NCBI GenBank assembly: GCA_001871415.1
Contig: MNWW01000029.1
Location: 1-36,050 of the forward strand
Origin: Candidatus Woesearchaeota archaeon CG1_02_57_44
GTDB lineage: Archaea > Nanobdellota > Nanobdellia > Woesearchaeales > CG1-02-57-44
Reading direction: 5' to 3'
Length of the DNA stretch: 36,050 nucleotides
Part shown: positions 1 through 36,050 of the stretch, piece after piece
How the letters are laid out: each line of letters begins with the position of its first letter
How positions within the stretch are numbered: position 1 is the first letter of the stretch
Notes under the pieces: generated by a model
What the model was told of the DNA's origin: nothing
Databases searched by the model: none
What the model saw: only the letters and a program-made list of their open reading frames with translations
Translations under genes and position numbers: made by a program

Positions 1-43
1 GTGCTCGCGAATCTCCTTACTCCTGTCGTCATGATGGATATCG

Positions 44-102
44 TTCTTTTCTTCTCTTTCTTTCCTCTCTTTCTTTTTTTTCTCTCTCTCTCTCTCTCTC
101 TC
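44..102. repeat. 59-nt homopyrimidine tract with (TC)11 microsatellite
   Basis: Every base from 44 to 102 on the plus strand is C or T. It includes a run of eight T at 74-81 and eleven TC dinucleotides at 81-102. It lies just beyond the 3' end of the DUF99 gene, where the transcript would be purine-rich, so it is not a normal T-run terminator for that gene. On the minus strand an ATG at 33 could open a frame running off the left edge, but only ten codons are visible, too few to call a gene. The tract could form a triplex or simply be a hypervariable repeat. Confidence 0.85.
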
Positions 103-128
103 GGCCTAAACGTGTGATTACCCGCTGC

Positions 129-923
129 TCACGCGCGGCCTTTGCTCTCGCCCAGCACGATGCCCGACGCTATGATATGCGCGACGCGCAAGGGCTCGGG
201 CACGAGCGAGCGCGTGCAGGTCACGTCGAGCAGCTCGATGACACGCTGCTTGCTGATGCCTGCCATCTGGCCGAAGCAGACTCCCTGCTTAAACTCCAGG
301 CGCTCTATCGGGCCGGCCTTGCGCATGAGTTCACGTTTCTTTTCAGCGTCGGGGACATTCTCCAGCGCCTTGTCGATACGCGCCATGTCCGGCATCTCGC
401 GGATCAGTGTCACGACGGGCAATTTTGTCATCTCAGCGAGCTTGTTAATGTCTATCACATTGAACCCTGCTAATGCGATGCCATCGATCATGATGGCCTG
501 CAATTGCAGATGATGGCGCGAGCTGGTTATCATGCGGGCGAGCTTCATGGTCGAATCATCGCCGTCGCGGCGCACCTTGGTGCTGAGGATGCCATCGAGC
601 CATTCGCCGCCGCGGAAGACCGCGCCAACGGTCAGCACCAGCCTGCTCTTGTACTTGTCGAATGGCGCGTCGTCGATGCCCAGGACACGTACCTCGCGCT
701 TGAGCGGGCGGCGATTTGTTGCGTTGGTTGTTGATGAGTCTACCGGGGGCTTTGAGTGTGCAGCAGTATAGGGAGAGGGCTTATCTGAGAGGGCAGAGCC
801 TGACGAGTGGTGCTCCTGCTCATGGTATTCGTCCATCAATTCATCATGTTCCGGACCTGCGTCCTCCAACGTACTTCTGGCCATCATTGCATGAGCGTCC
901 GGTCTACTTGCAGAGGGGGTCAT
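129..923 (-). CDS. DUF99 (UPF0215) endonuclease dU/V-like protein
   Basis: Residues about 76-264 match the archaeal DUF99 family, which is related to the endonuclease V fold. The family motif LGIDDAPF is at residues 81-88, followed by a conserved GIALAGFNVID-type strand and a C-terminal helical region rich in PEPLRVAHIIA-type residues. The biochemical role is poorly known; relatives have been proposed to act on deaminated DNA, so repair is an inference. I chose the ATG at 923 because it overlaps the stop of trmI as ATGA, implying translational coupling. A longer frame to 1019 exists but would run deep into trmI. Unusually, about 75 polar, low-complexity residues precede the domain; family members usually start almost at the domain. 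An internal start at residues 13-14 is possible. Confidence 0.85.
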   Translation of the reverse strand: MTPSASRPDAHAMMARSTLEDAGPEHDELMDEYHEQEHHSSGSALSDKPSPYTAAHSKPPVDSSTTNATNRRPLKREVRVLGIDDAPFDKYKSRLVLTVGAVFRGGEWLDGILSTKVRRDGDDSTMKLARMITSSRHHLQLQAIMIDGIALAGFNVIDINKLAEMTKLPVVTLIREMPDMARIDKALENVPDAEKKRELMRKAGPIERLEFKQGVCFGQMAGISKQRVIELLDVTCTRSLVPEPLRVAHIIASGIVLGESKGRA

Positions 924-1633
924 GGAATACGCGTCGCTACGATGAATCCTGAGTGGCCTATGCCGATGCTCTTTGGTCTCGTCTTTCTGCCCAGCACTTC
1001 CCAGTCGCGAAGGATGCACTCGACGATGCGCGGCGCGCAGCCATCAGGAAGCGCGGAGACGAAGTCCATGATCTGCGGCACGGTCGGGCTGTAGGAGACG
1101 AGGAATCCGCCGGCGCGAAGCGCCTTCTGCGCGGGCGCGATCGCCATCCAGGGCTCGGCAAGATCAAGGAAGACCGCGTCGCAGTTGCGCTCGACGATGC
1201 CTTCATAGACGTCCTGGCGCCTGAGCTTGATGTTAGAGAATCCCAGTAGCTTGATGTTGTGCTCGCAGATATCCGCAAAGTCCTCGCGCACCTCGTAGGT
1301 GGTCACCTGCTTGCAGATGTTTCCCAGATACAGGGCCATGGCGCCAGAGCCCGCGCCGGCATCGACCACTTTGCTCTTCTTTCCCACACCTGTCAAGGAC
1401 ACGGCGAGCGCGACGTCCTTGATGGGCATGACCTGCGGTCCTCGACGGATGCGCCGGTACAGCTCATTGAAATCAGCGTCCATGACTTTCAGGACCTTGC
1501 CGGTGTTGGTGGTCACACTCGCACCGGGCTTTGCGTCCTGCATATCCTTTTCCCGGACCATGCCATACTGGCAGTGCAGATCGCCCTGCCGCCACACGAA
1601 GGTCCTTCCTTCTGATGAGATCACTATTTTCAT
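920..1633 (-). CDS. trmI: tRNA (adenine-N1)-methyltransferase, archaeal TrmI type
   Basis: This 237-residue protein should methylate N1 of adenine at positions 57/58 in the T loop of tRNA using S-adenosylmethionine; the archaeal enzyme normally works as a tetramer. The N-terminal 70 residues form the small beta domain typical of TrmI. A Rossmann methyltransferase follows, with SAM motif I (VVDAGAGSGAM) at about 89-99, an acidic residue ending the next strand in TTYEVRED, and the catalytic motif LDLAEPW at 156-162. The ATG at 1633 is preceded by an AGGTGAT Shine-Dalgarno-like sequence. A longer start at 1696 is possible because a weak TATA-like sequence lies about 25 bp upstream, but it would add an atypical leader. 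The gene overlaps DUF99 by four bases; the giant gene ends 129 bp upstream. Confidence 0.92.
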   Translation of the reverse strand: MKIVISSEGRTFVWRQGDLHCQYGMVREKDMQDAKPGASVTTNTGKVLKVMDADFNELYRRIRRGPQVMPIKDVALAVSLTGVGKKSKVVDAGAGSGAMALYLGNICKQVTTYEVREDFADICEHNIKLLGFSNIKLRRQDVYEGIVERNCDAVFLDLAEPWMAIAPAQKALRAGGFLVSYSPTVPQIMDFVSALPDGCAPRIVECILRDWEVLGRKTRPKSIGIGHSGFIVATRIP

Positions 1634-1762
1634 GTGTGTATCACCTGTTCTATCTACTCGGCTGATCCGCTGGCATTCTTCTCTGGTGTGGATCATTCTC
1701 TGGCGAGCGCTGGCTGGTTTATCAGAGTTGCGGCGAACCTGGTGGGCGCGGCTACGGGACGC

Positions 1763-4700
1763 TTACTGACGCGCCCTGCGCAGCGCCTCGTCGATGAGTT
1801 CATCGTCCCAGCCGCTGATGACCAGGAACTGGCGTACTTCACTGACATCGCGTCCCGCAGCCATCTGCGAAGCGATATAGTCTGCAAGGCGCTGTATGCC
1901 TACTGCGTGGCTGTCGACGTAGTGATTATCGATGGCGTCTGCTGCGGTCGCAGGCGGCCAGCCCGCGTCGGTGAGTTTCTGCAGGAGCTCTCTTTTTCCG
2001 GTTCCTGCCAAGGACAGTGACTTGACATAGTTCGCCAGCTCAGGGGGTACGTCGGGTGCCACTTCCGCTGTTGTGTGCATGGCTGACGTGTACAGCGCAG
2101 CTGAGCGCAGAGCTCCCTGTCCTGCGGACGAGTGATCCGATGAGGACGTCGGGTAGTTAGTGGACTGTAGTGGTGCTTGTCGCAATGATTCCATGTGCTG
2201 CCTTCGCAGCTCGTCCTCCAGCGCATGCTCCCTGCGGTTCGCCACCAGCATCCAGACGATGCCTATCAGCAAGAGCAGTATCAATGGCAGGAGTATCCAA
2301 ACAATCCAGGTTTTTGGCTCCGTTGTCGGCAAACCTGATTCGTTGCGCGGTGTCGTGCAGGGCGCGCAGGGGCCGCCGCAGTCAAGGCCTGTCTCGGCCT
2401 GGTTCTGGATGCCGTCAGAGCAGGTCGCCGTCACGGCCGCGCCTGTTATCGAAGGCGCACACGCGGTGCAGGGGCCGCCGCAGTCGATGCCGGTCTCGCC
2501 CTGGTTACGGATGCGATCATAGCATGACGCTACCTGAGCGCAGCTGTTGCATGGTCCACCGCAGTCGATGCCGGTCTCGCCCTGGTTACGGACATGGTCG
2601 CTGCAAGTCGGAGCTGCGCAGACACCTGCAGTCGCGCTCGCTGATCCAGATGGCGCTGGTCCGCAGTAGCCTGAGAGGCAGTCGCTGTTGACGCTGCAGT
2701 TCTGGCCTGAGAGACAGGCGCCGCATACATCGCCGCCGCAGTCGATGCCGGTCTCATTGCCGTTCTGCTTGTTGTCCGAGCAGGTCGCTTTCGTTGCGGG
2801 CAGGAAATAGCCTCCGCTGCCGCCACCGCCAGAGCTGCCGCCTCCTCCACCGGTTCCTCCTCCGCCACCGCTGCCGCAGTCAGCGGAGCAGGTGCTGCTT
2901 GACTCTAAGCCGTCGCAGACACCGTCGCCGCAGAGGCTATAGTATTCTTGCATGGTGCTGTTGCCAAGGCCCCTGATACTGAAGGTTGTGTTGGTCGCGC
3001 TGCAGTTGTAATTGCCGCTTGTTCCCGGGCAGGCGACGAGCGTCTCACCAGCTGAGGTGCATGCGCTGCTCAACGTGGTCCCTGCGTTGGCGTCATCTTT
3101 GATGCAAATAGCGTTGCTCAGGTTGAACGCGCGTGGCAGCTGCACATCCTTGGTCCCAAGGGGAGTGAAGCCCAGCAACTGCAGCGATGACCTGTTGGAG
3201 TTGTTCTGATAGGTGATGGTGATATTGTAGAGGCTTAGCGGCATGCTGCCCGGCGTGCTGAAGTTATGGGTGTAGTTTATCCTGATATTGTTGTCCGCGG
3301 TCACGTTTATCTGCAGCTCGCCGCTGTAGTTGCCTGAGAGATCGCTCGACGCGTTGATGGTCATGTTCAGGCTTGTCACATTGGTCGTGACGTCGCTCAG
3401 ATTGCCCCACACTGAATCCGCGCTGTTGCTGATGCCGTCGTTGTCGTTGTCATCGTCCAGCCGGTCGGGTATGCCATCATTGTCTTCGTCAAGCGAACCG
3501 TTGCTGAGGGCGATGGGGGATGAGGTGTGCAACGCTATGGTGGATAATTTGAGGTCCTCGACATAGAGGTCAAATGCGGTCGTCACGGTCGTGGTGTTGA
3601 AGGTCAGGTTGATGGTCAGCGAGCCGTTTCTCGTGGTGCCATTGTAGAGCACGACGCTGCCTGAGCGCGCCTGCAACGTCGCGTTCCTGTAGCCGATGCC
3701 GACCGCATTGGTCACATTGGCTTCATAATAGCGCAGGACTGTTGTGTTGTCGATTATGGTTGTGGCGGCGCCCGTGGCAAGACTGCCGTTGAACGTTATG
3801 ATGCCAAGGCCTTCGAGGGAGCCGAGGGTTCCGAAGACTGCGTGGTCTGCCTGTATCGTGGCATTGGCAGAGGCGCGCAGTGTGGTGATGGTGGCGTTGA
3901 TGGTCGCTGTGCTGTTAGCGATGCGTAGGTTGCTGATGGTGCTCGCGTTGAGCAGGGCTGTCGCGTCCGTGAGGATGACTTCGTCGGCCGTCGTGTCCTG
4001 CACGGTCACGCTGTTGTTGCCTGCCACGCCCAGCCAGGAAATGGCTGTATCGGTGAACGTCAGGTTGAGTCGTGCGCCAAGGAGACTCCCTGTCCTGTTC
4101 TCTCCTGTGAGGTTGGTTGCTGAGATGTTCTCCTGGGTGGCGCTGAGGTTGCTGATGCTTCCTGCGGTGATGCTCACGCTGGCGTTGCCTGAAGCGATGA
4201 GTGTGCTGATAGTCGTGTTGGTGAATGTCGCGCTCGCGCCTTGGGCGGCGCGCAGGGTTCCGCTCAGCGCGCTCGCCATGGCGGTGAGCCGCCCGTAGCC
4301 ATTGAGCGTGGTGAACGTCAGGCTCGTGTTCTGCAGCGTGAACGCTCCTGTCACATTGATGATGCCCAGGGTCAGCGATTCATCCATACAGGTCGCGTTG
4401 CTTACCTGCCAATCAGAGCCGTCCAGTGGTTGCGGGCACAGGGTCGTCACGTTCAGCAGGAACGACGCCGTCGTCGTGTTCTGGCCATCAGTCGCCTGGA
4501 ATGTGGCATTGGCCAGTCCATACCAGTTGTGTTGGGCGAGTAGGCTGATGTTCTCGCCGCTTATGCTCGCGCTCACGTTGGACGTGTTCACACTGACCAG
4601 CGTGTAGGTTATGGCGTCATGGTCTGGGTCCGTGACATAGGCGCTCAGATTGAGCTGCGTTGCCTGCGTGTTCTTGGTCACATTGATGACCGACAGTGAG

Positions 4701-7700
4701 CTGCTGACCTGCGGCGGGTCATTGATGTTGGTGACATTGACGCGGATCGCGTTGCTGGAGACCGTGTATTCGCCGTCTGTCGCATTGATGACAAGCGTCG
4801 AGTTGCTGCTGAAATTCGTCGTGGCATAGATGTCCGCCCAAGCGCCCAGCGCATCCAGCGTCATGTTCGCGAGCGAGAGGTTGCTGTCCTTGCCATCTGC
4901 TGTCGCATTGACCAGTATCTGGACGCGCAGGTTTGCTGGGCTGCTGTTGATGGTCATGTTGACGCGCGCCATGCTCCATGATGTGGTGTTGGAGAGGTTT
5001 ATTCGCTGCTGGCTGAGCACATTGCCGCTGCTGTCCCGCTGCTGCAGGCTCGCGCTGATCGATGTGCCGGTCATGTTGGTGTCATTGATGACATACCAGA
5101 ACTGCCAGGTCAGATTCGTCGCGTTGCGCAGGTATTCGGACGTGTCCTGATGGAACGCTATCTCGCCTGCGCCGGGCGTTGTGATCAGTGCCTGGCTGTA
5201 GGATGTGTTCCATACAGAACGGGAGATGTTTGCCAATCCCGTCATGGTCCAAGCGTCAGAGAGATTATCGCTGTTCGCATCCAGGCTGAAATTACCATTG
5301 TCCAGCAGGTCTCGCGAGGTCTTCACGCTCGCATTGACGCTCGTGTTGGTGAAGAAGAATGTATAGGTCAGGTCGCTGTCTATATCCAGGAAGTATTCCT
5401 CCAGATTAGTCCAGTTCGTCAGTACGCTGTCCTCCGGGAACAGCGTATTCGGGATAGTTCCCGTGAAGGTCGGGGCGTCGTTGACCGCGGTTATGTTAAT
5501 GATGAGGGTCGTGTTGGCAGTTGCTGACGCGTCGCTGGCGAAGACGGTCACATTATAGAGCCCGCTTTGGTCCGCGGCAGGCATGATCGATGTATAGTTG
5601 CCGGAGATGTTCGCCTCTGCCCTGGCCAGATAATCCCAGGCGTCGATGTCGTCTGCTGATGGTGAGATCCTCACGCTGATGTTGAGTGTCGCGTTGCTGA
5701 TGGTGAGCGTCTGCACGGTGGTGGTGATGCGTTGCCAGGCTGCGGTTCCGCTGAAGGATTTGGTCGTCGTGTTGAGTATGGAGCCGTCCTCGCCTATCTG
5801 CTGCACCACTATTGACCTGTTCAGGCGTGTGTCATTGGTGCGGTGCCAGAACGCGATGGCGACGGTGCTGTTCGCTTTGTAATAGCTTATCGCGCGCTGG
5901 TAGAGCGTCGCGGTTGTGGTATTTGGCAGGAAGCTGAGATTGATTGCCTGGATGCTGGCAAAGACGCCATCGCTCAGGTTGTAGCCGTTGGTGCCTGTGA
6001 TTGTCCAATTGACCGCCGTGGTTCCTGTATTATTCGCGAAATACGGGTTCTGCAGGATATTCCTCACTGGGGTGATGCTGACTGCCGCGGCGCTTAGCGT
6101 GCTGAAGGTGAAACTGACAGGTTCATTGTCCGCGTCAGTCACATAGTCATTCAGATTGATAGCGAATGCCTGGGCGATATCCTCTGTCATCTGCACTGTC
6201 GGGAAGGCGCTGAATGCCGGAAGGTCGTTGACGGACGTCACGGTCACGGGCAGCATGTCTGTGTAGGTGAAGAGGCCATGGTTGTCATTCGCGAAGATGC
6301 GTAGGACATTGGTCCCGTGATAATTTGCTCCTGCCTGCAGGAACAGTTGCGTGGTGCTCTGGATGGCCGCGGTCACATTGACAGACGAGGTCGTTCCATC
6401 GTCGACTATCTGGCGCACGCGTGCGTCACTCAGGGACGCATTGAAGATGATGAACTCGTCGAACGATGCGTCGGCCTGGTAGAGGAACGGGCTGAGCGTG
6501 GAGCCGATGCTGAAATCTGCGGGCAGCACTGGTTGGCTCAGCGCCGCCTGGTAGCGGGCTATCACCGTGCCATTGATGAACAGGCGCATGGATGTCTCAT
6601 TCCAGGCGAGCGCGATGTGCAAAGGAACGCCATGGACGATGGGGGACATGGGTGCGCTGATGCTCGCGCTGCCCAGGGTCATCTGCAGGCTCTGGTTGAT
6701 GTTTCTTGTCAGGGTCAGTCCCAAGCCAGTGAAATCATCTGCGTCAATAAGCGTGCGGGGAGTCGTGTCAGTCGCATTCCAGTAGGGTATCATCCAGAAC
6801 GCGATAGTGCCCTGTTGGGCGTTTATCCTGCCGCTGGTCGCGAAGGTCACATGGCTGTTTGCACGGCTCGCGTTGGTATAGGAGGTCGCGACACTGTGCT
6901 CCTCGAATTGCATCTCGTCTATGAGGACATAGCCTACTGCGGCGCTGTCAGCCATGACCCTGGCGTACGCCGCGCTGGCGGGGGCCTGCGCGGTGGTGCT
7001 GTAGCGCGCGAAGGAGTCATTGACATAGGGGTTTGATGAGCAGTTGCTGCAGTCCAGATTATTGCCTAGACTGACCAAGGCGCCGCTCAACCACTCGATG
7101 TGCAGTCGGGCGCTTGTGCCGCTGCTGTTGCGTAGCTTAGCTGACAGGGTGTATGTCTGCGAGGCTGTCACTGGCACATCCTGGTACCAGTAGCTGTTCA
7201 CATTGACCCGCACGCCCGCGTCTCCGGAAGCGTTGTAGAGGCCACTGGTGTTATGCTCCGGCGCGCCCGTCGCCGTCCAGTTCGCGGGGCTGTTGCCCAG
7301 GATCTCAAAGCCAGGGTTGAGGAGCAAGTTGGTTGTGCCTGTCTGGATGGTGGCGGCGTTGCCGACCTCGCCGGGCACGAAGCTCACCTGGGTGGCGTTG
7401 CCAAAGACAGCGAGGCTGGTCGCGTTCTCGAAGTCCTGATAGAACAGGGTGTGCTGCGGGAAGACGGTGACGCTGTAGGTGAGTGTGTCTGACGCCGCGT
7501 GGACGGCATTGTTGTCAGGGTCAATGTAATATCCTGAAAGGTTGATAGTCGTGTTCTGATCCTCTGCCAGGGTGGGCGTGAGGCTCTGATTGAGCAGCGG
7601 CGCGCGGTTTCGCACGGTGAAGTTTCGCAGCGGTGTGCTGTTGCTGTTGCCTGCGAAATCAATGGCAGTGCTCCACCATTCCACTCTGGCTGTATTGTTC

Positions 7701-10700
7701 AGGACGCTCGCATTGATGAGCGCGCTGAAGGTCTCTTCTCCTGTCGGAGGGTTATTCGGATAAAAGGTGCTGTTGAAGATATGATTGTAGCTGCCGAGGG
7801 ATATATTATAGAACAGATAGACGACGCTCAGGTCATAGCGGTTAGCCACCTGGTTCCAGCTGTTAGGCCAAGTCGCGCTGATGGTCGGATTGACGTCATT
7901 GTATACGACGTCTTGGTTTATGGCCTGGCCGCTCCATGCCGGCGGCAGACGGTCAACAAAGAACGTAAAATTATCGTGGTTGAAGTTGGAGACATTGTCG
8001 ACCACGTCGATGATCAGGGTATAGTTGCCATTGCTCAGGTTCTCTACGTTTAGGAAATGCGTCCAATTCAGGTCACGAACCACGACAGAGGTGTTGGTCT
8101 GGTTGATGAGGAGCGCTCCTGTCCAGTTGATGACGGTGATATTCGCGTCTGTGAAATCCCTGATGGAGACGTTCAGCGTGATATTGGTGTTCACATAGCG
8201 CTCGTTGTAATTGGGGGTCCAGATGGTGATGAGTGGCACGCTGTTGTCCACGGTGAAGTTGCGTACTGACGTGTTGGAGTTGTTGGCCAGGTCTGTCGAG
8301 ATTATCTGCAGCGAGTAGGTCCCGTTAGGCACGGACTCGTTCGTGTGCCAGGTCACCTGCCAGATGTTGCTGCCGCTGGAACTGAGGTTGCCATATGCCC
8401 AGGTCCCTGTGCCGTTGGACACATTGTAGGTGACGCTAGAGATCCCGGCGATGAGATCGAAAATCTCCGCTTGCAGCAGGATAGACCCGCCGACCACTTG
8501 CGTGTTCGTCGGGGCCAGGATGGTGACATTGGGTGCGGTATTGTCCACTCTGAAGGATTGGTTGTCTGATGCGGCGCAGGTGTTGGCATAGGAGGTATTG
8601 TCGCAGGCGCGGACTCTCCAGTACCATACGCCGTCTGTCAGGTTTGTCGTGTTGAGGTATGCTGTTGTTCCGGTGCCGTTGAGGGTCGTGTTCAGGACGC
8701 CGAAGGTGGTGTCATTGGCGATGTCGAGCTGATACCAGAGCGTATCGCTGTCCGCGTCGCTGCTGTTAGACCAGTTGAAGAGCGCGAGCCGGTTGAGCAG
8801 CCCAAATGTCGAGGGGCTCCTCAGTTGGGACCGCAGAGGTGGGGAGTTGTTGATGGTCGACGAGGTGTTTATCCAGTCGCTCACCAGACCTGATGTGTCA
8901 TACACGCGATACAGGCAGGAGATGTTCATGTCTCGGTCAAAGCCCGGCTGGCTCAGATTGAGCGTGCTGTTCTCAGCCACCAAGTACGCGGCGCTCAGGT
9001 TCGTGCTGTTGTACCAGCGGATCTGGCTGGCCTCCCTGGTCATGTTGCCGTCAGCGTCGGTGAAGGTGGCGCTGCAGTTCAGGATGCTGTCCGTATAGGC
9101 GGTGCTGTTGCTGATGAATATTCCTGTCTGGCTCAATGCCGTTATGGTCAGATTCTGCGCGACGGGGGTGTCTGGCCAATCGACACTGAAGCTCACGTCC
9201 GTGTTCTGCGTGTAATCCTGTTTGTTGCCATTGGCGTCCATGCAGGCGATATGATACGTGTAGGTTCCCTGGGCCAGGTTGTTGATGGTGCAGTTCACCT
9301 GCGTCTGGGTGTCAATGGTTGTCGCGTTGCAGACCGTGCCGTACGCGGTGGAATAGTCGATGTCTGTCGCGTTATAGACGCATTGGATGCCTGGCTCGCC
9401 CCATGCGCTGATAGTGGTGTTGCCATTGTCTTGCAGATCAATCCACCCATCAGAGCTGTTGGTATCATTATCGACGCTGACGACCACGACGGGGCTTGGT
9501 GGCGTCACGTCCAGATACATGATGCCGTCACTGGAGCTTATGTTGCTGGAAAGGTTCGCGTTGCTGACCGCGGTCACATTGACGTAGTAGGTCTGCTGGT
9601 GCGAGAGGTTCAGGCCAGTCACGCGCACGCTTGTCTGCGTGGTATTCTGCCAGCCGAAGATGATGCCTGAAGGGTCGCTGATGGCGTAGCGATACAGTGC
9701 GATGCCTGATTCCGCGTCCACGCTGTTGCTCCAGGACGCGTTGAGCTCGGTCCCTAGGTAGGTATAGAAGCCATTGTCATATACGGTCACTGGACTCGGG
9801 GGTGTGCTATCAACGCGTGTGACCATGGTCTCGTTGCTGAGTGGATAGACCTTGCTGTTGCCGGCGCGGTCGGTCACGGTGTAGCGGAACTTGTAGCAAT
9901 AGCCATCCTGCAGCGAAGCATTGACCTGCACATCGCCGCGGGGGAATCCGCTGACATTGAATAGTTCATACAGGTAGGTGCCTGGGCATGTTCCCTGCTG
10001 GCTCATGGCTGTTTTACCTATATCCATCTGCACGGACGCGATGCCTGAGAGGTTGTCGATGCCTTCTTTCACGCTGACGAATGTGGTGGCCGCGGCGATA
10101 AACCCGTTCGGATAGCTGATGGAACCATTATAGGGGGGCACCAGGTCGATGGTCGTGTTGGCGCTCGTGAACCAGTCGCTCCACAGGCCAAATGTATTAC
10201 GGGACTTGACATTGATGAAGTACGACTGGCCGTGGGCAAGGCTCAGCCCGGATATGGTGAAGTCATTACTGGAGGTGCTGGTCCTCGGCACCAGGATGTC
10301 AAATCCGGTGTTCGGATACGTCGCGGTCCCTATGGCGTACTCATAGTCAGCAATCCCTGATTCGGCGTCCGTGAAGTTCCAGTAGACCTGCAGTGTTCCA
10401 TTGTTGTTGGTGTAGGTCGAGGGGAAGCGCGCGCAGATATTCCCGGAACGGGCATCCAGCGTGCAGTCAGGAACCGTTGTGTCCATGAAGAGGATGCCGT
10501 TGGAGGTGGTCACGGCGCCCGTGCGGTTGGCGCCTGATATGGCGCGCACCTGCGCGTAGTAGACCGTATTGGCCTGCAATGACGCGTTGATCATAGCGCT
10601 TGTCGTATTGATGCGAGAGAATGTCTGGATGCTGGCGTATCCCGCGTCTGGATACACCGCGGTGCCCAACGCGATCTCATACGCGCTGATGCCTGACAAG

Positions 10701-13700
10701 GAGCTTGACGCTGGCCACGCGAAGGTCAGGCTCTTGTTGCCCGTCACTGATCCTGAATCATTGACGTAGCTTATGAGTGGATATTGCGTATCAATGCTCA
10801 GGTTGTTGCGGAAGGTGCCATTGCTGTGGCCTGCGTAATCCGTGATGTTTGTGGTGATGTTGTACGCGCCATCGGGCAGGTCACTGTAGGCGACAACGCA
10901 GGTGGCGTTCGGGCTGCCGGTGCATGAGCCACTCAGGTTGAATCGCAGGGAGATGCTACTGAGTGTCATATTGAAGGTGGACGCGTTGATGCCATAGTTA
11001 TCGATGATGCTGATGGTGAACGAAGAGGTGTTGCTGGCTGTCGCATTGGGTATGGCGCTCAACACGATTGATGGCGCCTGGGCGTCATAGAAGGTCGTCA
11101 GGTTCCTGGTCGCGCCTGATCCGCTGGTGGATTCTCCTCGTATGCCGACGGTGTTATTGTTCGCAAAGAGCGGCAGCGTGATATTAAACCAGCCTGTCGC
11201 TGTCGACTGATTGAAGGCGCGCAGCACGGCGCCGGCTGGTATTGCCTGTTCAAGGACCGGCGAGACATTGATGCGGTATGTTCCGTCCAGCAGGTTGACG
11301 TTCTCCGTGATATTGTAGCGCAAGTACCAGCTGAGGGGATAATTGACTATCTCAATCCATAGGCCAGGGGTAAATAACGTGGCGTTCTCCTGGCTGATGA
11401 CCAGATAGTTCGCGCTCTGCGAGCTTTGCGCGGTAGTAATGCCGCTGGCGTTGAGGGTCTGGCTTCCGGTGCTGACCGCACTGCGGTTGATAGGCGTCTG
11501 CACGCCCTGTCGCGCGAACGCGAACGCGGTGCCGCTCTCATTCAGGTAGCCGACCACACTCACATTTGGCGTGGCAACAAAGGGGGGTAGGGGCCACACC
11601 GTTGGGAGCGAAGGCGGTGTGGCCACCGTGACTGTTGGGGAGCTGCGCCACTGCGAGTCATTGGCGCCAAAACTGTCTGTGACCAGGACGCTGCAGTATG
11701 CCTGATACCCTGCTGCCAGAGGGCCGTGCGTGCTTCCCACACCGTCCAGGGTGAAGCCCGAGCCGATGTTGACATACCAGTGGTACTGGCGTACGGAGGT
11801 GTTCTCGCTGTGGGATTCGGCATCGCCATAGCTGACCACGCAGCTGAGCGTATCTGTGGGGGTGAGCGTGGTCGGACTAATGGTGACATTCGCTGAAGGT
11901 CTGCTATTCACGGTGAAATTTGTTGTGAGCGTAGCGCCGGCGATCGGATAGTTGTTTGAGCAGTTGTAGCCTGCGTCGCAGATCCTCGCGTAATAGGCAT
12001 ACGTTCCCGTCGCTGTGATGGGTGTGGTGTATTTCGCGAATATGGGGTTCTGGCTGGTCAGGTCAGTGCGGTTGTAGGTGGTCTCCGCGCAGCCATTATC
12101 CTCTATCAGCGTTGAGTTGCAGATGTAGAGGCGAACCTGACTGCTGTCCGGGTCTGTCCAGTTGATGTAGAAGGTGATGTCATTGCCTGCCGCGGTCTGT
12201 TGCGTGGGGCTGGAGTCATCCCAGACCGCAGTGATATTGGGCATGTTGCCAGCGTTCGCGCTCGCGGCGATGGTAACTTTCGAGCTGTTCATGGCAGAGC
12301 CATACGCATATCCGTCATAGGGTCTGGCCTGGCAGAGCCACTGGTCGCCTGCCACGGTATTCCCGTTGGTGAGGTTGCGGTTGCTGGGGATGTCGTACAA
12401 GGAGAACGCGCCCGTACGGTTGACATACCAGGTATAGCTTACGATTACGGTCTGCGCATCGGTGTCATTGGTCGACACATTGCAATAGAGGTTCGTGGTG
12501 TCCGTGAATGGGCTTCCTGCTATCTGTATGCCTGTTATTGCTGGAGCGCGATTATAGACCAGATCGCCCTGCACTATCGACGAGCAATTGTAGCTGTCAT
12601 CGCAGGCCATCACGTAGTACGTCTCATTGGCCATATCATCGGTGAAGTGGCTTACTCTGGCGGCGCTGGCGTTGAACTCCAGGGTCGCGAGGCCGGGGCC
12701 TTCGGAGAGCGTCCTTGCGAACTCAAAGTCGAAGCAGCCGGAATTCTTGATGATGGCAGTGCTGTTGCAGATGTAGATGCGCACCTGTCTGCTGTCCGCG
12801 TCGGTCCAGTTGACCGTCCACTGTACTGTTCCGTCGACGGTCAGCGGGCTGGTGAAATTAGTGTTGTCGCTGACATTGATGATGATGGGGCTGAGCGTCG
12901 GTGTTACACCATCGATGGTCGCGCCGATGGTGGTGGTGGAGGAATTCATCGCTGTGCCAGCGCCAAAGCTATCTGAGGGGGTCACTTCGCAGATCCACTG
13001 GTCGCCGACCGCGGTGTTGCCGTGCGCGAGGACCTCAACATTGTCATTGTCGCACCAGGAGAAATCACTGCAGGAGCGGAAGCTGCTGCTGGTATTCGAG
13101 CGCACGAACCACTCATACTGATAGGTGATGCCGCCGTCAAAGCGATTGTCCTTCTGGGGCTCAAGAACAATGAGTTCACCATTATCATATTGGCTGTTGG
13201 CATTGAGATCATAATAAGAGAGGTTGGTCGCGTTCGTGATATTCTTGAGCGGCGCGTTGGCGCTGAGCAGGCCGTTGGCCTGCAGTATCACATAATCGCC
13301 TGCGGTGTAGGTTCCTGAGCCATCGCGGTCCCAGACGATGGACTCGGTCTTTGTGCCATTGTACTGGTAGATGCCATCGTTGTCTTGGTCATAGAATGTC
13401 AGGTTCTGGGATTCGCTGAAGTTGGTGAGCGCTTGGCCATTCGTGATGTTGTAGTTGTTGGTGATATCGGCATAAGGCGTCGCATTGCCGTCAGCGTCAA
13501 TGACGAGGTCGATGCGCAATTCATCAGAGTCATTGGCGGGCAGATGCATGCAGTTGAGGTTGGTGTCTGTTCCTGGTGTGCCTGAGGTGCTGGTGCTCGT
13601 TATGGCGACACTGACCATGTTCGGCATGGAATTGTTGTCCACCTGCAGGGTGCTGCTTGTTGATGCGTTCTCATGGCCTGTGGCGTTGCACCAGACCAGG

Positions 13701-15454
13701 TAGGTCTTCGCGCCGCTTGTCGCGAACGAGCGGTTGAACTCATAATAGGCTGAGGTCGCATTGAAGCTCATGTTGCCCGCAAGGTCGGAGAAACTCACCT
13801 GGCAGGTCGCGTTCCAGATCGCGCCCTGGGAGCTGTTTGTCGCGGTGTAATTGGCCAAGACGCGCAATGGGTGGTTGAGCTGCGTACCTTGGGAGAATGC
13901 ATTCAGCCGTGAATTGGGCGTCAGGGTGTAATTGGAGAACCCGGAGACATTGAAAATAAATGTGCCGCTGCTATAAGATATGTTCGCGCAGTTGGTGCAG
14001 GATGCGCTGTCGCGCAGGATATGCGGGACATACTCGAAGCTCTGGCTGAAGAGCGCGATGGTCGCGTTGCGGTTGAGCTGGGGCAGCGCAGAGCTGTTGA
14101 CAAACAACGAGTGAGGGCCAAAGATGATGTTATTGTCAAGATTTGCTCCCACGAGGTCCACTACACCAGTGAAATTGACTTGGCCTATGGCAGGGTTCGC
14201 GAGCGAGAGATTGTGGATTGCTGAGATATCCACATTGCTGAGGTTGGTCGAAAGGGCGTTGTCGAAGTTGGCGGCAGTGATGTTTGTGGTCAGCGTGATG
14301 GTCTGGGTGCTGACGGGTCCCTGATTGCCCAGGTGATCCTCAGCGAAGACACGAAGGGTGGTGGTGTCTGCGGCGAGCGTGATATTGAACTGGAACCAGC
14401 CGGTCGGCAAAGCGCCGTCATAGGCAGCGACGTTTTCCCCTGAAGTCACTGTAGCGGATAGTGCGGGGCTGATGGCGAGCTGCACCTGGCCGCCTCCTAA
14501 GTCTGTGCTTGCAGTAACGCTATAATAACGATACTGCGCGGGGACATGGCTGAACTGAACATACCTGCCGGTCGCAAAGGCGCTCGCCGAACCAGAGACC
14601 TGCACGCTGGTCTGCCCGGCTGATTGGGTCGTGGCAACCGTGCCGACGCCAGTGAGATTGCTCTTTATCTGGGAGAATCCCTGCGTCTGATAGTAGATGC
14701 CTGTACTCTCGTTGAGCAGGCGCAGATAGATGGTGACGTTTGACTCATTGGCAAAGCCTGACACATTCTGGGACATCCTGCTCGTCGTATCTGGCAGGGA
14801 TTCCAGGAGGGGGGCGCCAGGCGCGGTCGTGTCCAGCCAGGTGGTAACGGTCGCGTTGCCGGTATTGCTGCTCGTGTCCTGTGCGATGACCGTGATGTTG
14901 TTCTCTCCTTCGCTGAGCGTCACGGTCGTGTTGAGGCATCCGCTGATGGATGATGAAGCGTCGTTCTTGTTGACGGTGCAGCCGGCAGTATTGATTGCGA
15001 CATTGTCGGCCAGCGTGAAGTTCAGGGACACGGTCGCGGTCGTGTAGTTCTTTGCGATGGGGCTCTGGATGGTGACGGTAGGCTTGTCAACATCCGAGGT
15101 GGTGAAGTTGCGTAGAGAGGAATTGCCACAGTGGCCATTGGCATTGCAGGATTGCAGCGCGAAGTAGTAGAACGTCGCGTTATGCAGCGGTCCTACCAGG
15201 ATACTGTGGCTCACGGTCGGTCCGGCGGAGTAATTGCTCAAGGTGCCGCTGAATGCGATGTCATAGGCGGCGCTGGTATTCACCGCATAGCTAACGTTGC
15301 TTGACGCGGTCTCATTCGTGGACCAGGAGACGGTCAGGAATTCCGCCCCGCTGGTGGTGCTTATGGAGCTTATCTGTGGCGCCGCGTATACGCTCAAGGT
15401 GAGGAGCAACGCTACCACGAACAATGTGGCCCTTATTTTTGCGTCGCGTTCCAT
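1763..15454 (-). CDS. Giant secreted multi-domain surface protein (about 4,560 aa) with C-terminal membrane anchor
   Basis: Residue positions are approximate. A signal peptide (hydrophobic TLFVVALLLTLSVYA) leads into a fibronectin-III-like domain and a long series of Ig-like/FN3-like repeats (to about 2600). Cadherin-like repeats with acidic DPDN or DADN motifs follow, interleaved with three jelly-roll or carbohydrate-binding-like modules (about 2710-2850, 3130-3280, 3380-3540) and a LamG-like domain (about 2870-3020). Next are a beta-helix-like stretch (3700-3900), a thrombospondin-3-like DxDNDG calcium loop (about 3990-4015), a CGDGVCDG motif, a Gly-rich linker, four Cys-rich repeats, one transmembrane helix (about 4382-4407) and a helical cytoplasmic tail. 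N-X-S/T sequons are extremely frequent, implying N-glycosylation. The likely role is adhesion or host-cell contact. The AbrB gene stop overlaps a GTG at 15460 (GTGA). I prefer the ATG at 15454, placed just after GGTG; the two differ by two residues. Confidence 0.93.
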   Translation of the reverse strand: MERDAKIRATLFVVALLLTLSVYAAPQISSISTTSGAEFLTVSWSTNETASSNVSYAVNTSAAYDIAFSGTLSNYSAGPTVSHSILVGPLHNATFYYFALQSCNANGHCGNSSLRNFTTSDVDKPTVTIQSPIAKNYTTATVSLNFTLADNVAINTAGCTVNKNDASSSISGCLNTTVTLSEGENNITVIAQDTSSNTGNATVTTWLDTTAPGAPLLESLPDTTSRMSQNVSGFANESNVTIYLRLLNESTGIYYQTQGFSQIKSNLTGVGTVATTQSAGQTSVQVSGSASAFATGRYVQFSHVPAQYRYYSVTASTDLGGGQVQLAISPALSATVTSGENVAAYDGALPTGWFQFNITLAADTTTLRVFAEDHLGNQGPVSTQTITLTTNITAANFDNALSTNLSNVDISAIHNLSLANPAIGQVNFTGVVDLVGANLDNNIIFGPHSLFVNSSALPQLNRNATIALFSQSFEYVPHILRDSASCTNCANISYSSGTFIFNVSGFSNYTLTPNSRLNAFSQGTQLNHPLRVLANYTATNSSQGAIWNATCQVSFSDLAGNMSFNATSAYYEFNRSFATSGAKTYLVWCNATGHENASTSSTLQVDNNSMPNMVSVAITSTSTSGTPGTDTNLNCMHLPANDSDELRIDLVIDADGNATPYADITNNYNITNGQALTNFSESQNLTFYDQDNDGIYQYNGTKTESIVWDRDGSGTYTAGDYVILQANGLLSANAPLKNITNATNLSYYDLNANSQYDNGELIVLEPQKDNRFDGGITYQYEWFVRSNTSSSFRSCSDFSWCDNDNVEVLAHGNTAVGDQWICEVTPSDSFGAGTAMNSSTTTIGATIDGVTPTLSPIIINVSDNTNFTSPLTVDGTVQWTVNWTDADSRQVRIYICNSTAIIKNSGCFDFEFARTLSEGPGLATLEFNASAARVSHFTDDMANETYYVMACDDSYNCSSIVQGDLVYNRAPAITGIQIAGSPFTDTTNLYCNVSTNDTDAQTVIVSYTWYVNRTGAFSLYDIPSNRNLTNGNTVAGDQWLCQARPYDGYAYGSAMNSSKVTIAASANAGNMPNITAVWDDSSPTQQTAAGNDITFYINWTDPDSSQVRLYICNSTLIEDNGCAETTYNRTDLTSQNPIFAKYTTPITATGTYAYYARICDAGYNCSNNYPIAGATLTTNFTVNSRPSANVTISPTTLTPTDTLSCVVSYGDAESHSENTSVRQYHWYVNIGSGFTLDGVGSTHGPLAAGYQAYCSVLVTDSFGANDSQWRSSPTVTVATPPSLPTVWPLPPFVATPNVSVVGYLNESGTAFAFARQGVQTPINRSAVSTGSQTLNASGITTAQSSQSANYLVISQENATLFTPGLWIEIVNYPLSWYLRYNITENVNLLDGTYRINVSPVLEQAIPAGAVLRAFNQSTATGWFNITLPLFANNNTVGIRGESTSGSGATRNLTTFYDAQAPSIVLSAIPNATASNTSSFTISIIDNYGINASTFNMTLSSISLRFNLSGSCTGSPNATCVVAYSDLPDGAYNITTNITDYAGHSNGTFRNNLSIDTQYPLISYVNDSGSVTGNKSLTFAWPASSSLSGISAYEIALGTAVYPDAGYASIQTFSRINTTSAMINASLQANTVYYAQVRAISGANRTGAVTTSNGILFMDTTVPDCTLDARSGNICARFPSTYTNNNGTLQVYWNFTDAESGIADYEYAIGTATYPNTGFDILVPRTSTSSNDFTISGLSLAHGQSYFINVKSRNTFGLWSDWFTSANTTIDLVPPYNGSISYPNGFIAAATTFVSVKEGIDNLSGIASVQMDIGKTAMSQQGTCPGTYLYELFNVSGFPRGDVQVNASLQDGYCYKFRYTVTDRAGNSKVYPLSNETMVTRVDSTPPSPVTVYDNGFYTYLGTELNASWSNSVDAESGIALYRYAISDPSGIIFGWQNTTQTSVRVTGLNLSHQQTYYVNVTAVSNANLSSNISSSDGIMYLDVTPPSPVVVVSVDNDTNSSDGWIDLQDNGNTTISAWGEPGIQCVYNATDIDYSTAYGTVCNATTIDTQTQVNCTINNLAQGTYTYHIACMDANGNKQDYTQNTDVSFSVDWPDTPVAQNLTITALSQTGIFISNSTAYTDSILNCSATFTDADGNMTREASQIRWYNSTNLSAAYLVAENSTLNLSQPGFDRDMNISCLYRVYDTSGLVSDWINTSSTINNSPPLRSQLRSPSTFGLLNRLALFNWSNSSDADSDTLWYQLDIANDTTFGVLNTTLNGTGTTAYLNTTNLTDGVWYWRVRACDNTSYANTCAASDNQSFRVDNTAPNVTILAPTNTQVVGGSILLQAEIFDLIAGISSVTYNVSNGTGTWAYGNLSSSGSNIWQVTWHTNESVPNGTYSLQIISTDLANNSNTSVRNFTVDNSVPLITIWTPNYNERYVNTNITLNVSIRDFTDANITVINWTGALLINQTNTSVVVRDLNWTHFLNVENLSNGNYTLIIDVVDNVSNFNHDNFTFFVDRLPPAWSGQAINQDVVYNDVNPTISATWPNSWNQVANRYDLSVVYLFYNISLGSYNHIFNSTFYPNNPPTGEETFSALINASVLNNTARVEWWSTAIDFAGNSNSTPLRNFTVRNRAPLLNQSLTPTLAEDQNTTINLSGYYIDPDNNAVHAASDTLTYSVTVFPQHTLFYQDFENATSLAVFGNATQVSFVPGEVGNAATIQTGTTNLLLNPGFEILGNSPANWTATGAPEHNTSGLYNASGDAGVRVNVNSYWYQDVPVTASQTYTLSAKLRNSSGTSARLHIEWLSGALVSLGNNLDCSNCSSNPYVNDSFARYSTTAQAPASAAYARVMADSAAVGYVLIDEMQFEEHSVATSYTNASRANSHVTFATSGRINAQQGTIAFWMIPYWNATDTTPRTLIDADDFTGLGLTLTRNINQSLQMTLGSASISAPMSPIVHGVPLHIALAWNETSMRLFINGTVIARYQAALSQPVLPADFSIGSTLSPFLYQADASFDEFIIFNASLSDARVRQIVDDGTTSSVNVTAAIQSTTQLFLQAGANYHGTNVLRIFANDNHGLFTYTDMLPVTVTSVNDLPAFSAFPTVQMTEDIAQAFAINLNDYVTDADNEPVSFTFSTLSAAAVSITPVRNILQNPYFANNTGTTAVNWTITGTNGYNLSDGVFASIQAINLSFLPNTTTATLYQRAISYYKANSTVAIAFWHRTNDTRLNRSIVVQQIGEDGSILNTTTKSFSGTAAWQRITTTVQTLTISNATLNISVRISPSADDIDAWDYLARAEANISGNYTSIMPAADQSGLYNVTVFASDASATANTTLIINITAVNDAPTFTGTIPNTLFPEDSVLTNWTNLEEYFLDIDSDLTYTFFFTNTSVNASVKTSRDLLDNGNFSLDANSDNLSDAWTMTGLANISRSVWNTSYSQALITTPGAGEIAFHQDTSEYLRNATNLTWQFWYVINDTNMTGTSISASLQQRDSSGNVLSQQRINLSNTTSWSMARVNMTINSSPANLRVQILVNATADGKDSNLSLANMTLDALGAWADIYATTNFSSNSTLVINATDGEYTVSSNAIRVNVTNINDPPQVSSSLSVINVTKNTQATQLNLSAYVTDPDHDAITYTLVSVNTSNVSASISGENISLLAQHNWYGLANATFQATDGQNTTTASFLLNVTTLCPQPLDGSDWQVSNATCMDESLTLGIINVTGAFTLQNTSLTFTTLNGYGRLTAMASALSGTLRAAQGASATFTNTTISTLIASGNASVSITAGSISNLSATQENISATNLTGENRTGSLLGARLNLTFTDTAISWLGVAGNNSVTVQDTTADEVILTDATALLNASTISNLRIANSTATINATITTLRASANATIQADHAVFGTLGSLEGLGIITFNGSLATGAATTIIDNTTVLRYYEANVTNAVGIGYRNATLQARSGSVVLYNGTTRNGSLTINLTFNTTTVTTAFDLYVEDLKLSTIALHTSSPIALSNGSLDEDNDGIPDRLDDDNDNDGISNSADSVWGNLSDVTTNVTSLNMTINASSDLSGNYSGELQINVTADNNIRINYTHNFSTPGSMPLSLYNITITYQNNSNRSSLQLLGFTPLGTKDVQLPRAFNLSNAICIKDDANAGTTLSSACTSAGETLVACPGTSGNYNCSATNTTFSIRGLGNSTMQEYYSLCGDGVCDGLESSSTCSADCGSGGGGGTGGGGGSSGGGGSGGYFLPATKATCSDNKQNGNETGIDCGGDVCGACLSGQNCSVNSDCLSGYCGPAPSGSASATAGVCAAPTCSDHVRNQGETGIDCGGPCNSCAQVASCYDRIRNQGETGIDCGGPCTACAPSITGAAVTATCSDGIQNQAETGLDCGGPCAPCTTPRNESGLPTTEPKTWIVWILLPLILLLLIGIVWMLVANRREHALEDELRRQHMESLRQAPLQSTNYPTSSSDHSSAGQGALRSAALYTSAMHTTAEVAPDVPPELANYVKSLSLAGTGKRELLQKLTDAGWPPATAADAIDNHYVDSHAVGIQRLADYIASQMAAGRDVSEVRQFLVISGWDDELIDEALRRARQ
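2350..2800 (-). repeat. Four DNA-level repeats encoding Cys-rich ETGxDCGGPC modules
   Basis: Within the giant gene, four roughly 24-residue modules share the pattern C-[SY]-D-x3-N-x-x-E-T-G-[IL]-D-C-G-G-x-C-x-x-C. The second, third and fourth are close together and the first is set apart by an additional Cys-rich segment. The DNA is also repetitive: near-identical sequence containing GCAGTCGATGCCGGTCTC on the plus strand appears at about 2480, 2560 and 2735, and a diverged copy at about 2375. This suggests recent duplication or homogenisation. These Cys modules sit outside the membrane, just before the anchor helix, and are likely disulfide-bonded stalk units. Confidence 0.85.
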
Positions 15455-15456
15455 TA

Positions 15457-15747
15457 TCACACCAGCTCGAACTTGCCCTGCTTTTGTTTTTGATAGCGAT
15501 CCTTTGCCGTGTCCAGGTTCTTGCGTTTCACCTTGATAGCGTCAGCTTTCGCGTCGATAGCGTCAAGCTCTTCTTTGTGGTCAGCCAGAGGCTTAGCGTC
15601 AATCTTCTTGAGAAGGATGCCCTCGTCGGTCACCACATATACCCAGAACCCGGTCCCTTCCTCGATGCCCAATTCGTCGCGCACGTCCTTTGGTATGACC
15701 AACTGGCCACGACCATCCACCTGGACCATGCGCGGGAATCGTTTCAT
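15457..15747 (-). CDS. AbrB/MazE/SpoVT-type DNA-binding regulator
   Basis: A 96-residue protein. Residues about 8-31 carry the swapped-hairpin AbrB signature: VQVDGRGQLVIPKDVRDELG, then a Gly and a segment ending in EGILLKKI. Such proteins bind DNA as dimers through interleaved beta hairpins. The C-terminal half is charged and helical (about 60-96), probably a coiled coil. Its stop overlaps the start region of the giant surface-protein gene, so the two are co-transcribed and probably translationally coupled. The simplest inference is that it regulates its own operon. No antitoxin partner is seen, so a toxin-antitoxin role is not supported. The upstream 150 bp are strikingly AT-rich compared with the GC-rich genes. 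Confidence 0.88.
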   Translation of the reverse strand: MKRFPRMVQVDGRGQLVIPKDVRDELGIEEGTGFWVYVVTDEGILLKKIDAKPLADHKEELDAIDAKADAIKVKRKNLDTAKDRYQKQKQGKFELV

Positions 15748-15925
15748 TGTTCTGATTTTCTGAATTTATTTCTTAAAATTGGATTTATTATTTTATTATC
15801 AGTGAACTTATTTGAGAAACTTACAAAATGTACGTTATTCCGACAATGTAATTGTAATATCATATTTTGGCTCTTATTGTATATACAATTTTCTGATTAT
15901 CAGAGAAGGAGGTATATATAGTTTG
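15748..15925 (-). promoter_or_regulatory. AT-rich promoter region of the AbrB-giant protein operon with a 14-bp palindrome
   Basis: This 178-bp stretch is far richer in A+T than its surroundings. It holds several TATA-like sequences on the minus strand, including CTATATATACC near 15911-15921, and a perfect 14-bp palindrome ATTGTATATACAAT at 15876-15889 that itself contains a TATA-like core. AbrB-type dimers bind AT-rich symmetric DNA, so the palindrome is a candidate operator for autoregulation. If the TATA near 15915 is used, the leader would be about 140 nt; a closer start within the AT-rich run cannot be excluded. The assignment is inferred from sequence. Confidence 0.45.
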
Positions 15926-16054
15926 CGATGCGGCAGAGCCTGATGAGGTTGCGTCTCTGTTGGCTATTGATGCGGGCAACTTCAAACGGCATTTTCGTCT
16001 TGTTTGGCTCGATGCTGCGGTCTTTCTGCTGGTTGGTCCAGTGGAAAAGAATAG

Positions 16055-16060
16055 AAAAAA
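16055..16060 (-). terminator. Oligo-T terminator of tRNA-Cys
   Basis: Immediately after the acceptor stem the minus strand reads six T, followed by another T-rich stretch. Archaeal RNA polymerase commonly terminates at such runs. The first T doubles as the discriminator base. Confidence 0.5.
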
Positions 16061-16186
16061 GCGGGGGGAGGGAATTGAACCCCCGAATCATCGGTATCAG
16101 CCACTCATCGCGCTTCTGCGCTCGTCATACCTAGCTTCCCAGGCACTTGCCTGCAGCCGATCGCCTTACCGCTTGGCTACCCCCGC
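16060..16186 (-). tRNA. tRNA-Cys (GCA) with a 55-nt intron after position 37
   Basis: Reading the minus strand, the 7-bp acceptor pairs GCGGGGG (16186-16180) with CCCCCGC (16067-16061). The D arm GCC/GGC, anticodon stem ATCGG/CCGAT (16161-16157 with 16094-16090) and T stem GGGGG/CCCTC around loop TTCAATT are all complete. The anticodon is GCA at 16154-16152 in loop CTGCA-G-A. The discriminator base after the acceptor is U (16060), as expected for cysteine tRNA. CCA is not encoded; the gene runs straight into a T6 run. Between positions 37 and 38 is an intron (16150-16096), leaving exons 16151-16186 and 16060-16095. A TATA-like AT run lies near 16214-16224, suitably placed upstream. Confidence 0.93.
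16096..16150 (-). other. tRNA-Cys intron (55 nt)
   Basis: The intron sits at the canonical archaeal position 37/38, where removal restores a seven-base anticodon loop and five-base-pair stem. Three bases of the anticodon loop (CAG, 16153-16151) can pair with CTG near the intron's 3' end (16100-16098), as in a bulge-helix-bulge substrate. I could find only this three-pair central helix rather than four, so the motif is relaxed. Inside are a GCGC-AGAA-GCGC hairpin and a CCT/AGG hairpin. The exact ends could shift by a base. Confidence 0.75.
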
Positions 16187-16213
16187 GGCAGAAAAATCAG
16201 AAACCCTACGCCG

Positions 16214-16224
16214 TTTTTATATAT
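16214..16224 (-). promoter_or_regulatory. TATA box of tRNA-Cys
   Basis: The minus strand carries ATATATAAAAA about 30 bases upstream of the mature 5' end, within otherwise mixed sequence. This is the expected spacing for an archaeal TBP site with a short 5' leader. Confidence 0.55.
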
Positions 16225-16282
16225 TGTTATTGTCTGCGGTGGCAAAAGACGGATTTTGGACTGTGAGATTATTCTGGTCCTT

Positions 16283-17428
16283 TCATGTATCTGTCATCAG
16301 CACCACTTCATGCAGGTCATGAATCGTTGGGGCATGGTGATTGTTCTTCTTTGTCACTGCTGGAAAGAGCACTTGCCACGCGAGTAGTTCGCGGCGCAGC
16401 AATTCCAGTGCTGCTGGCAAATATGACCCTGGCATGGTGGAGGCGCGCAGTTGAAAGCCTGCTCGCTTGGACTTGTGCAGCAGGTAGGATGCTGTCCATG
16501 CCTGTATCTCCTGGCCTATTGGTACGTGTCCGGTGTCTGATGGGGATTGTTCGGACAAGGGTACGAGCAGTCTCATGTCATACTCTGCCCGGTCCTCCAG
16601 GATGAGCATATGGTCATCAGTATAGATACGATAACAGCCACTGGCATCTTTTGCCGTCAGGGGCTGCTCTTCTGGCACACATAGCAGGATTGGCGATGGT
16701 CTCAGGCGCTGCAGGGAATCCGGTGCTTTGGCTAATGCAGCTGTTGCGCTCAGTCCTTCTCTCAGCAATAGTGCTTGCATGAGCGCGATGAAGTCACCGG
16801 CTCTGCTGATGTTGCTTGCTATGGCGGGGATGCAGAACTTCAGGGAATTTTGCTCCTGTTCTGTTGGAACTGCTGTATGATGGTCCTGTGGGATAACGAT
16901 GTCGGCGATACTCATGTCGGCGAAACCTATGGGGGATGAAGGGGCGTTCGGGTCATTGCCTATGCTGGCAGGTTCGATTATTGTTTGATTCTGTCCTGAT
17001 GTCTCTGTCTGCTGCAGCGGAAATAGACGCTGCACGCTGGGACACGACCATTTGACATCAATGAGCAGGGTGCTATTGTTCCAGTGCGCTTCAAACGGGA
17101 ATGAACGGCAGGCTTTGGGGCGATTGGCGTAGATAGCGCAGTGTCCTGCCTGGTGGAATGTGCAGTTGCCGCTTGCAGTGCCAGACATGATATGTGTTTT
17201 GTCTGTTTGGTTGACGGATTGGATTTTTGCCTTGGGTGCGTTGACTGTTTCAATCGCGCTTTCAGAAATCTGCAGGAGTCGCTCTCGCTCTCTAGGCAGC
17301 ACCTCTGCCCTGCTGGCGAAGCAGCACAGGCCGCAATTAGCGCAGGCAAAGTGAAATGGCTGAGGAAATGTGGATTGCCAGGGGACTACTCTGCTGTTAA
17401 GGGTGGTGATTCCTGTATATGGCTGCAT
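16283..17428 (-). CDS. YkgJ-like cysteine-cluster protein with long C-terminal region
   Basis: The N-terminal third (about residues 25-115) matches the YkgJ (UPF0153) family of putative zinc- or iron-binding proteins. It has a CANCGLCC cluster at residues 29-36 and, about 60 residues later, a C-x(n)-H-C-x-Y-x2-RP-x2-CR-x-FP segment. The metal and reaction are not established for the family. Members are usually around 100-250 residues; this one has about 265 further residues with no motif I recognise, apart from a short His-rich LHEVVL segment near the end. The ATG at 17428 lacks a Shine-Dalgarno sequence but has an AT-rich TATA-like block (17451-17466) about 28 bp upstream, so the message may be leaderless. 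It stands alone between tRNA-Cys and the next minus gene. Confidence 0.8.
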   Translation of the reverse strand: MQPYTGITTLNSRVVPWQSTFPQPFHFACANCGLCCFASRAEVLPRERERLLQISESAIETVNAPKAKIQSVNQTDKTHIMSGTASGNCTFHQAGHCAIYANRPKACRSFPFEAHWNNSTLLIDVKWSCPSVQRLFPLQQTETSGQNQTIIEPASIGNDPNAPSSPIGFADMSIADIVIPQDHHTAVPTEQEQNSLKFCIPAIASNISRAGDFIALMQALLLREGLSATAALAKAPDSLQRLRPSPILLCVPEEQPLTAKDASGCYRIYTDDHMLILEDRAEYDMRLLVPLSEQSPSDTGHVPIGQEIQAWTASYLLHKSKRAGFQLRASTMPGSYLPAALELLRRELLAWQVLFPAVTKKNNHHAPTIHDLHEVVLMTDT

Positions 17429-17450
17429 AGCTAACGGGGATGCGCTGTTC

Positions 17451-17466
17451 TATATAATAATAAATA
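17451..17466 (-). promoter_or_regulatory. TATA-like box for the YkgJ-like gene
   Basis: An AT-only block (minus strand TATTTATTATTATATA) ends about 23 bp before the ATG at 17428. The spacing fits a leaderless or near-leaderless archaeal transcript. Confidence 0.5.
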
Positions 17467-17561
17467 TGATGAAATAGAGCATACTGGGTCTTTGGGAAAC
17501 AGAGAACGCGGAGTTTTTGGCGGGATTTGTCTATCTATATGCTCTGTCTGTTCCTGTCCTG

Positions 17562-18221
17562 TCAGGTGCTTGGCCCTGGCTCGCCGATACCTCGATGAGG
17601 CCAGGTTAGCTCTGCCTGATCCTCCTTCTCGGGCAGCATGCCCTTGAGGCCAAAGTAGGATTTAATGGCTTCCTGGAAACGGTACATGTCGCGATGCAGG
17701 TAGATCTTATGCTTCTCGATGACGGGTTTTATCATGCGGCCGCGGTAGTAGTTCATTATGTGGTATAACCAAGCGTGTTTCTCCCATTCTTCATTCGGGT
17801 CCATGACCAGGTTGGCGTTCATGAACACTTCTACATCTCCCCAGTTGGTGGGGAATTTCTGGCCATTGACCACTACCTCTGTGTCCTTGAGCAGGACGCA
17901 GTGGATGTCTATGTCCACCTGATACTGGAGGAATTTGCTGAACCCAGGGTCTTTCTTCAGGCGCCACCAGATCCATATCTCCTTGCCCGCGTGCTGTGTC
18001 TCCCGGGTCAGGTAGAATGTCTCATTGAAGTCCTCGTTCTCGCGTTTCTTATAGATATCTCCATGCCCGAATCCTTCCTCCACCATCCATTCATACATCA
18101 TCATGTAGAGGTGCTTCATGTGGAAGTAATCCTTGAAGCGCAGGCGGAATCTTGCCGCTTCCAGGCTCTTGTAGATGCCTTTGCCGGGAAGTTCCAGGTT
18201 GGTGCGAGGATCCGCTGCCAT
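17562..18221 (-). CDS. Unrecognised conserved-looking soluble protein (219 aa)
   Basis: I do not recognise this family with confidence. The protein is rich in aromatic and charged residues (FHMKHLYMMMYEWMVEEGFG, EIWIWWRLKK, WLYHIMNYYRGR), has no signal peptide or membrane segment, and reads as an alpha/beta protein: N-terminal helix, a run of strands around IDIHCVLLKDTEVVVNG, and a helical C-terminus with a tyrosine/histidine-rich KIYLHRDMYRF segment. Base composition is like that of its neighbours and the frame is open throughout, so it is a real gene. A TATA-like TATTATAAA (18244-18254) lies about 27 bp before the ATG at 18221, so it is probably leaderless. My impression that similar proteins occur in DPANN genomes cannot be verified here. 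Confidence 0.8.
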   Translation of the reverse strand: MAADPRTNLELPGKGIYKSLEAARFRLRFKDYFHMKHLYMMMYEWMVEEGFGHGDIYKKRENEDFNETFYLTRETQHAGKEIWIWWRLKKDPGFSKFLQYQVDIDIHCVLLKDTEVVVNGQKFPTNWGDVEVFMNANLVMDPNEEWEKHAWLYHIMNYYRGRMIKPVIEKHKIYLHRDMYRFQEAIKSYFGLKGMLPEKEDQAELTWPHRGIGEPGPST

Positions 18222-18243
18222 TGGTCTGTTTTTAGGGTTCGGG

Positions 18244-18254
18244 GTTTATAATAG
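18244..18254 (-). promoter_or_regulatory. TATA box for the 219-aa gene
   Basis: The minus strand reads TACTATTATAAACC here, centred about 27 bp upstream of the ATG at 18221. There is no Shine-Dalgarno-like sequence between, so transcription probably starts at or near the start codon. Confidence 0.55.
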
Positions 18255-18363
18255 TAGCGGTCGGCCTTTGCGATTGTCTACAAAAGGCGACGTGTACGAA
18301 GGTTCTACCACGAGAACAGGACCCTGGCAAAGTTTGCTGGTGTCTCAGACCCGGGTGTTTCTG

Positions 18364-18574
18364 CTATCTCTCTGGCACGATTATCCATGCGATGATATAG
18401 AGCAGCAGTCCAGGAAAAAAGCATGTGAAGATGGTATATGGCAGCGTAGATCAGTCTTACCACCACGGGATCCGCGTCCATGTACTCCGCGATACCTCCG
18501 CATACGCCGCCGAGCATGCGGTTCTTTCGTGAGCGGAAAAGCTGCTTTGTGCTGCTTTTTGCGCTGCTCTTTGG
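18364..18574 (-). pseudogene. Broken PspC-domain gene
   Basis: Conceptual translation of the minus strand gives a clear PspC domain, but in two frames. From 18574 the first frame reads KQLFRSRKNRMLGGVCGG and continues to a DPVVVRLIYAA segment. After an A6 run on the plus strand (18415-18420) the homology switches frame and ends LLLYIIAWIIVPER-stop at 18364, the normal end of a PspC helix. The first frame instead runs on to 18305 with no resemblance to the family. At the 5' side, no ATG or GTG precedes the conserved KQLFRSRK; an in-frame ATG at 18595 is cut off by TAA at 18577-18575, and only the ATG at 18517, inside the domain, remains. PspC proteins are small membrane proteins linked to envelope stress. 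A sequencing or assembly error in homopolymers is as likely as real decay. Confidence 0.75.
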
Positions 18575-18647
18575 TTAGGCAACGGCAGACGTCATTGATC
18601 TATTGTTTTTTGAGCCTAATGCCATGCCCAACGGTTATTGGCCAACA

Positions 18648-18656
18648 TTTAAATAT
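18648..18656 (+). promoter_or_regulatory. TATA box for the translin-family gene
   Basis: TTTAAATAT is centred about 26 bp before the ATG at 18678, with no Shine-Dalgarno sequence between. This is the spacing of a leaderless archaeal message. The element is nearly symmetric and could also serve the divergent PspC remnant. Confidence 0.6.
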
Positions 18657-18677
18657 TCTGCGCTCATCGGCATTTTC

Positions 18678-19259
18678 ATGACACGCACTATCTCTAGCGC
18701 GAGGACAAGTGCTCCTGCCAGCACGTTTTTAGCCCTCAAGAAGGAATACCTGGCAGCAGACACCCAGCGTGAAAGCGTCATCCTGCAAGGTCGCAGGGTC
18801 ATCTCGGCCAGCAAGCGGGTCATACGTGACTGCTTGGGAGGAAGACAGGCAAACCTTGGTGAACTGGAAAGCGCGTTCAAATGCCTGCAGAAACTCGTAG
18901 GCTCCACGGGCATACCGCAGCCATCGTATCGCGCTGCTGCACAGGAATATTGCGAAGCCGTGTTTTTAGCAGCGTATGTGTCAGGCAAAGCGCTACCCGG
19001 GCATAAGATACTCGGTTGTGACGCTGAATCCTACATCCTTGGGTTGTGTGACCTGTCAGGCGAGATATTCCGCTATGCTGTGAATAGCGCGCTCGCCGGA
19101 GACTTTACGGTCATGGAGCGGGCGCGATTGTTCCTCGGGCAAGTCTATGACGAGCTCAGCGAGCTTCCGCTGCGCGGAGACGCCAGGCGCAAGTTCGACG
19201 GCATCAAGTACGATCTCAATAAGATGGACGACCATCTGCTGCGGAGGAAGTCTTCATGA
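18678..19259 (+). CDS. Translin/TRAX-family RNA-binding protein (COG2178-like), possible RNase
   Basis: This 193-residue all-helical protein resembles the archaeal translin family. The signature region is residues 110-185: ILGCDAESYILGLCDLSGEI, then a helix like VMERARLFLGQVYDEL, and a final helix with a KFDGIKYDLNKM pattern. Two acidic pairs, QEYCEA (Glu90, Glu93) and DLSGE (Asp125, Glu129), match the arrangement of catalytic acids in TRAX, the RNase subunit of the translin-TRAX complex C3PO. It may therefore be an active RNase on structured RNA or tRNA fragments; that is inferred from the residues. The ATG at 18678 was chosen for its TATA spacing rather than an upstream start at 18603. Its stop overlaps the next start as ATGA. 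Confidence 0.85.
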   Translation: MTRTISSARTSAPASTFLALKKEYLAADTQRESVILQGRRVISASKRVIRDCLGGRQANLGELESAFKCLQKLVGSTGIPQPSYRAAAQEYCEAVFLAAYVSGKALPGHKILGCDAESYILGLCDLSGEIFRYAVNSALAGDFTVMERARLFLGQVYDELSELPLRGDARRKFDGIKYDLNKMDDHLLRRKSS

Positions 19260-19912
19260 GCCCGCGGAGCAACACACAGCGTCCTGCCCGGGAAGTACCC
19301 CTTAAGCGCAGCGGCAAGCGCTACAGAGGTGTCTACAAGGCAGTGCTCGGCATGGCCAAGGTCAATGCAAAGAGCCGCAGGGGTGGCCTCTTTATCATCG
19401 CACCGCAGGCTGCGCTCGCAGGAAAGTATCGGATGCTCTATACACGGATATTGCCAGAGATCAAAGTGATGGACGCTGGTGCCGCCGCGGTCATCGAGCA
19501 TCTCAGCACGCTTGATGGCGCGATCATTGTCTCAGACACAGGGACGCTGCTTGCCTATGGCGCCATGGTGCGAAAGACCAAAGCGCTGCGCGGGTTTGGT
19601 ACCAAGCATGCCGCGGCTGCGGGCGTCACCTCTGGTTGCAAGGGTTCCACGGCGATTCTTGTCCCAGAGCATGAGGACTGGATAAAAATCTTTCAGGACG
19701 GTCACATCGTTCTTGAGATGGACAGCGCGGCGCAACCAAAAAGTGTGGAAGATAAAGTGGTCTCGTTCCTAGCAGACCGCGATACCGCGCTGCTGACCGC
19801 GGCTGGAGCATCAGCAGCGATACTAGGCATCGGTCCTGCGCTGGTCATCGGCGGTACCTACCTTGCCATCAGAACCGCCACAGGACTTATCAAGAGGAAT
19901 ATCGCTAAGTAG
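19256..19912 (+). CDS. DisA_N/DacZ-like diadenylate cyclase, C-terminally membrane-anchored
   Basis: The central region (about 40-160) matches the DAC domain that joins two ATP into cyclic di-AMP. The DGA motif is at residues 87-89 in LDGAIIVSDTGTLLAYGA, and the ATP-binding RHR-type motif appears as GTKHAAAAG at 115-123, followed by the usual strand AILVPEHEDWIKIFQDG. Archaeal DacZ enzymes have similar HAAA-type variants, so activity is plausible although the first Arg is Lys. Residues about 178-206 are strongly hydrophobic and may be one membrane helix or helical hairpin; a basic tail follows. The gene starts within the translin stop codon (ATGA), with GGAGG 8 bases upstream, so the two proteins are made together. 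Alternative: a degenerate, non-catalytic DAC. Confidence 0.78.
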   Translation: MSPRSNTQRPAREVPLKRSGKRYRGVYKAVLGMAKVNAKSRRGGLFIIAPQAALAGKYRMLYTRILPEIKVMDAGAAAVIEHLSTLDGAIIVSDTGTLLAYGAMVRKTKALRGFGTKHAAAAGVTSGCKGSTAILVPEHEDWIKIFQDGHIVLEMDSAAQPKSVEDKVVSFLADRDTALLTAAGASAAILGIGPALVIGGTYLAIRTATGLIKRNIAK

Positions 19913-20005
19913 TGCGACCTTGGTATCGCACTGGTGCGTTATTGGCGTGGTAGTGGCGCTGTTATCCGCAGCATGCGTTGGCAATGTATTCGATGGTGTT
20001 GATGG

Positions 20006-21280
20006 ATGGGTACGAATCAAAAGAAACAGGGGTGGTTGGCACAGTCTGGCGGGCGCACCAGCGCAAGCTTGGCTGGGAAGAAAGGTCTTAATAGCGCATC
20101 GCTGGAGCGCGAGGTCGTATCCTGTCTGCAGGACTTGATCCGGATACCAAGCCCCTTGGGCAATGAGATAGCAGTAGCGGACTATCTTGTCCCCTTGCTC
20201 AGGCAGGCTGGATTTTCTGTCCGTATGGTTGCTGCAGACAAGAGCCGGCCAAATATCATCGCGTCCCGTGGCAAAGGTCCTGAGCTCGCTCTTTGCTGTC
20301 ACATGGATACTGTTCCGGCAGGGGATGGCTGGACCCTCGCGCCTTTCAGCGGACAGCGGAAGGCGGGAAAGGTCTATGGCCGCGGTGCCGTGGACAATAA
20401 GGGACCGCTTGCAGCAACGCTCATCGCGGGGTCGCGCACGGCATTTCCGGGCAAGCTGACGCTTGTGTTCTTTGCTGAAGAGGAGACTGGCAGCGCGCTT
20501 GGTATGCAAGTGGTATCAACGGTACTCAAACCCCGATTGGCGCTCATCCCTGACATCGGCGGTGAGATGCGCCATATCGCGGTAGGGGAAAAAGGGCTTT
20601 TGTTCGTCAAGGTCGCCAGCATAGGCAAGCAAGCGCATGGCAGCAGCCCGCACCAGGGTGTCAATGCTATTGATGGGATGATGTTGTTTCTTTCAGAGCT
20701 TCGGGCACTGCAGGGCGCAAAAGGCCAAGGCCCCTGCGGGAGCATGGCGACCATTTCTTCCTCTACCAGGCGCCTTTTCAGCGCGCCCACCTGCAACCTC
20801 GGGATTATCAAAGGAGGGTCATTACCGAATATGGTCCCTGGCATGGCTGAGGCGACCCTTGATTTCCGCTATCTGCCTGGCCAGAGCAGGCAAGGGATCA
20901 TAGCGATGCTGCGGGCGGCGGGAGTTTCCGCGAAACGCAAGGGCGCGAAGACGCGATTCGGCTATACGGTCCTTTCAGACCAGCGGCCAGTGCTCTATGA
21001 CAGCAAGGTCGCGCAGGCAGCAACTGACATCATCGTGAAAGAGACCCGCAGGGTCACGGGTCGCACAGCAACGCTCAAGGGACTGTCAGGCAGCACGGTC
21101 GGCAAGTTCCTTGGACACGCTGGCGTTCCTGTTTTGGGCATCGGCTGCGGCAAATCCCCTCAGATGCACGCCGCTGATGAGCACATCGCGGTCCGTGAGT
21201 TGGTGCTGTTCACAAGACTCACACAGGCAATCATCAATGGAATAGGAGAACAATGGGGACAACAGAATATCAGGGTGTGA
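20006..21280 (+). CDS. M20-family metallopeptidase/deacylase (ArgE/DapE/CPG2 superfamily)
   Basis: A di-zinc hydrolase with all expected ligand motifs: HMDTVP at residues 99-104, GRGAVDNKG at 125-133 (bridging Asp130), EEETG at 158-162 (general base Glu followed by metal Glu), IPD at about 181-183, the dimerisation-domain HGSSP at 211, and a C-terminal His in MHAADEH near 388-394. The substrate could be a peptide, an N-acylated amino acid or succinyl-diaminopimelate; nothing nearby points to arginine or lysine synthesis, so a dipeptidase or scavenging role is equally likely. About 32 poorly conserved residues precede the domain. A TTG at 20036 preceded by AGGGGTGG is an alternative start. It lies 93 bp after the cyclase gene with no clear TATA, suggesting the same transcript, and overlaps the next gene by 28 bases. 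Confidence 0.88.
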   Translation: MGTNQKKQGWLAQSGGRTSASLAGKKGLNSASLEREVVSCLQDLIRIPSPLGNEIAVADYLVPLLRQAGFSVRMVAADKSRPNIIASRGKGPELALCCHMDTVPAGDGWTLAPFSGQRKAGKVYGRGAVDNKGPLAATLIAGSRTAFPGKLTLVFFAEEETGSALGMQVVSTVLKPRLALIPDIGGEMRHIAVGEKGLLFVKVASIGKQAHGSSPHQGVNAIDGMMLFLSELRALQGAKGQGPCGSMATISSSTRRLFSAPTCNLGIIKGGSLPNMVPGMAEATLDFRYLPGQSRQGIIAMLRAAGVSAKRKGAKTRFGYTVLSDQRPVLYDSKVAQAATDIIVKETRRVTGRTATLKGLSGSTVGKFLGHAGVPVLGIGCGKSPQMHAADEHIAVRELVLFTRLTQAIINGIGEQWGQQNIRV

Positions 21281-21957
21281 GGATATCAATGCTCGGGCAT
21301 GCGAGCGCGCTGCTTGAGGCGGGCGGCAAACGTGTGCTCATAGACCCCTTCAAGCTGAATACCGTTTCTACAGAACCTGCTGATCTCTCTAGGGGTCATG
21401 GCGCTGGGGGCTGGGCCGGCGGCCACGCTGATGTGGTCTTTGTCACGCACGAGCACTACGATCACTGCAGTATCGAGGATCTGCAGCAGGCCTGCGGGAA
21501 GGACACTATCGTGGTGACCGTTGTCGGCTGCCAGAGCAAGCTCATGCAGAACATCGACGCGAAGACGTTCCTTGTGGTCGCGCCAGGCGACTCTGGCAAG
21601 GTAGCAGATACGGGCATTGGGTTTGAGGCAGTTGCCGCCTACAATACCAACAAGCAGTTTCATCCACGCGAGAATGAGTGGGCTGGTTTTGTGGTTACTA
21701 TCAATGGCGTGAGGGTCTATCACGCTGGCGATACTGATCTGATATCTGAAATGGGCAGCGTGCAATGTGATGTGGCTTTGTTACCGGTCTCCGGCACCTA
21801 TGTCATGACCGCGGAAGAGGCGGCGCGGGCAGCGGGAGTCGTTGGATGCAAGCTGGCTATACCCATGCATTATGGTGGTATTGTCGGCACTATCGCTGAC
21901 GCGCAGCGGTTCATCGCACTATTGCCGCAGGGCGTCGCGGGAAGGATACTGGAATAG
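21253..21957 (+). CDS. MBL-fold metal-dependent hydrolase (UPF0173/YtkL/UlaG-like)
   Basis: A 234-residue metallo-beta-lactamase fold protein. The metal motif THEHYDHCS is at residues 65-73, with the usual LGHAS strand at 14-18, a YHAGDTD segment (about 158-164) supplying another ligand, and a late MHYG (about 201) supplying the last histidine. This arrangement fits the UPF0173/UlaG group rather than the glyoxalases or RNA nucleases, because there is no beta-CASP insertion. The substrate is unknown. An insertion rich in glycine (about 45-57) separates the strand from the metal site. The start overlaps the end of the M20 peptidase by 28 bases and has AGGAG five bases upstream, so the two are translated from one message. 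Confidence 0.88.
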   Translation: MGTTEYQGVRISMLGHASALLEAGGKRVLIDPFKLNTVSTEPADLSRGHGAGGWAGGHADVVFVTHEHYDHCSIEDLQQACGKDTIVVTVVGCQSKLMQNIDAKTFLVVAPGDSGKVADTGIGFEAVAAYNTNKQFHPRENEWAGFVVTINGVRVYHAGDTDLISEMGSVQCDVALLPVSGTYVMTAEEAARAAGVVGCKLAIPMHYGGIVGTIADAQRFIALLPQGVAGRILE

Positions 21958-22250
21958 AATTGTTGGTTCCTGGCGCCACATTCTGCATCTTGCGATGGTC
22001 AAGCCATGAAGCTTCTGCGCATGAATGCTCAAGCATAGGGACTTGACGCTGACGTCTGCGTCGCAGCAGCGCTGAGGGAAGCGTCGAGCATCAATAACGT
22101 GCTCCGCATCTTCGGCCGCGCTTTGCTCTGCCATCGCCTTGCGCGAGGGGGCGGGACACCTCAATGGATGTTCCCGGCTTCTCCGGTCATCCTGTCTGTC
22201 CATTGGAAACATTTATATATGGCATCTGGCGGTAATCATGGCTGTAAACC
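21958..22250 (+). promoter_or_regulatory. Intergenic region with hairpin and TATA box before the membrane-protein genes
   Basis: No convincing gene or RNA was found in the first 200 bases. A 7-bp inverted repeat CAATGGA/TCCATTG (22162-22168 with 22199-22205), enclosing a smaller CCGG repeat, could form a hairpin. It is followed by TTTATATAT at 22212-22220 with an upstream GGAAACA resembling a BRE. Transcription should begin near 22242, giving a leader of about 10 nt before the ATG at 22251. Confidence 0.55.
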
Positions 22251-22835
22251 ATGGCATCCATGTTTCGCGAGGTTATTGTCTTTTTCGGGGATTTAGGAAT
22301 CTATGATGTTGTCCTGCCCTTCCTGCTTGTCTTCACCATCATGTTCGCGGTGCTCGAGAAGAGCAAGATACTAGGCATGGAACACATGTCGGACGGTAGC
22401 AAGGTCACCAAGAAGAACCTGAACAGCATGGTCGCGTTCGTGGTCGCGTTCTTCGTTGTCGCCTCCAGCCAGCTCGTCGGTATACTCAATGAGGCGCTTG
22501 GCAACATCGTCATTGTCATGATGGTCTCGGTCAGCTTTCTGTTGCTCATCGGCACATTCTACTCTGATGATGAAGAAGTGTTCCTGCAGGATGCCTGGCG
22601 AAAACTGTTCATGGTGCTCATGTTCATCGGTGTTCTGCTCATCTTCCTGCACGCGGTCAAGACCTCTGACGGAACGCCATGGCTAGAGTGGTTCTGGGAC
22701 TGGCTGGTCGGCAACTGGGACTCCACAGCAGCGTCCAGCATCATCATGATTGTCGTGCTTATCGCAATCCTCTATTACATCACCAAGGACAATAAGCCTA
22801 GAGTCGCTGTCAAGGCTCCTGCCAAGAAGGAGTGA
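22251..22835 (+). CDS. Small multi-pass membrane protein, first of three paralogue-like genes
   Basis: A 194-residue protein with about five hydrophobic helices. The first is LGIYDVVLPFLLVFTIMFAV, followed by EKSKILG and a polar loop ending in KKNLN, then VAFVVAFFVVASSQLVGIL, an IVIVMMVSVSFLLLIG helix, VLMFIGVLLIFLHAV and a C-terminal SIIMIVVLIAILYYI with a basic tail. The first helix plus the ILG...KKNLN motif is repeated in the gene at 23024. I know no biochemical function. Such proteins sit beside pilus-like ATPase and platform genes here, so a structural or export role is inferred only from position. The start is fixed by a TATA box 35 bp upstream. Confidence 0.85.
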   Translation: MASMFREVIVFFGDLGIYDVVLPFLLVFTIMFAVLEKSKILGMEHMSDGSKVTKKNLNSMVAFVVAFFVVASSQLVGILNEALGNIVIVMMVSVSFLLLIGTFYSDDEEVFLQDAWRKLFMVLMFIGVLLIFLHAVKTSDGTPWLEWFWDWLVGNWDSTAASSIIMIVVLIAILYYITKDNKPRVAVKAPAKKE

Positions 22836-22971
22836 ACTTTTTGCTTTCTGGATAGCCTGTATACTAGTGCCTCGCAGCATTCGTTTCTGAGCGCCACTCC
22901 AGGATCATCGGGGTGCTTGGGGCTGGTGTGGGCTGTCATGGCCCTGCAGGTGGCAGGTGCTGACAAGAGTT

Positions 22972-22981
22972 AAATATATAT
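22972..22981 (+). promoter_or_regulatory. TATA box for the second and third membrane-protein genes
   Basis: AAATATATA lies about 47 bp before the ATG at 23024. Transcription near 23004 would leave a short leader that contains a strong GGAGGT Shine-Dalgarno sequence (23011-23016), 7 bases before the ATG. The 188-bp gap after the preceding gene starts with a short T5 run (22837-22841) and otherwise holds nothing I recognise. Confidence 0.6.
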
Positions 22982-23023
22982 ACCAGTAAACACGAAGGGA
23001 CATCATAGCAGGAGGTATCACCC

Positions 23024-23623
23024 ATGGTATACAACTTTTCAGACTTTTTTCAGTTTCTTGACCGAATCGGCGTGCTGTATGTTCTTGTACCGTTCTTCCT
23101 CATCTTCACCATTGTTTTTGCGATACTGCAGAAGACAAACATCCTGGGGGAGCATAAGAAGAACCTGAATGTCATCCTTTCGCTCATCCTGGCGCTGGCG
23201 GTCGTCATTCCCCATGTCACTGGCGCGTATCCCCCGGGTGGTGATGTCGTCAACATCATCAACGGCGCGCTGCCAGGGGTTTCACTGGTGCTCGTGCTCA
23301 TCATCTGCACTCTGCTGTTGCTGGGTATCTTCGGCATCGACCTGAAATGGATGCCGTTTCCGGGAGGTATCCTGAGCCTGGTCGCGGCGCTCGTGGTCAT
23401 CGCAATCTTCGGCTACAGCGCTGGCTGGTGGTGGGGCGGCGGGTTGCCATCAACGCTCTCTTGGCTCGATGACCCTGACGTGCAGGCGCTCGTGCTCATC
23501 ATCCTGGTGTTCGCTATCGTCATCGGCTATATCACACGCGAACCAGGAGACAAGGAAGCCGCCAAGACCCAAAAGAATTTCATGGAGTCATTCGGCAGGA
23601 TGTTCGGCGGCGGAGAGAAGTAG
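23024..23623 (+). CDS. Small multi-pass membrane protein, second of three
   Basis: A 199-residue protein with about five helices. Its N-terminus (IGVLYVLVPFFLIFTIVFAI, then QKTNILG and KKNLN) aligns with the gene at 22251, which indicates common descent. Later segments are VILSLILALAVVIP, LVLVLIICTLLLLGIFGI, ILSLVAALVVIAIFGY and ALVLIILVFAIVIGYI. A WWWGGG turn faces the outside by simple topology rules. The C-terminus is charged, with a KKEE-like cytosolic tail ending GGGEK. The function is unknown. A perfect GGAGGT ribosome site fixes the start, and the third gene begins three bases after its stop codon's first base, so the pair is one operon. Confidence 0.87.
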   Translation: MVYNFSDFFQFLDRIGVLYVLVPFFLIFTIVFAILQKTNILGEHKKNLNVILSLILALAVVIPHVTGAYPPGGDVVNIINGALPGVSLVLVLIICTLLLLGIFGIDLKWMPFPGGILSLVAALVVIAIFGYSAGWWWGGGLPSTLSWLDDPDVQALVLIILVFAIVIGYITREPGDKEAAKTQKNFMESFGRMFGGGEK

Positions 23624-23625
23624 CC

Positions 23626-24216
23626 ATGGCCAGTTTCCTGGACCTGTCGCTGTTTTCCCATTTTCATATTATTTTTACCTTTCTTCTTGTGCTAGTGGTC
23701 ATGATAGGCGTTCTCACACACTACAAGCCTTTTGGCGATAAGTTCCCTGGCTACTGGGTCATCGCAGCGGTCGTCGCCTTCTTCACACTCTATTCCCCGA
23801 CCGTTGTTGGTACCATCACCAACATGGCCCCTTGGTTTGTCATGATACTCATGTTCTTCGTGTTCCTCATCATCACCTACAACCTGCTCGGTGTGGAGAT
23901 GGACTGGATAGGCCAGCACGTCACTGCGACGAGCGGCCTGAAATGGGCAGTGTTCATCATCGCGGTCATCCTATTCATCATGAGCATCTCCGGCAGTGTC
24001 GGCCCGAAGCTCGCGAAAGGTGAAGTTTCCGGCACATCTGATAACATCGGATCGGTCATCTACAATGATGGCACGGTAGCGACGACGCAATCTCAGGATT
24101 TCAGCCAGAACGTCTATGCCTTCTTTTTTCACCCAAAAGTGCTGGGCATGCTCTTCATCATGATACTCGCCATCGCGACGGTGGGATTGATGAGCTCGCA
24201 GAAAGGCGCGATGTAG
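23626..24216 (+). CDS. Small multi-pass membrane protein, third of three
   Basis: A 196-residue membrane protein with about five helices: IIFTFLLVLVVMIGVLTHY, YWVIAAVVAFFTLYSP, PWFVMILMFFVFLIITYNLL, WAVFIIAVILFIMSI and a C-terminal VLGMLFIMILAIATVGLM. Between the fourth and fifth helices is a polar loop of about 45 residues that predicted topology places outside. Size and layout match the two preceding genes, although sequence similarity is weaker. It follows the second gene with a two-base gap (TAG-CC-ATG), so it is translated from the same message. I do not recognise a named family. Confidence 0.85.
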   Translation: MASFLDLSLFSHFHIIFTFLLVLVVMIGVLTHYKPFGDKFPGYWVIAAVVAFFTLYSPTVVGTITNMAPWFVMILMFFVFLIITYNLLGVEMDWIGQHVTATSGLKWAVFIIAVILFIMSISGSVGPKLAKGEVSGTSDNIGSVIYNDGTVATTQSQDFSQNVYAFFFHPKVLGMLFIMILAIATVGLMSSQKGAM

Positions 24217-24397
24217 AAGGGTGTCCGCGGTCTCTCTGCTCAGCGTTGCTCTGCGTTCTCGGCAATTCCGTTCTCGCCAATTCACTTCTCTATGTCATGG
24301 CCTGTTCCATCTTGGCTCTGGCGGTATAGAACGTAGTATCGTACAGGGCTCCGTTTGCTCATAGTAGTCTACTGGGCATAGAATCTACTGGGTTCTA

Positions 24398-25111
24398 TTA
24401 GAGCCTTCCCGCGAGGTCTCCTGGCTGGGGTCTGCGGGTCGCTGACGGAGAGTTGTCTGGTTGCCTGCTGCCGGTATCTGGCTTGATGCCCTTCATCTCG
24501 CTGGTCAGGCGGGAGAGCTCGTTGATGTTCTCGGTGAACGTCGGCAGGACTTTCTGGAAGACCTTTTCCATGGCCTTTATCTCCGTTCCCACATTGGTGA
24601 TGTTCTGGTCGTATTCAGAGATCTTGCCCAGAATCGCCTTATGCAGGTCAGTGAACTCTGATTTCAGGTCATTCATCTCCTGTTCGAGCTGCGCGAGCTT
24701 CTGGTCTACTTTTGATTTCCATTCGATTATCTTGTTGATGTTCTTGACCAGCTCGTTCCACTTCTCCTCGATAACAGCCTCGACGAGCTCTTCGATATGC
24801 GTGCCGGAAAAGCCAGGATCCTGGCTCATGCCCTGGCCCATCATCGTGCCCATGCCCTGGCTTTGTGGTGGACCCTGCATGGGTGGGCTTGCTGGCGGTG
24901 ACTGCGGCATGGGATTCTCTATTCCCTGCGGCGAGAAATCATCACCATACTGGCCGGAGACACCAGATTGCATGTCGGCCTGGTTCATTGCGTCAAAGAC
25001 GTCTTGGGGAGAGAAACCCTGCTGCTGCAGGTTATGGATTATCTGATTCGGAGAGACACCCTGGCTTCGCATCTGCATCACCAGGTCGGTTGCTGAACCA
25101 GGAGGGGCCAT
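24398..25111 (-). CDS. Coiled-coil protein with N-terminal helical module
   Basis: 237 residues in three parts. Residues 7-47 form a small helical module (LVMQMRSQGVSPNQIIHNLQ then QGFSPQDVFDAMNQA) of the type also present in the giant protein's tail and in the protein at 28652. Residues about 48-100 are a Pro/Gln/Gly/Met-rich linker. Residues 105-215 are a long coiled coil with Lys/Glu heptads (IIEWKSKVDQKLAQLEQEMN). There is no membrane segment. Its position next to another coiled-coil gene and pilus machinery suggests a FlaC/D/E-like cytosolic accessory, but that is inference. A TATA-like CTTTAAAAAC (25133-25143) is centred about 27 bp upstream of the ATG, so the message is probably leaderless. 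The gene converges with the membrane-protein operon. Confidence 0.85.
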   Translation of the reverse strand: MAPPGSATDLVMQMRSQGVSPNQIIHNLQQQGFSPQDVFDAMNQADMQSGVSGQYGDDFSPQGIENPMPQSPPASPPMQGPPQSQGMGTMMGQGMSQDPGFSGTHIEELVEAVIEEKWNELVKNINKIIEWKSKVDQKLAQLEQEMNDLKSEFTDLHKAILGKISEYDQNITNVGTEIKAMEKVFQKVLPTFTENINELSRLTSEMKGIKPDTGSRQPDNSPSATRRPQPGDLAGRL

Positions 25112-25132
25112 GGAGTATTTTGGGTGCCCAGT

Positions 25133-25143
25133 GTTTTTAAAGG
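25133..25143 (-). promoter_or_regulatory. TATA box for the 237-aa coiled-coil gene
   Basis: Minus strand CCTTTAAAAAC, about 27 bp upstream of the ATG at 25111, without a ribosome-binding site between. It fits a leaderless transcript. Confidence 0.6.
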
Positions 25144-25209
25144 TTTCTCCCTAAAACAGTGATTGGCCAGGCAAAGAACTGTTGATTGCAGCGCGTTGTG
25201 GCGTGTATG

Positions 25210-25734
25210 CTACTCCTGTCCTGCTGTTGGGGATTCCTGGGATGCCTTATGCTCAGCGGTGATTCTCCGGGCTATCCTCTCCGCCTCTTCATAGCTCACA
25301 AAGCTTGTCGGGTCCCAGAGCGAGAGGTACTTGTCGAGGACCTGGATCTCCGAACGCCTGGCGCATCCCGCCAGCTCCTTGAGGATCAGCGTCGCTGTCT
25401 GGCGCAGTTGGGCAAGCTCGCGCTTGGCGTCCGTAAAACCTTCTCGGATTATCTTGATATCGCCGCCCAGTTTCTTGTGGCTGGAAAGCAGGTTCTCGTC
25501 TATGACCTGCAGCCTGCGCCGCAGGTTGATGTAGCGCTCTTCCAGGACTCTCAGGCGCCTGCTCACGCTGTTTATCTCTTCCTGCAGGGGATTGGCTGAG
25601 GGCGCGGCAGGGGTCCCTCTCGGTTGTTTTGCCTGCTTCTGCGCTCTTCCCTGCTTCTGGGCTCCTGGCAGTGATGGTATGCCTTGCGGTCCGAGAGGGG
25701 AAGGCGCTGTCGAATCCTGGCTGGTGAGCTGCAT
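25210..25734 (-). CDS. Coiled-coil protein, possible FlaC/E-like archaellum accessory
   Basis: I place the start at the ATG at 25734 because a TATA box (GTATAAAAAGT on the plus strand, 25756-25766) is centred about 26 bp upstream; a longer open frame to 26082 would cross the divergent promoter and the regulator gene. The resulting 174-residue protein has a Pro/Gln-rich N-terminus (1-50), a long helical coiled coil (about 50-120) and a short C-terminal domain with LDKYLSLWDPTSFVSYEEAE. The LW-x-P-x-x-FV-x-x-EEAE pattern is reminiscent of the C-terminal domain of archaellum FlaC/D/E proteins. This similarity is weak and by eye, so treat the function as tentative. The gene is divergent from the ATPase operon. 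Confidence 0.78.
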   Translation of the reverse strand: MQLTSQDSTAPSPLGPQGIPSLPGAQKQGRAQKQAKQPRGTPAAPSANPLQEEINSVSRRLRVLEERYINLRRRLQVIDENLLSSHKKLGGDIKIIREGFTDAKRELAQLRQTATLILKELAGCARRSEIQVLDKYLSLWDPTSFVSYEEAERIARRITAEHKASQESPTAGQE

Positions 25735-25755
25735 GGGTGGTTCTTGGGAAGGGAT

Positions 25756-25766
25756 GTATAAAAAGT
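25756..25766 (-). promoter_or_regulatory. TATA box for the 174-aa coiled-coil gene
   Basis: Minus strand ACTTTTTATAC, about 26 bp before the ATG at 25734. It supports the short start and a leaderless message. Confidence 0.6.
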
Positions 25767-25884
25767 TACCCACTGGGGTCCCTGTAGCTTGATCGCATTG
25801 TGCGGTGGTGTCGATGTCAGCGACCGAAACCATTATAAGGTGAATATGATAAAATACAGTTGATGGCAGGAAATACTCTTCATC

Positions 25885-25900
25885 ATATAAAATATATTTT
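25885..25900 (+). promoter_or_regulatory. TATA box of the RHH-ATPase-platform operon
   Basis: ATATAAAATATATTTT sits in a 223-bp divergent intergenic region. Transcription would begin near 25915, giving a leader of about 43 nt that contains a GGAGGTGG Shine-Dalgarno sequence (25940-25947). The region between the two divergent TATA boxes is AT-rich and is the logical binding site for the ribbon-helix-helix regulator encoded just downstream. Confidence 0.6.
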
Positions 25901-25957
25901 CTCATATGTACGGGGCTTGCTGCGCGAGCTTCGCTTTGCGGAGGTGGCTGGGCAGCC

Positions 25958-26107
25958 ATGAAAAAGCCGCTCTCTGCCACGGTCGACGCGTCGCTCGTCA
26001 GCTGGATAGACAAGAAGCTCAAGGGCAGCCCGCGCTTTCGCAACCGCAGCCACCTGGTGGAGACAGCGCTTCGCAAGTTCATCGACGACTATCAGGAGGA
26101 GTCCTGA
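25958..26107 (+). CDS. Ribbon-helix-helix (CopG/MetJ-like) regulator, 49 aa
   Basis: A short gene that is easy to overlook. The ATG at 25958 follows a GGAGGTGG ribosome site and opens a 49-codon frame ending TGA at 26105-26107. The start MKKPLSATVDASLVSWIDKK gives the beta strand plus first helix of a ribbon-helix-helix fold, and RFRNRSHLVETALRKFI gives the classical turn and second helix (S-x-L-V-x-x-A-L-x-x-F). Such proteins bind operators as dimers through the paired strands. Being first in the operon directly before the secretion ATPase, it probably regulates this operon and perhaps the divergent coiled-coil gene. No toxin gene adjoins it, so an antitoxin role is less likely. Confidence 0.82.
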   Translation: MKKPLSATVDASLVSWIDKKLKGSPRFRNRSHLVETALRKFIDDYQEES

Positions 26108-26209
26108 TGGTCGTCCTACGACGTATGGACCCTGGTGGTACTGCTCTCTGCGGTATCAACTCTTCTTGCATTCTGGGTATTGCAGGTGTCACCCCGGAGG
26201 CTGACCGCC

Positions 26210-28471
26210 ATGCCTGAAGGCTACGACATCCTGCACGAGGGTGAGGACGTCATATTGCGCATCGACGCTGAAAAAGCGGCGTATGTCCCGAGCCTGGAGG
26301 ACTCAGCGCTCTGTATGGGGGACACGGTAGAGAAACTCGCTGAGGCGGGACGCGTCACGAAAATTGTCTTCACGCAGAAACGGGATTACGAGTATGACCA
26401 GACGCAGACCGAGATGCTGATGGAGATAGCCAAGCTCTACAATCAACTCATACGGCAGAAGAATATGCTGGGCTACTACGCGCTCGTCATGCCCGGCTGC
26501 GAGAACTACGCGAACGCGCGTTACAATGAATTGCAGCAGGTGGTCTTTCAGCTGCTCAAGAGCGACCCTCTTGGCTGCTATGTGGAGCTCAAACGCATCT
26601 ATCGCCATGAACGCATCAGCGCCGCCAAGAGCTTCAGCGAGCAGGAGGCGGCCTGCATCAAAAAGTACATCGGTGTGCTGCGTTATCTGCTTGGGCAGCT
26701 GGACGCGACCAAGCTCATCCAGATGGCCAAGAGTCTGCTCGGAGGCTATCAGATGGGCAATAGGGATCCTTATCAGAAACTCTTCTCGCCCAGCATCAAG
26801 CCTGATTTCATGTTCACCAAGCTCATGGCGACGTATCCTGCGGACGCTGAAGAGCTGGACACCTATATCATTGACGATACTGAAGTCTCCATCTTCTCCC
26901 TGCCCGACAGCATCCAAAGCCTCTATCATATCATACCGCCGGAATTCAAGCTCACGGAGGACAAATACGACCTGCTGGATATCGCGCGCAAGATAATGAG
27001 CGAGCACAAGCCCAAGCGCGCCGAATTCACTGATCCCAAACGCATGCGTGAGGTCTTTGGCAATGTCGGTCATGACCTGCTCGAGGAGCTCGCGGGCTAT
27101 CGCAACCTGCGTCTGCGGGAAAAGGAGCTTGATCAGCTGACGCAGATACTGGTGCGCTATACGGTCGGCTTCGGTCTCATCGAGGTCATCCTCAAGGACG
27201 AGCTGGTCCAAGACATCACCATCAACAGCCCTATGGGCCGCATCCCCATCTTCCTGGTCCACGCCAAGTTCGACGACTGCATCACCAATATCGTCCCGAC
27301 GGAAGGCGAGGCTGAATCCTGGGCGTCAAAGCTTCGCCTGATGTCTGGAAGGCCCCTTGACGAGGCGAATCCCATCCTGGACACGGAGCTTGAGCTGCCA
27401 GGAGCGCGCGCGCGCGTCGCGGTCATATCAGAACCCCTGAATCCTACAGGTCTGGCCTACGCGTTCCGTCGTCACAGGGACAAGCCCTGGACCTTGCCTT
27501 TATTCATGAAGGCGCGTATGATAAACGCGCTGGGCGCGGGGCTCATGAGCTTCCTCATCGACGGCAGCCGCACCCTGCTCGTCGCAGGAACACGCAGCGC
27601 TGGTAAGAGCTCGTTGCTCGGCAGCGTGCTGGTGGAGATCATGCGCAAGTATCGTATCCTCACTATCGAGGATACGCTCGAGTTGCCAACCACCGCATTG
27701 CGCAATCTTGGCTATAACATCCAACCCCTGAAAGTCGCGTCAGCCCTCACCAAGGGCAGCAGCGAGGTCTCCGCGGACGAGGGCATCAGGACCACGCTGC
27801 GCATGGGTGACTCCTGCCTCATCGTCGGCGAAGTCAGAAGCACGGAGGCCGCGGCGCTCTATGAGGCCATGCGCGTGGGCGCGCTGGCTAACGTTGTGGC
27901 GGGCACTATCCATGGCGACTCGCCCTACGGCGTCTATGATCGCGTGGTCAATGACCTGAAGGTACCGCGCACGAGTTTCAAGGCCACGGACATCATCATG
28001 GTGGCCAATCCCCTGCGTAGCCCTGACGGTCTGCACAGGTGGCGGCGCGTCACCCAGATAAGCGAGGTGCGCAAGAAGTGGGAAGATGACCCGCTCATCG
28101 AAGGAGGGTTTGTCGATCTCATGAAATACGATTCCCTCACGGATGAGCTGCAGCCCAGCACGGACCTGATGAACGGCGACTCTGACATCCTCAAGAGCAT
28201 CGCCGCCAATGTCAAGGAGTGGTCTGGCAACTGGGACGCTGTCTGGGGCAATGTGATGCTGCGTGCCGATATCAAGCAGGACCTGCTCGACCTCTCCGAG
28301 AAGGCGAAGAACCCGGAGATGCTCGAGGCGCCCTTCGTCATCCAGGGCAATGACCAGTTCCATCGCATCAGCTACAAGGTGCTTGAAGAGACCGGAGGCC
28401 TTGAGCCCAAACGCATCCGTTTTGAGTGGAACGATTGGCTCAAGGACGCGGCGAAGAAGACGTTCAAGTGA
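26210..28471 (+). CDS. FlaI/TadA/VirB11-like secretion ATPase
   Basis: A 753-residue ATPase of the type II/IV secretion family that powers pilus or archaellum assembly. After an N-terminal region of about 330 residues comes the family N-domain, then the catalytic core: Walker A GTRSAGKSS (about 460-468), an Asp box in TIEDTLELP, Walker B CLIVGEVRS (about 537-545) and a His box GTIHGDSPYG (about 565-574). FlaI proteins are usually 500-600 residues; both the N-terminal region and about 130 C-terminal residues are longer here. The ATG at 26210 was chosen for its GGAGG at 26196-26200, nine bases upstream. A GTG at 26135 in the same frame would add a hydrophobic helix. It should sit on the cytosolic face and drive the platform protein encoded at 29260. 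Confidence 0.92.
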   Translation: MPEGYDILHEGEDVILRIDAEKAAYVPSLEDSALCMGDTVEKLAEAGRVTKIVFTQKRDYEYDQTQTEMLMEIAKLYNQLIRQKNMLGYYALVMPGCENYANARYNELQQVVFQLLKSDPLGCYVELKRIYRHERISAAKSFSEQEAACIKKYIGVLRYLLGQLDATKLIQMAKSLLGGYQMGNRDPYQKLFSPSIKPDFMFTKLMATYPADAEELDTYIIDDTEVSIFSLPDSIQSLYHIIPPEFKLTEDKYDLLDIARKIMSEHKPKRAEFTDPKRMREVFGNVGHDLLEELAGYRNLRLREKELDQLTQILVRYTVGFGLIEVILKDELVQDITINSPMGRIPIFLVHAKFDDCITNIVPTEGEAESWASKLRLMSGRPLDEANPILDTELELPGARARVAVISEPLNPTGLAYAFRRHRDKPWTLPLFMKARMINALGAGLMSFLIDGSRTLLVAGTRSAGKSSLLGSVLVEIMRKYRILTIEDTLELPTTALRNLGYNIQPLKVASALTKGSSEVSADEGIRTTLRMGDSCLIVGEVRSTEAAALYEAMRVGALANVVAGTIHGDSPYGVYDRVVNDLKVPRTSFKATDIIMVANPLRSPDGLHRWRRVTQISEVRKKWEDDPLIEGGFVDLMKYDSLTDELQPSTDLMNGDSDILKSIAANVKEWSGNWDAVWGNVMLRADIKQDLLDLSEKAKNPEMLEAPFVIQGNDQFHRISYKVLEETGGLEPKRIRFEWNDWLKDAAKKTFK

Positions 28472-28563
28472 GGCAAGACGCGAATCACTATCACAGGAAA
28501 CACATCCACAGAAGATCTGGGCCGATAGGGGATACGTTTCCTATCAAAAAAGAGGCGCATACG

Positions 28564-28662
28564 GTGAACAAAGAGGTGATGGCAGCTGTTGCAGGAGTGG
28601 CGACAGCCCTGTCGGCTATTGAGGGATGGTCCGTCGCCAGGAGGATGGCGCATGCAGTCTGA
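28564..28662 (+). CDS. Possible 32-aa small hydrophobic protein
   Basis: Between the ATPase and the next membrane protein, a GTG at 28564 (or ATG at 28579) opens a short frame ending TGA at 28660-28662. It encodes an Ala/Val-rich helix (VMAAVAGVATALSAIEGW) and a basic end. AGAGG lies upstream of the GTG, and the frame overlaps the following start by 11 bases, a layout common in operons. Against it: it is very short and matches no family I recognise. It could be a small membrane subunit of the machine or chance. Confidence 0.3.
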   Translation: MNKEVMAAVAGVATALSAIEGWSVARRMAHAV

Positions 28663-29263
28663 CGAGCACATCCTGCATTACATCGCGCAGCAGCTGCGCG
28701 ACGGTGAGGATCCTGCCCAGGTGCGTGAGTTCCTGCGCAGCAGGCATATCCCCCTGGTCACTATCAGGCGATTGTTCGCAGAAGCAGAGCAAGCTGTTGA
28801 ATTCGAGACAGCGACTGCGAAGCATCACAGCACCGCGCTCTTTGACGTGGCTTTGCTCATCTTATTCCTCTACAATATCCTCCTGCAGGCGCTGAGTACG
28901 CTCGCCATCGCGGTCAATGGGTGGCTCGCTTTCATCGCCTTGCCGCTGGGTATGTGCTTTGGTTATCTCGCATCGCACCTGCTGCATCGCACTGGCGCGG
29001 GACCCACCCGTATCGCCCGGTTGGGATTCCTGCTGTTTCCGTCGTCGCTGCCTTTTGTGCTGTTCCTTCCTGCATTGTTCGTGCAGTATTCCCTGGCCTA
29101 CGCGTACCTCGCCATGGTGCTCTACTACTTCGGCATGAACGGGATGTTTCTGCGCTTTCATCAGCGCAGCGAGCATGACCTGCGCACTGTCCGGCATCTG
29201 GCGCTCGAGGGACTGACATTCATCATGTTGCTCGCAGCGCTGCTCACGGCGGTGATCCTGTGA
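28652..29263 (+). CDS. Membrane protein with N-terminal helical module, between ATPase and platform
   Basis: A 203-residue protein whose first 48 residues are cytosolic and form a helical module: ILHYIAQQLRDGEDPAQVRE, then FLRSRHIPLVTIRRLFAEAE. This closely resembles the second module in the giant surface protein's cytoplasmic tail. About five membrane helices follow, for example LLILFLYNILLQALSTLAIAV, WLAFIALPLGMCFGYLASHLL, a long hydrophobic pair around FVLFLPALFVQYSLAYAYLA, and a final LTFIMLLAALLTAVIL. The ATG at 28652 follows GGAGG (28640-28644) with a 7-base gap. Its stop overlaps the next start as GTGA, so it is made together with the platform protein. No named family is recognised. 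Confidence 0.85.
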   Translation: MQSDEHILHYIAQQLRDGEDPAQVREFLRSRHIPLVTIRRLFAEAEQAVEFETATAKHHSTALFDVALLILFLYNILLQALSTLAIAVNGWLAFIALPLGMCFGYLASHLLHRTGAGPTRIARLGFLLFPSSLPFVLFLPALFVQYSLAYAYLAMVLYYFGMNGMFLRFHQRSEHDLRTVRHLALEGLTFIMLLAALLTAVIL

Positions 29264-31470
29264 ACCAGGACGACATCAACCTCCTGCTGGAGCGTTACAA
29301 GCAGAAGATAGAGACTGAACTCGCGAGAGACAAGCAAGGCGATGTGGCCGGCCAGGCGCCTATCCAGACGCGTAACTACCAGGACTTCAAGGAGGAGGTG
29401 CTCAGCAGCAGGCACACGTTCTATGAACGGCTGTGCAATGGCTGCGAGCGTATCATCAAACCGCAGGTGTCAGCCAAACGCCGTGGGCCCATTGTCGATG
29501 CCATCGAGAACGCGCATCTGTCCATCACCCCTGAAGGAGCTGCCAGCCTCGCGCTCATCGCGCCGTTGACCATCATCCTGCTGGGGCTTTTTTTCTTTGG
29601 CATGCTGCCCTTGCTCTTTGGCAGCGCGCCCCAGATGTTCTTTGTCGTCATGACTCTGCTCACTGGCGCGGGCATCGCGCTTCCGTTGGCTAACATGCCC
29701 TTGACTATCGCTAATAGCTACCGACTGAAGGCGAGCAACCAGATGGTGCTGTGCATCTTCTACGTGGTCACGCACATGCGCCACAATAGCAACCTCGAGC
29801 TCGCTGTCGACTTCGCGTCCGAGCACATCGGGCCGCCGCTGAGCCTTGACATGAAGAAAGTGCTCTGGAATGTCGAGACTGGCAAATATGATACGATCAA
29901 GGAGGCGCTGGAAGTATATCTTGACGGCTGGAAGAAATGGAACCTTGAGTTCGTCGAATCATTCAATCTCATCATCTCGTCGCTGTATGAGAACAGCGAG
30001 GAGCGCAGGCTCAACGCGCTGGACAAGTCGCTCACCATCATCCTGGAGGAGACGTACGAGAAGATGCTGCATTACGCGCAGAACCTGCAGAACCCCATGA
30101 ATATGCTCACCATGCTGGGTATCATGCTCCCTATCATGGGGCTGGTCATATTGCCGCTCGCGCTTAATTTCCTCAGCAGCATCAAGTGGTATCACATCAT
30201 GGCCATCTATGATGTGCTGCTGCCTGCCATCGTCTACCTCTATGGCATCAGCATCCTCAACACAAGACCGACGGGCTATGGCGAGACGGACATCTCTGAA
30301 TCCAATCCTGAATTCGCCAAGTACAAGAACATCGTGCTGCACATCGGCGGCAGGGAGGTGCTGGTCAGCCCAGCCATGGTCTCGCTGATGGTGTTTGGTG
30401 TGCTCCTGTTCATCGGCCTGCTGCCATTGCTGCTGGGAAGAATCATCCCGCAGCAGACGCTGCTGAATGAAGGGTTCATCATCGAGAGCATGCGCATGAA
30501 GTTCCTCGGCTACAAGCTGACCAATGAGCCAGGCAAGTCCTTCATGGTCGGACCCTATGGCATCGGCGCGTCCGTGCTCAGCCTCTTTGTCACGTTGTCG
30601 CTGGGGATCTCGCTTGGCATGTACTTTCGCAACCGCTCGCGCAACCTCATGAAGATACGCGAGAACAGCAAGAAGCTCGAGTCAGAATTCGCGTCGTCGC
30701 TCTTCCAGCTCGGAAACCGGCTGGGCGACAACATCCCCGCGGAGATAGCGTTCCAGAAAGTGGCGGACGTCATGGAAGGCACCACGTCCGGGGATTTCTT
30801 CAAGGTCGTGAGCATGAACATACGGCGGCTTGGCATGGGCCTAAAGGCGGCGATCTTTGATCCCCGCATCGGAGCGCTCGTCTATTTTCCATCGGATCTC
30901 ATCAAGAGCAGTATGAAGGTGCTCGTGGAGAGCGCGCGCAAGGGGCCTGTCATCGCCAGCCAGGCGCTCATATCGGTCAGCGAGTATCTCAAGGAGATGC
31001 ATCGCATCGACGAGCGCCTCAAGGATCTGCTCGCGGAGATAATCAGCGGCATGAAGAGCCAGACCAGCTTCATGGCCCCTGCCATCTCAGGCATCGTCGT
31101 GGGCATCACCAGCATGATAACCTTCATCCTCGCTGAGCTCGGCACGCTCATGAGCGACCTGGGCAAGGAGCAGGCAGCGGCAGGCGGGCAGTCCATGGCA
31201 GGGCTGCAGATATTCGGGAACGCTGATCCTATCCCCACCTACTACTTCCAGCTCATCGTCGGCATCTATATCGTGCAGCTGGTCTATATCCTCACGGTCA
31301 TGCAGAACGGCATCGAGAACGGCGCGGACAAGCTCAACGAGCGCCACCTGCTCGGGCAGAACATGATCCGCTCCGTAGTGCTCTACTGCATATTGGTCCT
31401 TATCGTCATGTTCATCTTCAACTCCATCGCAGGCAAGATACTGGCGAGCACTGCGCTGGCCGCAGGATGA
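29260..31470 (+). CDS. FlaJ/TadC-like platform protein with two T2SSF domains
   Basis: A 736-residue integral membrane protein that should anchor the pilus or archaellum ATPase in the membrane. About nine hydrophobic segments are visible: two near 94-145, two near 281-335, one near 375-393, one near 433-453, and three near 607-634, 662-680 and 708-730. Between the membrane groups are two large charged helical cytosolic regions (about 150-280 and 455-605) corresponding to T2SSF repeats. The second contains the typical FQLGNRLGDNIPAEIAF pattern. Archaeal FlaJ is nearer 500-570 residues, so this is longer, and it has a 90-residue soluble N-terminus. The GTG start overlaps the preceding stop (GTGA). 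It is the last clear gene of the machine operon. Confidence 0.92.
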   Translation: MNQDDINLLLERYKQKIETELARDKQGDVAGQAPIQTRNYQDFKEEVLSSRHTFYERLCNGCERIIKPQVSAKRRGPIVDAIENAHLSITPEGAASLALIAPLTIILLGLFFFGMLPLLFGSAPQMFFVVMTLLTGAGIALPLANMPLTIANSYRLKASNQMVLCIFYVVTHMRHNSNLELAVDFASEHIGPPLSLDMKKVLWNVETGKYDTIKEALEVYLDGWKKWNLEFVESFNLIISSLYENSEERRLNALDKSLTIILEETYEKMLHYAQNLQNPMNMLTMLGIMLPIMGLVILPLALNFLSSIKWYHIMAIYDVLLPAIVYLYGISILNTRPTGYGETDISESNPEFAKYKNIVLHIGGREVLVSPAMVSLMVFGVLLFIGLLPLLLGRIIPQQTLLNEGFIIESMRMKFLGYKLTNEPGKSFMVGPYGIGASVLSLFVTLSLGISLGMYFRNRSRNLMKIRENSKKLESEFASSLFQLGNRLGDNIPAEIAFQKVADVMEGTTSGDFFKVVSMNIRRLGMGLKAAIFDPRIGALVYFPSDLIKSSMKVLVESARKGPVIASQALISVSEYLKEMHRIDERLKDLLAEIISGMKSQTSFMAPAISGIVVGITSMITFILAELGTLMSDLGKEQAAAGGQSMAGLQIFGNADPIPTYYFQLIVGIYIVQLVYILTVMQNGIENGADKLNERHLLGQNMIRSVVLYCILVLIVMFIFNSIAGKILASTALAAG

Positions 31471-31525
31471 GCGGCTGCAGGATGGTGGCAGAGGATGAGG
31501 GGTGCAGGATGAGCGGCTACAGGAT
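31462..31525 (+). repeat. Degenerate direct repeats at the platform gene 3' end
   Basis: GCAGGATGAGCGGCT plus a following -CAGGAT occurs at 31462-31483 and again at 31504-31525 with one mismatch over 22 bases. Two weaker GGATG-containing units lie between, giving about five units of 13-15 bases. The array covers the platform gene's stop codon and ends just upstream of the next promoter. Confidence 0.7.
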
Positions 31526-31541
31526 ATCCTTGCATCGGGCG

Positions 31542-31553
31542 TATATCTTTTAA
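31542..31553 (+). promoter_or_regulatory. TATA box for the GT-C glycosyltransferase gene
   Basis: TATATCTTTTAA is centred about 29 bp before the ATG at 31577. It indicates a separate, nearly leaderless transcript and argues against an upstream start at 31502. Confidence 0.5.
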
Positions 31554-31576
31554 GCAGTGTTGTACTCCACCAGGGC

Positions 31577-33286
31577 ATGGGGTCGCGAGGGCATGCGGGG
31601 CACGAAGATAACTCTTCGCGCTCCCGGCACATCCAGAACCATGCAAGCGCTGATGACAGCGATATCGCACCCGGTGACGCTGTCGTGCAGCTGCATCTGT
31701 TCCCGCTGTTTCCTATCCTTTTGCTCTGTGTGCTGGTCTTCACGCTAGTGTACTCGCCGCATCTGCATTATCCCTATCCGTTGCATATCGATGAGTGGCA
31801 TCACATCACAGAAGCATACTTCTTACGGGACGGGGGTTATTCCTTCTCCAGTCCATCGGCGCTGGAGTTTGGATTCCACGCCTGGCTGTGGCTGCTCTCC
31901 TTCGTCTTCGACCTGGTCAAGCTCTATGCCTTCCTGCCGGCGCTCGCGGCAGTGCTGTCTTCTCTCGTCCTGTATGTGATGATGTCGCGTGTGATGGGAC
32001 GAGCCGGCGCGACAAGCAAGGCCTCGCGGCAGGCAGGTATGTTGCGGCCTGATCTGTTGCGGCCAGGTCCGTCGCAGACAGGTATGTCGCGGACGGGCGT
32101 GTGGTACGGCCTTGCGGCAATGCTCTGCTTCGCGGCGTTGCGCAGCAACGTGTACGTCATGGGTCTCTGGTTCTATTCCCCTATGACTGCGGTCATCCCT
32201 TTGTTGTTTCTGCTCATCTATCTGCTTGCATGGCATGCGCGCGAACCGGCTGACGGTCGTCGCATCTGGTTGGTCTTGTTCCTGTATAGTATCATCGCGG
32301 TCGTGCATCCGTTGTCTGCGTCGTTCTTGCTTCCGATCCTTGTTCTCTGGTACGCGCTTCGCCGCGACCTGTTCGTCCGTGACGGTAATGCCCTGACGGT
32401 GGGAGCTGTCGTCGGGATCTGCATCGCCATGGCGATGCTTTGGCAGGGAACCACCTCGCTTACGCTGCGCAGACTCTTTGGTATGCTGGTGTTCCCTAAT
32501 TCCTGGGGGGTGCTCAATAGGCATATACCCCTCATGGAACTGTATCCTCTTGTCCTTCTGGCGCTGGCGGTAGTGGGCGCTGTGGTGTTGCTATGGAGCC
32601 GACAGCGCACGCGTGAGCATCTGCTCCTGTTGCTGTGGCCTGGCGTGCTGCTGGCGCAGAAGGTGGCGGCAGACCACCTGCAGTGGAGTGTGTTCGTCCC
32701 GTACCAGCGCCTTGTGTATTATCTCATATTAGGGCTGGTCCCCCTGAGCGCCATGGGGTTGGTGTTCCTTTCGCGCACCCTGCATCGCAGCTTGCGGAGA
32801 GCTGGGCGAGGACAATGGGGCTTGCCTGCAGCCACGCTATTGCTCATCTTGGTCTGCTTTTTTTCATTCCGCGGCTATGGACAGATCGATTCCCAGGTAG
32901 GCTTGTATCATCTCATCGATGACGCGGGTTACCATGCGCTGCTCTATCTGCGCGGTCTTCCTGGCAGCAGCGCCCTTGCTAGGCCTGAACTAGGCACCAC
33001 GCTCTATCCAGTCGCGCGCAAGCAGGGCTTTGGCAGCATGTACTTCTACGGCGATCGGGGGTTTGTGGAGCGCTTCTTCACCAAGGGCTGCACCGGAATG
33101 CAGAATGATATCGCGTGGACGCACGCGGACTACGTCATCAGTGAAGATGCGATAGACTGCGGATGGGAGCTGGTGTACGGGCCTGATGCGTCAGGGGGCG
33201 CAGGGGGCCCCGATGCGGTCTCTGTGCCTTCTGATGGCGCGACAGCACCATTCATCTACCGCACAACTCTTTTGAACAATAGCTGA
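31577..33286 (+). CDS. Multi-pass membrane protein, candidate GT-C glycosyltransferase
   Basis: A 569-residue polytopic membrane protein. After the first hydrophobic segment (about 42-60) comes the acidic loop motif LHIDEWHH (about 69-76). A DE pair just outside the first helix is the metal and catalytic motif of the GT-C superfamily (PMT/GT39, STT3-like and polymannosyl transferases), which use lipid-linked sugars. About ten more helices follow, then a soluble C-terminal domain of about 150 residues, starting after a FFSFRGYGQ segment and containing DDAGYHALLYLR and a DYVIS strand, as in many archaeal GT-C proteins. Substrate and acceptor are unknown; glycosylation of sequon-rich surface proteins such as the giant protein is an attractive inference. 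A degenerate repeat interrupts a cytosolic loop at about 150-180. Confidence 0.75.
   Translation: MGSRGHAGHEDNSSRSRHIQNHASADDSDIAPGDAVVQLHLFPLFPILLLCVLVFTLVYSPHLHYPYPLHIDEWHHITEAYFLRDGGYSFSSPSALEFGFHAWLWLLSFVFDLVKLYAFLPALAAVLSSLVLYVMMSRVMGRAGATSKASRQAGMLRPDLLRPGPSQTGMSRTGVWYGLAAMLCFAALRSNVYVMGLWFYSPMTAVIPLLFLLIYLLAWHAREPADGRRIWLVLFLYSIIAVVHPLSASFLLPILVLWYALRRDLFVRDGNALTVGAVVGICIAMAMLWQGTTSLTLRRLFGMLVFPNSWGVLNRHIPLMELYPLVLLALAVVGAVVLLWSRQRTREHLLLLLWPGVLLAQKVAADHLQWSVFVPYQRLVYYLILGLVPLSAMGLVFLSRTLHRSLRRAGRGQWGLPAATLLLILVCFFSFRGYGQIDSQVGLYHLIDDAGYHALLYLRGLPGSSALARPELGTTLYPVARKQGFGSMYFYGDRGFVERFFTKGCTGMQNDIAWTHADYVISEDAIDCGWELVYGPDASGGAGGPDAVSVPSDGATAPFIYRTTLLNNS
32032..32106 (+). repeat. Five degenerate 15-nt tandem repeats inside the GT-C gene
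   Basis: Units start at 32032, 32047, 32062, 32077 and 32092. The first, GGCAGGTATGTTGCG, and fourth, GACAGGTATGTCGCG, are most alike. The period is a multiple of three, so the array encodes five-residue repeats (such as AGMLR, PDLLR, TGMSR) in a loop between membrane helices and keeps the frame. Confidence 0.75.
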
Positions 33287-33298
33287 CTCCCCTCTTCT

Positions 33299-33847
33299 AT
33301 GGAGCCTCTGGTGCATCTCTTCCTGCCGGTGATGCTGGTGCTGGCGCTCTACCCCCGCATGGAGAAGCGGCTGGTCTGGGGGCTCTGCTTCCTCACGGTG
33401 ATCCCGGACCTGGATGTGGTCGTAGGGCATCGCAGCTTGCTGCACAACCTGCTCTTTGTCCTCCTTGTGGCTGGAGGCATCTGGCTCGCGGGCAGGAAGA
33501 CCATGGGTGAAGAGCGCGCGCGCATCGCGTCCTACCTGGCGCTCTTCTATCTCGGCTCGCACCTGCTGCTGGATATCGGCTCGCCAGGCGTCCCATTGTT
33601 CTATCCATTTTCTGACCACCTGTACGGGTTCAATTTCTATCTGCTGACCACTGCGGTCAACGGGCTGGGCAATGGGCTTGGCCTGCGGGCGCAAGGATCG
33701 ATAATCAATAATCCCTTGCAGGCGGCAACAGCCATGACCGATGCGCCCGCAGTGACCACGCTGGGCGTCGTGCTGGTAGTGCTCGTGCTGCTGCTCCTCG
33801 TGGGCAGAAAGTTATTTAAGGAACGGAGAGCCCCTCCAAAGCCATAG
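33299..33847 (+). CDS. YdjM/DUF457-like membrane-bound metal-dependent hydrolase
   Basis: A 182-residue membrane protein of the YdjM (DUF457, LexA-regulated inner membrane hydrolase) family. Diagnostic motifs are IPDLD at 35-39, HRSLLHN at 44-50 and GSHLLLDIGSPG at 86-97, with further acidic and histidine residues in FYPFSDH. These His/Asp residues lie at the ends of membrane helices and would bind a metal; phospholipase-like or phosphatase-like chemistry has been suggested for the family but is not proven. A variable loop (about 120-150) precedes a final transmembrane helix and a basic tail. The start is 12 bases after the glycosyltransferase stop, so both are probably on one message. No ribosome site is obvious. 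Confidence 0.85.
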   Translation: MEPLVHLFLPVMLVLALYPRMEKRLVWGLCFLTVIPDLDVVVGHRSLLHNLLFVLLVAGGIWLAGRKTMGEERARIASYLALFYLGSHLLLDIGSPGVPLFYPFSDHLYGFNFYLLTTAVNGLGNGLGLRAQGSIINNPLQAATAMTDAPAVTTLGVVLVVLVLLLLVGRKLFKERRAPPKP

Positions 33848-33885
33848 GGGGGCATCTGAACACGTCGCATTGGTCAGTGCCCCTG

Positions 33886-33893
33886 GTATAATG
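33886..33893 (+). promoter_or_regulatory. TATA-like box for the ParB-domain gene
   Basis: GTATAATG is centred about 22 bp before the ATG at 33911, slightly closer than ideal. No ribosome site is present, so the message may be leaderless. Confidence 0.4.
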
Positions 33894-33910
33894 AGCCATG
33901 GTTGAATAGC

Positions 33911-34717
33911 ATGCAAACGAGCCGTCTGGAGTTCCAGGACCGCATCGAATATATCCCCCTGGAGCATCTCCGCTATGCGCCGGGGAGGATACGCCAGCGA
34001 ATCAACCCGGAAGACGTGCGGAGCCTAGCCAGGACCTTCCAGACCTTTGGCATGATGCAGCCTCTGGAGGTCAATGAGCGCGATGAGGTCATCCTCGGCA
34101 CGAGGCGTCTAGCGGCGGCTAAGCTCGTCGGCCTCTCACCTATCCCGGTCATCCGGCGCAGCGTGCCTGAGCTCTACTCCCTCGAGAAGCAGCTGGTCTC
34201 TGATCTGCACACCAGGCATCTCACGATACTGGAACGCGCGCATGCGTTCCAAAACCTCCTGGAGCTCACCGGCATGAGCAAGTACGCGCTGGCCAAATAC
34301 CTCAGCCTCTCGTCGAATCTCATCTGCAGGACACTCGCTATCCTCAAGGCCAACCCCACGACCATCGCGCTGATGGAGGAGGGCAAGATAAGCCAGCGCA
34401 CCGTGACTTCGGTGCTCTACCGGCTCAAGGACAAGAGCAAGGAGGACTGGCTGATAGGCAAGATAATCCGCGAGAAGCTGACGGTTCGTCAAGCCGAGCA
34501 GCTGGTGGCGGAGATCAATGATACAGCCATACTCGCGAAGCATTTCATGCGTCATGTGCGCAGCTTCCGCACGAGTGTCACACACTTCCAGGAGAAGCAG
34601 CATGCGGTAGGCCTTGAGCCCTGCGAGCGCGCGCTCATGGAGAAAGAGCTCTCGCTCACCCTTGACCTGCTAAGAGAGACGCGCAAAGGCATCGCGTCGC
34701 CTGCCCGCGAAGGTTGA
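33911..34717 (+). CDS. ParB-domain DNA-binding protein
   Basis: 268 residues. The ParB/Spo0J N-terminal fold spans about 13-100: EYIPLEHLRYAPGRIRQR, a LARTFQTFGMMQPLEV helix, the GTRRLAAAK box at 63-71 (equivalent to GERR-x-RA) and a VSDLHTRHLTILERA segment that replaces the ENLQR box. A helix-turn-helix follows (SKYALAKYLSLSSNLICRTL, about 123-142) and a helical C-terminus, probably for dimerisation. Such proteins bind centromere-like repeats for segregation or act as regulators. No ParA is encoded here, but five 21-nt repeats lie just downstream. An upstream TTG at 33902 is a possible start. The GTRR substitution may affect CTP binding, which in canonical ParB relies on GERR. Confidence 0.87.
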   Translation: MQTSRLEFQDRIEYIPLEHLRYAPGRIRQRINPEDVRSLARTFQTFGMMQPLEVNERDEVILGTRRLAAAKLVGLSPIPVIRRSVPELYSLEKQLVSDLHTRHLTILERAHAFQNLLELTGMSKYALAKYLSLSSNLICRTLAILKANPTTIALMEEGKISQRTVTSVLYRLKDKSKEDWLIGKIIREKLTVRQAEQLVAEINDTAILAKHFMRHVRSFRTSVTHFQEKQHAVGLEPCERALMEKELSLTLDLLRETRKGIASPAREG

Positions 34718-35003
34718 TGTCCTCTCAGGATATGCGCATCTCCCTGCATGGTTGTCTTATTCAATATGGCGTCGACACGATGATCTCTGACGCGGTCCCT
34801 TGTGTCTCTTTGGTGTGTCCCCGAGATAGCGTCCTGCTGCTTTCTACCATCATCGAGAGCGGCAGAGCTGTATCGGGGCGAGGCAAGGGGATGCAGTATC
34901 AGGATGCGATACGAGAGTGTCAGGACAAGGGATGAGGGTGTCAGGGTAAGATATGCGGGTATCAGATTAAGAGCGACGGGTATCAGGATATAAGGGACTG
35001 TCG
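34718..35003 (+). other. 286-bp non-coding stretch, repeats in its second half
   Basis: The first 175 bases hold no gene I can defend; a TCTCAGGATATGCG at 34723 resembles the repeat units further on and contains the palindrome ATGCGCAT. The last 105 bases are a 21-nt repeat array described separately. A GATATAAGGG inside the final unit looks TATA-like but is only about 14 bp from the next ATG, too close for a normal promoter. Confidence 0.6.
34894..34998 (+). repeat. Five direct repeats with exact 21-nt period (iteron-like)
   Basis: The core T-[AG]-TCAG-[GA] occurs at 34897, 34918, 34939, 34960 and 34981, each exactly 21 bases apart. Units 34915-34935, 34936-34956, 34957-34977 and 34978-34998 begin [GA]-GG-G-type triplets then TRTCAGG, with looser agreement in the rest (often TAAG). 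A period of two helical turns places every core on the same DNA face, as in iterons or partition sites. It lies between a ParB-domain gene and a Wzz-like gene. Confidence 0.85.
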
Positions 35004-35981
35004 ATGAGCAGCGACCTCCATAGCAGGCTGGACGACACAACAATTAAGAATGGGCAGGCTATGCCACCTTCTGTGGCATCGACAGAAAAGCATGAGCCAA
35101 GAAGCCGCGTCCGCAAGCCGCAGCCAGGCTCCGGTTTTGCAGGTCAGCCAGCAACGTATCTTCGAGTCCTGCACGAGCATCGCAGGTTGTATCTCACGCT
35201 CCCCTTGGTAGGACTGCTGCTCGGCGCGCTCGCCGTCGTGCTCATCCCCCCACGATACGAGTCCACCGCTGTTGTCGAGCTCGCCCGGGTCAATGGCGGC
35301 TATGTCATCACTCCCATAGAGACACGTGAGCTGCTCAGCAGCGGACTGCTGCTCTCCGACCCGCTCAAGGACTTCAACATCTCGGATCATCTCGTCACCT
35401 TCATCGACAACAATCTTGACATCGAGCTCGTCAAGGAGGAGGTGGACTATCACAAGTTCTCTGTCACTCCCTATGTCAGGATCCGCCTGCGCGCCGACAC
35501 CCCGCAGCGCAGCCACGACATCCTGTCCCGGCTGGTCGAGGGCTTCCTCTCCCTGGAGGCCCTCGAGTACAATGAGCAACGAAGCCTGCTCATCACCTCC
35601 CAGGAGCGCAGGTCGCAGCTCGCCGACGAGCATGAGGCCTCCCGGAGGCAGACCATCGCCCTGTTGGACGCGCAGCTTGAGAGCGCCAGGGGCCTTCTTC
35701 AGAACACGACAGACGCCAGCGCGGCGCAGCTGCAGCTCGCCGCGCAGCAGTACATCACGGACATGGACGCGCAGCACGACGCCATCTACGAGCTGGAGCA
35801 GCAGAACCTGGAGGGCAAGCTCTCCCTCGAGGACCAGTTGACGCGCACCAAGCCCTTCCGTATAATAACACCGCCCACGCTCGCGCCGCACCAGGTCTTC
35901 CCCCGTCCAGGCATCCTGCTCGTGGGAGGATTCATTGGAGGCCTGCTCATCGCGCTGCTGTTCACGCTACGGGACGATTGA
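35004..35981 (+). CDS. Wzz/GumC-like polysaccharide co-polymerase
   Basis: 325 residues with the layout of polysaccharide chain-length determinants: a polar cytosolic N-terminus (1-60), transmembrane helix 1 (about 62-81, LYLTLPLVGLLLGALAVVLI) followed by PPRYES, a large mostly helical external region (85-290) with a coiled-coil-like stretch at about 185-285, a Pro-rich PFRIITPPTLAPHQVFPRPG motif before helix 2 (about 302-321), and a short RDD tail. The Pro/Gly-rich pre-helix motif is the family hallmark. In bacteria these proteins set the length of surface polysaccharides. Here there is no attached tyrosine-kinase domain and no Wzy or Wzx gene in view. The ATG at 35004 was taken; Met20 is an alternative. 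It is the last gene in the window. Confidence 0.87.
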   Translation: MSSDLHSRLDDTTIKNGQAMPPSVASTEKHEPRSRVRKPQPGSGFAGQPATYLRVLHEHRRLYLTLPLVGLLLGALAVVLIPPRYESTAVVELARVNGGYVITPIETRELLSSGLLLSDPLKDFNISDHLVTFIDNNLDIELVKEEVDYHKFSVTPYVRIRLRADTPQRSHDILSRLVEGFLSLEALEYNEQRSLLITSQERRSQLADEHEASRRQTIALLDAQLESARGLLQNTTDASAAQLQLAAQQYITDMDAQHDAIYELEQQNLEGKLSLEDQLTRTKPFRIITPPTLAPHQVFPRPGILLVGGFIGGLLIALLFTLRDD

Positions 35982-36050
35982 ACGCGTGACCCTCGCAGCG
36001 CTCGCTTGCCTCACAGCCCCTTTCCTCAGATCACCTTCCCCCCTCCCTCC
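35982..36050. other. Right edge, pyrimidine-rich non-coding end
   Basis: Nothing coding is visible after the Wzz-like stop. The last 40 bases are C/T-rich (for example CTTCCCCCCTCCCTCC at 36035-36050), reminiscent of the tract at the left edge. It may be the start of a longer tract beyond the window. Confidence 0.4.

Follow-up and report, generated by a model that had tools for sequence, protein, structure and literature searches.

Archaeal type IV pili are built on PilB and TadC, and in these systems stand-alone pilin genes together with a distant A24 peptidase are common (Makarova et al. 2016, PMC4858521). Within the cluster 2 DPANN archaea, Hamm et al. (2024, PMC11291902) described a 'locus 2' that encodes CpaF, TadC and two coiled-coil proteins, lacks FlaF and PilA, and is conserved in Woesearchaeota, Pacearchaeota, Nanoarchaeota and others. 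The locus analyzed here lies in a window of 36,050 nucleotides from Candidatus Woesearchaeota archaeon CG1_02_57_44 (contig MNWW01000029.1), where it occupies positions 22251-31470 with intact reading frames for all nine genes (Table 1). An earlier sequence-only reading had described a FlaI/FlaJ-type core accompanied by genes for an RHH regulator, two divergent coiled-coil proteins and three membrane proteins, and all of these are present.

Table 1. Genes of the locus, with positions in the window and the main basis of each assignment
Feature	Position	Strand	Basis
P1, five-TM membrane protein, 194 aa	22251..22835	+	ORF, family alignment
P2, five-TM membrane protein, 199 aa	23024..23623	+	Family distribution, AlphaFold2
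P3, five-TM membrane protein, 196 aa	23626..24216	+	Paralogy with P2
CC1, cytosolic coiled-coil protein, 237 aa, N-terminal three-helix-like module	24398..25111	-	Family alignment
CC2, cytosolic coiled-coil protein, ~174 aa	25210..25734	-	Family alignment
RHH regulator, 49 aa	25958..26107	+	Homologues directly upstream of ATPase
Secretion ATPase (T2SSE; FlaI/CpaF/GspE2 type), 753 aa	26210..28471	+	PF00437, FlaI model, PDB profiles
Polytopic membrane protein, 203 aa, between ATPase and platform	28652..29263	+	ORF; no homologue in loci
Platform (T2SSF/FlaJ/TadC type), 736 aa, two repeats	29260..31470	+	59/60 order relatives, fold match

The gene order, with P1-P2-P3 rightward, CC1-CC2 leftward and (RHH) ATPase-platform rightward again, was found to be kept throughout the taxonomic order of this genome and, beyond it, in further orders of its class. 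The nearest named relatives of the order are the Woesearchaeota, which also made up most of the 80 best matches listed in the contig scan. Because sequence identity among the ~60 families of the order is around 50% for the platform and 52-68% for the ATPase while the gene order is retained alongside, the conservation of the cluster is far beyond chance. In most relatives the platform and ATPase genes nearly abut (gap <150 nt), CC1 lies upstream of the ATPase in 48/63 loci and CC2 is divergent from it in 46/63, and P1/P2 are no further than 5.5 kb upstream in 36/48, usually with P1 first in the P1-P2-P3 row. The machine is thus not 'lineage-specific', as had been proposed, since the cluster extends through the order and into others of its class and corresponds, in composition and distribution, to a locus known from cluster 2 DPANN. 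The connection of the three membrane proteins to the ATPase operon, which had been doubted, was borne out by the neighbourhood comparison, in which they co-occur with the operon and keep their position. It could be argued that P1-P3 and CC1-CC2 serve a separate membrane process and are mere neighbours of the motor, as P1-P2(-P3) are detached from it in some genomes (G036, G053 and G019). Considering the recurrence of this gene order in distant orders of the class and the above counts for P1/P2 and CC1, we regard this as quite improbable, all the more so since detached P proteins adjoin pilin-like ORFs: two KG-type ORFs follow shortly downstream of P1-P2 in G036, and in the genome studied here a P2 paralogue adjoins a KGQ pilin-like ORF.

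The ATPase matched PF00437 above the cut-off (E 4.5e-14) and, in profile searches against the PDB, GspE2 (2oap, 4.5e-34), CpaF (8rkd, 4.7e-27) and FlaI (4ii7, 2.1e-19). With its Walker A sequence GTRSAGKSS and the invariant alignment columns G460/G465/K466 and E541/R543, it has the Walker A and B elements of a GspE/PilB/FlaI-type ATPase. Its start is most likely the ATG at 26210, from which the relatives align, and not the GTG at 26135. As the earlier reading had noticed, both motor proteins are longer than usual: the ATPase has 753 aa, compared with 500-560 aa in the remaining secretion ATPases of the genome, and the platform 736 aa, compared with 559 aa in one T2SSF platform of the same genome. 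Homologues of the small RHH gene were found on the same strand immediately 5' of the ATPase in 48/128 loci, and 48 of the 51 total matches sit there; a probable role of the protein is regulation of the divergent CC2/ATPase promoter.

The platform was recovered in 59/60 relatives of the order. The Pfam T2SSF model alone gave E 0.078, a PDB profile search with the sequence returned nothing useful, and hhalign against one T2SSF protein of this genome had no success. In the AlphaFold2 model (pLDDT 79.5), the predicted cytoplasmic domain matched OutF (5nbg; prob 1.00, TM 0.76, 2.8 A) and EpsF (2vmb; prob 1.00, TM 0.74), and is thus predicted to fold like these platforms of the GspF/PilC/FlaJ type. 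The protein inserted between ATPase and platform is indeed present, with around six hydrophobic segments rather than the five helices initially counted, and its gene shares 4 nt with the beginning of the platform gene. No homologue was detected in any relative locus examined, which makes it the sole part of the cluster that is private to this genome, an addition to the operon.

The match of the ATPase to the FlaI model (E 1.8e-32) and the presence of cytosolic coiled-coil partners reminiscent of FlaC/D/E could suggest an archaellum-type rotary motor of which parts were lost or replaced. We consider this very improbable: the FlaI match reached 112.8 bits of the 550 required, far under the cut-off. 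In addition, FlaD/E (PF04659) was found in 0/60 relatives, with positive controls in Methanocaldococcus and Haloferax, and Pfam/NCBIfam searches recovered no FlaF, FlaG or FlaH among the ORFs of the locus. The same data agree with the initial view that this is not the usual archaellum.

Family P2 was present in 58/60 relatives of the order and in 117/119 genomes of the phylum. P1 and P3 were related to it by hhalign (prob 99.9 and 98.9, respectively), so that P1-P3 are three paralogues, each with about five predicted transmembrane helices; a C-terminal 'HPKVLG' motif is conserved in P3. The AlphaFold2 model of P2 (pLDDT 73, pTM 0.46) had no match in a fold search of the PDB, the best being GPCR-like bundles at E>2, and a PDB profile search with P2 returned nothing useful. 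Pfam/NCBIfam searches with P1-P3, CC1, CC2 and the 203-aa protein yielded no credible family, and the weak acyltransferase, DUF2070 and coiled-coil matches were attributed to chance. To our knowledge, P1-P3 have no counterpart in characterized type IV pili. They probably assemble into a membrane complex that surrounds the platform.

CC1 and CC2 are both predicted to be cytosolic: no hydrophobic segment, signal peptide or transmembrane segment was found in 23 CC1 and 25 CC2 relatives, and the maximal 19-residue hydropathy was 0.93 and 1.19, respectively. A longer ORF for CC2, up to 26082, passes antisense through the RHH gene, and the shorter form of Table 1 was adopted. A paralogous relation between CC1 and CC2 was unsupported (prob 13%). 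The N-terminal module of CC1 resembles the tail of a giant protein encoded in the window at a merely suggestive level (E ~0.001-0.01). For DPANN loci, Hamm et al. (2024) suggested that coiled-coil proteins are extracellular attachment fibres resembling the viral sigma-1 protein, on basis of a structural resemblance of the Nanohaloarchaeum proteins (PMC11291902). Such a role for CC1/CC2 seems quite implausible, as neither a signal peptide nor a transmembrane segment occurs in the 23 and 25 relatives and coiled coils match many unrelated coiled coils. The two proteins probably sit on the ATPase as a scaffold or a coupling ring.

The reported lack of a pilin and a prepilin peptidase holds for the locus and not for the genome, which has a peptidase gene on contig 54 (G000:C54:15260-15598; PF01478, E 1.8e-13) and encodes class-III-signal proteins on contigs 30, 39, 50 and 77. 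The proposal that the substrates are encoded elsewhere thus agrees with the genome search, the cleavage sites being called by eye and motif. The peptidase was found in 55/60 relatives, and a pilin operon is conserved in 52/60, including this genome (contig 50). In nine relatives the ATPase was the only T2SSE ATPase found, as judged from draft genomes by the PF00437 model. Of these, all nine keep the peptidase and eight keep large KGQ class-III-signal proteins, and in six the PILMGE pilin family is clearly retained. Genome G019 (estimated 100% complete, read nearly whole and the one genome scanned throughout for class III signals) has one ATPase and one platform, together with over ten class-III-signal ORFs of the KG/KA type, grouped in two clusters, and additional large ones; an SLT-domain pilin-like protein of G019 was dismissed as a general substrate, being present in one genome only. 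As a rule no KGQ pilins lie within the motor neighbourhood. In G004, a platform paralogue and several pilin-like ORFs come next after the ATPase, and the clade of close ATPase relatives (100/100) takes in a locus (G079 L317) with a platform and then two KG-type pilins, one with a weak match to UpsA. In G055 (98% complete) the platform is retained and neither a peptidase nor a PILMGE match was found, G040 (97%) has pilins and peptidase without a platform or P2 match, and most genomes contain other T2SSE motors that potentially serve pilins.

The KGQ proteins of 600-1400 aa occur in 49/60 relatives, among them the eight above, in rows with secreted proteins of 800-1600 aa. They bring to mind a T2SS-like system for secretion or surface display, in which a short pseudopilus exports or anchors these and the giant secreted proteins without a long filament. 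We deem this unlikely, albeit less so than the other alternatives, considering that a separate small-pilin operon (members ~90 aa) is near-universal and found in several sole-ATPase genomes too, and that the Sec signals of the giant proteins would permit crossing of a single membrane unaided. Given the phylogenetic profiles and the sole-motor genomes that retain pilins and peptidase, we infer that this motor polymerizes pilins in trans. The locus is thus probably the assembly core of a pilus-like type IV filament machine of the Nanoarchaeia. In this machine a hexameric FlaI/CpaF-type ATPase would, by homology, work beneath a two-repeat FlaJ/TadC-type platform, and the subunits would be class-III-signal pilins encoded elsewhere and cleaved by a single PibD-type peptidase. 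A bolder and more tentative proposal, which may well prove wrong, is that the P1-P3 trio is a core part of a Nanoarchaeia-wide class of such machines, for example as a ring that encircles the platform and gates or energizes subunit extraction, and serves both the dispersed small pilins and the 600-1400 aa class-III-signal surface proteins used for holding the host cell. DPANN archaea live on other cells, and for their attachment machinery the near-universal motor locus, the equally widespread pilin operon and the few sole-ATPase genomes provide a small, testable parts list.

Comparison with known systems places the locus as follows. The archaellum (FlaB-FlaJ) shares the FlaI/FlaJ-like core and cytosolic coiled-coil partners, whereas FlaD/E is missing from the relatives and FlaF/G/H and archaellin from the locus. 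The Tad pilus (CpaF/TadA, TadB/C) is similar in that the ATPase matches the TadA model (E 5.8e-31) and CpaF structures, but it has TadB plus TadC where a single two-repeat platform is found here, and TadE/F, RcpA and TadZ were not seen. Archaeal type IV pili likewise combine a T2SSE ATPase and a TadC/FlaJ platform with pilins and A24 peptidase elsewhere; here, however, P1-P3 paralogues and two divergent coiled-coil genes are constant partners, ATPase and platform are longer, and the platform has diverged too far to be recognized by the Pfam T2SSF model. 'Locus 2' likewise combines an ATPase, a platform and two coiled-coil proteins without a pilin in the locus, a match in composition and distribution, whereas the P1-P3 trio, the RHH and 203-aa genes and the trans pilin operon are absent from the main text of Hamm et al. 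(2024, PMC11291902). A cluster answering to this description was reported in 2024, and P1-P3 and the distant pilin genes can now be linked to the locus.

The nine genes of the locus encode a motor ATPase and a platform together with a set of accessory proteins. A member of the T2SSE family, the ATPase matched the structures of GspE2, CpaF and FlaI. The platform has diverged too far to be recognized by Pfam. Its AlphaFold2 model (pLDDT 79.5) contains two helical repeats, and the cytoplasmic domain matches those of OutF and EpsF. In a profile comparison the platform was linked (99.9%) to the platforms of related loci taken together with one T2SSF protein of the source genome; direct comparison with that single protein yielded no match. 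In the ATPase tree, the locus and related-locus ATPases form one group apart from other motors (100/100), the inner order of which is unsure because of long branches. Within this group, two pilins adjoin the platform in L317.

Features of the window; the locus spans 22251-31470
Feature	Position	Strand	Remarks
Giant protein	1763-15460	-	4565 aa, N-terminal signal-like segment
Translin-family protein	18603-19912	+	adjoins a DisA_N/DAC-type diadenylate cyclase domain protein
P1, P2, P3	22251 onward	+	first three of nine genes
CC1, CC2	between P3 and RHH	-	coiled-coil proteins; CC2 at 25210-25734 (alignment with relatives)
RHH, ATPase, 203-aa membrane protein, platform	up to 31470	+	in that order; ATPase start 26210, giving 753 aa (alignment with relatives)
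ParB-like and Wzz-like chain-length proteins	33902-34717 and 35004-35981	+	adjoin a membrane-metal hydrolase-like (YdjM) gene

The machine had been put forward as a candidate lineage-specific one in the sequence-only reading, a description that has to be abandoned. Among 60 same-order genomes, one per family, 59 contained the platform, mostly with 45-56% identity, and 58 the P2 family, which was also present in 117/119 genomes sampled from the phylum. In 40 members of the order, the gene neighbourhoods repeatedly have the arrangement P1-P2-P3 (+), CC1-CC2 (-), ATPase-platform (+), which is shared by other orders of the class. Among the best 80 named contigs by match, mostly Ca. Woesearchaeota, the ATPase was directly followed by the platform in 53/65 loci, CC2 was divergent from the ATPase in 46/63 testable loci, CC1 came next in 48/63, and P1/P2 and P3 lay upstream in 36/48 and 35/48, respectively. 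The membrane and coiled-coil genes thus do co-occur with the ATPase/platform pair, and the recurrent order and wide occurrence mark the cluster as a widespread core unit. Just 5' of the ATPase, 48 of 128 loci carry an RHH gene, and this is where 48 of the 51 RHH matches found are located. The 203-aa gene is an insertion private to this genome, since none of the loci compared contained a homologue and the ATPase and platform genes of relatives usually nearly touch. In several relatives a translin homologue lies directly beside P1.

P1, P2 and P3 are paralogues with around five membrane helices each; none matched a known fold, the P2 model being of middling quality only. A fourth such protein, a P2 paralogue, is encoded on contig 30 of the source genome (L223 4832-5739), where it is flanked by a large surface protein on one side and a KGQ pilin-like ORF on the other. 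A hydrophobic segment was absent from all 48 CC1/CC2 sequences examined, and on this basis both proteins should be cytosolic. The coiled-coil proteins of DPANN loci have been likened to viral attachment proteins (Hamm et al. 2024, PMC11291902), but considering that CC1 and CC2 carry no export signal here, such a surface role is disfavoured. The giant protein contains Cys-rich 'CxDxIxNQxETGxDCGGPC' repeats and a C-terminal TM helix. Its cytoplasmic tail consists of two three-helix modules (RecX_HTH1 match, E 4e-6) and bears a loose resemblance to the CC1 N-terminus.

The locus contains no pilin. The proposal that substrates lie elsewhere fits the class III signals and the peptidase of the source genome: contig 50 encodes a pair of pilins (PILQME/PILMGE), contig 77 a large KRGQLTIFIIV protein and contig 54 a PibD-type peptidase. 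A KGQAAMEFLMTYGWAI pilin sits near another motor. As this genome encodes four further clear T2SSE motors (a sixth match adjoins a MutS-domain ORF), it cannot settle which motor serves the pilins; relatives can. At the threshold used for the T2SSE search, eight relatives (G007, G012, G018, G019, G026, G030, G031 and G038) had the locus ATPase only, and in G037 even this ATPase fell below threshold, yet its gene is present. These nine kept the prepilin peptidase (9/9), the KGQ large family (8/9) and, clearly, the PILMGE pilin (6/9). G019, three contigs estimated to be 100% complete and read nearly whole, has one ATPase and one platform against two clusters with more than 10 class-III-signal ORFs in all, plus three large ORFs of this type. 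Across the order (52/60) there is a recurrent pilin operon for proteins of ~330 aa, ~165 aa (PILMGE) and ~170 aa (PILQME), in many cases with ~90-aa pilins behind them. G036 has two KG-type pilin-like ORFs a short distance downstream of P1-P2, and G004 has a platform paralogue and several pilin-like ORFs after the ATPase.

Some further observations concern these families. The large proteins (600-1400 aa), which start with K(K/R)GQ(V/I)TxFIIxG, occur in 49/60 relatives; in L310, L312, L313, L318 and L261 they stand in rows with secreted proteins of 800-1600 aa, and the members tested had no Pfam match. One pilin-like protein in the pilin cluster of G019 carries a lytic transglycosylase (SLT) domain (L280 13245-15827); the remaining 59 relatives yielded no such protein. 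A second platform, a paralogue with about 30% identity, occurs in G004 (L314; downstream of the motor cluster and beside the pilin-like ORFs), G043 (contig 160) and G055 (contig 115).

Most likely, the locus encodes the core of an assembly machine for type IV filaments, working in trans. Motor, platform, peptidase, class-III-type N-termini and conserved linkage are all apparent at the sequence level. The motor would handle pilins encoded elsewhere, CC1/CC2 may scaffold it, P1-P3 could surround the platform, and RHH is a putative regulator of the divergent promoter. Against action in trans, G055 keeps the motor with no peptidase or pilin detected, and G040 keeps pilins without a platform.

The locus is not an archaellum. 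Two conserved type IV pilus-like loci have been described in cluster 2 DPANN, one consisting of CpaF, TadC and two coiled-coil proteins (Hamm et al. 2024, PMC11291902). By composition and range, as compared by description, our locus is probably of that kind. What the present analysis contributes beyond the published description is three constant partners (P1-P3), linkage of the RHH gene and a concrete set of candidate in-trans substrates.
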